Notes under the pieces: model-generated
Databases searched by the model: none
What the model was told of the DNA's origin: nothing
The model's input: only the letters and a program-made list of their open reading frames with translations
Assembly (NCBI RefSeq): GCF_014243345.1
Contig: NZ_JACLZF010000002.1
Coordinates: forward strand, 310,001-374,000
DNA length: 64,000 nucleotides
Reading direction: 5' to 3'
DNA from: Robiginitalea sp. SC105
Lineage (GTDB): Bacteria > Bacteroidota > Bacteroidia > Flavobacteriales > Flavobacteriaceae
Program-made: the position numbers and the translations under genes
In this document: one piece after another, positions 1 through 64,000 of the stretch
How the letters are laid out: the number at the start of each line of letters is the position of its first letter
How positions within the stretch are numbered: the stretch's first letter is position 1

Positions 1-1213
1 CCTTGTCCAGGACGATATTCGCCACGCGTACGTGTTCGGTGGCCTCCTTGTCAAAGGTCGAAGCCACCACCTCACCGCGGACGTTCCGCTGCATGTCAGT
101 CACCTCTTCAGGCCGCTCGTCGATGAGCAGGATGATCTGGTAGACTTCCGGGTGGTTGGCGGCAATCGCGTTGGCGATGTCCTTCAGCAGCATGGTCTTA
201 CCCGTTTTGGGCTGGGCCACGATCATGCCACGCTGTCCTTTCCCGATGGGGGAGAACAGGTCGATGATCCGGGTGGAGATGTTGCTCTGGCGTTCGGCCA
301 GTTTGAATTTTTCCTTAGGGAACAGGGGGGTCAGGTGCTCGAAGGAGACCCGGTCCCGCACTACCTGGGGATCCAGGCCGTTGATTTTGTTCACCTTGAT
401 AAGCGGGAAATACTTTTCGCCTTCCTTGGGCGGGCGGACATTCCCCAGGACGGTGTCTCCGGTCTTCAGTCCGAAAAGGCGGATCTGGGACTGGGATACA
501 TAGATATCGTCGGGGGAGGACAGGTAGTTGTAGTCAGAGGAGCGCAAAAACCCGTAGCCGTCGGACATGATATCCAATACGCCCTCGCTTTCGATGATGC
601 TGTCGAATTCGTACTCGGGCTGCTTGTATTTATTCCGCTGGTTGTTGTCGTAATTGCCGTTGCGCTTGTCGGCGCCGGTTGTGTTGTAGTTTTTTTCTGC
701 AGGCTCCTTTTTCCGGGGTTCCCGCTTCTGGCGATCGCTGCTGTCGGAGGACCTGTCGCCCTTGTTTTTGCTGCGGTCGTCCCGGCGACGGTCGTCCTTG
801 TTGTCGTTGCGGCGGCCGCGGCTGTCCTTGCGGTTGTCCTTGCCGGTGTCTTTGCTGTTGTCGCTGCGGCTGTCCTTGGTGTTGTCCTTGTTTTCGTCCT
901 TGCCATCGGCGGATTCGTTCTTTGACCCGGAATCCTGCCCATTGCTCTGATGGCGGGAGGAATCGCCCCCTTCTTTTTTGTTGGGGCGCCCCCGCTGGGG
1001 TTTATTGGGCTTGGAGGATGTTTCGGAGTCAGAGTCGGAGGAAGCTTCCTGGGCATGCTCGCGCACGGCGGCCGGGTTGCTCGCCTGCAGGTCGAGGATC
1101 TGGTAGACCAGATCGAGTTTTTTAAGGCTGCGGTATTTGGGGACATTCAGGCCTTTAGCTATGTCCTGAAGCTCTGGAAGCTTCTTAGCCTTCAATTCGG
1201 AGATTTCAAACAT
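1..1213 (-). CDS. rho: Transcription termination factor Rho, 3' end beyond the window
   Basis: Hexameric RNA helicase that ends transcription. The frame opens with ATG at 1213 and runs off the left edge, so the C-terminal part of the ATPase is missing. The N-terminus ([20 protein letters not shown]) is the Rho N-domain helical fold. Residues of roughly 60-170 form a low-complexity stretch rich in Asp, Asn, Lys, Arg and Ser with no recognisable fold. After that come the RNA-binding cold-shock-like domain ([22 protein letters not shown]) split by its usual spacing, and the ATPase P-loop ([14 protein letters not shown]) followed by the [13 protein letters not shown] block. Long disordered insertions at this place are known from Bacteroidota Rho. 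The family is certain; only the missing end is unknown. Confidence 0.97.
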
Positions 1214-1524
1214 GAAAGAATAAAAATAGGTTATACGATGTGTCCTGTACTAAGAAAGGATTGAAGAAATGTTATTCGGATATTGCCCGGGACAGAATGT
1301 CCTCCTGGTAAGTGCTATAACTAATAACGTTGCAATAATACGAAAATAATTTCAATTTAACAGGCAACCCCAGAAGGAATTACACTTTTCTGCAGCCTCT
1401 GTCGGCTGGTCATCAGGGGGTTCATGCAACCGTTCCTCCCGAAAGCAAAGATTTGATCGGTTTAACTGAGGCAATTCTCCGGAAACTGTTTATTTTTGCT
1501 GTCCGTTACGCTTATTTCTGCAAG
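1214..1524. other. Intergenic region between divergent rho and DUF4293 genes
   Basis: About 310 bases with no supportable gene. The region is AT-richer than its neighbours, particularly near 1315-1365, and must contain the promoters of both divergent genes. A TATTATTG octamer read on the minus strand near 1335-1345 resembles a Bacteroidota -7 element for rho, but no convincing -33 partner was found. No riboswitch, tRNA or small ORF was recognised. Confidence 0.5.
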
Positions 1525-1935
1525 ATGATCCAACGTATACAGACCGTGTATTTGCTCCTGGTGGCCCTGGCTGCCGGGGTATTGCCGTTCTGGGTCAATT
1601 TGTGGACGCAGGCCGACGGGACTGCAGTGTATGCCAAGGGAGAATTATGGATCTCCCTGGCCTTTTATGGCTCCGCCCTGTTGGCGGTCGTTTCCATGCT
1701 GCGTTTCAAAAACAGAAAATCACAGTTCGTATTGAATCGTTTCAATATGTTGCTGCATCTTTTTTTACTAGGATTCTTCGTAATCCGGGCCCTAAACATA
1801 TCCGGAGAAACCCAGGTTTCTGAGAAGGGTATTGGGATGCTCATCCCCGTTTTTTCTATCGTTTTATTAGTCCTGGCCAACAGGGCAATCAAGCGGGATG
1901 AGGACCTCGTAAAATCTGTGGACCGGTTGCGGTAG
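1525..1935 (+). CDS. DUF4293 family membrane protein
   Basis: A 136-residue integral membrane protein of unknown function. It begins MIQRIQTVYLLLVALAAGVL, which is the typical start of DUF4293 proteins in Bacteroidota; that is why ATG 1525 is preferred over an upstream in-frame ATG at 1453. Four hydrophobic segments are visible, at about residues 5-22, 40-57, 70-88 and 100-117, followed by a charged tail ending near KRDEDLVKSVDRLR. In relatives the gene commonly sits beside rho, as it does here on the opposite strand. Identification by family is firm; a biochemical role is not known. Confidence 0.9.
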   Translation: MIQRIQTVYLLLVALAAGVLPFWVNLWTQADGTAVYAKGELWISLAFYGSALLAVVSMLRFKNRKSQFVLNRFNMLLHLFLLGFFVIRALNISGETQVSEKGIGMLIPVFSIVLLVLANRAIKRDEDLVKSVDRLR

Positions 1936-1966
1936 ACCTTTTATCTTAGTAGTATTAGTGCGATGG

Positions 1967-1992
1967 ACCCCGGCAGCAATGCCGGGGTTCTT
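1967..1992 (+). terminator. Probable Rho-independent terminator after the DUF4293 gene
   Basis: A perfect 8-bp stem, ACCCCGGC at 1967-1974 and GCCGGGGT at 1981-1988, closes a 6-base loop (AGCAAT). It lies 32 bases past the DUF4293 stop. The T tract after the stem is weak (TTCTTG), so efficiency is uncertain. Confidence 0.55.
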
Positions 1993-2110
1993 GCATTCTG
2001 GCGGCGGCTTCATGGCCCTTGGTTTTTTTGGGCCGGTTATTGCCAACCTTTGGTAACAGACCTGGCCGGGGCGTACCATTCCCGGGGAACAAGGGGCTGA
2101 AAACTAACCA

Positions 2111-3064
2111 ATGTCAGTTGCCGGTAACATTCCCCTGCGTAATTTTAAGGATATCCGTTTACCCATGGGAGGAATATCACTTTTCGTTTCCATACTGCTG
2201 GTCCTTTTGCTGCTACTGGTCTTTGCCAATCGCTACGGGAGCTGGCGATGGGGACTTTATATCAACAGCTTGTGGAACACCGGCGGGCCAATTGCCCCGG
2301 ACCCCGCGGAATTCCGCTATGCGAACCTGGAAGGCCTCCCGGGACCCGTAAGGAGATACCTTGCGCTGGTGCTGGAGGAAGGGCAGCAATTGGTATCCCG
2401 GGTGCAAATGAGGCACTCGGGAAGGATTAAATTGGGATCCGGCAAATGGGCATGGTTCCGCTCCAAGCAACAGGTATCCCCCCTTTCCAGGGAGTTCATC
2501 TGGGATGCACGCGTACGCTTCCTGCCGTTTCTCGACGTGCGTGTCTGCGATGCCTTTATCCGGGGCAGGGGTGTCCTGTCGGCCAGGCTGCTGGGATGGT
2601 TTTCCGTAGCCAGGGAACCTGGCAGCCCGGAGCTCGACCAGGGGGAATTGCTGCGTTTTTTTGCCGAGGCTGCCTGGTACCCGACTGCATGGCTTCCCTC
2701 CCAGGGGGTCGTCTGGCAGGAAATGGATGCATTTAATGCCCGGGCAACCCTGAAGGAAAATGATATGGAGCTCTCCCTGCAAGTCACTTTTGGCCCCGAC
2801 AACCTGATCCACAGGGTGTATGCGGAAAAGCGCTTTCGCAGGGCAGGGGACCGGCAGGTTGCCACCCCCTGGGAAGGCAGTTTATGGGATTACGAGCTCC
2901 ATGAGGGGATGCTGGTACCCGCCTATGCCGAGGTATCCTGGATCATCGATGGGAAGCGCGAACCCTACTGGCGGGGGAACCTCGAAAAGATAACCTATCA
3001 AATGGCCGGGGAACGGTCAGATCAGAAACCAGCCAGCCGCCAGATTTCCTCCGGGGTGAGCTGA
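2111..3064 (+). CDS. DUF6544 family protein with N-terminal membrane anchor
   Basis: A 317-residue protein of unknown function. One strong hydrophobic helix lies near residues 22-40 (ISLFVSILLVLLLLLVFANR), so most of the protein is outside that helix as a single domain. Conserved-looking blocks are LPGPVRRYLALVL, EFIWDARVRFLPFLDVRVCD, RLLGWFSVA, ELLRFFAEAAWYPTAWLP, TPWEGSLWDYE, VPAYAEVSWIIDG and PYWRGNLEKITY; this pattern matches my memory of DUF6544 (formerly DUF6920). ATG 2165 (MGGISLFVSILL) is a shorter alternative start directly before the anchor helix. The stop codon abuts the convergent DUF6090 gene with one base between. The function cannot be read from the sequence. Confidence 0.8.
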   Translation: MSVAGNIPLRNFKDIRLPMGGISLFVSILLVLLLLLVFANRYGSWRWGLYINSLWNTGGPIAPDPAEFRYANLEGLPGPVRRYLALVLEEGQQLVSRVQMRHSGRIKLGSGKWAWFRSKQQVSPLSREFIWDARVRFLPFLDVRVCDAFIRGRGVLSARLLGWFSVAREPGSPELDQGELLRFFAEAAWYPTAWLPSQGVVWQEMDAFNARATLKENDMELSLQVTFGPDNLIHRVYAEKRFRRAGDRQVATPWEGSLWDYELHEGMLVPAYAEVSWIIDGKREPYWRGNLEKITYQMAGERSDQKPASRQISSGVS

Positions 3065-3065
3065 C

Positions 3066-3851
3066 TCAGTTCACGGATGTCTGTCCCGGATTGAGCCTTG
3101 CCGCAATCAGGCCGGAGAGGTGCTGAATTTCCGCATGGAGCTGCCGTCGGGTATCCAGGACATCGTAGTTGAGCATGTTTTTCATGGCCAGCAGGCTGCG
3201 CACGCGCCTGTCGGCCAGCAGCGCATCGTAATCGTTAGGCATTTCTCTTTCCTCGATGATGCGCTCCAGATCCGGAGCTGCCGGCTTGTGAAGCAGGCGT
3301 ACCGCGTTTATTTCGTTTTCCAGGATCGCATCGATCCGGATCTGCTGCACTTCTATCCGGTCGGCTATGGACCGCTGCAAATCGTTGAGCTTTAGCCCCA
3401 GGGTAGTGAAGGCATCGCGAATGGAACTGTCCCGGATCCCAAAGGCGCGTCCGGAACTTTGCAGTTCCTTGTAGGCATTTATCACCGGAAAGACGGTCTG
3501 TGCACTCCAAAGTATTTCAAAGGCAATGGAATCGTTCATCAGGAACGGCCGGGGTTCCCCTTCGGCGGCAGCCAGGCCCAGAGCCTGAGTCGTAGCCATG
3601 ATGATCCATTCTTCGGCCTGCATCATTTCATCGGACTGGCTCTCCGCCTGTTCGAGGTCGGCGAGCAGGCTGCGGAGCAGGATCGCCTCTTCTCGGATTT
3701 CTTTCTGGGATTCATTCCAGTTGTTGATCTGCAGGGCGATCAATATGCCGATTACCACCAGCACGATCTCCCCGAAGGCGTACAACATGTAACGCGTCAC
3801 CCGGTTTTCGGACAGCAGGCGGCGGCGCAGTTTTCGGAAAAATGTGATCAT
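3066..3851 (-). CDS. DUF6090 family membrane protein, last gene of the kinase array
   Basis: A 261-residue protein starting MITFFRKLRRRLLSENRVTR, then one transmembrane helix around residues 24-42 (FGEIVLVVIGILIALQINNW), then a mostly helical, charged region with coiled-coil character. This is the signature of DUF6090, a family abundant in marine Flavobacteriia with no assigned function. Its ATG overlaps the stop of the receiver-cyclase gene by four bases (ATGA), so the two are probably translated together. That coupling makes it a possible partner or target of the cyclase branch, but nothing in its own sequence shows nucleotide binding. Confidence 0.85.
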   Translation of the reverse strand: MITFFRKLRRRLLSENRVTRYMLYAFGEIVLVVIGILIALQINNWNESQKEIREEAILLRSLLADLEQAESQSDEMMQAEEWIIMATTQALGLAAAEGEPRPFLMNDSIAFEILWSAQTVFPVINAYKELQSSGRAFGIRDSSIRDAFTTLGLKLNDLQRSIADRIEVQQIRIDAILENEINAVRLLHKPAAPDLERIIEEREMPNDYDALLADRRVRSLLAMKNMLNYDVLDTRRQLHAEIQHLSGLIAARLNPGQTSVN

Positions 3852-4888
3852 TCCAGGACCTCGTAAACCGTGATGGGCCTGGATTTGTTTTTAAAGGAAA
3901 CGGGCCCGATTTCGCGGCAGTTGAAGGATTCCGCCACCTGTTTGTAGCAGGATTCCGCAATTAGGATCTGGTTGGCTCCGGCCTTGTCCTGCAGGCGGGC
4001 GGCCACATTGACCGTGTCGCCTATCACCGTGTAATCCAGTCGCTTCAGGCTGGCCGAGCCGATGTTCCCGGAGACCATCTCCCCGCTCATGATCCCGATG
4101 GAAACCTGGGGCCGGTACCCATCCGAACCCTCCAGTTCCGGCAATTTGGCAATTTCCTGCCGGATGGCCAGGGCGGTTTCAATGGCGCGGTCCAGGTGGA
4201 ATTCTCCCCGGAATACCGCCATCACGGCATCCCCGATGAACTTGTCCACATACCCTTCGTGATCGATGATTTCTTTCACGATGGCGTCAAAATAGGTGTT
4301 CAGCATGGCCACCACCAGGTCCGGGGGGCTGTTTTCGCTGATGGTGGTAAACCCGCACAAGTCAATGAACATGGCGGTTGCCTCGATATTTTCACTGGCG
4401 GTGATCCGGGATTCGTATTCCTGCCCGCCCATGAAATTCAGGACGTTTTCGTCCACATACATCCGCAGGATGTTGTTTTCCTTTACCGCCCGCAGCGTAT
4501 CGCGGATGTGGCGCACATGCTTGAGGGTCTTCTCCATGGTGATGGTAAGGTCCTCAAAATTGATGGGTTTGGTGATAAAGTCAAAAGCTCCGCGGTTCAT
4601 GGCTGTGCGGATATTGTCCATATCCCCGTAGGCAGATACGATGACGGCTTTAAGCAGCGGGTTGAGCTCATTCAGCCGGCTCAGCAGGGTAAGCCCGTCC
4701 ATTTCCGGCATGTTGATGTCGCTCAGCACTAGGTCCGTGTCGGGCTGCTCAATAAGCTTTTCCAGGGCCTCCTTGCCGTTGTTGGCAAACAGGAACTCGT
4801 ATTCCTGGTTCCGGATCTGTTTCCGGAACTTCTGTTTGATCAGGACCTCGAGGTCCGTTTCGTCATCAACTACCAGTATCTTGGCCAT
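3848..4888 (-). CDS. Response regulator with class III adenylate/guanylate cyclase output
   Basis: A 346-residue soluble protein. Residues 1-125 are a CheY-like receiver with acidic pocket D8/D9, phospho-acceptor D57 (SDINMPEMDG), S85 and K107. A helical linker leads to a class III cyclase domain at about 168-345. All catalytic positions are present: metal-binding D176 (FIDLCGF) and D220 (FIGDAV), transition-state N294 and R298 (VNVAARL), and substrate-specifying K216 and T287. A Lys-Thr pair is the class IIIb adenylyl cyclase pattern, so cAMP is the predicted product (inference). It starts by TAATG overlap with the single-domain receiver upstream and overlaps DUF6090 downstream. It carries the only recognisable enzymatic output in the eight-kinase array, so phosphorylation of D57 probably sets cyclase activity. 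Confidence 0.93.
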   Translation of the reverse strand: MAKILVVDDETDLEVLIKQKFRKQIRNQEYEFLFANNGKEALEKLIEQPDTDLVLSDINMPEMDGLTLLSRLNELNPLLKAVIVSAYGDMDNIRTAMNRGAFDFITKPINFEDLTITMEKTLKHVRHIRDTLRAVKENNILRMYVDENVLNFMGGQEYESRITASENIEATAMFIDLCGFTTISENSPPDLVVAMLNTYFDAIVKEIIDHEGYVDKFIGDAVMAVFRGEFHLDRAIETALAIRQEIAKLPELEGSDGYRPQVSIGIMSGEMVSGNIGSASLKRLDYTVIGDTVNVAARLQDKAGANQILIAESCYKQVAESFNCREIGPVSFKNKSRPITVYEVLE

Positions 4889-5262
4889 TAGTTCAAGGTA
4901 GTTAATTTTTCCTTCAAAAGTGAAAAGTCCAGGGGTTTGGTCAGGAAGTCGTCCGCTCCGAGCCGTTTCGCATTATCGCGGTTCTGCTGGTCCCCGTAGG
5001 CGGTGATCATCATCACCAGGGGGGGCGGGTTCTCGTACTGCGTCCGTATTTTTTCCAGCAATTCCAACCCGGTCATCCCCGGCATGTTGATATCCGAAAG
5101 GATCAGCACGGCCTTTTGTTCCATGGCCTCCATGAGCCGGAGGGCTTCTTCCCCGCTGAAGGCAAACTGGAAATCCAGCCGCCCGCTGCGGATTTCCTTG
5201 CGGAACCGCTGGCGGAACAGGAGTTCCACATCGCGTTCGTCGTCTACTACCAGTATTTTCAT
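4888..5262 (-). CDS. Single-domain response regulator (CheY-like receiver)
   Basis: A 124-residue protein that is only a receiver domain: D7/D8 acidic pocket, phospho-acceptor D57 in SDINMPGMTG, T87 and K109 in the FLTKPLDF block. No output domain follows. Its ATG overlaps the stop of kinase K8 (ATGA) and its stop overlaps the start of the receiver-cyclase (TAATG). The motif around D57 is almost the same as in the receiver-cyclase (SDINMP in both), which suggests that both are read by the same family of transmitters. It could be a phosphate sink, a shuttle, or a protein-interaction switch; the sequence does not decide. Confidence 0.93.
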   Translation of the reverse strand: MKILVVDDERDVELLFRQRFRKEIRSGRLDFQFAFSGEEALRLMEAMEQKAVLILSDINMPGMTGLELLEKIRTQYENPPPLVMMITAYGDQQNRDNAKRLGADDFLTKPLDFSLLKEKLTTLN

Positions 5263-8200
5263 CTGCTTTGCTTTTTAGGTGTTTTGGTTTTATCGGGCAT
5301 CGGCAAAATCACGGTGAAGGACGTTCCATCGCCCTCCCGGGAAGCTACTTTCAGCTCTCCATCGTGCGCTTTCTTTACGATGTCGTAGCTCATGGAAAGC
5401 CCCAGGCCGGTTCCCTGACCGGCAGGTTTGGTGGTAAAGAAAGGCTGGAAGATCTTGTCGAGGACCTTTTTGGGCATGCCGTTGCCGTTGTCCGAAACTT
5501 CGATTTCCACCCCCTTGGGTGTCTTTCGCGAGGCAACGCGCACCGTCGGCACATAACTTTCGGGGGCGCTTTTATTCTTTTCGTTGACCGCATAGAAGGC
5601 ATTGGTCAGCAGGTTGAGCAGCACCCGCCCTATATCCTGGGGTACCACCCGGACCTTTGGGAGTTTTTCGTCAAAGTCCGTTTCCATGGTGGCATTGAAG
5701 GTTTTGTCCTTGGCACGCAGCCCGTGGTAGGCCAGGCGCAGGTATTCGTCCGCCAGCGCATTGAGGTCCGTGGGTTCCTTTTTCCCTTCGCTCCCCCGGC
5801 TGTGCTGCAGCATCCCCTTGACGATGCTGTCCGCCCGCCTGCCGTGGTGGTTGATCTTTTCCAGGTTCTGCTTCAGGTCCCCGGCGATGGCTTTCGCCTC
5901 CGGGATATCACCCTTGTCCAACTCCTCGTTCATTTCATCGACCAGTTCGCTGCTAACCTCCGAGAAATTGTTCACAAAGTTCAGGGGGTTCTGGATCTCA
6001 TGGGCAATGCCGGCGGTCAGTTCGCCCAGGCTTGCCATTTTTTCCGAGAGGATCAACTGTTCCTGGGTGGCCTTCAGCTGTTCGTAGGCTTTTTCGATTT
6101 CACGGGCCTGCTCCAGTTCTTTTTGTTGTGACCGGGCTCTTTCCTGCAGAATGAGTCGCCTCCGCTGGATTTTATGGATCCCGTAGACGCCTCCGATAAA
6201 TACAATTAAATACATCGTATAAGCCCACCAGGTTTTCCACCAGGGGGGGTTGACGATGATATCCATGCTTATCCCTTCGGTGTTCCAGACGCCCAGGCCG
6301 TTGGCCCCCCGCAACCGGAACGTATAGGTACCCGGCGCTATATTCACATAAAAGGGGGTATCCCCGTTCCTTATATCGCTTCTCCAGCCCCGGTCATACC
6401 CTTCCAGCATGAACTGAATCGTATTTGCCCCCGGTTGGTAGAAGTCGAAGCAGGCCACCGAAAATGCGAAGGTATTCTGGGTATTATCCAGTTCTATGAG
6501 CTCAGTTTTCCAGATAGGTTCCTCCAGCACCTGCTCCGATTGACCGGTGACACTGCCATACATGCTATCATCCAGGAGTTTGAAGCCGGTAATCCTCAGG
6601 TCTGGCAGGTTGGACTTTATCTCCCCCAACAGCTCCCCGGGGTTAAAGGCATGATATCCCTCCCAACGGGCAAAGAGCAGATCCCCGTCCCAGGACATGT
6701 GGCCGGTCAAAGTGCCCGTGACTGGTACGATACCGTGGAGCTCGTCGTAAATGGAAAAGGTTTCATTGACAGGATCCAGTTCAACCAACTCGTAATCGGT
6801 GGCAATCCAGATATTCCCACCAGGGTATTGGATGATTGAGGAAATCCGGGTGCCTGGCAATGAACTGTTGCTGGATGTAAACTTTTTTAAGTCACGGGTG
6901 GCTGGGTTGAGTTTGTAGAGTCCAAAATTTCCGTCGCTGAACCATAGATTCCCGTTATCGTCTTCGGTAATATGTGAGGTAATACCATACGGAAGGATGG
7001 TAGTAAGAAAGGGCTCGAAGGTGTTAGTCTCTGGGTCATACCGATCCAGGAAGAGCGGGGTGTCGGAACTCGGGGTGAAGGATCCGCCTCCTGCCCAGAT
7101 ATCCCCGTTGCTATCTTCATACAGCGCCCAGATTTGGACTCCCGAAATACTCCTGGGATCTTCCGGATCGTACTCGAAAACTTCAAAGGTTTTATTCTCA
7201 GGCTCATACCGGATGAGGCCACGTCCCCAATACGGGATCCAGATTGCGCCTGTGCTACTTTGCAATACAGGGGCCACCCAGGGAAGGTCATCCGGAGCAC
7301 CTACATCGGGTACGAAATTTTCAAAGTTCTTTTCCTCAAGATCCCCGACCCGATAGCCGTCAAACGTACCTGCCCAGATATTGCCCGACTTGTCCAGGGA
7401 GATAGAGCCGAGAAAGGAAGAAAGCTCGGAAGAGGACAAATCCGGGTTCAGCCGGACCAATGAAGGGCGGGTACCGCCCTCGTTGATTTTCCAGACCTTG
7501 GACCGATGAGGTTGCGAATTGGGTGAAGGACGCGATTGCGCCATCCATATGGCACCCGTGGAATCCTTGATGATGCCCCGGGTTACCATTTGCGGGTCTT
7601 CAAGCTCTTCGAAGTGAAAGAAAGGGAACCGGAACCTGTTTTCTTTCACCTTGTAAACCATTTTACCCTCGCCTCCTGTTGAAACCCAGATGGTCCCGTC
7701 ATCACTCTGGTAGATTTTCCAGACAAAATTTGACCCCAATTCATCTTCACCCTCCCGTGCTTCGTAGTGTCTGGTAATCCCCAGGCCCGGGTCATATACA
7801 TTCAACCCGCTGTAAACGGCGGCTATCCAGAGGCGTCCTTTATTATCCTCAAAAATGGAACTGATATGACTCCAGGGTACGGCTGTTTCCAGATCGGTCC
7901 CCTCGACAAAAGGCATGGAAGGTCTGTCGGGATGCTCCGGGTCATACGGATAATGGGTAAAGGTTTTGTTATCCTGATCGAAGCGATGGAGCCCGTCCCC
8001 GGCAGTGCCCACCCAAAAATTACCTTTGCTATCCTCATAAAGGGTCCTCACTTTGTTATTTGTGAGGGTGGTGGGATCATTGGGGTCGTGTAAATACCTT
8101 TCAAAGGAATCCGTTTCCGAGTCAAACCGGTTCAGGCCACCTCGCCCGTTCAGGCTCCACGGCATCCCGGTGGACACCCATAAAGTTCCCGTTGTATCTA

Positions 8201-8801
8201 CATACAGCATTCCAATTTCATTGTCGGAAAGTGAAGTGGGATCGTCCGGATCATGGGAATAACGCTTGAATTTTCCAGTTGCCGGATCCAGCCTGGAGAG
8301 ACCCTGGCGGCCCCCCACCCAGATGAAACCTTCGGCATCTTCAACAATGGCCCCTGTTTCCCCCGGCAGGATCGATTCCGGATCTTCCGGATCATGATTG
8401 TACCGGGTAAACTCCTCCAGCCCGGGATCATAAGCAGTGAGGCCCCCTCCACCCCAGTGGGTCAGCCACATGATGCCCTTACGATCAATTAGGATGCCTT
8501 CTATGTAGTCGCTGTTTAAGGTATTCTGGTTAATGGGGTCCGAGTTGTAGGTAATAAAATTCTTCCCGTCGTAGCGGTGCAACCCGGATTGGGAACCGAA
8601 CCATAAAAAGCCCAGCGGGTCCTGAACGATAGACTGCACACTGTTTCCGGTGGCCTCGCCGGGCAGTTGGAATTCTTCGAAGGCAAGGTCCGGCACATTG
8701 GCCTCTTCAGCGGCACTGCCCTGGGCATGCGCATTCAACAAACCAAACAATGCCGATAACAACAGCAGGATGGTTCGTTTAATATGAAATGTGAAGTACA
8801 T
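5259..8801 (-). CDS. Propeller sensor histidine kinase K8
   Basis: A 1180-residue membrane kinase. A signal peptide (to about residue 27, NAHAQ) leads into a periplasmic array of Reg_prop-type beta-propeller blades (for example FLWFGSQSGLHRYDG), then a Y_Y_Y domain at about 785-850. Next come PPWWKTWWAY and a transmembrane helix near 858-880, a coiled coil, and the HisKA domain with phospho-acceptor H934 in [12 protein letters not shown]. The HATPase has an N box ([10 protein letters not shown]), [14 protein letters not shown] and GTGLGLSM. It ends in a basic tail and has no fused receiver or AraC domain, so it is not a Bacteroides-type hybrid regulator. It overlaps the downstream receiver gene by four bases, the clearest kinase-receiver pairing in the array. 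Ligand unknown; propellers of this kind often read polysaccharide-derived cues. Confidence 0.93.
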   Translation of the reverse strand: MYFTFHIKRTILLLLSALFGLLNAHAQGSAAEEANVPDLAFEEFQLPGEATGNSVQSIVQDPLGFLWFGSQSGLHRYDGKNFITYNSDPINQNTLNSDYIEGILIDRKGIMWLTHWGGGGLTAYDPGLEEFTRYNHDPEDPESILPGETGAIVEDAEGFIWVGGRQGLSRLDPATGKFKRYSHDPDDPTSLSDNEIGMLYVDTTGTLWVSTGMPWSLNGRGGLNRFDSETDSFERYLHDPNDPTTLTNNKVRTLYEDSKGNFWVGTAGDGLHRFDQDNKTFTHYPYDPEHPDRPSMPFVEGTDLETAVPWSHISSIFEDNKGRLWIAAVYSGLNVYDPGLGITRHYEAREGEDELGSNFVWKIYQSDDGTIWVSTGGEGKMVYKVKENRFRFPFFHFEELEDPQMVTRGIIKDSTGAIWMAQSRPSPNSQPHRSKVWKINEGGTRPSLVRLNPDLSSSELSSFLGSISLDKSGNIWAGTFDGYRVGDLEEKNFENFVPDVGAPDDLPWVAPVLQSSTGAIWIPYWGRGLIRYEPENKTFEVFEYDPEDPRSISGVQIWALYEDSNGDIWAGGGSFTPSSDTPLFLDRYDPETNTFEPFLTTILPYGITSHITEDDNGNLWFSDGNFGLYKLNPATRDLKKFTSSNSSLPGTRISSIIQYPGGNIWIATDYELVELDPVNETFSIYDELHGIVPVTGTLTGHMSWDGDLLFARWEGYHAFNPGELLGEIKSNLPDLRITGFKLLDDSMYGSVTGQSEQVLEEPIWKTELIELDNTQNTFAFSVACFDFYQPGANTIQFMLEGYDRGWRSDIRNGDTPFYVNIAPGTYTFRLRGANGLGVWNTEGISMDIIVNPPWWKTWWAYTMYLIVFIGGVYGIHKIQRRRLILQERARSQQKELEQAREIEKAYEQLKATQEQLILSEKMASLGELTAGIAHEIQNPLNFVNNFSEVSSELVDEMNEELDKGDIPEAKAIAGDLKQNLEKINHHGRRADSIVKGMLQHSRGSEGKKEPTDLNALADEYLRLAYHGLRAKDKTFNATMETDFDEKLPKVRVVPQDIGRVLLNLLTNAFYAVNEKNKSAPESYVPTVRVASRKTPKGVEIEVSDNGNGMPKKVLDKIFQPFFTTKPAGQGTGLGLSMSYDIVKKAHDGELKVASREGDGTSFTVILPMPDKTKTPKKQSR

Positions 8802-8812
8802 TGGCTGGTTGG

Positions 8813-11800
8813 TTACCGGGGTAAGTTAACCAAAAAAGTGGCCCCTTCACCCTCCTTGCTGTTGACTTTGAGTTCCCCGTTATGCCCCTTGGTGACGATG
8901 TCATAGCTCATGGAGAGCCCCAGCCCGGTCCCCGCCCCGGTGGGCTTGGTGGTGAAGAAGGGTTGGAAGATCTTCTCCCGTATTTTTTCGGGTATTCCAT
9001 TTCCGTTATCTGCGACGCGGATTTCAACCCCGCCATTGGCCTTTTTGGTGCTGACCGTAACTTTGGGCTCATAGCCGGCTTCCCCTTGTTTCTGACGTTC
9101 TTGAACGGCGTGGAAAGCATTGGTGAGCAGGTTGAGCAGCACCCGGCCGATGTCCTGTGGGATGACACTCACCCGGGGCAGGTCCTGGTCAAAATTCGTT
9201 TCCACGGAAGCGTTAAAGGACTTGTCTTTGGCCCGCAGCCCGTGGTAAGCCAGGCGGAGGTATTCGTCGGCCAGTTTGTTGAGGTCGGTGGGTTCCTTTT
9301 TGCCGTCGCTGCTTCGGCTGTGCTGTAACATGCCTTTTACGATCCCCTCGGCCCGTTTGCCGTGGTATATAATCTTTTGCTCATTTTCATCAATATCGTC
9401 AGCGATGTCCTGAACCTCTTTTAATTTTCCGGCCTTCAAATCTTCTTTCAGTTCTTTGATAAGCTCGGAATTCACCTCTGAAAAATTATTGACAAAGTTC
9501 AGCGGGTTCTGGATCTCGTGGGCAATGCCGGCCGTGAGCTCGCCCAGGGAAGCCATTTTTTCGGAGTGGATGAGCTGGGTCTGGGTGGCTTTTAGCTGCT
9601 CATAGGCCTTTTCGATTTCCCGGGCGTGTTCCAGCTCTTTGGCCTGGGTTCGTTCCCGTTCCCTGCGCAACGTCCGATGTCTCTGGAAGAGGTGGAACCT
9701 GTACGCCATCAAGGCCAGCAGGAGCGCAAAGATGGCATAGGCCCATGTGGTCCTCCACCAGGGAGGGGTGATGGAGAAGGAGATAGTTTTTGCATCACTC
9801 CACACCATATTCGGATTGGCAGCCCGGACGGAGAAAGTATATTCTCCGGGGGGCAGGTCATAATAATATGCGGAACGGCTCCCCCCGACATACCGCCACT
9901 CGTCTTCGGTGGGGGACAACCTGTAGGCGAACTGGTTATTCTGGGGGTTGTCATAATGGATTCCGGTATAGGTGATGGATATATTTTTCTGGGTGTGGTC
10001 CAGGATAATGGCAGCGCCTTTGGTATCAGTGACCGACTCATCACCCACTTTCATACCCGTGATCCGGGTGATCGGCGGCTGGGTATCCTCGGTGAATGCC
10101 AACGGATCGAATATCGTTATCCCATTGCTGCCCCCGAAGGCGAATAACCCGTTGCTCAGTTCAAGGACGGAATGATCGGCATACAGGTTTTGCGCGCCTT
10201 CCGCATTCCCGTAGCTTGTGATTTGTTCGGTGGCCTTATCGAAACGGGCCATACCCCGGAATGTGCTCATCCAGAGCACATTGTTCTCATTGTCTTCCAG
10301 TATGCCCTGGATGCTTGGGCTCGGCAGGCCCTCATCCAGTCCATAGTACCGTATTTCCCCCGTTTCCGGGTTGTACCTGTTGAGCCCTCCCTGCCAGGTG
10401 CCTACCCATAAAGTTCCGTCCTCATCCTCCAGGAGGGAATTGATATCCTGGGAGGAGAAAACGGGTCCATCCTTTGGATCAAATCCATGACGTTTAAAAC
10501 TTCCCGTTGCCTTATCGAGCAAAAACAGTCCCGCGTTGGTTTGCACCCACAGACCTCCATGCCTGCTTTCCATGACCTCCAGGACCTCGTTGCTGACTTC
10601 CTGGCCCATCTCGCCCCGGGAAAAGTCATACCGTTCGTAAGAGTCCCTAGTCTGACGGTATAATCCGGACATCGTACTGATCCACAGGTCACCTTCGGAA
10701 TCCCGGTATACATGATGCAGAAACCCGAGGTCTGCGGTTTCATCCAGGATGTGCGGATCGATTACCTGACCCGTGTTGACATCATACCCGTATAACTTCC
10801 GCCCATCGCGAAACAATAGCCTTCCTTTATCATAGGCATTGATCATCTGCGGCCGGTTGAATTGGGGCAGCCGGTCCTTGAACAGGAATTTTTCAATTTC
10901 ACCCGTGGTGGGATTAATCTTGTTCAGGCCTTCTTCCCCGGCCGAGTTATAGGTGGCGAACCATACATTTCCGGATTCATCTTCAAACGGAGTGGTTGCC
11001 CAACCTTCGGTTACCGAATTAGGGTCATCCGGATTATGCAGGTAGGAGGTCAGCAATTGTTGGGGAGGGATACTGTAGAGGCCATACGATTGGGTTCCCA
11101 GCCATATATTGCCCATTGCATCATTCAGGAAGGCGGTAAAGGGCCTGAGTGTTGTGGTTGAGGGAGCGCTAAACTTACCGCTATTGACATCGAACAATTC
11201 CACTCCGTCCCGGTGACTTATCCACAAATAGTTCTGGTCAAACCCGATTCGTGTGGTCCAGTCCACCACGCCATTAAAGGAAGACGGAAAAGATAGGAAC
11301 TCGACGGTTTCCTGTGCAGGATCAATTTTACCGAGACGCCATTGGTTGGTGACAAACCAAATATTTCCGTGGTCATCCCATACGATATCCGAAGGAAATT
11401 CCTGATTTTCTTCAGAAAACATACCTGGTTCGGCTCCTAAGGACCGAATACTGCCAGATTCAATCAACACCAATCCCTGATTGGTCACAAGGGCTATTTC
11501 TCCTTCCGGGTTGCTCGCCATCTGATAGACGTTATGTACCGCTTCCCCATCCGGCAGGGTTACCATTTCGAAGGTTTCCGTGCTCTCGCTGAATTTGAGG
11601 AGCCCCGGGTAATCCTCATACCCCATTCTGGAGTTAATCCCGAAATATATGGTGCCCTTGCCATCGGATTCTATTTCGGAAATATTTGCCTGGGCATTTT
11701 CCGGGTAGTCAACGAAGTCGTAGATAGGATAGTTCCGGAATAATCCTGTCTTCACATCGCGGCGGTACACTTTGCCCTGACTCCCGATCCAGATATCCCC

Positions 11801-12073
11801 GTTGCTGCCCTCTTCGAGTTTATAGAGCAACAGGTCATCGATGGTTGTGGAGTCTTTTGGGTCCGGGTAATAATTTCTGAAATCGTACCCGTCAAAGGTG
11901 TATAGCCCGCTTAGCGTTGAGATCCATATCTCGCTGTTCCGGTCTGCCAGTAGGTCGGTGATGATGATCGAGTTGAGTTCCTCATAATAGTTGACCCGGC
12001 TAAACTGGTTTTGACTGTAGCCCCAATTGTAAATGAGCAGGAGGAATAACCAGATGGAAAAGCGCTGCATCAT
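8813..12073 (-). CDS. Propeller sensor histidine kinase K7
   Basis: A 1086-residue kinase with signal peptide ([20 protein letters not shown]), Reg_prop blades, a Y_Y_Y domain before [10 protein letters not shown], a transmembrane helix around 772-792, a coiled coil, and a HisKA-HATPase transmitter with H852. The start is placed at ATG 12073 because it overlaps the K6 stop (ATGATG after the last Glu codon); an upstream TTG at 12091 gives six extra residues and looks less likely. Its propeller is more divergent than those of K4, K5, K6 and K8: it has few of the HDPxDPxSL inter-blade motifs and more standard blades such as [15 protein letters not shown]. It ends 11 bases before K8, so co-transcription is likely. 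Confidence 0.92.
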
Positions 12074-15000
12074 TCGTTTAAGATAATACAAAATTCAGAG
12101 CCTTCACCTGTCTTCGATTCCACTTTAAGCTGCCCCCCATGCCCCTTGGTCACGATATCATAGCTCATGGAAAGCCCCAGCCCGGTACCTTCCCCGGTGG
12201 GCTTGGTGGTAAAGAAGGGCTGGAAAATCTTCTCCCGGATGCCTTCCGGGATACCACCCCCGTTGTCGGTTACCCGGATTTCAACCCCGGCATTGGTCTT
12301 TTTGGTGCTGACAGTAACTGTGGGCTGATAGCCTGCTTCCCCTTTTTTCTGACGTTCCTGGACGGCGTGGAAGGCGTTGGTGAGCAGGTTGAGCATTACC
12401 CGGCCGATGTCCTGGGGGATGACGCTGATCTCAGGCAGGCCCAGATCAAAATCCGTTTCCATGATGGCGTTGAACGATTTGTCTTTGGCCCGCAGCCCGT
12501 GGTAGGCCAGGCGCAGGTATTCGTCGGCCAGTTTGTTGAGGTCGGTGGGCTCCTGTTTGCCTTCGGAGCTGCGGCTGTGCTGGAGCATGCCCTTTACGAT
12601 ATCGCCTGCCCGGTTGCCGTGGTGGTTTATTTTTTCGAGGTTCTGTTTGAGGTCATTGGCAATGGCATCTACCTCCTGGTAGTCTTTCTTTTTGATCTCC
12701 TCTTTCATCTCGTCTACGAGCTCCCGGCTCACCTCAGAGAAATTGTTGACAAAGTTGAGCGGGTTCTGAATTTCGTGGGCAATCCCGGCGGTCAGCTCGC
12801 CAAGGGAGGCCATTTTTTCGGAGTGGATCAGCTGAGCCTGTGTGGATTTTAGATGGGTATGAGCAACTTCGAGCTTTTCATAGGCCTTTTTAATTTCAAG
12901 GGCTTGTTCCAGTTTTACTTTTTGGGCCTTTTCGCGCTCAAGGCGCAATACCCGTTCCTTTTGATAGTGGTACAGTTGCCAGAGCCCCAATAAGAAAAGG
13001 GCCGTATAAGCTGTATAGGCCCACCAGGTGGCCCACCACGGGGGCAGTACTTCCAGCTGAACCTCATTTTCGGACCATAGCCCGCTGCTGCTGTTCTGGG
13101 CTTTCAACCGGAAGGTATACGCTCCGGGCGGCACCGCTGCGTAATTGACGGGGAGTTCCGCACTGCCCTGAAGCCAACCCGGGTCGTATCCCTCGAGCAT
13201 ATACATCACCTCTTTCCCCCCCGAACTCCGGAAGTCAATCGCTGAATAGGAAATGGAAAAGGAGTTCTGGTCGGATTTCAACGTTACATCCATTGCCTGG
13301 CCATTTAAATCGATTAGGCTCAGGCTGTTCCCGGAATTCGATTCACCTTTTATCTCCAGTTCTGTCGCATACAACAGGGAGGTGTCCCGAGATTGCCATA
13401 ATTGCTCCGGGTTAAAGGCGTAGTAACCGTCATTCATTCCAAAAAGCAGGGTTCCGTCTTTTTTGCGATAGGGATAGTTCAGGGTGGCGTTCATCAAGAA
13501 TCCGCGAATCCCAAAGTGGGCCCCGAACTCCAGTGTGGTTCCGGATTTTGGATTGTATTTCAACAGGCCGGTTGTATTGTGGATCCATATATTATTTTCC
13601 GAATCATGTAGTACCTCCCTCGGGATCGTCTGTATGCCCGAATTCACGAATCGGCCTATTTTTGGGTCGTATTTGAACAACCCCAGTTCGCCGCCAGCCA
13701 CCCAAAGATCGCCATTGCCATCTAGAAGGAGGCTTGAGATCGTATATCCGCGCAGGTAGGTCCTGAACGATCCGTTCGAAGGATCCAAACGGCTCAACCC
13801 CTGGGCCGTTCCGATCCATAGATTTCCAGATGGGTCTTCCGCAAGGTCATATACCTCATCGTGCGCCAGGCTTGTACTGTCCTGCGGGTCATTCCGGAAT
13901 ATTTTAAAAGTACCCGATTCGCGCTTCAGCAGGTGCAACCCGCCACCGGTTGTCCCCACCCATAAATCGTAAGAGCTGTCTTCAAGGACATCGGATACCC
14001 ATGGCCATGCCAAACTTTCCGGGTCCTTCGGATCCGGGCTGTATCTCGTGAATTGACCCGTTTCCGGATCCAACTCATTCAGGCCTCCGGCGGTAGCGGC
14101 CCAGATTTTACCGTACCGATCTTTCGTTACGGAATTGACAACATCATTGCTGATACTAGTTGTATCCCCCGGGATATTCTTGTAAACGGTTCGCTTGCCT
14201 GTTGCGATATCTTCCCGTATCAGGCCCTCAGATGCCTTCCAGAGAATATTGGGTGATTCCTCATAAAAGTCCTTGACCTGGTTTTCCTTTATTATCGGGA
14301 AATCGTTCCAGAACAGATCAATCTTAAATAACCTGGGCTTCTCCTCCGTCATGATCCAAATAATGCCCTCATCCGACGCTAAGGCACACCATGCCGAATT
14401 ACTTCGGGCAAATGCATCCCAATCCTCGTTTTCGATTACACCTTCCGGATTTTCAGTAGCGGCCCCATAATGGGTTACCTTTTTATTAACCGGATCATAT
14501 CGGTTAACCCCATTGTCCACTGTGCCGATCCATATTTGCCCCATGCTGTCTTCGATGAGGAAAGTGATATGGGCCCAAAGTTCGTTTTCAATGGCTGGCC
14601 GGCTTAGATTATCCGGAAGGGCAGGATCATGGGTGTGGCGGGTGAAACGACCCGTTTTCCGATCCATGGTATGCAGCCCGTCACCATCGGTCCCCACCCA
14701 GAAATTACCATAGGAATCCTCCAGGATGGCACTAACCTTATTGCTTATGAGGCTCGTGGGATCTTCCGGGTCGTGGAGATATCGGGTAAATGTTCCGGAC
14801 TCCGGGTTAAACCGGTTCAAACCTCCGGCATCCGAGAAATAATCATAGGGAAATCCCGTGCCTGCCCAGATTGTTCCTTCACTGTCTTCATAAAGGGTTC
14901 GGACCACATTGTGGCTAAGGCTCGTGGGGTCGTTTTCATCATGCCGGAAATGTGTGAATTTCCCGGTATTCGGGTCCAGCCGGTCAAGTCCTTCGGAGGT

Positions 15001-15477
15001 GCCTGCCCAAACCATTCCGTTGCGATCAACGATAACCGTATGGACATATTTGTTGATCAGGCTTTCGGGGTCATCCGGATCGTGCCTGTAATGGGTGAAG
15101 GTATCGGTGTAGGGGTCATATTTATCGAGTCCCTCCCCTATAAGGGCGATCCAGATAAAACCGGAAGAATCGGCATAAAGGTCGTGCGGATAGGTTCCGC
15201 CAAGAGAATTGGGGTTTTCGCGATCATGCCTGAAGTACTTCATCTGGCTGCCGTCATAACGCACGATCATCTGGTTCGGCACATCTGAGAACCATATAAA
15301 ACCTCTTTTGTCCTCTGCGATGGAGGTAATCTTCCCGAGGGGGTCTCCGCCGGGTGTCAGGACTTCCTCAAAGATGATTTTCTGGGACTGGCCGGATACT
15401 ACCCCACTGTAAAAGACCATCCAGAAGGCTATAACGCACATTCGTTGAAGGCTATATCGTGACAGGTTCCTTTCCAT
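12070..15477 (-). CDS. Propeller sensor histidine kinase K6
   Basis: A 1135-residue kinase: signal peptide ([20 protein letters not shown], cleavage near VSGQS), propeller blades separated by a repeated HDPxDPxSLxxN motif, a Y_Y_Y domain, [10 protein letters not shown], a transmembrane helix near 816-838, a coiled coil, and a HisKA-HATPase with H901. Its sensor half closely resembles that of K4 (both start the mature part with SQKI and share the block [17 protein letters not shown]), which points to duplication. Its start lies only 6 bases after the SusC-like gene, so receptor and kinase are probably one transcript. At the DNA level its HATPase region shares a 109-base identical run with the soluble kinase K2 (12204-12312 against 28314-28422). 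Confidence 0.93.
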
Positions 15478-15483
15478 GGCTTA

Positions 15484-18400
15484 TTAAAACTTTGCCGTTA
15501 CACCCAAGGTTATTGTACGGGGCCTCGGGTAAGCCAGGTAGTCCAAACCTGCTGTGGGGATACCATTGAGAAAATTGGCACCGTTCGTATTAATCTCAGG
15601 ATCCAGGCCGCTATACCCTGTAATCAGAAACAGGTTTTGCCCGGTTATATTTAAAATAAGACTTTCAAGTGTTCCGGTATTGCCAAGCGGTACCTTGTAT
15701 GAGACGGTTGCGTTCTGGAAACGGACAAAATCGCCCTTTTCCAGAAAACGAGTGGATACCACGGCGGTGGAAGCAGGGTTCTCGCTGCTTGCAAGCACAT
15801 CCCTTGTAACGTTCTGAGACGTGGACAATTGCCCGGTGTTGAAGAAGGCATTGGCGGTGTTGTTGTAGACCGAGAATCCGAATTGGGCATTGAAAAAGGC
15901 CGAGAAGCTCCAATTCTTGTGCCGTAAGTTCAATGATAATCCCGAAGTGATATCCGGCAGGCCGTCTTCGCCCACAAAGAATTTGTCTACGTCGGGATTG
16001 CCGATGCCGTTGCCGTCTATATCCCGGTATGTAGGATTGCCCGCAGAATCGAATCCGGTGAATTCTGCCATATAAAAGGAAGCCAGGGAGCGCCCGGATT
16101 CAAAGCGCTGGGCAAAGGATCCGGTAACACCGGGGCCATTGATAGCCCCCGTATTTATCGCCCCACGGAAATCCTGGATTTCGTTGTGGTTATACGAAGC
16201 GTTTAATGAAATCCACAGGCCCGTGTCCACACTTTGAACAAGGTCATAGAAAAAGGAGAATTCTATCCCCTTGTTGATTACCAGAGCATCCACGTTCCCA
16301 AACTGGAAAGGGTTGGTGGAGGGTGCAGCCGGAGGTGTCTGCAATAGCAGGTCCGTGGTCCTTCTGCGGTAGACATTGATGCTTCCCTCCAGCCGGTCCA
16401 GGTTCAAGCCCCAGTCGATACCAATGTTGACATCCAGCGTAGTTTCCCATCTGAGGTCTGGAACGTCCGTGGCGACGATGGACAGGCCATTCTGGTTTAC
16501 TGAGCCGTCGAGGTTTATTTCGAGATCCGAAAAACGCTGCCGGGCTACGAAGTTTCCATAACCAATACCCTCCTGGTTGCCGATGAGGCCGGCGCTAATC
16601 CTTAGTTTCAGGGTGGAGATGCGATTACCTATAAAATCTTCATCCCCGATCTGCCATGCGAAGGCACCTGAAGGGAAGAACCCGTACTGGTTTTCCGGGC
16701 CAAACCTGGAAGATCCGTCGGCCCGCAGGGTGGCGGTTAAAAAGTATTTTCCGGCGATGGAGTAGTTAACCCTGCCAAAAAAGGATTGCAGTTCATCTGT
16801 GAAGTTGTAATAATCTGCTGTTACGGCCTGTAACCGCCGGGAGAACCGAAAGGGGACCTCCTGGCCCGCCACCACATCGGGAAAAAGCCTGTTAACCTTC
16901 AGCGTTTCCCAGTTGCTGCCGTAAAAAAATTGCTGGAATGACCCTCCAACAGATTCGGCAGCGTCCCTGACCGTATTTCTAAGTTCATTGCCCATAGCTT
17001 TCAGACTTGAGGATTCGAAACCCCGGCCGGTGGAATTCCTGCCGGACGTCCTGAAACTTTGGTAGGCATACCCCACAAGGGCATCCAACGAATGGTTTTC
17101 AAAATCCTTCTCGTAGGTAACGGTGGCCTCCAGTAACCGGCTTGCCTTTTCAATATTGAAAAGTTTTCCTGTGTCACTTCCCAAAAAGTCATCTGCGTTC
17201 TCCCCACTGTTTAAAATGTTAGTCGTGGAGCGGGAGTCGTCATACCCCACGACAATCTTTGTGGAAATTTCCGGAGTAAGATCATATGCCACGGATACAT
17301 TAAGCAAGCTTCTTTTTGTTGAACCGCTGACCTGCTGATATTCCAAAACTTCCGAAGGGGTGAGGATGTTCTGGGAATTAAAATCGAGGCTTGCAGGAAT
17401 GGTCGGGTTGGCCCTGTAGGCTACAAAAAATGCTTCTTCAGGGGAAAAGGCCTCGTCCTTTACCTCGGTAAGTGTCCCTCGGAAACCGAGTTCCAGCCTG
17501 TCCCTGAAAAACCGTTGGGACCAGTTGAACCTTCCGTTGATCCGTTTCAGGGAGGATTTTTTAATAATACCGTACTGATCCTGGTAACCGATGGAAGCGA
17601 AAAAATTTCCGCTCCCATAATTTTTGGACCAGGAAAGATTCAGGTTTTCAGAAATGCTCGTCCTCGTAACAAATTCCTGCCAGTCCGTATCACCGCCGAA
17701 ATCCCGTGCCTCCGCATCACCACCCAATCGTGAAATACCTGCCAGGTATTCCTCCCGGTTCAAAAGGTCAAATTTACTGGCAGCAGTGGCTATACTTACC
17801 GCGGAGGAAAATTCAAAAACGCCCTGACCGCCTGACTTTCCGCTTTTTGTAGTTATGATGACCACTCCATTGGCGCTTCGGGAACCGTAAATAGCGGTGG
17901 CGGAAGCATCCTTCAGGATGCTGATACTTTCAATTTCCGAGGGGTTAAGAAAATTCAGGGGGTTCCTGGGAGGCCTGTCGGAATCGAATGTGGCGGTCGC
18001 CCCCCCATCCAGGGGGATCCCGTCTACAACAAATAAAGGATTGTTGCCTGATCGTATCGAATTACTGCCCCTGATACGGGTTTGGATCCCCGCTCCGGGC
18101 TCTCCGCTGGACACTGTTATCTGTACCCCGGCAGCTTTGCCCTGAATCAGTTGTTCCGGCGAATTGATGACACCCCTGTTGAACTGCTCCTCCTTCACCG
18201 CAACAAGGGCACCTGTGGCATCCGCTTCGGTTGTGGTTCCATACCCGATGACGATCACTTCATCGAGATAGGTGTCGGATACCTCCAGTGTGATATTCAG
18301 TGTGGTTTGTCCATTAACCGGAACTTCTTTAATCGCATAACCCACATAAGAAATTTCCAGGCTCGCATTTGAACCGGATATCTCCAGTGAAAAATGCCCC

Positions 18401-18591
18401 TCGAAATCGGTTTGTGTCCCGTTGGTGGTTCCTTTCTCCACAACAGCGGCTCCCATCAGCGGGCCATTGTTATCTGAAACGGTACCGGAAACGGAAAATT
18501 CCTGGGCAGCAACCCTACTCGAACCAATAACCAGTGCTACCATAAAAAGCACTTTGGTTATTAGACATAAATGTCCGGTTTTACAATTCAA
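15484..18591 (-). CDS. SusC/RagA-type TonB-dependent outer membrane receptor without a SusD partner
   Basis: A 1035-residue outer membrane transporter of the SusC family. It has a signal peptide (cleavage near VAAQE), a carboxypeptidase-D regulatory-like domain at about 30-110 (SVSGTVSDNNGPLMGAAVVE), a plug with the DEVIVIGYGT TonB-box region and the SusC-signature blocks VQITVSSGEPG and NPLFVVDGIPL, and a beta-barrel ending in an aromatic-terminal strand (ITLGVTAKF). No secretin/TonB short N-terminal signalling domain is seen. SusC proteins normally pair with a SusD lipoprotein encoded just downstream; here kinase K6 begins 6 bases downstream instead. The start used is TTG 18591; an internal ATG 48 bases further in would leave only a very short signal peptide. 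Substrate unknown. Confidence 0.93.
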   Translation of the reverse strand: MNCKTGHLCLITKVLFMVALVIGSSRVAAQEFSVSGTVSDNNGPLMGAAVVEKGTTNGTQTDFEGHFSLEISGSNASLEISYVGYAIKEVPVNGQTTLNITLEVSDTYLDEVIVIGYGTTTEADATGALVAVKEEQFNRGVINSPEQLIQGKAAGVQITVSSGEPGAGIQTRIRGSNSIRSGNNPLFVVDGIPLDGGATATFDSDRPPRNPLNFLNPSEIESISILKDASATAIYGSRSANGVVIITTKSGKSGGQGVFEFSSAVSIATAASKFDLLNREEYLAGISRLGGDAEARDFGGDTDWQEFVTRTSISENLNLSWSKNYGSGNFFASIGYQDQYGIIKKSSLKRINGRFNWSQRFFRDRLELGFRGTLTEVKDEAFSPEEAFFVAYRANPTIPASLDFNSQNILTPSEVLEYQQVSGSTKRSLLNVSVAYDLTPEISTKIVVGYDDSRSTTNILNSGENADDFLGSDTGKLFNIEKASRLLEATVTYEKDFENHSLDALVGYAYQSFRTSGRNSTGRGFESSSLKAMGNELRNTVRDAAESVGGSFQQFFYGSNWETLKVNRLFPDVVAGQEVPFRFSRRLQAVTADYYNFTDELQSFFGRVNYSIAGKYFLTATLRADGSSRFGPENQYGFFPSGAFAWQIGDEDFIGNRISTLKLRISAGLIGNQEGIGYGNFVARQRFSDLEINLDGSVNQNGLSIVATDVPDLRWETTLDVNIGIDWGLNLDRLEGSINVYRRRTTDLLLQTPPAAPSTNPFQFGNVDALVINKGIEFSFFYDLVQSVDTGLWISLNASYNHNEIQDFRGAINTGAINGPGVTGSFAQRFESGRSLASFYMAEFTGFDSAGNPTYRDIDGNGIGNPDVDKFFVGEDGLPDITSGLSLNLRHKNWSFSAFFNAQFGFSVYNNTANAFFNTGQLSTSQNVTRDVLASSENPASTAVVSTRFLEKGDFVRFQNATVSYKVPLGNTGTLESLILNITGQNLFLITGYSGLDPEINTNGANFLNGIPTAGLDYLAYPRPRTITLGVTAKF

Positions 18592-18731
18592 GGGATCAAT
18601 TTATTATTTCTTAATGCAATTGTGCCTGCATATTCAGATCCTACTCATTGGCGTCTAAAGGGTTTGAGTATATAGTTGAATTAAGCATGGAGGTTATCTG
18701 GCGCATGCATAACGCGCTTAAACGCTCATCT

Positions 18732-18739
18732 CTAAGATA
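18732..18739 (-). promoter_or_regulatory. Candidate -7 promoter element upstream of the SusC-kinase operon
   Basis: The octamer TATCTTAG on the minus strand differs at one position from the Bacteroidota TAnnTTTG -7 consensus. It lies about 140 bases upstream of the SusC-like start, in the largest gap (244 bases) within the propeller-kinase part. The same octamer stands before the DUF4242 gene at 28074-28081. An imperfect palindrome around GCGCTTAAACGC (near 18715-18726) sits close to the expected start of transcription and could bind a regulator. Confidence 0.35.
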
Positions 18740-18835
18740 TTAAAAAAATCACCTTCAGGTAAATTCCCGCGGGGAATGCGGTTTGGGCATAAAATCTCAA
18801 TCGCGGGGGTCAACGGTTCCGGGGATACCGGGAAA

Positions 18836-21800
18836 CTAGCCGGGCAACATAAATGTAAAAGTTGCACCCTCACCGATTTTACTCGTTACGGATAACTCCC
18901 CCCCATGGGCTTTTATAATGTCATAACTCAGGGAAAGCCCAAGCCCGGTGCCCTCACCGGTAGGTTTGGTGGTAAAGAATGGCTGGAAGATCTTGTCCCT
19001 GATTTTATCCGGAATGCCGAGGCCGTTGTCGGTTACCTGGATTTCAACGCCTTCTTTGGTTCGACGGGTTCTGACGATAACCATGGGGCCATAGCCCTCA
19101 GGTGCATCCTTTTTCTTTTCGTTGACGGCATGAAAAGCATTGGTGAGCAGGTTGAGCAGCACCCTTCCGACGTCCTGGGGGATGACACTAACCTGGGGCA
19201 GGTCCGGATCGAAATCCGTTTCAAGGGTGGCGTTGAATGACTGATCCTTAGCCCGCAATCCGTGGTAGGCCATTCGCAAATATTTGTCTGCCAGTTTATT
19301 CAGGTCGGTGGATTCCTTCTTGCCATTGCTGCTGCGGCTGTGCTGCAACATGCCCCTGACAATACTGCCCGCCCGCTGGCCATGGTGGACGATCTTTTCC
19401 ATGTTCTGGACGAGGTCTTTTGCGATATAGTCAGCTTCTTCCGTATCCCCTTTTTTCAGCTCATCCCTCATTTCTTCCAGGAGTTCCCGGCTAACCTCAG
19501 AGAAATTGTTGACAAAGTTGAGCGGGTTCTGAATTTCGTGCGCAATCCCGGCGGTCAGTTCGCCGAGTGAGGCCATTTTTTCGGAATGGATGAGCTGGGA
19601 CTGGGCGGATTTCAGATTGGAGTGTGCCACTTCGAGTTTGGAATAGGCCTTTTCAATTTCCCGGGCTTGCGCAAGTTCTTTCTGCTGGGACTTTTCGCGT
19701 TCCAGGCGCAATACGCGTTCCTTTTGATACCTGTATATCAACCATGCGCTCAGGATCAAAAGGATGGCATACAGGCCATAGGCCCACCAGGTGGCCCACC
19801 AGGGGTTTGCAACCCGGATATCAATGCTTTTTTCTACCCATTCACTGCTGTTGAGCACAGGGGCCTTGTAGATGAATTTGTAGTTGCCCGGGGGGACCTT
19901 TACATAGTTGACCTGTTGGCCTGAAAGGGATTCCTGCCAGAACTCATCGAAACCCTCCAACCTGTAAAGGATCTTTTTTTTGAAGGCACCTCTGAATTCG
20001 ATGGCGGCCAGGGTAATACTAAAAGTGTTTTGGCTATAGTCCAGGCGGATCGTGCCCGACGCATCCAGGGAGGTTGCAATTTTACTCTCCGCAGAAGGGA
20101 AAACCGGCTGGTTGTTCACCTTTAGTCTGTGCAGGTACAATCGCGGTTTCTCTATCGGGTTCTTAAAGGTAGTCGGATCGAAATAATAGTAGCCCCGCGG
20201 GCTGCTGGCAAAGTATATACTCCCCTCACTTCCGGCATAGGCACTTGTTAGATAGGGGTTTTGGTCTACAAGGACGCCATTCCCGGCGCCAAATTTTTCA
20301 ATATTGTCCCTTGCGGAATCCACTTTTACGATTCCCGTAGCAGTCCCAATCCAGAGGTTGTCGGATGTATCGGCTGCGATGGAAAAGGAAAATCCCCCCA
20401 GGTATTCCCCTGTCCTTTCCAACCTGAAAGGGATGATGGTGTCCCATGGCGGAGGGCTATGCCATACCCCGTTGTTGCTGGCTATCCACAGCCGGTCTTC
20501 AATATCCATATGCATATCGTTGAAACTGGGAATCGCCTGGTCCGATACAATTTCAAACTGATCCGTAGCGCTGTTTAATTTAAAAACATGATTGGTGGTG
20601 GATACGAATAACCTGCCGGAATCGTCGGCTGCGATATTCGTGATAGCCTGCCGCTCCCCGGTTGGGGTAAGCTCCCGGTAAACCGGGGCCTGCCGTTGCC
20701 GGTCCATATGGAACAGGCCCATGTTGGTGCCAATCCATAAAGCTCCACCTTGGTCCTCATAAATATCGGAAATGATGGTTTCAACTGTTCCATCCGGCCC
20801 TTCAGCGAAATTCCCGAACCTTGCAAAACCATCCTCGTCTTCGTTGTATCGGTTCAACCCGTTTCGCGTACCGATCCAAAGGGTATTTTCCTTGTCCTTG
20901 TAGATGTTGGTAATCCGGTTGTCCGTAAGGCTCCAGGGGTCTGACGGGATATGCTGGTATCTTTTGGTTGCTCCCGTGGCCGGGTTCTTCAGTATCAGGC
21001 CATTTTCCTCCGTCCCTATCCATAGTTCTTCAGAGCCCCGCTCGAAAACACATGCCACCTGATCATCAACAAGCGCCTCGCTGATCCGGGGTCGTTCCGG
21101 ATCTGCCTTGTATAGCTTGCTTTCCTCCGTGGCAACCCAAAGCAAGCCATCTTCAGAAACATGGGCCCACCATGTGGAGTTCTCATCGTAATCTCCTGAG
21201 GGCTGAGTATCTGCACCAATCCGGGACATGGTTTCCGACCGGGGATCCCAGCGGACAATGCCGTCACTAAAGGTGCCAAACCAAAGGAATCCCCTGTGGT
21301 CTTCCTTGATAAAGGTAATATGGTCCATAAGGTTTTCCGGGGCGGGTATTTGCAATTTGCTTTCAGATTCTGCATTGGCGGTGTAGCGCTTAAAAGTTCC
21401 ATTGGTCCGGTCCATCAAATGGAGGCCGTTATTGTTTGTGCCCACCCAGAAATTCCCACGGCTGTCTTCATAAATTGCTCGCACCTTATTGCCCAGAAGG
21501 CTCTTGTCATCCTCCGGATCATGCAGGAATCGGGTAAAGGAATTTGTCCCGGGGTCATAGCGGTTCATCCCCCCGTTTTTCTCATCCGGGTCCCAGGGGA
21601 CCCCTGTTCCAATCCAGATCGTCCCTTCCTGGTCTTCATAAAGGGAGCGTACAAGATTGCTGCTCAGGGATGTACTATCGTCCGGATCGTGGCGGAAATG
21701 TGCAATGTCTCCCGTAACCGGGTCCAGCCGGTCGAGTCCCTCAGTAGTCCCCAGCCATAGCCTTCCCTGCCGGTCCGGCAGGAGTACGACAACCGTATTG

Positions 21801-22234
21801 CTGATAATGCTTTGTGGCTCATCCGGGATGTGCTTGTAATGGGTGAACGTTTCGGTAAGCGGGTCAAACCGATCCAGCCCCCCGGGGTCGCCGTATCCGA
21901 TCCAGACCACTCCGTCCTCACCGGCTGCCAGGGATTCGGGATAATGGCCCCCCAGGGAATTGGGGTTGTCGGGTTCATAGGGGAATTTGGTCACTATGCT
22001 GCCGTCATACCTGAAAACACAGCGGTTGGCCTGATCGGAAAACCAAAGGAACCCGTTGCTATCCTGGGTAATGGCATTGATCTTCCCAAAGGAATATTCC
22101 TCCACCCCCGGAATAAACTTGAATTCTGGCACCGCCTCCTGGCTATGAACAAGGCTATCCTGAAGGCCGGGAATGAGCGCGATCAGCCATATGGACAAAT
22201 ACCGGAAGTTATGGGATAATCCTTGCGGCCTCAT
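18836..22234 (-). CDS. Propeller sensor histidine kinase K5
   Basis: An 1132-residue kinase with signal-anchor region (hydrophobic [10 protein letters not shown] near residue 22), Reg_prop blades with HDPxDP inter-blade motifs, a Y_Y_Y domain, [11 protein letters not shown], a transmembrane helix near 815-835, a coiled coil, and a HisKA-HATPase with H899. The start is set at ATG 22234, which overlaps the stop of K4 by four bases; a TTG at 22288 in the same frame would lie deep inside K4 and is rejected. The last kinase before the 244-base gap ahead of the SusC-like gene, it is probably the end of one transcript. The HATPase reads [10 protein letters not shown] where most sisters have [11 protein letters not shown]. 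Confidence 0.92.
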
Positions 22235-25200
22235 GATATGAGGGATTTCGGTAAATGTAAGAGGAATTCGGTGCCGCCGGTTTCGCAATTCGAAAAGGTA
22301 AGGGCACCTCCGTGCCCCTTGGTCACGATATCGTAACTCATGGAGAGCCCCAGCCCAGTACCCTCCCCGGTGGGCTTGGTGGTAAAGAAGGGCTGGAAAA
22401 TCTTCTCCCGTATGCCTTCCGGGATACCACCCCCGTTGTCGGTGACCCGGATTTCAACGCCATCCGGGGTTCTGCGTGTACTCATGGCAACGGTGGGCTC
22501 GTAACCCGCTTCCCCTTGTTTTTGACGCTCCTGAACGGCGTGGAAGGCATTGGTCAGCAGGTTGAGCAGCACCCGGCCGATGTCCTGTGGGATGACGCTG
22601 ATCTCAGGCAGGCCCGGATCAAAATCCGTTTCCATGATGGCGTTGAAGGACTTGTCCTTGGCGCGGAGCCCGTGGTAGGCCAAACGCAAATATTCGTCGG
22701 CCAGTTTGTTCAGGTCGGTGGGCTCCTTTTTGCTTTCCGAGCTGCGGCTGTGCTGCAGCATGCCTTTTACGATCCCCTCGGCTCGTTTGCCGTGGTGTTC
22801 GATTTTCTCGAGGTTCTGGAAGAGGTCTTTTGCGATTGCATCGGCCTCCTTTTTATCGCCCTTCTTGACCTCCTGCATCAATTCCCCAAGTAATTCCCGG
22901 TTCACTTCGGAGAAGTTGTTCACGAAGTTCAGCGGATTTTGGATTTCGTGGGCGATGCCGGCGGTAAGTTCCCCGAGAGAGGCCATTTTTTCGGAATGGA
23001 TCAACTGGGTTTGGGCGGCCTGGAGTTTATTGTAGGCTTGTTCGATTTCCCTTGCATGTTCCAGTTCCTTTTTCTGGGCTTTCTGTCGCTCCTCCCGCAA
23101 GACACGCTCCTTCTGGTAGTTGTGAATCAGCCAAACTCCCAGTGCCAACAGCAGGGCATACAGACAATAAGCCCACCATGTGCCCCACCAGGGGGGTAGG
23201 ATGACCATTGGAAATGCCTTTTCAGACCATATACCGCTACTGCCGTTTAACGCCTTCAACCGGAAGGTGTATTCGCCGGGTGGCACCTTGAAATAATTTG
23301 CCGGGGTCCCGGCTTTGCCTTCCAGCCATCCCAAATCATAATTTTCCAGCATGTACAGGAGTTGGTTTTGCCCCGAATTCCGAAAATCGATCGCCGCAAA
23401 CAAGATGGAGAAAACATTCTGGGAATAATTCAGCTCAATAGCTTCATCCTCCGCATTCCAGTCCTCCAGGTTAAAGTTGGTTTCCAGGAATCCTGAATTT
23501 CCGTTTATCCGGAAGTCTGTAACGTACAATAAGGAGGTATCCCGGGAAACCCATAGGTCATCCGGGTTGAAGGCGTAATAGCCCCCCTCCGCGCCAAAAA
23601 GAATCGTTCCGTCCTTTTTGCGATAGGGGAAGCTGTACAAGGACAGTTGCAAAATCCCCCTTACCCCGTTTTTCTCACCATAAACAAGGGTGCTGCCAGT
23701 CTCAGGATCATATCGCATGATGCCTCTCGAATTGTAGATCCAGAGGTTGTTTTCAGTATCATCGATTACCAGGGTTATATCCGAGGAAATGCCTGTATCC
23801 ACAAATTGGTCCGTTTCCGGGTCATAGCGATACAAGCCAATTGCCGTACCAGCCCAGAATATTCCATTCTCATCGAGAAGTAGGCTAAGCACCGCCAGCC
23901 CGGGAAGATACCTTTTAAACGTACCGCTTGCCGGTATATACCTGTTCACACCTGCTCCGTCTTCCATCGTTCCGATCCAGAGATTCTGTTGCGCGTCTTC
24001 CCCGATTACAGTGATGATGTCACTGGAAATTGAACTGACGTCAGTCGTATTACTACGAAACACTCTGAATCGCCCGGAATTCCTGTCCAGAAGATTCAGT
24101 CCACCAGAGGTCCCGACCCACAGGTTGTTGCCACTGTCCTCATAAATATGGTTAACCCTGGGGTCGCTCAGGCTCTCAGGATCATCTGGCTCCGGCAAAT
24201 ACTTCATAAAATATTCGGTGACCGGCTCGAATGTGTTCAGGCCATTATTCGTAGCTATCCAAAGCTTATTGAGACGATCTTTTGTAATGAAATTGATCTG
24301 ATTGCTGCTGATACTACCAGCATCGTCCGCATTGTGCCGGTAGGCCTTAACCGTACCCTTATCAAGATCTTCCCGGATAAGTCCACTCCAACCACCCTTC
24401 CAAAGTATGGAACGGTTTTCCTCATAGAAATTCTTCATCCAAATATTTCCTTTTAGCGGGATCTCATTGCTGAAAAGATCGACTTTGAAGAATTTCGGTT
24501 GTTGTTGGGTGCTCAACCAAATATGCCCTTCCTGGGTAGCCAGAGCACACCAGCCCGAATTACTCTCGGTATATGCCTTCCAGCTTTCATTGTATAACAC
24601 CGTTTCCGGCACTGTAGGGGAATCGCCGAAAAATGTAAAAGTGTCGGTTTTCGGATCATAGCGGTTGATGCCGCTGTGTTCCGTACCGACCCAGATGTGT
24701 CCTTCTGCATCTTCGGTCAGAAAGGTAATATGGGTGAATGGCTCTCCGGTATCGGGCGGACGGCTCAATTTTTCGGGATGATCCGGGTCGTAGGTATGTC
24801 GGGTAAAGGTGCCGGTTTCGCGGTCCATGGTGTGCAGGCCGTCCCCATCGGTCCCAACCCAGAAATTGCCCTGGCTGTCCTCGAGGATGGCCCTGACCTT
24901 GTTGCTGATAAGGGAGGTCGGATCCTCCGGGTCGTGCATGAAGCGGGTAAACGTTCCGGATTCCCTGTTCAGCCGGTTCAGTCCGCCTTCCGGAATATTG
25001 TTATAGGCCATCCCTGTGCCAACCCAGAGCGTCCCGGACCGGTCTTCGTATAATGAACGTACATTGTTGCAGCTCAGGCTACTGGAGTCGCCTTCGATGT
25101 GTTTGAAATGCCGGAAGGCACCGGTTTCCCGATCCAGCAAATCCAGCCCATTTTCAGTGGCTACCCACAGGTTGTCAAGGTGGTCTTCAAGTATGGCCCA

Positions 25201-25635
25201 TACATTATCGTTTGTAAGGCTGTTTGCCTCCTCAGGGTCGTGACGGTAATGGGTAAACGTGTTTGTCCGGGGGTCGAACCGGTCAAGGCCCTGCCCGTAA
25301 AAACCAATCCAGATAATACCGGAATCTTCAACAAAAAAGGTTTCCGGGTAGGGACCTCCCAGGGAATTCTTGTCTTGCGGGTCGTGCCGGAAGAATTCCA
25401 TGGAGCTGCCATCATACCGGACAATGGCGCGGTTGGACTGATCCGAAAACCACAGGAATCCCTGTTTATCCTTTGCAATGGCATTAATCTTTCCAAAAGA
25501 ATTTCCGCTGGGAGTCCTAATTTCCTCGAAGCTTATTTTCTGCGACTGGCCTGTAACAAAAGCACAGCCTAGTGCCAGAAAACCAGCAAGAAGCACCAGA
25601 AGCCTAAACCGATATAAAGGAAAAGCCTTTTTCAA
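22231..25635 (-). CDS. Propeller sensor histidine kinase K4
   Basis: A 1134-residue kinase with signal peptide ([20 protein letters not shown]), propeller blades with HDPxDPxSL motifs, a Y_Y_Y domain, [10 protein letters not shown], a transmembrane helix near 818-840, a coiled coil and a HisKA-HATPase with H896 and [15 protein letters not shown]. The frame starts with TTG at 25635; no ATG lies before the signal peptide, so TTG is the probable real start. Its periplasmic part is close to that of K6, including the unusual segment in which a run of blades ends in PYRKKDGT and [16 protein letters not shown]. It overlaps K5 by four bases. K3 lies 90 bases upstream on the same strand. Confidence 0.92.
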
Positions 25636-25725
25636 CCTTTTTGATCTATATGGTGCTCTGCAGTTGGATGCAGGCCAATATTTACCCGTTGCGATATTTG
25701 GGAACAGAAAGTAAGGTCCCTGTAA

Positions 25726-27738
25726 TTAGATACTTAAGATAATAATAAACTCGGAACCTTCACCAGGTTTCGAATGAACCCTGATTGATCCCCCATGCCC
25801 CTTGGTCACAATATCGTAACTCATGGAAAGCCCCAGCCCGGTACCCTCCCCGGTGGGCCTGGTGGTAAAGAACGGCTGGAAGATCTTGTCCCGGATGTTT
25901 TCAGGGATGCCAGCCCCATTGTCAGTGACCCGGATCTCAACCCCGCCTTTCGCCCTTCGGGTACTAACGGTAACCATGGGTTCATAGTGGCCGGGGGCCT
26001 CCTTTTGCTTTTCATTGACAGCATGGAAGGCGTTGGTCAGCAAATTGAGCAGCACCCGGCCAATATCCTGCGGAATTACGCTTACCTCGGGTAGGTCCGG
26101 ATCAAAATCGGTTTCCATGGAAGCGTTGAACGATTTGTCCTTGGCACGGAGCCCGTGGTAGGCCAGGCGCAGGTATTCGTCCGCCAGCTTGTTCAGGTCG
26201 GTGGGCTCCTTTTTCCCATCGTTGTTGCGGCTGTGCTGCAGCATGCCCTTTACGATGCCGTCGGCCCGCTTGCCGTGGTGGGCAATCTTTTTGAGGTTCT
26301 GCATCAGGTCCTCCAGAATGGCCTTTGCCTCGTCCACGTTCCCTTTTTCGAATTCCTCCCGCATCTCCGCCAGCAATTCATTGCTTACTTCGGAGAAGTT
26401 GTTTACAAAGTTGAGCGGGTTTTGTATCTCGTGGGCAATGCCGGCGGTCAGTTCCCCCAGGGAGGCCATTTTTTCGGAATGGATCAGTTGTTTCTGGGTA
26501 GCCTTCAATTCCCCGAATGCCTTCTCCAATTTTTGTTTCGCCTCGTCCAGTTGCTTGAAATCCAGATGCCGCGCATAGGCCACAGAGAACGACTCGGCCA
26601 GGGATTGGGCAAGCTCAATATCCTGGAAACTCATGGATTCACGACTCCCTACATATAACATTCCCTGGGCAAATGGAACAAATTGCAGGTGGAGCATGTC
26701 AAAGTATGTGTCCTTACCCATGAATTCCGACATCCCCTGAATATACCCCTTGTCAACCAGTGACTTCACCCATTGCTCAAACTCCTGACGATCCCATTGT
26801 TCTCTGAAGATCTTTTCATCCCTCCAGTGGGATACCATGTCACGTATAATTTCCGATTCGTCAAAGGGGAGGCTGAGCATCCCGATGGTTTCTGAATTAG
26901 GCGTTGACAGGTAGGCATTAACGATTTGTACCTCCTGGTCTATAATGAATAATCCGCAGCGAACAAAAGGAACGTTCAGGTGCGTCAGCACATTCCAGAG
27001 CATGGGGGTGATCTGGTTCAGGTCATCCGCAGTATGCATGGATGCGATCTCCGCCCGAATGCCGTTGAGGGCCGATTGTTGTCTGGCCTGTCGCGTATGC
27101 GCTCTCAGGTTCTGAAGGTCCTGAAAGCGCATGTAAATTTGGCCAAATACTCCCGCTAGACGGATCAGGATGTTACAATCCTCTTCTGACAATGCTTCAG
27201 GTGTTGTCAGGTAGAGGGATCCTTTTGGGAAAAAGAACCAGTAAATATATTCCGCCGGGCTATATACCTGTTCCCGAGACTGAGAGAGGTAAATGGAGGT
27301 GGACTGGTAGAATTCACGCACTTCTTCCCCATTGAGAATGGTACGCATATAGGGGTCCCGGTTTTTCCGGGCAGGTATGATTTTTTCATAAACGGGGTGA
27401 ATGTGTAAGCTGATGTAATCAAATATTCGCTTGAGGCCATCCGTTTCAGAAGTTGTGGTAAGCCAGAGCTCAATAGCATCGTTTTCCTCGTCGAATATGC
27501 CTACCCCGCAACGGATGGCTTGAATCCCGAGTTCTTTCAGGTTATGAAAAAATAACAACGAGGTGTCCGATAAACCCGAACTGCCCTGGATGGAAATGGC
27601 GTTTGAGCTGGCTTTCCTCAGGATGGTTTCAATAGCCAGATCCCGGCTCAATTGATCTAGCTGCGCCTTGTACTCGTTGGCTTCCCTTTGCAGGGACGCT
27701 ATTTTTTGCTCAAGTTTGTCAGCCTTATTTTTCCCCAT
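25726..27738 (-). CDS. Soluble GAF-like histidine kinase K3
   Basis: A 670-residue cytoplasmic kinase: no signal peptide and no transmembrane helix. An N-terminal coiled coil (residues 1-25) is followed by two tandem GAF-like modules of about 190 residues, at roughly 25-215 and 220-400. A coiled coil and the HisKA-HATPase transmitter follow, with H436 ([12 protein letters not shown]) and [11 protein letters not shown]. The second module ([12 protein letters not shown]) is the close counterpart of the ninth module of K1 ([12 protein letters not shown]). It therefore looks like a short relative of the giant kinases. It follows the DUF4242 gene by 32 bases and precedes the propeller kinases K4 and K5, thus physically linking the soluble and membrane sensor types. 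Confidence 0.9.
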
Positions 27739-27770
27739 GGTTTGCTTATGAGCCTTTGGCGATCCCAGGG

Positions 27771-28043
27771 TTACTCACCTGTTGCAGGATCGATGATACT
27801 GCCTATCCGGGTGATCTTGTTGGCCGGAAAGCCCCCGAGTTTGGCATGTTCGCGGATAAGCTCTTCACTTGGGGCCATGTAGATGCAGTACATTTTATCC
27901 CCGGCGACATAGCTGTGGATCCATTGGATATCCGTACCCAATCTACAAAGTATTTCATTTGAGGTTTTGGAGGCTTGTTTCAGCTCCTCGGGGGAGAAGG
28001 ATCCGACGTTGGGAATTTCGCGTTCAATAATAAACTTTGGCAT
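27771..28043 (-). CDS. DUF4242 family small protein
   Basis: A 90-residue protein (MPKFIIEREIPNVGSFSPEE start) that fits the ferredoxin-like DUF4242 family, of which one actinobacterial member is described as nickel-binding. The core blocks here are WIHSYVAGDKMYCIYMAPSE and IREHAKLGGFPANKI. It is encoded between two histidine kinases, 121 bases downstream of K2 and 32 bases upstream of K3. In this position it might be a small ligand-binding or stress-related accessory of the sensors, but that rests on location only. Confidence 0.85.
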   Translation of the reverse strand: MPKFIIEREIPNVGSFSPEELKQASKTSNEILCRLGTDIQWIHSYVAGDKMYCIYMAPSEELIREHAKLGGFPANKITRIGSIIDPATGE

Positions 28044-28073
28044 AGGTTGTCTGAATTAAATATAAACGCACTT

Positions 28074-28081
28074 CTAAGATA
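28074..28081 (-). promoter_or_regulatory. Candidate -7 promoter element upstream of the DUF4242-K3-K4-K5 unit
   Basis: TATCTTAG on the minus strand, about 30 bases before the DUF4242 ATG, matches TAnnTTTG in all but one position and is identical to the octamer ahead of the SusC-like gene. It lies in a 121-base AT-rich gap, one of the few untranslated gaps of the array. No clear -33 TTTG partner was found. Confidence 0.38.
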
Positions 28082-28164
28082 GGCATAATTGTATTTGCTG
28101 CAGTGATCGGTAAACGGGTGGGCACATCATTTTGGTATTTTCATTAGCGATTTTCAGACCGTGA

Positions 28165-31100
28165 TTATCCCTGTAACCCACTCATCGGCAGAAAGATGGT
28201 GAATGTACTTCCCTGCCCCGGTTTACTTTGGGCCTCCAGATTTCCCCCATGTCCCTTGGTCACGATATCATAGCTCATGGAAAGTCCCAGCCCGGTACCC
28301 TCCCCGGTGGGCCTGGTGGTAAAGAAGGGCTGGAAAATCTTCTCCCGGATGCCTTCCGGGATACCACCCCCGTTGTCGGTTACCCGGATTTCAACCCCGG
28401 CATTGGTCTTTTTGGTGCTGACCGTAACTGTGGGCTGATAGCCTGCTTCCACTTGTTTCTGACGTTCCTGGACGGCGTGGAAGGCGTTGGTGAGCAGGTT
28501 GAGCAGCACCCGGCCGATGTCCTGTGGGATGACGCTGGCCCGGGGCAGGTCCGGGTCAAAATCGGTTTCCATGGAAGCGTTGAACGACTTGTCTTTGGCC
28601 CGCAGCCCGTGGTAGGCCAGGCGAAGGTATTCATCGGCGAGTTTGTTGAGGTCGGTGGGTTCTTTTGTGCTGTCACCGCTGCGGCTGTGCTGTAGCATGC
28701 CTTTTACAATCCCCTCGGCCCGCCTGCCATGGTGGGCGATCTTTTCCAGGTTCTGCATCAGGTCCTCCATAATGGCCTTTGCCTCGTCCACATCCCCTTT
28801 TTCGAATTCCTCCTGCATCTCTGCCAGCAATTCATTACTCACCTCCGAGAAGTTGTTGACAAAGTTGAGCGGGTTCTGGATTTCATGCGCAATGCCGGCA
28901 GTTAGCTCCCCCAGGGAGGCCATTTTTTCGGAGTGGATCAGTTGTTTCTGGGTGAGTTGCAACTCGGAAAGTGCGTCCTCGGCACGTTTTTTTTCTTCCT
29001 TCAGCTTCTGCAGGTCCAGGCGGGCCTGGGTGAGGTCCTTAAACCGGGAATAGGCCAGGGTAAAAACAGAGGCTGTGCGCCGGAGCAGCCCCCAGCTTTC
29101 TTTGGACAGATCGCCCTGGGTGGCTGCCCCAATAGCCCCATGTGAGAATTTATAAAGGTGGTAGGTCCGGTCCGGGATAACTTCACCATAGTAACCCCGG
29201 AATGCCTTTGAACGTGCTTCGGCGTAGGATATCCATTCTTTCCGTGCCTCCCCTTTCATCAGGATTGAAACCTGGTCTTCACAGGATATAAAAAATTTAA
29301 GTATTTCATTCCCCACCCAGGTGTCTTCCAGGTCCATGGAAATGGAATCTGTAACCATTCCCTTTTGCTCCTCCCGAAGGTCCCTGATGGCAAACCAGCA
29401 TTCGGCTTTCTGCATTTCGCCATCGTTGATAAATATGCTGGAAGTCTCGAGTTCCTCCACACCCAGCAGGCCCATTTCCCTGCGCAGCACCTGCACCACC
29501 TCCTTCAGCTCCTCTGGTTCCTGCATCGCGAGGGCCCGGGCCCGGACCCGCTCCAGAGCGGTTTCGATCTTGGATTCCCGCGCCTGGGCTTCCATGTTCT
29601 TCAGGTCCAGGAATCGGGTGTAGGTCTGATCAAAGACAGTTGTGAATCGGTTAAAGATTTCATGCGCCCCCGGTACTTTTTCATAAGTTATAAATAAAAG
29701 GAAGCCATGGGAGAACTTACAGAGGTGGTTGATTTGGTAGGAGGGGAGTTCCAGTCCTTCATCTTCCAGAGCTGCAAAAGTGGGAGCCAGGTCCGGGAAG
29801 GATTTCATGTGATCATAATGATCCTGGATTGCCTGCCCCCCCAATTCCTGGACAAGGAATGTTTCATTTCCCCTTACGAACTCCCCCATCTCATCAAAGG
29901 AAGATTCGCCCCACAGGCGCAGGGTAAATGGGCTTTGCATGGTTCCCTCACTGCTCATGATGCAGGCCGCCGTCTTATTATCCGCAGCCTGAATATTATA
30001 CCCGCAGCTCCAGGCCGGGATACCCAGGGCCTGGACTTCAAGGAACAGGACATTGGCCGCCTCCGGAAGTTCGTCACTGTGCTGCATGGCCATGGTGCGT
30101 GACCTTACTTTTTCCAGGGCTGCTTCGATCTGCGCTTCCCGGGCCTGGGCTTCTGCTTTCTGCAGGTCCAGATAGCGGGTAAAGGTTTGGCTGAAGGCCG
30201 ATGCGAAGCGTTCCAGGACGGACCGAATTTCCTCCGGGAGGGGTGATTGCGTTATACTGAACAGATAACCATCCCGGAAGTGAACGTTCCAGTAGTATTC
30301 AATTTCCGGGAAATCCTCAGTATCGATTTGCACGGGGAAATCCGGTGCTGCATTGAGGACTTTGTAATATTCCGGGATATCAGAACCTTCCAGGATATAT
30401 AAACTATTGGGTTCGCCTCGTTCCCAACAGTCGCGGCCATGCTTTAACAGGGGATGGCTGGACATGTCGAGGAATCCCTGATACAAAGTTTCATCTGTGT
30501 CATGTCCGTCGGCGGCCGCCCAGAGTTCACCGCGTTCGGACTGACTCAAAATGTTGATTCCGCAAACCAGGTGTTTATCGAGCCCCAGGCCGGTCAGTTC
30601 TTTGAAAAATGCAGCCACCGTTGCTCCGATGTCTTCCGTTTTTTGCATGGCCATGGTTTTGGCCCTCACCCGTTCAAGGGCAGTCTCGATTTGTGCCTCC
30701 CGGGCCTGGGCCTCGGCTTTCTTCAGGTCCAGGAAGCGGGTGTAGGTTTGCTGGAATACCTTCCCGAAACGTTTGATAATGCTGTTGTCCTCCTCAGAAT
30801 AGGGAGTTCCGGAAAAGTTCTCGATATAGAGGGCAACATCCTCTTGTAATACGGTAGAAGCGGCCAGGCCGGGGCAACTGAAATAAAAATCGGTGGCTTC
30901 TCTGGTGAGCCCGGGGATATGCGGTAACAGCTTCTTGTAAAAGCTGTTCTTTTCTTCAAAGTTCAACTTTGTGGTGAAGAAATCCGATCCGTTTTCCTTT
31001 GCCTCCCTGAATTGACGGTCCCAGGGCAAATCCAGGTAGGGGACGGTGATCCTGGACGGGATATCCTGGTTGTCGGCGACCCAGAAATTCCAATCCTGCC

Positions 31101-32895
31101 CGGGGCTGTAATCTACCACAATACCGGCGTGATCTGCCTGGATTTTCAATAGCGCCAGCTGTTCAAAAATAACCCCAATTACTTCCTTCAGTTCTTCACT
31201 GGTTTGCATGGCCATCGACCGGGCCCGGATCCGTTCCAGGGCTGTTTCGACCTGGGCCTCCCGGGCCTGGGCTTCGGCTTTCTGCAAGTCCAGGAAGCGG
31301 GTGTAGGTCTGTTCAAAGACCTTGGAGAAACGGATCAGAATATCTTTGTTCTCCGGAGTCAACTCCTCCGGGCCTAAAACCTCCAGCATCCCGTATCTGT
31401 TGAAGGCATCATTCAGTACCAGGCGTTCCGGGGTAATAGCGTGTTTGGTAAATGCTTCCGGCAGGTCTTTGAAGTCTGTGTTCTCCAGCAGCCAGTGGCC
31501 GTAATCGGTTTTTTCGGCTCCTTCCATGGGGAAGGCCCGGTAAGTCACCCCTTTTTTCCAGGCATCCACCAGGTCGGTATTGTAAGCAAACTTTTCAATG
31601 TACGGAATGGTGTAACTTTTCGGGTATGTCTCATGGGTATAGCCTGAGAACCAATGCTCAGCGGCATAATTTTCGTCGTAGATAATTACCGCAGATGCAT
31701 CAGCGCCAAAATCCAGTTCCTGCAATTGTTCAAAAATGGTTTTGATGACCAGCCTGAGCTCATCGCTTTTGTGCATCGCCATCATGCCGGCCCTGACCCG
31801 TTCCAGGGCCAGTTCGATCTCTGCCTCTCTTTTCTGCCGTTCCGCTTTCTTGAGGTCTTCAAATCGGCGGTAGGCCAGGTCGAAAACGCCTGCAAACCGC
31901 ACGAGGGTCCGCAAATCTTCCGCCGGCGGCTGTGGGACTTCCCCGGGCAGGCTGTAACCGATCTCCCCGTGGGTGGTCCGGGCCATGACAAAGGTGAGCC
32001 CGCCGATGTGGCGGATATCGTCGTGGGAGGGGGCCTGGGGGTCCACCTGCTTGAAGTCCCCCAGGTCCACCATCTTGTCCACGTATCGGATGGCTGCTTC
32101 CGCATCCATGGTATATACGGTAGTGGGGGTATCGCTTTTTTCCCAGGAAGCCAGTTCGGGGATGTCCCCGTGCATGTACCTTGGGAGTTCCATCACATTG
32201 CCTATCCGCGTCCCGTCCCCCGAGGTCATAGCCTTGTCATAGCGGTCTGGCAACCAGCGCATATGCCAGAAATAGTGGGCCTCATGACCGAGTTTCACAA
32301 ATTCACTGCGCATGGTCACCACAATATCGAGCAGGTCGGCGGATTCCTGCATGGCGGTGGCCTGTGCGCGAATCCGCTCCAGGGAAGCTTCGATCTCCAG
32401 GTCCCGGGTGCGTTCCCGGATTTTGGCTTCCAGCTCCTCATTTTTCCTTTTGAGCCCTTCTATGGGAACGGCCTCTTCTTCTGTAATGTCCGGGTCCGGA
32501 GTGGATCCATGAAAGTGGGTGATGACCCAATTTTTGTCCGTGTTTTCCAGAATTGTCGAAAGCCTGAGCAGCAGTCTAAGGTCATTGGCCTTGAAATAAA
32601 GCTCAAATTCCTCAACGATCAGGTAAATCGCACCTTTTGCCAGCATCTTTTCCAAAACGGGCTTCCGGCTACGCTCATAATCCTGATCCCGGAGCTGATC
32701 CACCTGGATCCGTACCATCTCCATCACCTGCTCCCGGCTTTTAAAAAACTCATGGGCGGCTGTACCGTAACCCATAAAAGCCGGATGCAGGATTTGCTTC
32801 AGGTCGGATTCTGGTTTGGCGCCAAAAAAGACTTCGATCATGCCTTCGTAGACCGGCCGTCCCTCAAATGTTTCGGGTACTTTTCGCGTGCTCAT
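28165..32895 (-). CDS. Giant soluble multi-sensor histidine kinase K2 with N-terminal NTF2-like domain
   Basis: A 1576-residue cytoplasmic kinase without signal peptide or transmembrane helix. Residues of about 10-140 are an NTF2/SnoaL-like fold ([25 protein letters not shown]). A coiled coil leads into six tandem GAF-like modules whose leading helices ([18 protein letters not shown] type) start near residues 180, 370, 560, 750, 935 and 1120. A long coiled coil then precedes the HisKA-HATPase with H1337 and [16 protein letters not shown]. Its ATG overlaps the K1 stop (ATGA). The fourth module is a near copy of the sixth module of K1, and the HATPase DNA is shared in part with propeller kinase K6. 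Ligands of the individual modules cannot be read from sequence. Confidence 0.9.
29010..32400 (-). repeat. Six tandem GAF-like modules inside kinase K2
   Basis: The leading-helix codons recur near 32350, 31775, 31206, 30647, 30084 and 29523, a period of about 560-575 bases. Each unit starts with an Arg/Ala-rich helix containing a MAM or similar core and ends in [13 protein letters not shown] or [12 protein letters not shown]. Between units the sensor cores have diverged strongly, whereas the joining helices are nearly constant. Confidence 0.85.
30140..30700 (-). repeat. Segmental duplicate shared with kinase K1 (copy in K2)
   Basis: This stretch, which encodes module 4 of K2, is a direct repeat of about 35404-35965 in K1. 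Both encode [35 protein letters not shown] and RDGYLFSIT. The match includes an identical run of about 60 bases around 30632-30693. Other modules do not match at DNA level, so this copy is recent or recently homogenised. Confidence 0.9.
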
Positions 32896-35800
32896 GCACT
32901 GGGGAGTTTAATGGTGAACTCCGTCCCTTTGCCTTCCTCGGAAGCTACCTGCAGGGTTCCCCCATGCCCTTTGGTGACAATGTCGTAACTCAGGCTCAAT
33001 CCCAGGCCCGTTCCCTGGCCGGTGGGCTTGGTGGTGAAAAAGGGCTGGAATATCTTTTCCCGGACCTTTTCCGGGATGCCGCTTCCATTGTCTTTTACGG
33101 ATACGGTTACCTGCCCATTATCCCTGGCGGTCCGGATGGAAACGGTGGGTTTGTAATCCGTACCGGCCTTCTGTGCTTTTTCCGTTACTGCATAGAAGGC
33201 GTTGGTCAGCAGGTTCAACAGGACACGCCCCATGTCCTGTGGGATCATGTCCAGCATACCAGCCTTTGGGTCAAAATCGGTCTGGATGGCGGCATTGAAG
33301 GATTTGTCCTTGGCGCGGAGACCATGGTAGGCAAGCCGCATATATTCATCCGCCAGTGCATTCAGGTCGGTAGGCTCTTTTTTGCCATCCCCGCTCCGGC
33401 TGTGCTGCAACATGCCTTTGACAATGCTGTCTGCCCGCCGGCCGTGATGGGTTATTTTCTCCAGGTTCTGCAACAGGTCGCCGGTCAGGGCTTCCACCTC
33501 TTCCATGTCCCCATTCCGTATTTCCTCCATCAGCTCCTCCAGTAATTCCCGGCTCACCTCCGAGAAATTGTTCACAAAATTCAGCGGGTTTTTGATCTCA
33601 TGGGCGATCCCGGCCGTGAGTTCCCCCAGAGAGGCCATTTTTTCAGATTGGATCAGCTGGGACTGCGTGGCTTTCAGCTCGCCGATGGCCTGTTCCAGCT
33701 GGTTGAAATCCTCATAGCGGGCATAGGCAACGGAGAACGCCAGGGCAAGTGCCCGGACCAGTTCCATTTGCGTGGCCTCCAGGTGGGTATCACTCCCCAC
33801 ATAGAGCATCCCCTGTTTAAAGGGCACCATCTGCAGGACCAGGTGTTCCGGGGCATCTTTCCCGGACTGGTAACGCTTCCGGTCATCCACAAGGCCATGG
33901 TCCATGAGCACCCCGGAGAAATTGAGGAATTCCTCCCGGTCCCATTCCGTCAGGTACATCTCCTGTTTTTTCCAGTTTTCCACCAGGTCGCCAAACAGGG
34001 GGATCAGGCTGAAATCGCTGTGCCAGACAGCTAGGGACTCGCCCTGGGGATTGGAGAGGTAGGAGTGGATTTTCTGCTCTTTTTCGTCGATGATAAAAAC
34101 CCCACAGCGGAAAAACGGGACGCCAAGCGTAGTGAGTTCCTTCCAGATCAGGGGGGTAATGCGTTCCAGGTCGGAGGTAGACCGCATGCCTGAAATCTCT
34201 GCCCGGACCCTGTCCAGGGATGCCTGCTTGACCGCTTCCTGCTCCCGGGCTTCCGCTTCGATCAGGTCCAGGTGGCGCCTGTAGGCCAGGTCAAAAACGT
34301 AGGCTGCCTTGCGCAATACCTCCAGGGTATCCCCGGAAGCCGGGGAATGGGTGACCAGCAACAGGGAGCCCCCTGTGAAATCTGCAAAATTCCAGTATTC
34401 GGAACGGTCGGAAAGGCGCCGGTTGTCGACGAACCCCACCCGCCTTTCGGCAATCACCGGGGCGTGTTCCAGCATGACCTGCTGCCATTGCTCGGCCATT
34501 TCCTTGGTAAATTCGATGGTGTATTCGGCCTGTTCTGAGCGATACATGTCGATCATATGCCGGATGGGGTCCATGGCATCCACCGGAAACTCCACGTTGG
34601 CGAGTACGATTTCACCGGCTTCACCCGGGGGTCGAACAGCGGCTATTGACTGGAAGGTGGGTGCCCCTTCCGTGTAGAGGTGCACCACGCTTGCTTCCAG
34701 GTCCAGCTGCCCCAGGGAATCGATCTGCCGCCTCAATTCGGTGATCACATCCATGATCTCGTCGGAAGTGCGCATGGCCAGCGCGCGGCTCCGGATCCGC
34801 TCCATCGCGGTTTCTATCTGTGCTTCCCGGGCGAGTTTCTCCGCATTTTTCAGGTCGAGGTACCTCCGATAGGTCTGTCCGAAAAGGCTGGCGAACCTGC
34901 CCAGGATTTTGGTGGCCTCTGCCGTCAGCGGGTTGCGGGTAAAAGAGAACAGGATCCCTTCCCGGAAATAGAAGCTGTTGTGGAAATGGGGAGGCTGCAG
35001 GGTGTCCAGGTCCGTATACAGGGGATATCTCTCTTCTTTGTTCAGCAGGTCATAATACCGGGTCAGGTCGGGGCCTTTCAATTCGTAACTAAAGGTGGAA
35101 TCCCGGTTCTTCCAGGCTTTCTGAACCCCCCGGAGCAGGGGATGAATGCTCATGGTCAGCATGCCCGTCTTCAGGTCCACCGAGCCTTCCTCAGCGGAAG
35201 CGGCGGACCAGGTTTCCATCATTCCTCCTTCCTCGTCTTCATATCCTTCCAGAATGCCTATACCACACCGGATCGATGTGTCCAGGCCCAGCCTGGTCAC
35301 TTCGTCGAACAGCGTGGTAACGGTCTCCCCGACGTCCTGGCTGTTGTGCATCGCCATGGTTTTGGAACGGACCCGCTCAAGGGCCGCCTCGATCTGGGAT
35401 TCCCGGGCCTGGGCTTCTGCTTTCTGCAGGTCCAGATAGCGGGTAAAGGTTTGGCTGAAGGCCGATGCGAAGCGTTCCAGGATGGACCGAATTTCCTCCG
35501 GGAGGGGTGAATGCGTTATACTGAACAAATAACCATCCCGGAAGTTAACGCACCAGTAGTATTCAATTTCCGGGACATCCTCAGTATCGAGTTGAACGGT
35601 AAAGTCCGGTGCTGCATTGAGTACTTTGTAATATTCCGGGATATCGGAACCTTCCAGGATATGTGAACTATAAGGTTCGCCTCGTTCCCAACAGTCGTGG
35701 ATATCCTTTAACATGGGATGGCGGGACATGTCGAGGAATCCCTGATAAACAGTTTCATCTGAGTCATGTCCGTCGGTGGCCGCCCAAATTTGGCCGCGTT

Positions 35801-38800
35801 CGGACTGACTCAAAATGTTGATTCCGCAAACCAGGTGTTTATCGAGACCCAGGCCGGTAAGTTCACCGAAAAATGCAGTCACCGTTGCTCCAATGTCTTC
35901 CGTTTTTTGCATGGCCATGGTTTTGGCCCTCACCCGTTCAAGGGCAGTCTCGATTTCGGCCTCGCGGGCCTGTGCTTCTGCTTTCTCCAGGTCCAGGAAA
36001 CGGGTATACGCCTGTTCGAAGACCCTGGCGAACCTGCCGATTATGGCGTTTTCCTCTACCGAATAGGGTTGGGCCTTGTAATTGCCAACATAGAGGTTGA
36101 TGTTTTTAAGTATAAAGTTAGACCGGGCATAACCGGGTGCATTAAGCAGTTTTTCCTCGATTTCCTCCGTGTAGTATTTAGGATCGGTGTGTTTGAGGAT
36201 GTGCCGGACAAAAATCCGGTTTTCCTCTTTGGTCAGCACATCGGCGAAAAAGGAGATCCCTTCTTTCGTAGCTTTCCGTACGCGGTTGGGCGCCGGGTGG
36301 TCGATATAGGGAACGTCAATAATGAAGGGCTCGGGCATGTTGTAGCCTGCAAGCCAGAATTTCAGGCCTCCCTCCAGGATATTCGGACCCAGGCTGACAT
36401 TGTTGTATCGAATATCCAATTTCTCCAGCTGTTCCGCGATAACGCGAATAACCTCGAGCAGCTCCTTGCTGTGGTGCATGGCCATGGTCCGGGCCCGTAC
36501 GCGCTCCAATGCCAGCTGGATTTCCGATTCCCGGGCCTGGGCCTCGGCCTTCTGAATATCCTGAAACCGTGTATAGCATTGGTTGAAAACTTTTCCGAAG
36601 CGTTCCAGAATAGAAAACTTTTCATCGGGTAATGGCTCCAGCCGGGCAATAAATAAGACTCCGAAATCATTAAAAGTATTATACAGGAAAATCTTTTCGG
36701 GCCTGACCATGGCAGCCTTTACTACTTCTGGCAACCTTTTTAGTCCGGTATCATTAAAAAGGATTTGAGTCCAGTTCTCCTTGTATTCCCCTTCCAGTAT
36801 GTAGAGATCCTTGGTTCTTCTTTCCTCCCAGGCTTTCCAGTATTCATTGTAAACGGGGTCGTCCTGGTCGGAAATGAAGTAACACTCCGAACCGCTTTCT
36901 GCCTCGGGATTTGCAGCCCACCAGTGAACGGATCGGTTTTCGGGATGGTAAATCCATATTACAGCCCGCTCCATTTCGATTTCCAGGGAGGTGAGTTCCT
37001 CAAAGACTTTTGAGAGAATGACATTGAGTTCGCTGGATTGGTGCATTGCCATTGATCGCGCTCGTACCCTCTCCAATGCTGTTTCGATCTGGGCCTCACG
37101 GGCGCGTTCTTCTGCTTGTTGCAGATCCAGGAACCGCTGGTACACCCTGCCGAATTCCGTGGCAAACCGGAGGAGGATATCCGCCTCTTCCGGGGTGGAC
37201 TCCCGGGTCTGGTTGAGCCCGAGAAATCCGAATTTACAGTAGGCCTGAGTAGCATACAATCCATTGGGGAAGTCCTTGGGCGAGACCTGGTCCCCTTCCG
37301 GGAGCTTTGAAAAAATCCCGTCGAAAAGTTCCCAGAGCGCATCGAGTCCTTCCGGTGGGACTTCAAACCGGTTCACGGGTTCCGGATTGGACGCTTTCAG
37401 GGATTCGGCCACATGGGCCCAGTGCTCCGAAGCATCCAGTGCGATCGTTTCCTCCGCCATGATGCGCTCGCCGTTCCGCCCGGTCATCCGGTAGGTAAAC
37501 CGGTCGTTCTCCAGGTCAAGCAGGGTAAGGTGCGCCCAGACAGTTTCCACGCCCAGCAGTTTCAACTGCTGGAAGACGACGGTCAGTACTTCGGTCAGTT
37601 CCGTGGATTCCTGCATGGCCATGGTGCGGGCCCGTATGCGCTCCAGGGCGAGCTGGATCTCGGATTCCCGCGCCTGGGCCTCGGCTTTCTGCAGATCGAG
37701 GAAACGCGTATAGGTTTGTTCAAAAACGGTTCCAAAGCGTTCCAGGAGTTTTACCGATTCGGTTGAAAGGGGTTCCGGTGAAGAAACCAGCAATCCCCCG
37801 TGTTTGAAAAAGGCACCTGTATGTACCCTGCGGTCCCTAATCAATTCATCTTTGAAAGGCATCCGGATTTCCTCCTTCAGATATTTGATCCACTGTTGCA
37901 ATTCTTTGCCGCTCAGGTCGATTTCCAGTGATTTCTTTCCCTGCTTCCAGGCAGCATAAACCTTGGAAATGGTAGTTGGTTCTTCAATGCTGCCTTTAAA
38001 CAGGTGATCGATCTGCTGCCCGCCCTGTTCGGTTGACCACCATTCAAAAACGCCTTCATCTTCCCTGACAATTCCAATATTCAGGCGTTCCAGGGACGTT
38101 CCCAGGCTGTTTATCTGTTCAAAAAGTACGGCAGCCACTTCGCCAAGCTCCTTACTTCGATGCATGGCCATGGTGCGCGCACGAACCCTCTCCAGGGCGG
38201 CCTCGATCTGGGCCTCACGGGCCTGTTCCTCTGCGTTTCGGACATCGAGGAAGCGTTGGTACAGGCGGCCGAACTCCCGGGCAAAGCGGATGAGTATCTG
38301 TTTTTCCTCCTCGGTGGGAGGGCGGTAGTGGTTAAAGCCGATATAACCGAATTTGCAATAGCCCTGGACCGCATATCCCCCGTCGGGGAAGTCTTCGGCC
38401 CTGATGCGCTCCTTCTCCGGCATGGCGGAAAAGGTTTCCTCGAACAGTTGGAACAATTCAGGCAACACCTCCTTGGGGTAGTAAATTACTTCTACGGCAT
38501 CCTGTTTGTCGTTTTTCCATTTCTCTGCCAGATCCTGCCAGATATCCAGCGAGTCCAGGTCCACCACCTGCTGGGTCTGCATGCGGCTGCCGGCCTTGCT
38601 GGTGGAGCGGTAGGTAAAGGTGTTGCTTTCAATGTCAAAAAGACTCAGGAAAGCAGTGACGGGCTTGATGCCCAGCACTTCGAACTGCTGGAAGAATACC
38701 TTCAGCACGTCGTTGAGTTCATCAGAGCTGTGCATGGCCATGGACCGCGCCCGGACACTTTCCAGTGCCGCTTCTATTTCGGCTTCCCTTGCGGCCGTTT

Positions 38801-38897
38801 GGAGGGCATTGAGTACCTCCCGGCGTTTTTCTTCCGGGAGCTCCCCGGTCCTGGAAAGGATTTTCGCCAGTTCGGAAAGCGTTTTTTTGTTATCCAT
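32892..38897 (-). CDS. Giant soluble multi-sensor histidine kinase K1, nine GAF-like modules
   Basis: A 2001-residue cytoplasmic kinase, first gene of the array. A short helical N-terminus ([20 protein letters not shown]) is followed by nine tandem GAF-like modules whose leading helices start near residues 50, 245, 430, 620, 805, 995, 1185, 1375 and 1570. A HisKA-HATPase then follows with H1766 in [12 protein letters not shown] (Lys where the seven sisters have Gln), [15 protein letters not shown] and [11 protein letters not shown]. No signal peptide, transmembrane helix, PAS signature or fused receiver was seen. Most sensor kinases have one to three input domains, so nine is extreme. It overlaps K2 by ATGA. 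Module 6 is nearly identical to module 4 of K2, and module 9 resembles the second module of K3. Confidence 0.92.
33700..38790 (-). repeat. Nine tandem GAF-like modules inside kinase K1
   Basis: The helix codons (plus-strand pattern GCATGGCCATGG followed by a GC-rich Arg-rich stretch) recur near 38738, 38161, 37614, 37042, 36477, 35909, 35348, 34772 and 34184. The spacing of 547-588 bases is very regular, equal to about 190 residues per sensor module. The last unit has the weakest helix (GMRSTSDLE in place of MAM...). Confidence 0.87.
35404..35965 (-). repeat. Segmental duplicate shared with kinase K2 (copy in K1)
   Basis: This part encodes module 6 of K1 and repeats 30140-30700 of K2 in the same orientation about 5.3 kb away. 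Substitutions are scattered and mostly silent or conservative; no insertion or deletion was noticed within the unit. Confidence 0.9.
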
Positions 38898-39003
38898 ACG
38901 ATTTCCCTGGGTTTGGTGCTGGGGCCGGCCTGCCTGGATCTGCAGATCAGATGCTGCAGCCGCCCCTGGGATCGTGCTTGGAAGGTACTAAAAAATGCCG
39001 CTT

Positions 39004-39036
39004 CAAATGCTATTCGGTTCCGGAATGACCCCGCAA
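39004..39036 (-). promoter_or_regulatory. Candidate promoter of the kinase array, upstream of K1
   Basis: On the minus strand a TAGCATTTG (39004-39012) resembles a -7 element with one extra base, preceded by TTG at 39034-39036 with 21 bases between. It would start transcription about 100 bases before the K1 ATG, within the 171-base gap to the membrane-protein gene. The evidence is a loose consensus match only. Confidence 0.28.
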
Positions 39037-39068
39037 CCGGGAAAAGGTTTGCCTGGGACTGGCAACCA

Positions 39069-39611
39069 TCAGGGGTTCTGGCTCAGGAAGAGGTAACCCG
39101 CCGCGCTCATCAGCATTACCAGGGACATGAGGATGGCGGCTACGATATCCCAGGCCACGTGGGACTTTTTGTACCAGATAAACAAGAAGATGGACAGCAA
39201 CAGGGATTGAAGGAGTAATTCCGGCAGAAAGATGAATTGCTGGTACCAGGGTATCTGAGTGTATATCATGCCATCGACCGAGCCGGGTGCGGGTCCGAAG
39301 GTTGCCAGGATGCCCAGGCCGACGAACAGGAGCCACAGGCGAAACCATCCGAAGTTGCCTTCCAGGAAGGTTTTGCGGAACGGCCAGAGGACAATGGCAA
39401 AGATCAACCCGCGAATAAACTGCAGGCCAGGCCCAAGGGCGGTTACCGGGTCGTCTGTGGGCCTCATAAAGCCCTCCAAAGCCCCTGTTGCGAACAAATC
39501 CCGGTAATCCAGCGCATACAGGGCAAGCATGCCAACTGCAAAATAGGAGATGGTATGCAGGGCGATGAGCCGCCAGGCAAAGACGATGAACGGAGCGCTG
39601 TTTTTTTTCAT
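39069..39611 (-). CDS. Integral membrane protein of unknown family
   Basis: A 180-residue hydrophobic protein with about five predicted membrane segments, near residues 10-30, 62-78, 88-106, 125-143 and 152-172. Motif-like parts are MRPTDDP (48-54) and ALGPGLQFIRG, both between the first two helices, and TFGPAPGSVDGMIYTQIPW. I do not recognise the family with certainty. It lies 171 bases upstream of the kinase array on the same strand, so it may be expressed separately. Downstream of its start the divergent YegP-like gene begins 193 bases away. Confidence 0.75.
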   Translation of the reverse strand: MKKNSAPFIVFAWRLIALHTISYFAVGMLALYALDYRDLFATGALEGFMRPTDDPVTALGPGLQFIRGLIFAIVLWPFRKTFLEGNFGWFRLWLLFVGLGILATFGPAPGSVDGMIYTQIPWYQQFIFLPELLLQSLLLSIFLFIWYKKSHVAWDIVAAILMSLVMLMSAAGYLFLSQNP

Positions 39612-39804
39612 ACGATTGAACTTCCTCCGGGTTGGCTCCCCGGAATTTATTTGCTCAAGATATCACAGACCTGGATCATAAATGATGACAGATATCAGTT
39701 TACCCGATTCCCGCAGATCAGGCCTTTGGGTTACCAAAAAGAATAAAGGGTATTGAGTTTGGTTGCAACTTTTAGTAAATTACACCCAAACAAATTTGTA
39801 TATA

Positions 39805-40131
39805 ATGGGAAAATTTGAAGTCAAAACAGACAAAGCGGGCAAGTTCCGGTTCAACCTGAAATCGAGCAACGGACAGGTAATCCTCAGCAGTGAGGCCTAC
39901 AATAGCAAATCGGCCTGTGACAATGGGATCGAATCCGTAAAGAAGAACTCTCAGGACGATTCCAAATACGAGCGGGCCACCTCCAGCAGCGGCAAGCCCT
40001 ACTTTAACCTCAAGGCAGCCAACGGCCAGGTTATCGGAAGCAGCCAGATGTATTCCAGTGAAAGCGCCATGGAAAACGGTATTGAATCCGTAAAGAAGAA
40101 TGCGCCGGGAGCAGCCGTTGAAGAGGCATAA
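39805..40131 (+). CDS. YegP/DUF1508 family protein
   Basis: A 108-residue soluble protein made of two DUF1508 repeats of about 50 residues. Each has the pattern G-K-F/Y-x-F-N-L-K-x-x-N-G-Q-V-I (FRFNLKSSNGQVI and YFNLKAANGQVI) followed by a second block ending GIESVKKN. ATG 39805 (MGKFEVKTDK) is chosen because the repeat begins there; a start at 39763 would add unrelated residues. The family is widespread and its function is unknown. A strong hairpin with a T tract follows 40 bases after the stop. Confidence 0.92.
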   Translation: MGKFEVKTDKAGKFRFNLKSSNGQVILSSEAYNSKSACDNGIESVKKNSQDDSKYERATSSSGKPYFNLKAANGQVIGSSQMYSSESAMENGIESVKKNAPGAAVEEA

Positions 40132-40173
40132 ACCAAAATAAGTCGGCCCCATGGGTTTTCCCGGGCGCTGAAA

Positions 40174-40209
40174 ATAAAAAAAGGAGGCCTTCGGGCTTCC
40201 TTTTTTATT
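40174..40209. terminator. Strong Rho-independent terminator with UUCG loop, probably bidirectional
   Basis: A stem GGAGGCC (40183-40189) and GGCTTCC (40194-40200) with one G-T wobble closes a TTCG tetraloop. It is flanked by a run of A before and a run of T after, so that the two arms extend into A-T pairs. It ends the YegP-like transcript and could also stop minus-strand reading. Confidence 0.88.
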
Positions 40210-40253
40210 TTTGGCAGCCACGATCCCAGCCCCTGCGAACCGGCAGGATGGGT

Positions 40254-40261
40254 TACCTTTG
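40254..40261 (+). promoter_or_regulatory. -7 promoter element of the phosphodiesterase gene
   Basis: TACCTTTG exactly matches the Bacteroidota TAnnTTTG -7 consensus and is followed by CA, a common continuation. The ATG is 19 bases further, giving a leader of about a dozen bases. A clear -33 motif was not found. Confidence 0.5.
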
Positions 40262-40279
40262 CATCCCGAAATCCCATTT

Positions 40280-40777
40280 ATGACCAAAATCCTCCTCCTT
40301 TCCGACACGCATAACCATATGGACGAGCGCATCCTGGAATACGCCGGCCAGGCCGACGAAGTCTGGCACGCAGGGGATATCGGTTCCCTCCGGGTTACCG
40401 ATGCCCTGCAGAAAGTCAGTCCGGTTCGGGCAGTCTACGGCAATATCGACGGCAAGGAGGTGCGCAGCGAATTCCCACTGGATGCCCGTTTCCGCTGCGA
40501 GGAGGTCGACGTGTGGATCACCCATATCGGCGGTTACCCGAAGCGGTACGACCCCAGGGTCCGGGAACCCCTTCGGAGGAATCCTCCCAAACTTTTTATA
40601 TCGGGGCATTCGCATATTCTCAAAGTGCAATTCGACAAGGATCTGGACCTGTTGCATATGAATCCCGGGGCCTGCGGAAAGTCTGGTTTCCATCAGGTCC
40701 GGACCATGCTGCGTTTCGCGATTGACGGAGCGGATATCCGGGAGCTGGAAGTGATCGAACTTGGGAAAAGGGGGTAA
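40280..40777 (+). CDS. YfcE/MJ0936-type metallophosphoesterase
   Basis: A 165-residue calcineurin-like phosphodiesterase. Metal-binding motifs are in the family order: SDTHNH near residue 8, HAGDIG near 32, YGNID near 56, THIGGYP near 82, SGHSHI near 111 and a final NPG. Members hydrolyse phosphodiesters in vitro; the natural substrate is usually unclear. The start ATG 40280 begins the conserved MTKILLLSDTH strand, so the longer frame from 40211 is not used. A perfect -7 element is just upstream. Confidence 0.93.
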   Translation: MTKILLLSDTHNHMDERILEYAGQADEVWHAGDIGSLRVTDALQKVSPVRAVYGNIDGKEVRSEFPLDARFRCEEVDVWITHIGGYPKRYDPRVREPLRRNPPKLFISGHSHILKVQFDKDLDLLHMNPGACGKSGFHQVRTMLRFAIDGADIRELEVIELGKRG

Positions 40778-40880
40778 GAGGGCCGCCATCCTCCGCCCCA
40801 TTTTTAAAATACACGGTTATCCCGCAATCCCCTATCACTGCACATCAATTTCCAATACACCAACACATCCGGGAACTTCC

Positions 40881-40888
40881 TATCTTTG
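40881..40888 (+). promoter_or_regulatory. -7 promoter element of truA
   Basis: TATCTTTG matches TAnnTTTG exactly, 20 bases before the truA ATG, which implies a very short leader. The gene upstream ends more than 100 bases before, so a promoter is expected here. Confidence 0.5.
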
Positions 40889-40908
40889 GATTTAAACCTG
40901 GTTCTGGC

Positions 40909-41670
40909 ATGCGTTTTTTCCTCGAATTCTCCTACCTGGGCACCGCCTACCACGGCTGGCAGCGCCAGCCCAATGCGCTGACCGTACAGGAGGTGCTGGA
41001 GGGTAAGATGGCTACTTTGCTGGGGGTTGATACCCTGGACCTGGTCGCCGCCGGGCGGACGGATGCCGGGGTGCATGCCCGGCAGATGTTTGCGCATTTC
41101 GATTGGGATGCGGACCTGCCTGAAGATTTTGTGTTCCGTATCAATGCTTTTTTGCCCGAGGACATTGCCGTTAGAAACGTGCATCGGGTTTCGGAAGAAG
41201 CACACGCCAGGTTCGATGCCACCGGCAGGACCTATGAATACCTGCTGACCCAGGAAAAAGATCCCTTCCGCAGGGACTTTGCCTGCCGGGTCCAGGCTCC
41301 TCTGGATTTTGACTTGATGAACCAGGCTGCGGAAGCGCTCATCGGTTTTGGCGATTTCAAATGTTTTTCCCGCTCCAACAGCGATGTCAAAACCTTTAAC
41401 TGCGATGTGCGCCACGCGCACTGGGAGGAAAGGGAGGGCGTCTGGGTCTTTACTATCACCGCCGACCGCTTCCTCCGCAATATGGTCCGGGCCGTGGTCG
41501 GGACGCTGCTCGAAGTGGGCAGGGGACGCCTCGGGGTTGCAGATGTTAAGACAATTATAAAAAGCCGGGATCGGTCGGAGGCCGGGGTATCGGTACCTGC
41601 AAAAGGACTATATTTGACCGGTATTACGTACCCCAATACCCTATTCATTCATGGCCAAGGAAACCGGTAA
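40909..41670 (+). CDS. truA: tRNA pseudouridine(38-40) synthase TruA
   Basis: A 253-residue enzyme that isomerises uridines 38-40 in the anticodon arm of tRNAs. The catalytic aspartate is D52 in AAGRTDAGVHA, and the family blocks YHGWQRQ, ARFDATGRTYEYLL, FSRSNSDVKTFNC and DRFLRNMVRAVVGTLL are all present in order. Length is normal. Its last 20 bases overlap the start of the ABC exporter gene in another frame, so the two are probably co-transcribed. Confidence 0.97.
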   Translation: MRFFLEFSYLGTAYHGWQRQPNALTVQEVLEGKMATLLGVDTLDLVAAGRTDAGVHARQMFAHFDWDADLPEDFVFRINAFLPEDIAVRNVHRVSEEAHARFDATGRTYEYLLTQEKDPFRRDFACRVQAPLDFDLMNQAAEALIGFGDFKCFSRSNSDVKTFNCDVRHAHWEEREGVWVFTITADRFLRNMVRAVVGTLLEVGRGRLGVADVKTIIKSRDRSEAGVSVPAKGLYLTGITYPNTLFIHGQGNR

Positions 41671-43420
41671 AGCTTTTGATATGACGCTCTTCAGGCGTGT
41701 CATGGCTTTTACCCGGCCCTACCGCCTGACCTTCTACGGGACGGCGGTCGCAGCCATCCTGCTGACGCTCTTCTCGGTGGTGACCCCCATGATCCTGCGG
41801 GAAATCATCGACAACGCCATCAAGATCAAGGACGAATCCTACCTCTGGATCCTCTGCTGGGCCATGCTCGGGGTTTTGGTGGGGCAGGTGGTCTGCCAGC
41901 TGTTGTTCACCTATTATGCAAACTGGCTGGGGGAATCGGTGATCCGGGACATGCGCATTAAACTTTTCAACCGGATGCTGGGTTTCCGGATGGCGTATTA
42001 CAACAAATCCTCCATCGGGGTACTGGTCACGCGCGCCGTGGCGGACATGCAGCGGATCGGGGAGATCTTTTCCCAGGGCTTCTTCATGATCGTTGCCGAC
42101 CTGCTTAAAATGCTGGCAGCCTCCGTGGTGATGCTTGTCTGGAACTGGCGCCTGGCACTGATCGTTTTCGCGATCCTCCCGCTCATCCTCTACGCCACCC
42201 GCGTTTTCCAGAAAAAAATGAAACTGGCTTTTGCCGAAGTCCGCGCCCAGGTCTCCTGGCTGAACTCCTTTGTGCAGGAGCGCATCACGGGTATGAAGAT
42301 CGTCCAGTTGTTTACCCGGGAAGCCACGGAAAGCCGGAAATTCCGGGAGATCAACAAAAAACACCAGGATGCGTGGCTGAAGACCGTCTGGTACAACTCC
42401 TTCTTTTTCCCCATTGCCGAAATTGTTTCCTCCATTGCCATCGGCCTTGTGGCCTGGTATGGCGGGTTGCAGAACATTTCCAACCTGCAGGCGGACAATA
42501 TGGGGATCATCTTCGGGTTTATCCTCCTGATCGAAATGCTCTTCCGGCCCCTGCGGCAAATCGCAGACAAGTTCAACACGCTCCAGATGGGCATGGTAGC
42601 TGCCGGACGGGTCTTCGGGATCCTGGATACCGAGAGCCGTATCGAGGACGCCGGCACCCTGGACATGCCCCACGTGCGGGGCGGCATCGAATTCAAAGAC
42701 GTGCATTTCAGCTATGTGCCGGACGAGGAGGTCCTCCATGGCATCTCCTTCAAGGTGGAACCCGGGCAGAAGGTTGCCATCGTCGGGGCCACGGGTGCAG
42801 GCAAATCCACCATCATCAACCTGCTCAACCGGTTTTACGATATCCAGTCCGGGGAAATCCGGGTCGACGGTGCAAACATCCGGGACTACAAGCTGGCCAC
42901 CCTCAGGGGGAACATCGCGGTGGTCCTGCAGGATGTCTTCCTCTTTGCCGACACCATTGCCAACAACATCACCCTGCAGGACCCGGAAATCCCCCAGGAG
43001 GACATCGAAACGGCCGCACGGGCCATCGGGGTTCACGAGTTTATCAGCAGCCTGCCGGGGGGTTACCTGTACAACGTGAAGGAGCGGGGCACCATGCTCT
43101 CCAGCGGGCAGCGGCAACTCATCGCCTTCCTGCGCGCCTACATGCGCAACCCGAGCATCCTGGTACTGGACGAAGCGACCTCCTCCGTGGATACCTACAC
43201 CGAACAGCTCATCCAGAAGGCCACGGAGAAAGTGACCGAGGGGCGTACCTCCATCATCATCGCCCACCGCCTGGCCACCGTGAAAAAGGTGGATACCATC
43301 CTGGTGATGGATGGCGGCCACATCGTGGAAAAAGGCTCCCATGGGCAGCTCCTCAAAAAGAAGGGGTACTACAGCAAACTCTACGAGGCCCAGTTCATGG
43401 CCGAGGAGGAAATGGCCTGA
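41651..43420 (+). CDS. ABC-type exporter, fused membrane and ATPase domains
   Basis: A 589-residue half-transporter of the MsbA/multidrug exporter type that should work as a homodimer in the inner membrane. Residues of about 15-310 hold six transmembrane helices (for example YGTAVAAILLTLFSVVTPMI). The ATPase has Walker A GATGAGKST near 379-387, the Q loop, the signature LSSGQRQ near 483, Walker B ILVLDEATSSVD near 503-514 and the H-loop IIAHRLATV. The substrate cannot be told; lipids or drugs are usual for the family. It overlaps truA upstream by 20 bases, and its 3' end overlaps the convergent DUF3667 gene by 40 bases. Confidence 0.95.
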   Translation: MAKETGKAFDMTLFRRVMAFTRPYRLTFYGTAVAAILLTLFSVVTPMILREIIDNAIKIKDESYLWILCWAMLGVLVGQVVCQLLFTYYANWLGESVIRDMRIKLFNRMLGFRMAYYNKSSIGVLVTRAVADMQRIGEIFSQGFFMIVADLLKMLAASVVMLVWNWRLALIVFAILPLILYATRVFQKKMKLAFAEVRAQVSWLNSFVQERITGMKIVQLFTREATESRKFREINKKHQDAWLKTVWYNSFFFPIAEIVSSIAIGLVAWYGGLQNISNLQADNMGIIFGFILLIEMLFRPLRQIADKFNTLQMGMVAAGRVFGILDTESRIEDAGTLDMPHVRGGIEFKDVHFSYVPDEEVLHGISFKVEPGQKVAIVGATGAGKSTIINLLNRFYDIQSGEIRVDGANIRDYKLATLRGNIAVVLQDVFLFADTIANNITLQDPEIPQEDIETAARAIGVHEFISSLPGGYLYNVKERGTMLSSGQRQLIAFLRAYMRNPSILVLDEATSSVDTYTEQLIQKATEKVTEGRTSIIIAHRLATVKKVDTILVMDGGHIVEKGSHGQLLKKKGYYSKLYEAQFMAEEEMA

Positions 43421-44202
43421 GCCGTTTCCACGGGCTGGAAATCGGTAAGTTCAAAATAGCCGGTTAACAACAGCAGCACCATGAGCCCGATAATCAGACC
43501 AAAGAAAAGGAATATCGTGAAGGCGGAATAAACCAGCGATCTTCCCAAAAAAGGTAAAAAGGAATACCGGTTCAACCGCCAAAGTACCCAAAGGACGTAG
43601 ACGAATATCAGGGCCAGGCTGTACCGCGAAAAGTCCAGGTAGCTCTCCGCATCGTAGATCAACAAAGCCAGACTGAACGGAAAGGAAAGAATGCTGTATT
43701 CGGATACCGTGTAGACAAAAGCCACGAAATATTCTGCCAGGTTGTACCGCACTTTGTTCATCAGCAGGTAGGCCGGCAGGGCAAATACAGGGAGGTACAG
43801 GAGGAATAACACGGCGTTAAAGTCGAAGGCAATGTTGGACCATTTCCTGGCAAACTCTGGATTGAGGTTTTCCGCACCCCCTGTAAAATCGATTTCTCCC
43901 GCGTACAACTTTTGCATTACGAAGATCAGGATTCCTGAAAGCGTCAGGGCAATCCCCAGGAAGCTCACCGGGTTCAGGTAGCGCTTCCTGAGGCCTGTGA
44001 TGTACCCGCCGATTACGGCTTCCGGCCGGAGGATCATCCCCGTGAAAGTCCGTACCACGGAATTGTCCAGATCCAGGAAGCGGTCGATGAAATCCCGCAG
44101 CAGCGCCGGGAATGTAATCCGCTGCACCTCTGTCTTGGCGCCGCAGGTGGGGCAGAACCGGAATTCCAGCCTGAGCACGGTTTGACAGTTCTTACAATTC
44201 AT
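43381..44202 (-). CDS. DUF3667 family membrane protein
   Basis: A 273-residue protein. The N-terminus is a zinc-ribbon-like CxxC...CxxC (C3, C6, C17, C20: MNCKNCQTVLRLEFRFCPTC). After it comes the DUF3667 core (FLDLDNSVVRTFTGMILRPEAVIGGYI, GLRKRYLNPVSFL), then about five hydrophobic segments between residues 80 and 255. Family function is unknown. The last 13 codons and stop are encoded opposite the end of the ABC exporter gene, a 40-base convergent overlap. It lies 30 bases downstream of cdaA on the same strand and may share its transcript. Confidence 0.87.
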   Translation of the reverse strand: MNCKNCQTVLRLEFRFCPTCGAKTEVQRITFPALLRDFIDRFLDLDNSVVRTFTGMILRPEAVIGGYITGLRKRYLNPVSFLGIALTLSGILIFVMQKLYAGEIDFTGGAENLNPEFARKWSNIAFDFNAVLFLLYLPVFALPAYLLMNKVRYNLAEYFVAFVYTVSEYSILSFPFSLALLIYDAESYLDFSRYSLALIFVYVLWVLWRLNRYSFLPFLGRSLVYSAFTIFLFFGLIIGLMVLLLLTGYFELTDFQPVETAQAISSSAMNWAS

Positions 44203-44232
44203 TCTCCGGTGGATTGGATGGGCTCATGGACG

Positions 44233-45018
44233 TTAGGTAAGATCTTTGCGGATCATCTTCCCGAGTTCGTCCAAATCCTTGAAGAGGACGAACTCCCCGT
44301 TTTTGATATAGGAGATCAGCCCGGTTTCCTCGCTGACCACAAGCGCCAGGGCATCCGAGCGTTCGGTGATGCCCACGGCCGCCCGGTGCCTCAGGCCGAA
44401 GCGCTGGGGGATGGAGCGTTCCCGGGACACCGGCAGGATAACGCGCGTGGCCACCACGTAATTCCCTTTGATGATGGCCGCCCCGTCGTGGAGCGGACTG
44501 TTCTTGTAGAAGATGCTCTCCAGGATGGGTTGGTTGACCTCGATTTGCATGGCATCCCCCGAGGACTTGATGAAGTCCAGGGAAGAGTCGCGTTCGATGA
44601 CCAGGATGGCGCCCGTCCCCGTCTTGCCCATGCGCTCGCAGGCACCCAGCAGGGCGTCCACGTCCAGTGCCAGGGAAATGCCCTCCTGTTTGATGAATTT
44701 AAAATGCTTGAAAAAGCGCCGCTTGTTGGGAAAATTGGTGGAACCAATCACCAGCAGGAACTTCCGTATTTCCTGCTGGAACACGATGATCAGGGCGATC
44801 AGGCCCACCTGCATGAAACCGCCCACCATGCTGCTGGTCATCCGCATATCCAGCAACTGGGTGAATTTCCAGAAGGCCCAGATAATGACGATGCCGATAA
44901 AGATGTTGATCGCTACCGTCCCCCGGACGAGGCGGTAGAAGTAGTAGAGGATAATGGCGACAAGGAGGATGTCAATCAGATCGGTAATCCCGAAGTCCAG
45001 AAAATTTAGAAAGTCCAA
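44233..45018 (-). CDS. cdaA: Diadenylate cyclase CdaA (c-di-AMP synthase)
   Basis: A 261-residue membrane enzyme that condenses two ATP into c-di-AMP, a messenger for potassium and turgor control. Three transmembrane helices at about 13-30, 37-54 and 66-80 are followed by the DisA_N domain with DGA (178-180, HDGAAII) and RHR (210-212, GLRHRAAVGI). The start codon is TTG at 45018: the N-terminus it gives (MDFLNFLDFGITDLIDILL) agrees with Bacteroidota relatives, and no ATG fits. It is downstream of folP in the same direction, the usual neighbourhood in Flavobacteriia. Confidence 0.95.
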   Translation of the reverse strand: MDFLNFLDFGITDLIDILLVAIILYYFYRLVRGTVAINIFIGIVIIWAFWKFTQLLDMRMTSSMVGGFMQVGLIALIIVFQQEIRKFLLVIGSTNFPNKRRFFKHFKFIKQEGISLALDVDALLGACERMGKTGTGAILVIERDSSLDFIKSSGDAMQIEVNQPILESIFYKNSPLHDGAAIIKGNYVVATRVILPVSRERSIPQRFGLRHRAAVGITERSDALALVVSEETGLISYIKNGEFVLFKDLDELGKMIRKDLT

Positions 45019-45034
45019 TCCTAGCCGCTTTTTG

Positions 45035-45042
45035 TAAAAGTA
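45035..45042 (-). promoter_or_regulatory. Possible -7 element ahead of cdaA
   Basis: TACTTTTA on the minus strand differs from TAnnTTTG only in the last base and lies 17 bases before the TTG start. It sits in the 50-base gap after folP, so cdaA may be read from folP as well. Confidence 0.28.
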
Positions 45043-45068
45043 GAAAAATTAACAGAACCGCGGTACCC

Positions 45069-45896
45069 CTATTCTCCCCGGAATGCTTCCCACAGGCGAA
45101 TACACTCCACGGCTTCCCGGACGTCGTGGACGCGCAGGATGGAAGCCCCGCCGGAAAGGGCGAGCATGTGGAGGGCCGTGGTGCCGTTCAGGGCATCCTC
45201 CGGGGAGGTGCCCAGGGTTTTCCAGATCATGGATTTCCGGCTCAGCCCCACCAGGACGGGTACGTCCAGGATGCGGAAACCTTCGAGGGACCGCAGCAGT
45301 TCAAAATTTTGCTCCCGGGTCTTGGCGAATCCGAAGCCCGGATCGGCGAGTACGTCCTGAATGCCCAGGTCCCGGGCTGCCGCCAGCCGGCCGGAGAGGT
45401 ACTGGAGTATGTCGGTCAGCAGGTGGTCGTACGTGGTTAGTTGCGACATGCTGGCCGGGGTGCCCCGCATGTGCATCAGGATGATGGGGACCTGGTTTTC
45501 AGCTACCAGCGGCAGCATGCCCGCGTCCGCCTCCCCTGCGGTGATATCGTTGACCATGGCGGCCCCTGCAGCAAGTGCTTCCCGGGCCACCCGGCTCCGG
45601 AACGTATCCACGGAGATGACGGCTTCCGGAAATTCCCGTACGAGGCGTTCCACCAGGGGGACCACCCGGCCGAGTTCTTCCGCCTCGCTGACCTCGTCAG
45701 CGCCCGGGCGGGAACTGTATCCCCCCACATCCAAAAAATCGGCCCCGTCCGCCAGGAGCTGTTCCGCCCGCAGCAGGGCTGTCCGGGCATCCGTAAACCG
45801 TCCGCCGTCGTAGAAGGAATCCGGCGTCGTATTGAGGATCCCCATCACCCGTGGGGTGGAAAGGTCGATCAGTTCTCCGTGGCAACAGATGGTCAT
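45069..45896 (-). CDS. folP: Dihydropteroate synthase
   Basis: A 275-residue enzyme of folate synthesis that joins p-aminobenzoate to the pterin pyrophosphate. Family blocks are MGILNTTPDSFYDGG, GADFLDVGGYSSRPGA, ISVDTFRSRVAREAL, MVNDITAGEAD, PIILMHMRGTP, DPGFGFAKTREQNFELL and VGLSRKSM, all in the standard order. ATG 45896 is chosen, as it places the first conserved strand normally; the longer frame to 45998 would overlap the divergent DUF1599 gene. The two genes diverge with about 100 bases between their starts. Confidence 0.96.
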   Translation of the reverse strand: MTICCHGELIDLSTPRVMGILNTTPDSFYDGGRFTDARTALLRAEQLLADGADFLDVGGYSSRPGADEVSEAEELGRVVPLVERLVREFPEAVISVDTFRSRVAREALAAGAAMVNDITAGEADAGMLPLVAENQVPIILMHMRGTPASMSQLTTYDHLLTDILQYLSGRLAAARDLGIQDVLADPGFGFAKTREQNFELLRSLEGFRILDVPVLVGLSRKSMIWKTLGTSPEDALNGTTALHMLALSGGASILRVHDVREAVECIRLWEAFRGE

Positions 45897-45943
45897 AATT
45901 CGAGGTTTTTTGGTCCGCGCCGGCAAAAATCGCCTGAAAACAG

Positions 45944-45951
45944 TACTTTTG
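45944..45951 (+). promoter_or_regulatory. -7 promoter element of the DUF1599 gene
   Basis: TACTTTTG exactly matches TAnnTTTG and lies 45 bases before the ATG in the divergent folP/DUF1599 gap. No strong -33 element was seen. Confidence 0.42.
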
Positions 45952-45996
45952 GCAGGAGCGGAAACCCGCCGAAAAGTACGCAAATTAGCCCAGCCC

Positions 45997-46554
45997 ATGA
46001 AGGAAACTTCCAGAGCCTACGATGAGGTGATCGCCAGCTGCCGGGACCTGTTCCGCAGGAAGATGAACGACTACGGCGCCGCCTGGCGTATCCTGCGGTT
46101 GCCCTCCCTGACCGACCAGATCTACATCAAGGCGCAACGCATCCGCAGCCTGCAGCAAACCGGGCAGCGCAAGGTGGACGAGGGGGAGCAGTCCGAATTC
46201 ATCGGGATTATCAACTATGCGGTGATGGCCCTGATCCAGCTGGCAAAAGGGGTGGCGGAACAACCGGACCTGGAGGCTGCTGAAGCCCTGCAGCTCTACG
46301 ATGCCGAGGTAGCGCGCACCAAATCGCTCATGGAGGCCAAAAACCACGATTACGGGGAGGCCTGGCGGGATATGCGGGTTTCCTCCCTGACCGACCTGAT
46401 CCTGCAGAAATTGCTGCGGGTGAAACAGATCGAGGCGAACCGCGGGAAAACCGAGGTCAGCGAAGGGGTCGATGCAAATTACCAGGATATTATCAACTAC
46501 GCCGTTTTTGCCCTCATCCACATGGGGGAAGGCGCTCAAAATAGCAAGCAGTAA
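45997..46554 (+). CDS. DUF1599 family protein
   Basis: A 185-residue soluble protein made of two similar halves. The first half has KMNDYGAAWRILRLPSLTDQIYIKAQRI and EFIGIINYAVMALIQL; the second has KNHDYGEAWRDMRVSSLTDLILQKLLRV and NYQDIINYAVFALIHM. This internal duplication is the DUF1599 pattern, common in Bacteroidota and without known function. ATG 45997 is preferred to an in-frame start at 45832 that would lie inside folP. The stop overlaps the next ATG (TAATG), which indicates an operon with the DoxX-DUF6624 gene, tpiA and prmA. Confidence 0.92.
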   Translation: MKETSRAYDEVIASCRDLFRRKMNDYGAAWRILRLPSLTDQIYIKAQRIRSLQQTGQRKVDEGEQSEFIGIINYAVMALIQLAKGVAEQPDLEAAEALQLYDAEVARTKSLMEAKNHDYGEAWRDMRVSSLTDLILQKLLRVKQIEANRGKTEVSEGVDANYQDIINYAVFALIHMGEGAQNSKQ

Positions 46555-48251
46555 TGAAATACCTCGTGCAGGTGGCCCGTGTGCTGGTCGGGCTGTTGTT
46601 TATTGTCAGCGGATTCATCAAACTCAACGACCCGGTCGGATTTTCCTTTAAACTGGAGGAATACTTCAGCCCGCCCGTGCTGGACCTGCCCTTTTTGGAG
46701 CCCTATGCCCTGGCTATTGCTTTGTTTGTGGTTGTCCTCGAAGTCATCCTGGGCGTCACCCTGCTGCTGGGGTACCAGCGGAAGCTCACGCTATGGACCC
46801 TGTTGGCAACCATTGTGTTCTTCACTTTCCTGACGCTCTACTCGGCCGTCACCGGGAAGGTCACGGACTGCGGCTGCTTTGGCGATGCGCTGAAACTCAC
46901 CCCCTGGCAGTCCTTCTACAAGGATGTGGCCCTGCTCGTGCTGATCCTCATCCTGATGTGGGGCCAGAAACACATCAACCCCCTGGGAAGCCGCCTCCTT
47001 AGGGCCGGGGTTACTTCCGCGGCCCTGCTGGCCTGTATCCTTTTTGCCAATTACGTGCTGAACCACCTGCCCTGGATCGACTTCCGGCCCTACCATATCG
47101 GGGCGAGCATCCCGGAGGGCATGAAGGTCCCCGACGACGCGCCGCCGCCGGTTTACGAGTACGACTGGAAATTCCGTATCGACGGGGCCGAAAAAATCAT
47201 CACCACCAATGGGGCGTATCCCCAGGTAGATGGGGAATTCATCGAGGTGGCGGACACCCGGGAAATCCAGGCCGGATATGAGCCGCCCATCCACGATTTC
47301 ACCGTCGAACGGGAAGGCGTGGATTTTGCCCGGGAAATCCTGAGCAGGCCCCAACTGCTGATGGTGATCTCCTATGACCTCGACAAAAGCTATGGCCCGG
47401 CCTTTTCAGAGCTGGCCAAATACACCGATTCGGCCAGTGCCCTGGGCTACTCGGTCATTGGCATGTCCGCCTCCTCCCAGGAAGCCGTAAACGAACTGAA
47501 GGCGACCCATGGGCTGGATTTCCCATTTTACTTTACGGACCAGACCACGCTCAAGACCATCGTGCGATCCAACCCGGGCCTCCTGCGGCTGGAGGAAGGC
47601 GTGATCCGGCAGAAATTGCACTACAATGACCTGGAGGAACTGGAATTACACGCCCTGACGGAGGCAGAACGCTATAACCTCCCCCTGAAAAAGAGCCTGG
47701 ACAGCATCCTGGAACTCGACCAGAAATACCGGGCCGTGATGAATACGGGGGATTTTTCGAACTGGGGCCTGCAAATGGCCATCGACAGTTCCAACATCGC
47801 CTGGATCGATTCGCTGATGGACGTCAGCGGATATCCGGGGAAGAGCCAGGTTGGGGAGGAAACCTCCAGGGTGGCCTGGTATGTGATCCAGCACTCCAAC
47901 CGCATCGATGATTTTTTGCCCCGGATCGAGGGGGCTGCCCGCACCGGCGAATTGCCCTTCCGACTCTATGCGATGATGCTGGACCGCCAGCTGATGGGGC
48001 AGGGGGAACCCCAGATATACGGGACGCAGGGGATATCGTTTTTTACGGGCACGCCCCGGGAGGTGGATATGATCTGGCCGGTCAGCGAGCCGGAAACTGT
48101 CGGCGAGCGCCGCAGGGAAGCCGGGTTTGATCAGCCCCTGGAAGCCTACGGCAAGGAACTTTTCGGGCCGGATTTTGAATACCGTGCCTATTCCATTGAG
48201 GAAGCCCGGGAAATGCGGGCAGAGCAAATGAACCAACAACAAAACCTATAG
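46554..48251 (+). CDS. DoxX-like membrane protein (BT_3928 type) fused to a DUF6624-like domain
   Basis: A 565-residue protein. Residues 1-140 hold four transmembrane helices of a DoxX-like module (VARVLVGLLFIVSGFIKLND, then a DCGCFGD motif). Residues of about 150-370 form the soluble part typical of the Bacteroidota BT_3928 family, which usually stops here. Residues of about 375-565 add a DUF6624-like domain (DSSNIAWIDSLMDVSGYPG, RVAWYVIQHSN, MMLDRQLMGQGEPQIYGTQG). The gene lies between the DUF1599 gene and tpiA, a conserved neighbourhood. The DCGCFGD cysteines suggest redox or quinone-linked activity, which is inference. The extra C-terminal domain is the unusual part. Confidence 0.88.
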   Translation: MKYLVQVARVLVGLLFIVSGFIKLNDPVGFSFKLEEYFSPPVLDLPFLEPYALAIALFVVVLEVILGVTLLLGYQRKLTLWTLLATIVFFTFLTLYSAVTGKVTDCGCFGDALKLTPWQSFYKDVALLVLILILMWGQKHINPLGSRLLRAGVTSAALLACILFANYVLNHLPWIDFRPYHIGASIPEGMKVPDDAPPPVYEYDWKFRIDGAEKIITTNGAYPQVDGEFIEVADTREIQAGYEPPIHDFTVEREGVDFAREILSRPQLLMVISYDLDKSYGPAFSELAKYTDSASALGYSVIGMSASSQEAVNELKATHGLDFPFYFTDQTTLKTIVRSNPGLLRLEEGVIRQKLHYNDLEELELHALTEAERYNLPLKKSLDSILELDQKYRAVMNTGDFSNWGLQMAIDSSNIAWIDSLMDVSGYPGKSQVGEETSRVAWYVIQHSNRIDDFLPRIEGAARTGELPFRLYAMMLDRQLMGQGEPQIYGTQGISFFTGTPREVDMIWPVSEPETVGERRREAGFDQPLEAYGKELFGPDFEYRAYSIEEAREMRAEQMNQQQNL

Positions 48252-48254
48252 AAC

Positions 48255-49007
48255 ATGAGAACGAATATCGTAGCCGGAAACTGGAAAATGAACAAGACGG
48301 CCTCCGAAACAGACGCACTGCTGGATGAACTGGCTGCCAAGCTGCCCGACAGCTCCGCTGAGGTGATGGTGGCACCGGTTTTTGTAAACCTGGCCGAGGC
48401 AGTCCGCCGTATGGATACTTCCAGGATTGAAGTGATTGCCCAGAACATGCACTTTGCGGATTCCGGCGCTTTCACCGGGGAGGTTTCCGCCGACATGTTG
48501 CTGGATATCGGCATCGGCACGGTCATCCTCGGGCACTCCGAACGCCGCGCCTATTTCGGGGAAGACGACCAGCTGCTCGCCAAAAAGGTGGCACAGGCGG
48601 TTAAGAAAGGGCTTCGTTCCATATTTTGCTTTGGGGAGGAATTGCAGGACCGGAAGGCCGGGAAGCATTTTGAGGTGGTGGCATCCCAGCTGAAAAAAGC
48701 GTTGTTCGGTTTGCCGGTTTCCGCATGGGGGAAGATTGTCCTGGCCTATGAGCCCGTCTGGGCCATCGGGACGGGGGAAACTGCCAGCCCGGAACAGGCC
48801 CAGGAAATGCATGCATTTATCCGTAAAATCGTATCCGATGCCTATACGGATGCGGTTGCCCAGAAAGTGTCCATCCTCTATGGTGGCAGCGTCAAACCGG
48901 AGAATGCGGCGGAAATATTTTCCAAGCCCGATGTGGATGGCGGCCTGATCGGGGGTGCCTCCCTGAAGGCCGATGACTTTGTGGCCATTATCCGGGCAAT
49001 CTCTTAA
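48255..49007 (+). CDS. tpiA: Triosephosphate isomerase
   Basis: A 250-residue glycolytic enzyme that interconverts dihydroxyacetone phosphate and glyceraldehyde 3-phosphate. The catalytic residues are N9 and K11 (GNWKMNK), H94 (ILGHSERR) and E166 (AYEPVWAIGTG), with the phosphate-binding YGGSV and GGLIGGASL loops near the end. The start is 3 bases after the stop of the upstream gene and the stop is 2 bases before prmA, so all are in one operon. Confidence 0.98.
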   Translation: MRTNIVAGNWKMNKTASETDALLDELAAKLPDSSAEVMVAPVFVNLAEAVRRMDTSRIEVIAQNMHFADSGAFTGEVSADMLLDIGIGTVILGHSERRAYFGEDDQLLAKKVAQAVKKGLRSIFCFGEELQDRKAGKHFEVVASQLKKALFGLPVSAWGKIVLAYEPVWAIGTGETASPEQAQEMHAFIRKIVSDAYTDAVAQKVSILYGGSVKPENAAEIFSKPDVDGGLIGGASLKADDFVAIIRAIS

Positions 49008-49009
49008 GG

Positions 49010-49855
49010 ATGTACATCTGTTGTTCCCTCACCCTGCAGCCCCTGCAGCCTGCTTCCGATATTTTTATCGCCACCCTGGGGGAACTCGGCTTCGAAAGCT
49101 TTGAGGAAACCCCGGAGGGCCTCCGGGCCTATATTCCCGAAAAGGACTGGGATGAACCGGCAGTAGCCGGGTTGCCCTATTGGACCTCCCCGGACTGGGA
49201 AGCCTCCTACCAGGTAGAGCGCATCCCCCGCCAGAACTGGAATGCCGTCTGGGAATCCGGGTACCCGCCTATCCGGGTGGGAAGCCGCTGCATGGTCCGT
49301 GCCCCGTTCCATCCGCCTGCCGAAGGAGTGAATTTTGACCTGGTCATCGCCCCGAAAATGAGTTTTGGCACCGGGCACCACCAGACCACCTGGCTCATGC
49401 TGGACTTTATACTGGACCTGGACCTGGAGGGACGCGCCGTCCTGGACATGGGCGCCGGTACCGGGGTGCTGGCCATACTCGCAGCGCGAAGGGGGGCGAC
49501 CCCTGTACTCGCCGTGGACATCGACCCCTGGTCGGCCGAAAACTGCCGGGAGAATGCGGTGGAAAACGGAGTACCTGCAATCGAGGCCGTCGTGGGGGAT
49601 GCCCGGGCCATTGGCGGGAGGAATTTCGATTGCATCCTGGCCAATATCAACAAGAATACCCTTCTCGCAGACCTGCCGCGGTACGAAGCGGCCCTCAGGG
49701 GAGGCGGACGGTTGTTGCTGAGCGGCTTTTACGTGTCCGACCTGGATGACCTCCGCGAGGCAGCCGGGGGGTTGGGCCTGGTCTATCAGTCTTTCCGGGA
49801 GCGGGAAAACTGGGTGGCAGCCCTGTTCGAAAAGCCGGATGGATCCGGGCTGTAA
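49010..49855 (+). CDS. prmA: Ribosomal protein L11 methyltransferase
   Basis: A 281-residue SAM-dependent methyltransferase that trimethylates ribosomal protein L11. The N-terminal substrate-recognition part (residues 1-60, PLQPASDIFIATLGELGFES) is followed by the Rossmann catalytic domain. It contains GTGHHQTTWLML, the SAM loop DMGAGTGVLAILAAR, VDIDPWSAENCRENA and the NANINKNTLL-like motif near ILANINKNTLLADLP. Length is normal. It follows tpiA by two bases. Confidence 0.96.
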   Translation: MYICCSLTLQPLQPASDIFIATLGELGFESFEETPEGLRAYIPEKDWDEPAVAGLPYWTSPDWEASYQVERIPRQNWNAVWESGYPPIRVGSRCMVRAPFHPPAEGVNFDLVIAPKMSFGTGHHQTTWLMLDFILDLDLEGRAVLDMGAGTGVLAILAARRGATPVLAVDIDPWSAENCRENAVENGVPAIEAVVGDARAIGGRNFDCILANINKNTLLADLPRYEAALRGGGRLLLSGFYVSDLDDLREAAGGLGLVYQSFRERENWVAALFEKPDGSGL

Positions 49856-50004
49856 GGGCGCTGGCCTACAGAATTCTGAATCCCGCCCCCCCTGTTTTGC
49901 AAAAAAAAGTGGCTTACGCGGTTTTTTTTGAAGGGAATTCAAATCCGTCCCCCCGCCGGAATGGCGGAAATAATTTTTATTATATTCGTATCAAACCCTT
50001 GGAT

Positions 50005-50280
50005 ATGAGTACGAAAGAACGGTCGCAGGAGGCACTGGTCGTGGAAGACCAACAGAAACAGCTCAGTGAAATCGTGTTGTTCAACGACGAGGTGAATACC
50101 TTTGACCATGTTATCCAAACCCTGATTGATGTCTGCGAACACACCCCGGAGCAGGCAGAACAGTGTTCCCTGATCGTGCACCACAACGGGAAGTGCACGG
50201 TAAAGACCGGGGAATACAGCGACCTGAAGCCCCGCTGCACGCGCCTGCTGCAGGCCGGGTTGAGCGCGGAGATCGTCTAG
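50005..50280 (+). CDS. clpS: ATP-dependent Clp protease adaptor ClpS
   Basis: A 91-residue adaptor that brings N-end rule substrates to ClpAP-type proteases. The fold core is clear: LFNDEVNTFDHVIQTLIDVC, HTPEQAEQCSLIVHHNGKC and the ending GLSAEIV typical of Bacteroidota ClpS. ATG 50005 is used; a frame extending to 49897 would add residues not seen in the family. It lies about 150 bases after prmA. Confidence 0.96.
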   Translation: MSTKERSQEALVVEDQQKQLSEIVLFNDEVNTFDHVIQTLIDVCEHTPEQAEQCSLIVHHNGKCTVKTGEYSDLKPRCTRLLQAGLSAEIV

Positions 50281-50420
50281 GCTCAAACAGGTCCCTCTTC
50301 CCTTTTCGGGCACTGCCCACCGGGGTATCGCCCAACCCCCAGCACGTTACGACTTTCCCATTGGCGATTTGAGCAGGTTTTTTCCAATATTTGCCGATAT
50401 TTGGTTAAAACCGATAACCG

Positions 50421-52709
50421 ATGAAAGCCAGCCTCTTTATTTTTCTTTCTGCCCTCGCCTCCCTGAACGGCCTTTTCGCCCAACAGCCAGCACAGCCTCC
50501 AACGGATGACAATTCGCGGAATGCGTTTATCAGGGAATTACTGTCCAGGATGACCCTGGAGGAAAAGGTCGGGCAGATGAACCAGTATAACGGATTCTGG
50601 GACGTAACCGGGCCGGTCCCCGAAAATGGGGATGCCGAACGCAAATACGAAGACCTGAGGAACGGGCGGGTGGGCTCCATGCTGAATATTACCAATACCG
50701 CAGATACGCGCAGGCTGCAGGAGATCGTAGTCAACGAGTCACGCCTGGGCATCCCGCTGCTTTTCGGGCAGGACGTGATCCACGGGCTCAAGACGACCAG
50801 CCCGATCCCCCTTGCCGAAGCGGCCAGTTGGGATCTGGAAGCCATCCGGAACTCCGCGCGCCTGGCGGCACGGGAAGCGGCTGCGTCCGGAATCCACTGG
50901 ACCTTTGCCCCCATGGTGGATATTTCCCGCGATCCCCGATGGGGACGCGTCATGGAAGGGGCAGGGGAGGACCCCTACCTGGGGAGCCTGGTCGGTGCCG
51001 CCCGCGTCCGGGGTTTCCAGGGAGACGACCTGTCGGACCCCCTGACCATTGCCGCCTGCCTGAAGCACTTTGCAGGGTATGGGTTTGCCGAGGGCGGTCG
51101 GGACTACAATACGGCCGATTTCGGCTTGTCCACGCTCTACAACGTGGTGCTGCCCCCTTTTAAGGCCGGGGTGGAGGCCGGGGCTGCAACCGTGATGAAC
51201 TCCTTCAATGTGCTGAACGGCATCCCGGCAACCGCCGACAGGTTTTTGCAACGGGATATCCTGAAAGGCGCCTGGGGCTTTGACGGGTTCGTGGTTTCCG
51301 ATTGGGGCTCTATCGGGGAGCTGATCCCGCACGGATATGCGGCCGACCGGAATGAAGCGGCCCAGCAAGCCATCCTTGCCGGTTCTGATATGGATATGGA
51401 AAGCGGCATGTACCTCTCCGAGCTACCGTCCCTGGTGCGGAGCGGCAAGGTCCCGGAAGCCCTGGTCGATGAAGCGGTTTTGCGAATCCTTGGATTGAAA
51501 TACGACCTGGGCCTGTTTGAAGACCCATTCCGGTATTCGGATGCCGAACGGGAAAAGCAGGTACTCGCGGATCCTTCCCGTCTGGAAACGGTGCGGGATA
51601 TGGCCCGGAAATCAATTGTCCTGCTGAAAAATGAAGGCAATCTGCTTCCCCTGTCCAAAGACGGTCTCTCAATTGGGCTGATTGGCCCGCTGGCGGGGGA
51701 TACCGACAGCCCGCTCGGAAGTTGGCGCCTGACTTCCGACCCGAATTCGGCCGTGTCCGTCGCCCAGGGCCTGGCCGCCTATACGGGTAACCGGGTCGCC
51801 TACGAACAGGGGGTGCCCCTGGTCGAAGGAGAGACCGCCTTTGTATTTGAGACAAAAATCAACACCACCGACCGGAGCGGCATCCCCACGGCAGTTGCCC
51901 TGGCCAGGGAATCCGACGTGGTCGTCCTTGTCCTCGGGGAACACGGGTTCCAAAGCGGGGAAGGCCGGAGCCGGACCGACCTGGGACTACCCGGCCTGCA
52001 GCAGGAACTCCTGGAAGCGGTATACGCCGTAAACAGGAATGTGGTCCTGGTCCTGATGAACGGGCGACCGCTCACGATCAACTGGGCAGCCGAAAATGTA
52101 CCGGCCATTGTCGAGGCATGGCACCTCGGGACCGAGAGCGGGAATGCGATTGCCGAGGTGCTGTACGGGGATTACAACCCCAGCGGAAAACTCCCTATGA
52201 CATTCCCTAAATCCGTTGGCCAGATCCCGCTTTATTACAGCCACCTGAGCACGGGCCGGCCGGAATACCCGGGGGACAACCTGGTATTCTGGTCCCACTA
52301 TATGGACCAGGACAACGGTCCCCTCTTCGCTTTTGGCCACGGGCTGAGCTATTCAGATTTCGCCTATTCGGACCTGCGTCTGTCGACCCCTGAACTCTCT
52401 GGTACCGGGTCCCTGGAAATCAGGGTCCGCCTGGAGAACAAAAGCACTGTGGGAGGAACCGAGATCGCGCAGCTTTACGTACGCGACCATTTCGGGTCCC
52501 GGGCGCGCCCGGTCAGGGAATTAAAAGGATTTCAGAAGGTGTACCTGGAAGGGGGAGCCTCCAGGGAAATTACTTTCACCCTGACGGCAGAGGACCTGGC
52601 CTACTATACGGCCAATAACCGGTGGGAGGCAGAGGATGGTCAGTTCAGCGTATTTGTCGGGGGGAGCTCCCAGGCAGACCTCAAAGCGGATTTCAGCCTG
52701 AAGCAATAG
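50421..52709 (+). CDS. bglX: Secreted beta-glucosidase, glycoside hydrolase family 3 (BglX-like)
   Basis: A 762-residue exo-acting beta-glucosidase. A signal peptide (MKASLFIFLSALASLNGLFA) sends it to the periplasm. The GH3 N-domain spans about 38-345 with the nucleophile D294 in FVVSDWGSI and substrate-pocket motifs LLFGQDVIHG, RDPRWGRVMEGAGEDPYL and LKHFAGYG. The GH3 C-domain covers about 385-600 (acid/base region near GEHGFQSGEGRSR) and a fibronectin III-like domain closes the protein (about 665-735). It probably cleaves terminal glucose from beta-glucans or cello-oligosaccharides. It stands alone, not in a polysaccharide-utilisation cluster, although a SusC-like gene and propeller sensors lie 30 kb away. 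Confidence 0.95.
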   Translation: MKASLFIFLSALASLNGLFAQQPAQPPTDDNSRNAFIRELLSRMTLEEKVGQMNQYNGFWDVTGPVPENGDAERKYEDLRNGRVGSMLNITNTADTRRLQEIVVNESRLGIPLLFGQDVIHGLKTTSPIPLAEAASWDLEAIRNSARLAAREAAASGIHWTFAPMVDISRDPRWGRVMEGAGEDPYLGSLVGAARVRGFQGDDLSDPLTIAACLKHFAGYGFAEGGRDYNTADFGLSTLYNVVLPPFKAGVEAGAATVMNSFNVLNGIPATADRFLQRDILKGAWGFDGFVVSDWGSIGELIPHGYAADRNEAAQQAILAGSDMDMESGMYLSELPSLVRSGKVPEALVDEAVLRILGLKYDLGLFEDPFRYSDAEREKQVLADPSRLETVRDMARKSIVLLKNEGNLLPLSKDGLSIGLIGPLAGDTDSPLGSWRLTSDPNSAVSVAQGLAAYTGNRVAYEQGVPLVEGETAFVFETKINTTDRSGIPTAVALARESDVVVLVLGEHGFQSGEGRSRTDLGLPGLQQELLEAVYAVNRNVVLVLMNGRPLTINWAAENVPAIVEAWHLGTESGNAIAEVLYGDYNPSGKLPMTFPKSVGQIPLYYSHLSTGRPEYPGDNLVFWSHYMDQDNGPLFAFGHGLSYSDFAYSDLRLSTPELSGTGSLEIRVRLENKSTVGGTEIAQLYVRDHFGSRARPVRELKGFQKVYLEGGASREITFTLTAEDLAYYTANNRWEAEDGQFSVFVGGSSQADLKADFSLKQ

Positions 52710-52733
52710 CACCCCCAGGCGGCAGGATTTAGG

Positions 52734-52749
52734 CGGAAGGAAACTTCCG
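52734..52749. terminator. Small hairpin between convergent genes
   Basis: A perfect 6-bp stem, CGGAAG at 52734-52739 and CTTCCG at 52744-52749, closes a GAAA (GNRA) loop in the short gap between the GH3 gene and the convergent lipoprotein gene. There is no T tract on either side, so termination at this site is only a guess from its position. Confidence 0.3.
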
Positions 52750-52766
52750 AAGCGGCAAACCAGGGT

Positions 52767-53240
52767 TTACTTTGAATAAACCTCCGCCTGCAACTCGGGC
52801 AGTACCTGCCCGATTGTATTGGTCAGCGTTAATGCCTCGCTGTCAAAGGTAAACTGGGTGACCGTCCCTACCTCATCCGCCAGGCGGACAATATTTCCCT
52901 GCAGGTCCCAATTTCCGCCGGACATCCGGAGCTGGTCCGAACAAAAGAACTTGAAGAGGCCTCCCGTGATGGTGGTAATGATCACATCATTCCCGCTGAA
53001 CGACCACGTATTGTCGCTGCGGAGGGTGATAACCCCCGAAACACAGGGGAGTTCGTCGAGTATATTCGTTGTGGTGGTGCCGTCTTCGTTAATGTCCTGT
53101 TCCGGGCTAATGCGCAATTCGGACAGCTGCCAGGTACCGATGACGCGTTCCAGGTTCGGGTCCGGCCCGCTGCCGCCGTCATCGTCCGAGCAGGCAAGGG
53201 TAACTACGACAAGAAATGCGAGGATAAAATACTTTTTCAT
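52767..53240 (-). CDS. Lipocalin-like lipoprotein
   Basis: A 157-residue lipoprotein with a lipobox cysteine after FLVVVTLAC and an acidic-glycine linker (SDDDGGSGPDP) as in surface-directed flavobacterial lipoproteins. The rest is a small beta-rich lipocalin-like domain: VIGTWQLSELRISPEQDIN, TNILDELPCVSGVITLRSDNTWSF and VTQFTFDSEALTLTN. The two inner cysteines (about residues 83 and 119) may form a disulfide. ATG 53240 starts the signal peptide (MKKYFILAFLVVV); the longer frame to 53339 adds an unlikely leader. Function unknown. Confidence 0.88.
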   Translation of the reverse strand: MKKYFILAFLVVVTLACSDDDGGSGPDPNLERVIGTWQLSELRISPEQDINEDGTTTTNILDELPCVSGVITLRSDNTWSFSGNDVIITTITGGLFKFFCSDQLRMSGGNWDLQGNIVRLADEVGTVTQFTFDSEALTLTNTIGQVLPELQAEVYSK

Positions 53241-53456
53241 TTGCAAATTTTTGGGCGTAAAGGCAATTCCCAAGATACGGCTTTTGGCCATTGCCAGCAA
53301 ACGCCGGCTGGATCGGGAAATGGTGATTCCCTGTAACAAATTTGGAAGTGGGGAGTCTTCTTATCGGAGCAATTACCTTTTCCTCAATATAATGGCCAGA
53401 GGTCAATCGCTTTCATTTCCGGTTCTCCGAAAAAGTAAAACCTAACCCAGACGCTC

Positions 53457-54326
53457 ATGAAAACCAACCCAACCGCATTTATTGCTTTTTTGCTGGTACT
53501 ACTTACCGGATTCCAGGCCTGCAGGACGGAACCAGAACCCTCACAGGAAAGTTTGCCCAACCCGTCTTCCTATTTTCCGGAAAGCCGGGCCCAGGTCCTG
53601 GTGGTGGGGTCCTTCCACTTCGATTATCCGGGGCTCGACGCCATGCAGACCGCCGATTCGGATAAAATCGATGTCCTGGAGGAACCCAGGAGTTCCGAAC
53701 TGACCGCCTTTATCGAATACCTGGAAAAATTTAAGCCCAACAAAATAGCCATCGAGGCGTTTCCGCGATGGGAGGCCATGCGGAAGTACCGGGAATACCG
53801 GGAGGGCCAGCACCGGGAGGAGCGGGACGAGCGGTTCCAGATCGCCATGCGACTGGCAGACCGTTTTGATCTGGACACCCTCTATGCGGTAGACGCGGAA
53901 TCGGTATACGACGATTGGTATGAGCGCGACTCGGCCTATGTAAGTGCACTGGGAGCCGATTACGACTTTCGCAGTGATGACCCGTATGACTCCATTTACC
54001 ACAAGTGGTTTCAGGAAGACCAAAAGGCCCTGATAACAACCGGGCTGAAGGAATACTTTCTGTATATGAACAGCCCTGAATCCCACCGGTACGGCTACGG
54101 AGCCTATCTGACCGGGGATTTTAAGCTCGGGGAGTTCCGGGGATCCGATATGCTTGCCCTGTACTGGTACAGCCGCAACCTCCGGATTTTTCGGAACCTG
54201 CAGCGCGCTGCCCAATCGGATCAGGACCGCATCCTGCTGGTAATCGGCAACGGGCATGCGGCCGTCCTGCGGCAGCTCCTGGAAGCTTCCCCGGAGTTCC
54301 ATTTTGTGGAACTATCGGAACTTTGA
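53457..54326 (+). CDS. DUF5694 family lipoprotein (TraB/Erythromycin-esterase-like fold)
   Basis: A 289-residue lipoprotein with signal peptide and lipobox (LLTGFQAC). The body starts with VLVVGSFHFDYPGLDAM, then LEEPRSSELTAFIEYL, FKPNKIAIEAFPRWE and, near the end, RILLVIGNGHAAVLRQLL. The paired GSFHF and GNGHA motifs at opposite ends are as expected in the TraB-like fold, where His and Glu residues bind a metal. DUF5694 is the best family match from memory; the activity is unproven. It is separated by 216 bases from the divergent lipocalin-like gene. Confidence 0.82.
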   Translation: MKTNPTAFIAFLLVLLTGFQACRTEPEPSQESLPNPSSYFPESRAQVLVVGSFHFDYPGLDAMQTADSDKIDVLEEPRSSELTAFIEYLEKFKPNKIAIEAFPRWEAMRKYREYREGQHREERDERFQIAMRLADRFDLDTLYAVDAESVYDDWYERDSAYVSALGADYDFRSDDPYDSIYHKWFQEDQKALITTGLKEYFLYMNSPESHRYGYGAYLTGDFKLGEFRGSDMLALYWYSRNLRIFRNLQRAAQSDQDRILLVIGNGHAAVLRQLLEASPEFHFVELSEL

Positions 54327-54374
54327 CTTGACCATCCGCTCCTTTTTTAAGTACTTCGCAGAAAATATCCCGGA

Positions 54375-54893
54375 ATGGTTGTATTTGTCGATATGGATGA
54401 GGTGATTGCGGACACCTATGGGGCGCATATTGAGCGGTTCAATGCGCGCCACGGGGGTACGCTCAGCAAGGAAATCTGCATGGGCGGGGAGGTCTGGCAG
54501 CAGGTGCCCGAACACCGGGATACGCTGTGGCAGCATTATTTCGAACCCGGGTTTTTCCGGAACCTCAAGCCGTTGCCGGACAGCCGGGAAGTCCTTGAGG
54601 AAATGGCGTCCCGATACAACGTCTACATCGCCTCTGCGGCCATGCAATTCCCGAATTCGCTGAAGGAAAAACACGAGTGGCTGGACGAGCATTTCCCCTT
54701 TATCCACTGGCGGAACCGCATCCTTTGCGGGGACAAGCACATCCTTCGGGGGGATGTGCTGATCGATGACCGCTCCCACAACCTGGAGGGCTTCCAGGGG
54801 CGGAGCATCCTTTTTACTTCCCCTCACAACATCCACACCACCGGTTTCGAACGGGCCGATAACTGGCAGGACATCCGCGCCAAGCTGCTTTAG
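54375..54893 (+). CDS. 5'(3')-deoxyribonucleotidase (HAD family)
   Basis: A 172-residue HAD phosphatase of the NT5C type that removes phosphate from deoxynucleoside monophosphates. Motif I is VDMDEVIAD (D6 nucleophile, D8), motif II is around IASAAMQFPNS, and motif III and IV are the GDKHILRGDVLIDDRSHNL block with two acidic metal ligands. Length matches the bacterial family. It is 48 bases after the DUF5694 gene on the same strand. Confidence 0.9.
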   Translation: MVVFVDMDEVIADTYGAHIERFNARHGGTLSKEICMGGEVWQQVPEHRDTLWQHYFEPGFFRNLKPLPDSREVLEEMASRYNVYIASAAMQFPNSLKEKHEWLDEHFPFIHWRNRILCGDKHILRGDVLIDDRSHNLEGFQGRSILFTSPHNIHTTGFERADNWQDIRAKLL

Positions 54894-54907
54894 CCCATGA
54901 TTTTCAT

Positions 54908-54915
54908 TATCTTTA
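54908..54915 (+). promoter_or_regulatory. Possible -7 element ahead of the S33 hydrolase gene
   Basis: TATCTTTA differs from TAnnTTTG in its last base only. It lies 47 bases before the ATG at 54963, just past the stop of the deoxyribonucleotidase gene. Confidence 0.3.
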
Positions 54916-54962
54916 GTTGACGGGCTTCTGATGGGCTTCCGTATCAACTAAAATCAGGGATA

Positions 54963-56375
54963 ATGAAACGATGCAATTTGTTTCTTGCCCTCCTGCTGCT
55001 GCTGTCGGGGAATGGGCTATACAGCCAGCCTCCTGCAGACTGGCTGGGGGAAATGGAAGGCGTTCGAACCGGGAAACTCACCGTTCCTGAAAACCACGAG
55101 GAACCGGGGGGGAAGCAAATTTCCATCACCTACGCGGTTCTCCAGTCTGACACCACAGGGGAAAAGGGCCCGCCCCTGGTCTTTTTTTCGGGCGGTCCCG
55201 GGGGCAATTCCCTGGTCCCGGGCTTGATAGGTTATTTGAAAGAACACGTGTTTCTGCAGGACCGGGATATCATCCTGTTTGACCAGCGGGGCATCGGGTT
55301 GTCTTCCCCCATGCCGGACATGTCCTTTGCATCCTTTGACATCCTGGCCCAAAATGCAGACCCGTCCAGAGAATTCCAACTCACCCGGGCCATGATATCG
55401 GATTATAAGGCGCGGTGTACCCGCGCCGGGATCCGGCCCCGATACTACAACAGCCAGCAGAGTGCCCGGGATGTGGGCCTCCTATTCGAGCACCTGGGAT
55501 ATAAAAGCTATATCCTGTTCGGGGGATCCTACGGGACCCGCCTGGCCCGGATGGTACAGGACCTGTACCCGGATAAGGTGGCCGCTTCCGTCCTGGATTC
55601 CCCGGCGCCCCTCAGCGGGGATTTCCTCCTGAACCGGCTGGAGAGCTATTCGCTGTCCCTGGGTCGCATTTTGGCCAATTGCCAACAACAGGCGGCTTGC
55701 CAGGAACGCTATCCGGACCTCCGCAACGACTACCTGGCGGCCATCGAGAAACTCCGGGAAACCCCGTTGCATGTGACTTTCCGGGATTCCCTGGATTTTT
55801 GGGTGAATGCCCAGGACGGGATCTACCTGTTGCGCAGGTTGCTCTACCAGGCAAATGCCCGGGAAAAGGCCCCGGAGCTGATCGAGGAGCTCAAAGGAAA
55901 CGGTGGCCCCGTGCTGCAGCAGGTGCTGGATTTTGAGTACGAGCTTACCGGGGAGCTGAACATGAGCATGCTGCTTTCCGTGGAGCGGTTTGAAAATTTC
56001 AACCCGGGAAATACCGGGGAGGAGCTGGATGAAGCGTATGCCGCCTATCCGCTCATTCCGGTCCCCCTTGGGTTTTTTGACGCTTTTTACCGCGCCGGGA
56101 TGGAATGGCACCACGCCCTGATGCCCCTGTCGGAGCGCAAATTTTCCGAATCCGCCGTGCCCACGCTAATTTTCGTGAACCGGTATGATCCGGTCACCCC
56201 CCCGTCGAACGGCTATCTTTTTATGGAAGACCTGAGCGAGGGGCACCTGCTCGTGCTGGACGAAGGAGGGCATGGGGGCGGGAACAAGGCCTGCAAGGAG
56301 GAAGTCATCCGCGCCTTTATGCAGGACCCCCGGCAGCTGCCGGATACCTCCTGCCTGAACCTCTACCGGGAATAA
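54963..56375 (+). CDS. Secreted alpha/beta hydrolase, S33 peptidase-like
   Basis: A 470-residue exported alpha/beta-hydrolase resembling prolyl aminopeptidase and tripeptidyl aminopeptidase. A signal peptide (LFLALLLLLSGNGLYS) precedes the fold. The oxyanion motif is FFSGGPGGNS, the nucleophile S189 is in GGSYGTRLA, and the remaining triad members are D409 (NRYDPVTPPSNG) and H437 (EGGHGGG). A cap domain lies between about 225 and 370, and C-terminal TAP-like sequence follows. The likely role is release of N-terminal amino acids from peptides in the periplasm; exact specificity is not visible. Confidence 0.9.
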   Translation: MKRCNLFLALLLLLSGNGLYSQPPADWLGEMEGVRTGKLTVPENHEEPGGKQISITYAVLQSDTTGEKGPPLVFFSGGPGGNSLVPGLIGYLKEHVFLQDRDIILFDQRGIGLSSPMPDMSFASFDILAQNADPSREFQLTRAMISDYKARCTRAGIRPRYYNSQQSARDVGLLFEHLGYKSYILFGGSYGTRLARMVQDLYPDKVAASVLDSPAPLSGDFLLNRLESYSLSLGRILANCQQQAACQERYPDLRNDYLAAIEKLRETPLHVTFRDSLDFWVNAQDGIYLLRRLLYQANAREKAPELIEELKGNGGPVLQQVLDFEYELTGELNMSMLLSVERFENFNPGNTGEELDEAYAAYPLIPVPLGFFDAFYRAGMEWHHALMPLSERKFSESAVPTLIFVNRYDPVTPPSNGYLFMEDLSEGHLLVLDEGGHGGGNKACKEEVIRAFMQDPRQLPDTSCLNLYRE

Positions 56376-56539
56376 CCCCGACAGGTGCCCGGCCAAATGC
56401 GCCATGCGGCCTGCCTGCGTATGTTTTTTTCCTATCTTCCCCCGGCCCGCTCCAAAGTTTCCGGGCTTTCGGGCAAACGAACCCGTGAACCAAACCGGCC
56501 ATACCAACCAAACATACGAAACCAACCAAACCGACCAAT

Positions 56540-57874
56540 ATGAAAAGATTTCCGGATACCCTGGTAATCATGCTGGGGGGGATCCTCCTGGCCTGGGCCC
56601 TGACCTATATCATCCCCCAGGGGACTTTTTCCCGGATCACCGACCCGGAAACGGGCCGAAGCTCGGTGGTTGCCGGCTCCTACAAGCAGATCGAGGCAGA
56701 CGCCCCCGGGGTGTTCGACCTGATGCTCTCTATCCCGCGGGGCATCATTGAACGCGCCGACCTGATTACGCTGATCCTGTTGATCGGCGGCAGTTTCTAC
56801 GTCATCGAAAAAACCGGGGCCCTGGGACAGGGGCTGCAGCGGGTGGTGGAACTCCTACAGGGCCGGGAGGTGGTGGCCCTGGTATTGATATCGCTGTTGT
56901 TTGCAGCTGCCGGCGCGACGATCGGTTTGCAGGAAGAAGTCATCGCCATGGCCCCCATCCTGATCCTTTTTGGCAGGTCGATGGGATATGATGCCTTTTC
57001 CGCCCTGGGGGTAAGTTATGGGTCTGCCGTCCTGGGGGCCGCTTTCAGCCCGGTGAACCCCTTTGCAGTGGTCATCGCACAGCAGGAAGCGGAATTGCCC
57101 CTGCTTTCGGGGAGCGGTTTCCGGATGGTCGTCCTGCTGCTTGCCTTCATCCTGTGGACCTTTATGATGGTCCGTTATGCCCGGAAAAACCGTGTGGAAA
57201 AACAACCCATGGATGCCCACGGGACTTCCCTGACCCCGGGCAGCATCCTGATACTGGTCCTGCTGGCCGGGACATTTTGCGGGGTTACCTATGGATTGAT
57301 GGCCCTGGACTGGGGGTTCAATGAACTATCGGCTTCGTTTTTTGCCCTGGGTATCGTTGCGGGTTTGCTCGGGAAACTCGGGCTTAATGGTACCGGGAGG
57401 GCGTTTGCCGAAGGTTTCCGGGAAATGGTTTTTGCAGGTGTGGTTATCGGTCTCGCCAGCAGCATCACCCTCCTCCTCCAGCAGGGGCAGGTCATAGACA
57501 GCATCGTTAACGGGATGTTTTCCCCCCTGAAGGACCTGCACTCGGGGGTCTCTGCGCTGGGGATCTATGCAGGCCAGGCCCTGCTGCATTTCCCGGTGCC
57601 CAGTTATTCGGGCCAGGCGGTCCTCACCATGCCGATCCTCACGCCTTTGTCGGACCTGATCGGCATATCCAGGCAGACCTGTGTGCTTGCCTACCAGTAC
57701 GGGGCGGTGAACATGGATTTGATCGTCCCCACCAACGGGGCGCTGATGGGGATCCTGGCGGTAGCAGGGATCTCTTACGACAAATGGATCCGCTTTGTGT
57801 GGAAACCGGCCCTGTTGCTATTTGCGCTGGGAGGGCTGGCTATTATTGTGGCTATTCAGATTGGGTATGCCTGA
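56540..57874 (+). CDS. YfcC-like C4-dicarboxylate/amino-acid carrier family protein
   Basis: A 444-residue inner membrane carrier with about eleven hydrophobic segments. The N-terminus MKRFPDTLVIMLGGILLAW, the IIPQGTF motif, the re-entrant-looking block GATIGLQEEVIAMAPILILF and the mirrored SYSGQAVLTMPILTPLSDLIG correspond to the DcuC/YfcC (AbgT-related) group. The substrate may be a dicarboxylate, peptide or amino acid; its location just after a secreted aminopeptidase-like enzyme would suit amino-acid or peptide uptake (inference). The leader from 56490 to 56539 is a C/A-rich run of short CCAACCAAA repeats. Confidence 0.88.
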   Translation: MKRFPDTLVIMLGGILLAWALTYIIPQGTFSRITDPETGRSSVVAGSYKQIEADAPGVFDLMLSIPRGIIERADLITLILLIGGSFYVIEKTGALGQGLQRVVELLQGREVVALVLISLLFAAAGATIGLQEEVIAMAPILILFGRSMGYDAFSALGVSYGSAVLGAAFSPVNPFAVVIAQQEAELPLLSGSGFRMVVLLLAFILWTFMMVRYARKNRVEKQPMDAHGTSLTPGSILILVLLAGTFCGVTYGLMALDWGFNELSASFFALGIVAGLLGKLGLNGTGRAFAEGFREMVFAGVVIGLASSITLLLQQGQVIDSIVNGMFSPLKDLHSGVSALGIYAGQALLHFPVPSYSGQAVLTMPILTPLSDLIGISRQTCVLAYQYGAVNMDLIVPTNGALMGILAVAGISYDKWIRFVWKPALLLFALGGLAIIVAIQIGYA

Positions 57875-57880
57875 ATGGTA

Positions 57881-59683
57881 TCAGCGTTCGTAATACGGGA
57901 TATACCCTTCCCAATCCCAGGGGGTGTATGTATCCTTTAGGGCAAGCTCCAGCAAGTCCCGGAAAATTCCTTCCGCATTGTCGCTGTTCGCCATGATCAT
58001 TATGCCTTTGCCGGATTCCGGAAAGACGATGGAGTAGTGCTGGAACCCATCTCCGTGGCCTTCCTTGAATAGCCCCGGCCCCTGGGGGGATTCCAGGTAC
58101 CCCCAGCCCAGGGCATACCCCAGCCCGATCGGATCGTATCGGTTTGTATGCTGCCGGGAGCCTTCTCCGAACTGTTTTACTGAACGTATCCGGATCTGAC
58201 GGCTGAACAGCCGTTCCCAGCTACCGGGTTTCAGGATTTTGCGCTGCAAGACTCCCTCCAGGAAACGGGCATAATCCCCCGCTGTCGACTCCAGCGTACT
58301 CGCAGAACGAGGCTCATTGTCCGTGTCCTTTTTGTATGGGCTGCCGTCCTTTCGGTGTCCGACGGCATAATTCTCCGCAAAACGCAGTTGCCAGCGATAG
58401 GAGGTCTCGTTCATCCCCAGAGGTTCGAAAATGCGATCCTGAGCCAGTTGTTCCACCCCCTGCCCGGTTATTTTTTCCAGGACTACCTGGAGGTAGACCA
58501 GGCCTTCCCCGGAATACCGGTACGCTTCACCGGGAGTACCGTGAACGCGGAGTTTTTGGTCGGGTTCAAACCAGCGCCAGTTCGGGAACCCGCTGGTGTG
58601 CGCCAAACACATGCGGGCCGTTATTGCCGGATATAGTGTATCCCCTTCCAAATCGGAATAATCATCGTGCCATTTGGTTTCAGGGGTGTATTCGTAGATT
58701 TTTTTTGGCAGGTAGGATTCCAGGGGGGTATCAAGGTCCAGGACGCCTTCCTCAACCAATTTCATGACCAGCACGGCAAAAACCGCCTTGCTAAGTGACG
58801 CCCCGTACATATTCGACCCACTTTCGAGGGGGAGGCTCCGGGAGGCATCCCGGTACCCAAAGGTTTCCTGATAAACCGGCGTCGACTCATTGAATATGGC
58901 TACCGCCAAACCCGTAACATTCCCTCTATGTGCCATTTCTTCAATCTTTCGTGTTAGTTCTGCAGGGGTAATCCGGCTGCCGTCCAACCGTTCGATAGCG
59001 TCCAATGGCCCTGATGGATCCGGTTGTCCGAGTCCAGTACCCGGTTGTCCGGGCCCGGTACCCGGTTGGGCAGCCAGGCCATGGGATGCCAGTATTATCC
59101 CCGCCAGTAAGACCGTCTTCAGGGTATCCTTGCCACCTGAGCGCAAAAAGGGGATGGCCGGGTAAAAGCATTTTCGGGATTTCAGTGCATAGATGATATT
59201 GGCAAATGTGATTATCACGCAGATCGGGATTAAGGCAATGAAGAATACAAACCCGTACCCCTCCCAGGTTAGCAGGGCTGCAAAGGATACCACGTAAAGC
59301 AACAGGACGGTAATATGGAAGTTAATCACCTTTACCCCATGGCGGTAATACAATGGGTGGTCTTCCCGTTTGTGGATCCATAAAAATAGCGGCAGCAGGA
59401 CATTGAGGAAGGGGATAAACAACCCAAGCAGGGGCGTGGCGTGTATCAATAGCAACCATTTGGCCTGTATGGTTTCCTCCCTGGGATTGTCAATGGGCAG
59501 CAAATCTTCCACTTGCACGGACAGGGCGGCCGCAAGAAGCTTGACGGTCTGCAGGTGCGGGTTTACATCCCCTTTTTCTATCCGTTGGATCGTCCGTACA
59601 GTTACCTGGGTCTTTCCGGCCAGTTCCTCCTGCGAGAGCCCTTGTTTTTTCCGTTGGTAGATCAGGTTTTCGGCAAGTGTCAT
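57881..59683 (-). CDS. XRE-type HTH regulator fused to membrane helices and a beta-lactamase-like domain
   Basis: A 600-residue fusion. Residues 1-62 are an XRE helix-turn-helix (LSQEELAGKTQVTVRTIQRI). Residues of about 75-165 hold three membrane helices typical of HTH-DUF4870-like proteins (the LFLWIHKREDHPLYYRHGVK block). Then comes a signal-peptide-like segment (KTVLLAGIILASHGLAAQ, about 185-205), a Gly-Pro-Gln linker, and a class C beta-lactamase/serine-hydrolase domain to the end. The SxxK motif is S296-K299 (GASLSK), the YxN position reads YSGEG (about 395, Tyr present, Asn replaced by Gly), and HGDG is near 560. ATG 59683 is chosen over a start at 59752. The DNA-binding part would be cytoplasmic and the hydrolase outside. 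It may be a natural membrane regulator or two genes fused in this strain. Confidence 0.85.
   Translation of the reverse strand: MTLAENLIYQRKKQGLSQEELAGKTQVTVRTIQRIEKGDVNPHLQTVKLLAAALSVQVEDLLPIDNPREETIQAKWLLLIHATPLLGLFIPFLNVLLPLFLWIHKREDHPLYYRHGVKVINFHITVLLLYVVSFAALLTWEGYGFVFFIALIPICVIITFANIIYALKSRKCFYPAIPFLRSGGKDTLKTVLLAGIILASHGLAAQPGTGPGQPGTGLGQPDPSGPLDAIERLDGSRITPAELTRKIEEMAHRGNVTGLAVAIFNESTPVYQETFGYRDASRSLPLESGSNMYGASLSKAVFAVLVMKLVEEGVLDLDTPLESYLPKKIYEYTPETKWHDDYSDLEGDTLYPAITARMCLAHTSGFPNWRWFEPDQKLRVHGTPGEAYRYSGEGLVYLQVVLEKITGQGVEQLAQDRIFEPLGMNETSYRWQLRFAENYAVGHRKDGSPYKKDTDNEPRSASTLESTAGDYARFLEGVLQRKILKPGSWERLFSRQIRIRSVKQFGEGSRQHTNRYDPIGLGYALGWGYLESPQGPGLFKEGHGDGFQHYSIVFPESGKGIMIMANSDNAEGIFRDLLELALKDTYTPWDWEGYIPYYER
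59020..59070. repeat. 21-bp tandem repeat encoding a Gly-Pro-Gln linker
   Basis: The unit CCGGTTGTCCGAGTCCAGTAC recurs at 59041-59061 with few changes and partly at 59062-59070. On the minus strand it encodes the heptads GTGPGQP and GTGLGQP between the membrane helix and the hydrolase domain of the HTH fusion. Its copy number could vary between strains. Confidence 0.8.
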
Positions 59684-59840
59684 AAAAAGTTGTGTATTAC
59701 ACGGTTTTGTTTCGACAAAGCTACCCCTAAGCCTCCGACAGCGCCACGACATTTGGATGTCATATCGATGTCATTCACACAATTAAAGGGCGCTTCGGCG
59801 GGCTATACCGGGCAAATCGGATTAGGGATCAGGCAGGGCC

Positions 59841-60275
59841 TCAGAACCGTATCAACAACTGGAGCGTGCGCTCCGGCTCCCCCCCATTGACCCAGAGCGT
59901 ATCGGTAAGCAGGCTGTCCTTCGCGGCCGGTCGCATCCGGAGGGAATAGGATTCCTGCTGCTGGTCCGGTGACTCGCCCAGCAGGATATCTATCCGGCCT
60001 TCCCGGGCCTGCCAGGATCCCCTGACGATTTTATCCAGCCGGTATTCCCCGTAGATGCCGGGGCGTTCCAGCCGGTGCAATTCGGCGTCCCCCCCAGGGG
60101 TGAGGATGTACCGCTCCGATACCGTCCTTGAAGGGGTGCCCCCGTCGCGGATCAGGTACTGCCCGGCATAGGCCGTGGTCCAGGGATTGGCAGGTGCCAC
60201 TTCCTTTTCGCCCTTGCAGGCAGTAAACAGGGCAGTCATTAAAGCGAAAGCAAATAAAAATCGAGTAAGGCGCAT
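59841..60275 (-). CDS. Small lipoprotein, NlpE-like copper-resistance type possible
   Basis: A 144-residue lipoprotein with signal peptide (FLFAFALMTALFTAC, lipid attached at Cys). The body is short and beta-rich, with GQYLIRDGGTPSRTVSERYIL, DAELHRLERPGIYGEYRL and GSWQAREGRIDILL, a pattern similar to NlpE-like domains (a repeated ability to describe a residual and a "baseline" strand set). That assignment is tentative. ATG 60275 is used because it begins the signal peptide; the frame continues upstream to 60410 without a plausible leader. It is read toward the HTH-fusion gene in the same direction, 157 bases away. Confidence 0.72.
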   Translation of the reverse strand: MRLTRFLFAFALMTALFTACKGEKEVAPANPWTTAYAGQYLIRDGGTPSRTVSERYILTPGGDAELHRLERPGIYGEYRLDKIVRGSWQAREGRIDILLGESPDQQQESYSLRMRPAAKDSLLTDTLWVNGGEPERTLQLLIRF

Positions 60276-60364
60276 GCAATCCGGATTTTTCAGGTCAGGT
60301 CCAATCGGGTCCCCAAAATAAGGACTTTTTGCGGGAATCCGCGGCGGTAAAGGCATTGCCTGAT

Positions 60365-61018
60365 TCAGTCGCAGCCGCAATACTTTTCGGAATTTGCCTT
60401 TTCGAAGCATTCCCTGCCTTCCCGGAAGGCAAAAAAGGCCAGTCCCAGGGTGCCAATACTATCTGCATAGCCGATACCCGTCAGTTCGTAGAGGCCGCTG
60501 CTCAAAAGCAGGATCACGGACATATAGACACACACCAGGGTACAGTTGGCATCGGCCAGGATGGGCTGGGAATCCAGGGCCCGGCCCACTTTCCGCTTCC
60601 AGGCTACCAGTCCCCACATGACCAGGATGGAGATCAGGGATATGAGGACGCCGTAAACCGTGGTTACCGGCTTGTGCCCGATCCAGATATTGTAGATGCT
60701 GCTGAAGGTCAGGGTAACCACCAGGGCGTAAAAAGCCACCCCCGTAATTTGAAGTGCCCGGCGCTCGAAGGGGTCCCTGCTGCTGTCCGGCCGTTTGCGG
60801 ATCCGCAGGATCATATGGGCAATGCCCAGACCGGAGATTACCTCGATGAAACTGTCGGCCCCGAACCCGAAGAGCGCCAGGCTTTCATCCTCGATGCCCA
60901 GGTAGGTGGAAACCAACCCTTCCAGCACATTGTAGCCTATGGTGAACAGGGCCAGGCCAAAGGCTGTTTTGTAAAGGCGTTTCTGATCTGTAGCGGTCAA
61001 ATCCATTGCGGGGCCCAT
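60365..61018 (-). CDS. Cation diffusion facilitator-like membrane protein
   Basis: A 217-residue protein with about six hydrophobic segments. It has the CDF-like blocks GYNVLEGLVSTYLGIEDESLALFGFGADSFIEVISG (the FGADSFIE stretch is the metal-site helix 2 region) and DSQPILADANCTLVCVYMSV (helix 5 region). The usual C-terminal cytoplasmic domain is missing; instead the protein ends in EKYCGCD, a cysteine pair that may bind metal. ATG 61018 is favoured over the TTG one codon upstream. Most likely a zinc or other divalent metal transporter, reduced in size. Confidence 0.85.
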   Translation of the reverse strand: MGPAMDLTATDQKRLYKTAFGLALFTIGYNVLEGLVSTYLGIEDESLALFGFGADSFIEVISGLGIAHMILRIRKRPDSSRDPFERRALQITGVAFYALVVTLTFSSIYNIWIGHKPVTTVYGVLISLISILVMWGLVAWKRKVGRALDSQPILADANCTLVCVYMSVILLLSSGLYELTGIGYADSIGTLGLAFFAFREGRECFEKANSEKYCGCD

Positions 61019-61078
61019 CAATATCTAAAGGGTTTGAGGATAAAGGTAGCCCATCTACGGGCCTATGGCAAACATTAC

Positions 61079-61603
61079 CTAGGAATCCCGGGCCAGATCC
61101 AGCAATTTTTCGATGGTGTTCCGGTTTCGCGCGGTGATGCGGGTTTCGGGGAAAACCTTCCCGATCCTGCCTGCGAGCCGCGACCGCCCGATGCCTTCAG
61201 GGGCATATAAGTAAAAGACGTTGTCCCTTAATTCGAATTGTTCCGTTTCTGCCTGCAGGGATTGGGCCAAAACCCGGTCCATCCGTGCGGGGTCGCCTTC
61301 CAGAAAGAAAAAGTGGACGGTTTTTCCTGCACCTTCCCGGAAGGGGTTGGCTTCGGCGACGGCCCGGAGTTCTGCCAGGCTCAGGACCAGCACCCAGGGC
61401 CGGAAGCCGAAGTGGCGTTCCATCAGGGTTTCCAGGATATCTTCAGGCCGGCCAGCAAAGCGACAGACGATGTTCCCGCTCTGTATATAGGTCTTTACGC
61501 TGGAGAATCCGGCTGCCTCCATGGCCGTCCGCAGTTCCTTCATGGGGACCAGGTGGTGGCCTCCTACATTTATGCCCCGGAGCAGGATGATCCACTGTTC
61601 CAT
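61079..61603 (-). CDS. DUF1697 family protein
   Basis: A 174-residue soluble protein. The N-terminal block WIILLRGINVGGHHLVPMKEL and the following VKTYIQSGNIVCRF are the hallmark of DUF1697, whose function is unknown. Its ATG (61603) shares one base with the stop of the upstream MFS gene (TGATG), so it is translated with that gene. A longer frame to 62125 would lie inside the MFS gene and is rejected. It ends with ITARNRNTIEKLLDL, also family-typical. Confidence 0.92.
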   Translation of the reverse strand: MEQWIILLRGINVGGHHLVPMKELRTAMEAAGFSSVKTYIQSGNIVCRFAGRPEDILETLMERHFGFRPWVLVLSLAELRAVAEANPFREGAGKTVHFFFLEGDPARMDRVLAQSLQAETEQFELRDNVFYLYAPEGIGRSRLAGRIGKVFPETRITARNRNTIEKLLDLARDS

Positions 61604-62787
61604 CAGGATGCGGGTGTTTTTCGGTCGGAAGCGAGCGCCAGCAGCCCCAGGACCGGGCCTAGGGCCAGGAACATAAAAGGGATGAAACCACCCCATATGC
61701 GAAACAGAACCCCCATCAACTGGATACTTGCAATAGTAATCGAAAACCCGACACAATTTACGATGGTCAGGGCCGTGCCTTTTAATTCCGGATGGGCGCG
61801 CCGGGCTACCAGGGTGGAAAACAAGGGGGAGTCGGCGATGACCACCACCCCCCAGAATAACAGGAACAATAGGAACAGGGGCCAGCCCAGGCCTGCTGCA
61901 AGGGGTAGCGCCAGGCAGCACAGGCCGGAAAGCAACAGGGCTGCAAAGGCGGTATTTTGCGTGCCTGCCTTCTGGGAAATATAGCCCCCGAGCACGCAGC
62001 CAAGGCCCCCGATGCCGATGACGGCAAATGAAGTGATCGGCACGGATGTCCCAACCCCCGGATGTTGTTCCAGGTAAGCATTGAGAAGCAGGGGCACAAA
62101 GGCCCAAAAGGCGTAGAGTTCCCACATATGGCCGAAATACCCAAAGGCGGCGGCCCGGAACCTGCGGTTGCCAAAAATCCGGAGGAAACCGGAAAAGTCC
62201 GTACCGCCCCCCGCTTTCCGGAAGGGCCCGTTGGGAACCAGCACCCAGAGCAGGATGCCGCCCAGGGCTGCCAGCAGGGAGGTGGCCCCAATGACATACC
62301 GCCAGGGCATCCCGGACCCCAGCCCGCGGATCAGATGCGGGAAGGCCGTGCCCAGGACCAGGGCCCCCACCAGGAACCCCAGGGATTTCCCCAGTTTCTG
62401 TTCATAGTAATCTGCTGCGATCTTCATGCCCACGGGGTAGATGCCGGCAAGGAAGAACCCGGTGGCAAACCGGTACGCCAACAGGCTTGACAGGGTTTGG
62501 GATTCGAGTACCACCCCCAGGTTGCAAAGGCCGCCGGCCAGGGCACTTACCAGAAAGACCCGGGAAGGCGGAAACCGGTCGGCGATGGTGAGTATGGCAA
62601 ATACCAGGGTACCCGAGATGAATCCGAATTGCACGGCCGAAGTCAGGTGCCCGAGGTCGTTTACCGACAGTCCGAATGCGCCAACCAGGTCCGGCAGTAC
62701 CGCATTACCTGCAAACCAGAGGGAGGTGCAGCAGAACTGGGCCACCACAATCACGGGCAGGATGTATCCGGCGGGCTTCACGGGCAT
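61603..62787 (-). CDS. Major facilitator superfamily transporter
   Basis: A 394-residue membrane carrier with about twelve transmembrane helices. The MFS signature between helices 2 and 3 appears as DRFPPSRVFLVSAL, and the central cytoplasmic loop is around residues 190-205 (NGPFRKAGGGTDFSGFLR). It resembles the nitrate/sugar-phosphate-permease-like members that carry the motif SLWFAGNAVLPDLVGAF near the start. Substrate unknown. It is coupled to DUF1697 downstream and lies 6 bases after the stop of the M20 peptidase gene, suggesting a three-gene operon. Confidence 0.88.
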   Translation of the reverse strand: MPVKPAGYILPVIVVAQFCCTSLWFAGNAVLPDLVGAFGLSVNDLGHLTSAVQFGFISGTLVFAILTIADRFPPSRVFLVSALAGGLCNLGVVLESQTLSSLLAYRFATGFFLAGIYPVGMKIAADYYEQKLGKSLGFLVGALVLGTAFPHLIRGLGSGMPWRYVIGATSLLAALGGILLWVLVPNGPFRKAGGGTDFSGFLRIFGNRRFRAAAFGYFGHMWELYAFWAFVPLLLNAYLEQHPGVGTSVPITSFAVIGIGGLGCVLGGYISQKAGTQNTAFAALLLSGLCCLALPLAAGLGWPLFLLFLLFWGVVVIADSPLFSTLVARRAHPELKGTALTIVNCVGFSITIASIQLMGVLFRIWGGFIPFMFLALGPVLGLLALASDRKTPAS

Positions 62788-62793
62788 CCCGGA

Positions 62794-64000
62794 TTAATCC
62801 AGGTTCCGGATCAGGTGATAGGTGAACCCGATGATTTCCGCGTAGTTTTCCTTGGAAATCTTCTCGTCTATCCCGTGGAAGCGACCAAAATTACTTTCAT
62901 GCAGGCGCATGGGGTAAAACCGGTAGACATCTTCGGATACGTCGTAAAAATACCGGGCATCCGTACCGCCTCCCACGAGGCCCGGGACAACCACGGCGTC
63001 CGGGAAGAGTCCCCGGATGGTATTTTGCAGCACTGCGAAGCCCTCGGACTCCACGCCCGATACGGGGGATGGATTGGTGAGGAACCCTTCCGGTTCTATG
63101 CGGATGGTGTCGTGGACCGTTTCCCGGATGTGTTCCTGTACCGATTCAATGGTTTCCCCCGGCAGGATCCGGAAATTGACGGTCGCCTTGGCTACTGTGG
63201 GGATCACGTTGTTTTTTACACCGCCCCCGATAATGGTCGGGGCCGTGGTGGTATGGGCATTGAGGCCTTTCAGGATGGGTTTTTTGAACAACCACGGATT
63301 CGCAAAGGCCACGCGCTGGGCAAACGGCATTTCAGGGCCCAGGTATTCCAGCTGGTAGTTGATGGGTTCCACCATTTTATAGGGGAGCTGGTTGTCTTCC
63401 AGGTCCACGATGGCCTGTGCCAGGATGCCGATGGTGTTTTCCTCCGGGGGCTGGGAGCTGTGGCCGCCGTTGGTTTCCACAATCAGGTCAAAGGAGGCAA
63501 AACCTTTCTCCGCCAGGTTGATCACCGCGACGGTACCTTCCACCCCGGGAACCATGTTCTCCGCCAGGTAACCGCCCTCATCCAGGGTCATCAGCGCTTC
63601 CACGCCCTGGGCTTTCAGGTACTCGGCTATCTTGGCAGCCCCATTGGAGCCGCCGACTTCCTCGTCGTGGCCGAATGCCAGGTAAAACGTCCGTGCCGGG
63701 CGGTATCCCTCCTGCAGGAGCATTTCGACACTTTCCATCAGGGCCATGAGCGTCCCCTTGTCGTCCATAGTCCCCCGACCGATCACGAATTCGTCCGTAA
63801 TGGCGCCCTCAAAGGGGCCGGCTTCCCAGTTTCCAAGGGTCGGCTGGTCTACGGGCACTACGTCCTGGTGGGACATGAGGATGACCGGCTTTTTTCCCGG
63901 ATCCGATCCCTGCCAGCGATACAGGAGGCTGTATTCGTTGATATAGGTGAGGTCCAGGGTTTCATGCACCAGGGGGAAAACGGAATCCAGGAATTGGTGG
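62794..64000 (-). CDS. M20 family metallopeptidase, 5' end beyond the window
   Basis: At least 402 residues of an M20/carboxypeptidase-PM20D1-like dinuclear zinc peptidase. The frame runs open to the right edge (its first visible residues are HQFLDSVFPLVHETLDL), so the true start is outside; an internal ATG at 63969 is not the start. Metal and catalytic motifs are MSHQDVVPVD (His and Asp), GRGTMDDKGTL (bridging Asp), FGHDEEVGGSNGA (catalytic Glu and ligand Glu), and a C-terminal His in MRLHESNFGRFHGIDEKI. The dimerisation lid lies around residues 170-290 of this fragment. Likely acts on N-acyl amino acids or dipeptides. The MFS gene follows 6 bases after. Confidence 0.92.
   Translation of the reverse strand, partial: HQFLDSVFPLVHETLDLTYINEYSLLYRWQGSDPGKKPVILMSHQDVVPVDQPTLGNWEAGPFEGAITDEFVIGRGTMDDKGTLMALMESVEMLLQEGYRPARTFYLAFGHDEEVGGSNGAAKIAEYLKAQGVEALMTLDEGGYLAENMVPGVEGTVAVINLAEKGFASFDLIVETNGGHSSQPPEENTIGILAQAIVDLEDNQLPYKMVEPINYQLEYLGPEMPFAQRVAFANPWLFKKPILKGLNAHTTTAPTIIGGGVKNNVIPTVAKATVNFRILPGETIESVQEHIRETVHDTIRIEPEGFLTNPSPVSGVESEGFAVLQNTIRGLFPDAVVVPGLVGGGTDARYFYDVSEDVYRFYPMRLHESNFGRFHGIDEKISKENYAEIIGFTYHLIRNLD

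Follow-up and report, generated by a model that had tools for sequence, protein, structure and literature searches.

A SusC gene among sensor kinases

The window, as we call the whole 64,000-nucleotide stretch of the Robiginitalea sp. SC105 genome analysed here, carries on its reverse strand eight histidine kinase genes and two response regulator genes, with a SusC-type gene set among the kinases. It is usual to regard SusD as an almost obligatory neighbour and partner of SusC, yet the gene that follows SusC at this locus is a kinase, K6; 6 bp (15478-15483) separate the SusC stop from its ATG. The original prediction of a SusC placed within a kinase operon and followed after six bases by K6 is thus borne out. 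In the order in which they would be transcribed, the features are:

32892-38897, (-): histidine kinase of 2001 aa with internal repeats and no likely membrane span (Pfam, hydropathy)
28165-32895, (-): histidine kinase with a SnoaL_3 domain and internal repeats, no likely membrane span (Pfam, hydropathy)
25726-27738, (-): histidine kinase without a propeller, no likely membrane span (Pfam, hydropathy)
22231-25635, (-): propeller sensor kinase, closest paralog of the kinase at 12070-15477 (53% over the compared region)
18836-22288, (-): propeller sensor kinase upstream of SusC (Pfam)
18592-18835, (-): gap of 244 bp between the kinase at 18836-22288 and SusC, lacking the elements of a polysaccharide utilisation locus (PUL)
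15484-18591, (-): SusC/RagA-type TonB-dependent transporter without an adjacent SusD (ORF, Pfam, TIGR04056, structure comparison)
12070-15477, (-): propeller (Reg_prop)-Y_Y_Y-HisKA-HATPase sensor kinase K6, 6 bp downstream of SusC (Pfam)
8813-12091, (-): propeller sensor kinase (Pfam)
5259-8801, (-): propeller sensor kinase (Pfam)
4915-5262, (-): single-domain, CheY-like response regulator (resembles the receiver encoded at 3848-4888)
3848-4888, (-): response regulator fused to an adenylate/guanylate cyclase domain (Pfam)

By sequence the transporter is a SusC. Its reading frame is intact and encodes 1035 aa from a TTG start; a signal-peptide-like N-terminus is followed by CarbopepD_reg_2 (residues 34-114), the plug (residues 123-243; PF13715 and PF07715 are both above the Pfam cut-off) and the barrel. 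The SusC/RagA model TIGR04056 scores it at 633.2 bits, summed over neighbouring pieces in one frame (curated cut-off 368.25), and the solved structures nearest to it are those of SusC homologs. The structure model has 22 alternating barrel strands at low confidence (mean pLDDT 40); its best Foldseek matches are SusCs, which from so poor a model support the fold family only. FecA-type transducing receptors have an N-terminal STN domain, whereas Pfam (E <= 0.001) reports no STN or FecA-type signalling domain in the window SusC, in agreement with the original prediction, and a transducing receptor of this type is ruled out on that ground.

All eight kinases share the H-box AHEI(Q/K)NPLNF, and five of them carry Reg_prop propellers. 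A moderately hydrophobic segment precedes the H-box in the five propeller kinases (19-residue means 0.87 to 1.74), and a crude hydropathy scan found no convincing span or signal peptide in the other three (25726-27738, 28165-32895 and 32892-38897); a first scan at a strict threshold had given spans in only two of the eight. Because of the family to which they belong, the propellers would lie in the periplasm. The earlier picture of periplasmic propeller sensors therefore holds for these five as a reading by family, and not for the sensors as a whole, as three of the eight kinases have no likely span. The likely output of the operon is the CheY-like regulator together with the response regulator-cyclase. 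Sensors of the envelope and of the cytoplasm may both act on the cyclase, the cytoplasmic ones being the kinases at 25726-38897.

Some further features of the run deserve mention. A repeat occurs in ten copies in the kinases at 28165-32895 and 32892-38897 (29510-38310), mostly at a spacing of 549-567 nt (~187 aa). At the 3' ends of the eight kinase genes (5359-33696), blocks of 200-300 nt are 66-95% identical to a reference copy, and this identity suggests duplication, perhaps with gene conversion. A DUF6090 gene (3066-3851) adjoins the receiver-cyclase, and several DUF6090-like genes are found near some sister operons (e.g., G367 and G105).

The SusC gene and the kinase at 12070-15477 are presumably co-transcribed, because they are spaced by only 6 bp and no terminator-like site was called on the operon strand between them; none was called in the 244-bp upstream gap either. 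That gap may hold a promoter of SusC's own. Its RNA structure is in no way notable (z -1.40), and a strict Bacteroidetes-type promoter pattern has no match anywhere in the window, a result of little weight given that 0.84 matches are expected by chance.

SusD genes and the maltodextrin paralog

The genome (3.58 Mb in three contigs, 99.99% complete) encodes eight SusC-type proteins above the TIGR04056 cut-off and seven SusD proteins, as counted with PF07980, PF14322 and PF12771. None of the seven lies in the window, as the original prediction had stated for SusD-like genes. Each of the other seven SusCs is adjoined by a SusD, six detected through PF07980/PF14322 and one through PF12771, and the window SusC alone has none. 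A search for an unlinked SusD, proposed along with the original prediction, thus turned up no free one. A private unlinked SusD is ruled out, since all seven already adjoin another SusC; any partner would therefore be shared, unless a SusD escaped the three models. In the 40 SusC loci that we read (the window, its own paralog and 38 relatives, family matches without a given locus being excluded), SusD follows directly downstream in 39 and is missing only in the window. According to PMC8319329, 216 of the 306 SusC-like proteins detected have a SusD next to them and 62 are undetermined, although nearly every one is expected to have such a neighbour. A SusC that lacks an annotated neighbour is on those counts already known, and the novelty of the present case therefore lies in its setting and its retained docking side. 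The window contains no SusD, and the 11 proteins scanned in 3066-38897 show no domain of a carbohydrate-active enzyme, so that the locus falls outside the definition of a PUL.

The best match to the window SusC in its own genome is a paralog on another contig (C1:185981-189085, 59% identity), which is followed after 9 bases, as called, by a SusD (C1:189.1-190.7 kb). The pair is divergent from genes for LacI, a HAD-like hydrolase, GH65 and a GH13 cyclomaltodextrinase. By its gene content this locus fits a maltodextrin PUL, and PMC6298971 describes reduced PULs for alpha-glucans that have a single gene each of GH13 and GH65. At E <= 1e-180, the maltodextrin SusC is present in all ten genomes of the genus and is matched in 95 of the 397 family genomes, where scoring was limited to two candidates per genome; in both samples the window genome is the only one with two copies.

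Two upstream elements of the PUL SusC genes in the genus are missing at the window copy. The promoter element TATATTTG lies upstream of the PUL SusC in 10/10 genus genomes, and the 12-mer CGAAACCGTTTT, the core of a palindrome-like site CGAAACCGTTTTCG that is presumably the LacI operator, lies upstream in 8/10; both are absent upstream of the window SusC. Retained PUL control is ruled out by their absence.

Uneven divergence and the SusD-side loops

The window SusC has evolved fast and unevenly. In a tree of 40 rows its end branch is 1.11 changes per site long (median end branch 0.15), and it retains 215 of the 236 residues that are invariant in the other 39 rows; in a leave-one-out count, the next most changed row has 12 of 248 invariant residues altered. 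A pseudogene is ruled out by the open frame and these 215 retained residues.

Loops that bear on SusD have been named in related systems: L6 and L7 are hinge loops to SusD in Bt1762-63 (PMC7782687), loop 8 touches SusD in the substrate-bound levan utilisome (PMC7618045), and a lid-moving role is given to L7 and L8 in RagAB (PMC11817032). We took loop borders and numbers from the 22-strand model, with its mean pLDDT of 40, and equivalence to the loops of these systems is by loop number. The relevant features, all within or part of the SusC gene, are:

15847-17106, (-): central part of SusC, residues 496-915, approximately strands 9-19 and loops L5-L9 (trees, divergence)
16681-16710, (-): loop L6, residues 628-637, hinge2 equivalent by loop number; 0.99 identity to the genus
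16453-16569, (-): loop L7, residues 675-713, hinge1 equivalent by loop number; 0.80 identity to the genus, rank 6/30
16294-16344, (-): loop L8, residues 750-766, SusD contact by loop number; 0.98 identity to the genus, rank 1/30

Ranks compare the window SusC with 29 SusD-paired relatives from outside the genus (30 proteins in all) by similarity to the genus. None of the 30 is less genus-like than the window protein in the N-terminal domain (CTD), plug, strands, L3 and L4; it ranks 29th in L1 and L11 and 28th in L2, yet its L8 is identical to that of its own PUL SusC and ranks first without ties. L6 ties for first with 12 of the 29 relatives, being near-invariant in the family, and is therefore by itself no evidence on docking. 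The remaining loops rank 10th (L9), 14th (L5) and 19th (L10); L5 and L9, which are not known as SusD hinges, are also little diverged. L6-L8 show the smallest excess divergence among the 11 circularly contiguous loop triplets, and three of the 165 possible triplets, L6-L8 included, are as low, the loops not being independent of one another. On the modelled loops, this pattern is what would be expected of a SusC that still docks the maltodextrin SusD of the genus.

Trees also set the centre of the protein apart. Residues 496-900 fall inside the genus clade of maltodextrin-PUL SusCs, with G001, G005, G008 and G009 (SH-aLRT 93-99), and residues 116-495 and 901-1035 fall outside it. The AU test rejects a grouping of these flanks with the genus (p-AU 0.005); for the centre, a single clade of the genus without the window SusC is not rejected (p-AU 0.149). 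Over residues 100-500 the best matches are in other genera (57-58%), compared with 52% for the own paralog and 52% and 49% for the two sampled members of the genus, G003 and G005, and the last loop, LNGIPTAGLDY, is near those of L114, L115 and L018 and unlike the genus form. Only one of the 11 genus-diagnostic sites is in the genus state in the window, which does not favour recombination with the genus, though such sites are too few; synonymous sites are near saturation, within the genus too, and hence uninformative. A patchwork origin of the window SusC is likely from these comparisons, and its conserved centre may reflect either recombination or selection. Recombination of the centre would explain L5-L9 without selection for docking, yet would also supply a matching docking face.

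These results bear on two other accounts of the gene. A SusC that works alone, as an importer dedicated to supplying the ligands that the kinases measure, would agree with the lack of a linked SusD and the 6-bp link to the kinase. In the levan system of PMC7782687, a strain without SusD needed a lag of ~8 h before it grew on levan, as did a mutant of the SusD binding site, and some SusD-free SusC activity may therefore be possible. We nevertheless think this account quite unlikely, as an L8 closer to the genus than that of any of the 29 SusD-paired relatives is unexpected in a transporter without a lid, and the one counterpart found in another genome (see below) has its SusD. The transporter could alternatively be a second importer of maltodextrin or alpha-glucan that shares SusD in trans, serves nutrition alone and has no functional tie to the kinases. 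Its maltodextrin-PUL ancestry and its L7-L8 speak for such a role; the absence of the PUL promoter and presumed LacI operator speaks against it, as do the changes in L3, L4, L11 and the plug, because of which the substrate probably differs from that of the maltodextrin-PUL SusC. On balance we find it doubtful.

A second case and the proposed role

Matches to the receiver-cyclase occur in 39 of the 397 family genomes (E <= 1e-100). The stretch upstream of it, to a limit of 40 kb, was read in another 40 genomes, namely 37 of the 39 (the own genome and G233, at a contig end, being excluded) plus G001, G004 and G009, with several stretches shortened by contig ends. The runs hold 1 to 8 kinase-like ORFs, some runs being cut by contig ends, and only one of the 40, in G278 of another genus, has a SusC inside the same-strand kinase run. 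The runs of G005, G034 and G214 end within the fetched stretch with no SusC inside, and in G398, G105 and G284 ORFs with weak similarity (25-34%) lie outside the kinase run. The G278 operon is of the same type as that of the window, in the order propeller kinase, SusC, SusD, a 180-aa kinase remnant, FIST-type proteins, kinases and receivers. Its SusC lies directly downstream of the propeller kinase and keeps its SusD, whose start overlaps the SusC stop by one base, whereas the window SusC has no SusD neighbour. The G278 SusC is of another lineage, with 35% identity to the window SusC (best local match) and ~27% end to end to the maltodextrin SusCs. The association of SusC with this operon appears rare and probably arose at least twice, once with SusD kept. 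Among open-licence papers, searched by titles and the starts of abstracts, we found no SusC in a kinase/receiver-cyclase operon, and an "orphan SusC" in the search results is a SusC/D pair.

The G278 kinase remnant (L195:16736-17275, 180 aa) has only an ATPase domain by Pfam and comes directly after SusC-SusD, and it looks as though the pair had landed within a kinase gene. Two related ORFs of 379-383 aa, one of them FIST by Pfam, lie beside a small kinase at L195:14350-16644 of the same operon; ORFs of ~379-383 aa are also seen in many sister operons, a likeness by length only.

That 39 of the 40 other operons have no SusC in the run could mean that the gene is a recombinational passenger, landed among similar kinase modules, expressed by virtue of its position and with little or no role in signalling. 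The presence of a second copy in only one of ten genus genomes, the very long branch of the window SusC and the kinase 3'-end blocks, 66-95% identical and so a substrate for recombination, all fit this account. It sits poorly with an open frame that has kept 215 of 236 invariant residues, with a divergence so uneven that L8 is kept, and with the second case in G278, and we regard it as rather unlikely.

We prefer, at a probability of roughly 0.4, the reading that a maltodextrin-type SusC in a kinase operon uses the maltodextrin SusD as its lid in trans, is expressed alongside the sensors and imports oligosaccharides; the odds of this reading and of its rivals overlap and need not sum to 1. A maltodextrin-type SusC would have arisen by duplication, or else have come from a close relative with some recombination, and the copy would have ended up inside the multi-kinase operon. 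It would have lost its SusD, its promoter and the presumed LacI operator, and would have diverged in the plug, N-terminal domain, L1-L4 and L11, keeping the loops of the SusD-docking side. The protein would now serve as a second transporter, relying on the SusD encoded in the maltodextrin PUL of the other contig and produced together with the sensors, and the oligosaccharides it imports could be met by the five propeller sensors in the periplasm. We infer both the supply of SusD in trans and the altered substrate; that the imported ligand is what the sensors detect is speculative. A more specific proposal, in which a lid-sharing importer serves sensing, with its docking face kept, a new specificity, uptake wired to second-messenger output rather than to degradation, and recruitment at least twice, seems to us improbable.

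The original prediction of a solitary SusC holds in so far as no SusD is linked to the gene. It is weakened by the paralog that has a SusD, by the identical L8 and by the SusD of the G278 SusC; with such a paralog at hand and L8 kept while most of the protein diverged, SusD in trans, which by the terms of the original prediction would count against it, is the likelier arrangement. The proposed coupling of import to detection gains modest support from a complete SusC-SusD pair in a like operon, that of G278, one of the 40 others. If the docking loops are kept without a neighbour, the locus offers a natural test of whether one SusD serves two SusCs and of which loops matter for docking of the lid. 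The multi-kinase/receiver-cyclase setting, together with a second genus, means that a link between outer-membrane import and sensing can be tested in a setting other than a classical PUL.

The closest known systems include the maltodextrin/alpha-glucan PUL SusC of Flavobacteriaceae, with the same domains, the same L8 and a near-identical L6-L7; the plug, N-terminal domain (CTD), L1-L4 and L11 have diverged in the window copy. The loci themselves differ, as that of the window lacks the SusD, the GH65/GH13-type enzymes, the LacI-type palindrome and the PUL promoter of a maltodextrin PUL and is a kinase operon. The levan SusCD Bt1762-Bt1763 and RagAB, both of solved structure, are homologous to the window SusC over the N-terminal domain, plug and C-terminal barrel; both are SusC-SusD pairs, whereas the window SusC has no SusD gene alongside. 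PUL-linked hybrid two-component systems (HTCS) lie beside susC/susD. The window resembles them in bringing together Reg_prop/Y_Y_Y sensors and a SusC transporter at one locus, but Pfam reports no receiver or HTH in any of its eight kinases, which thus do not have the form of an HTCS, with sensor, kinase, receiver and HTH joined in a single protein, and the output is given over to separate receivers, one of them fused to a cyclase.
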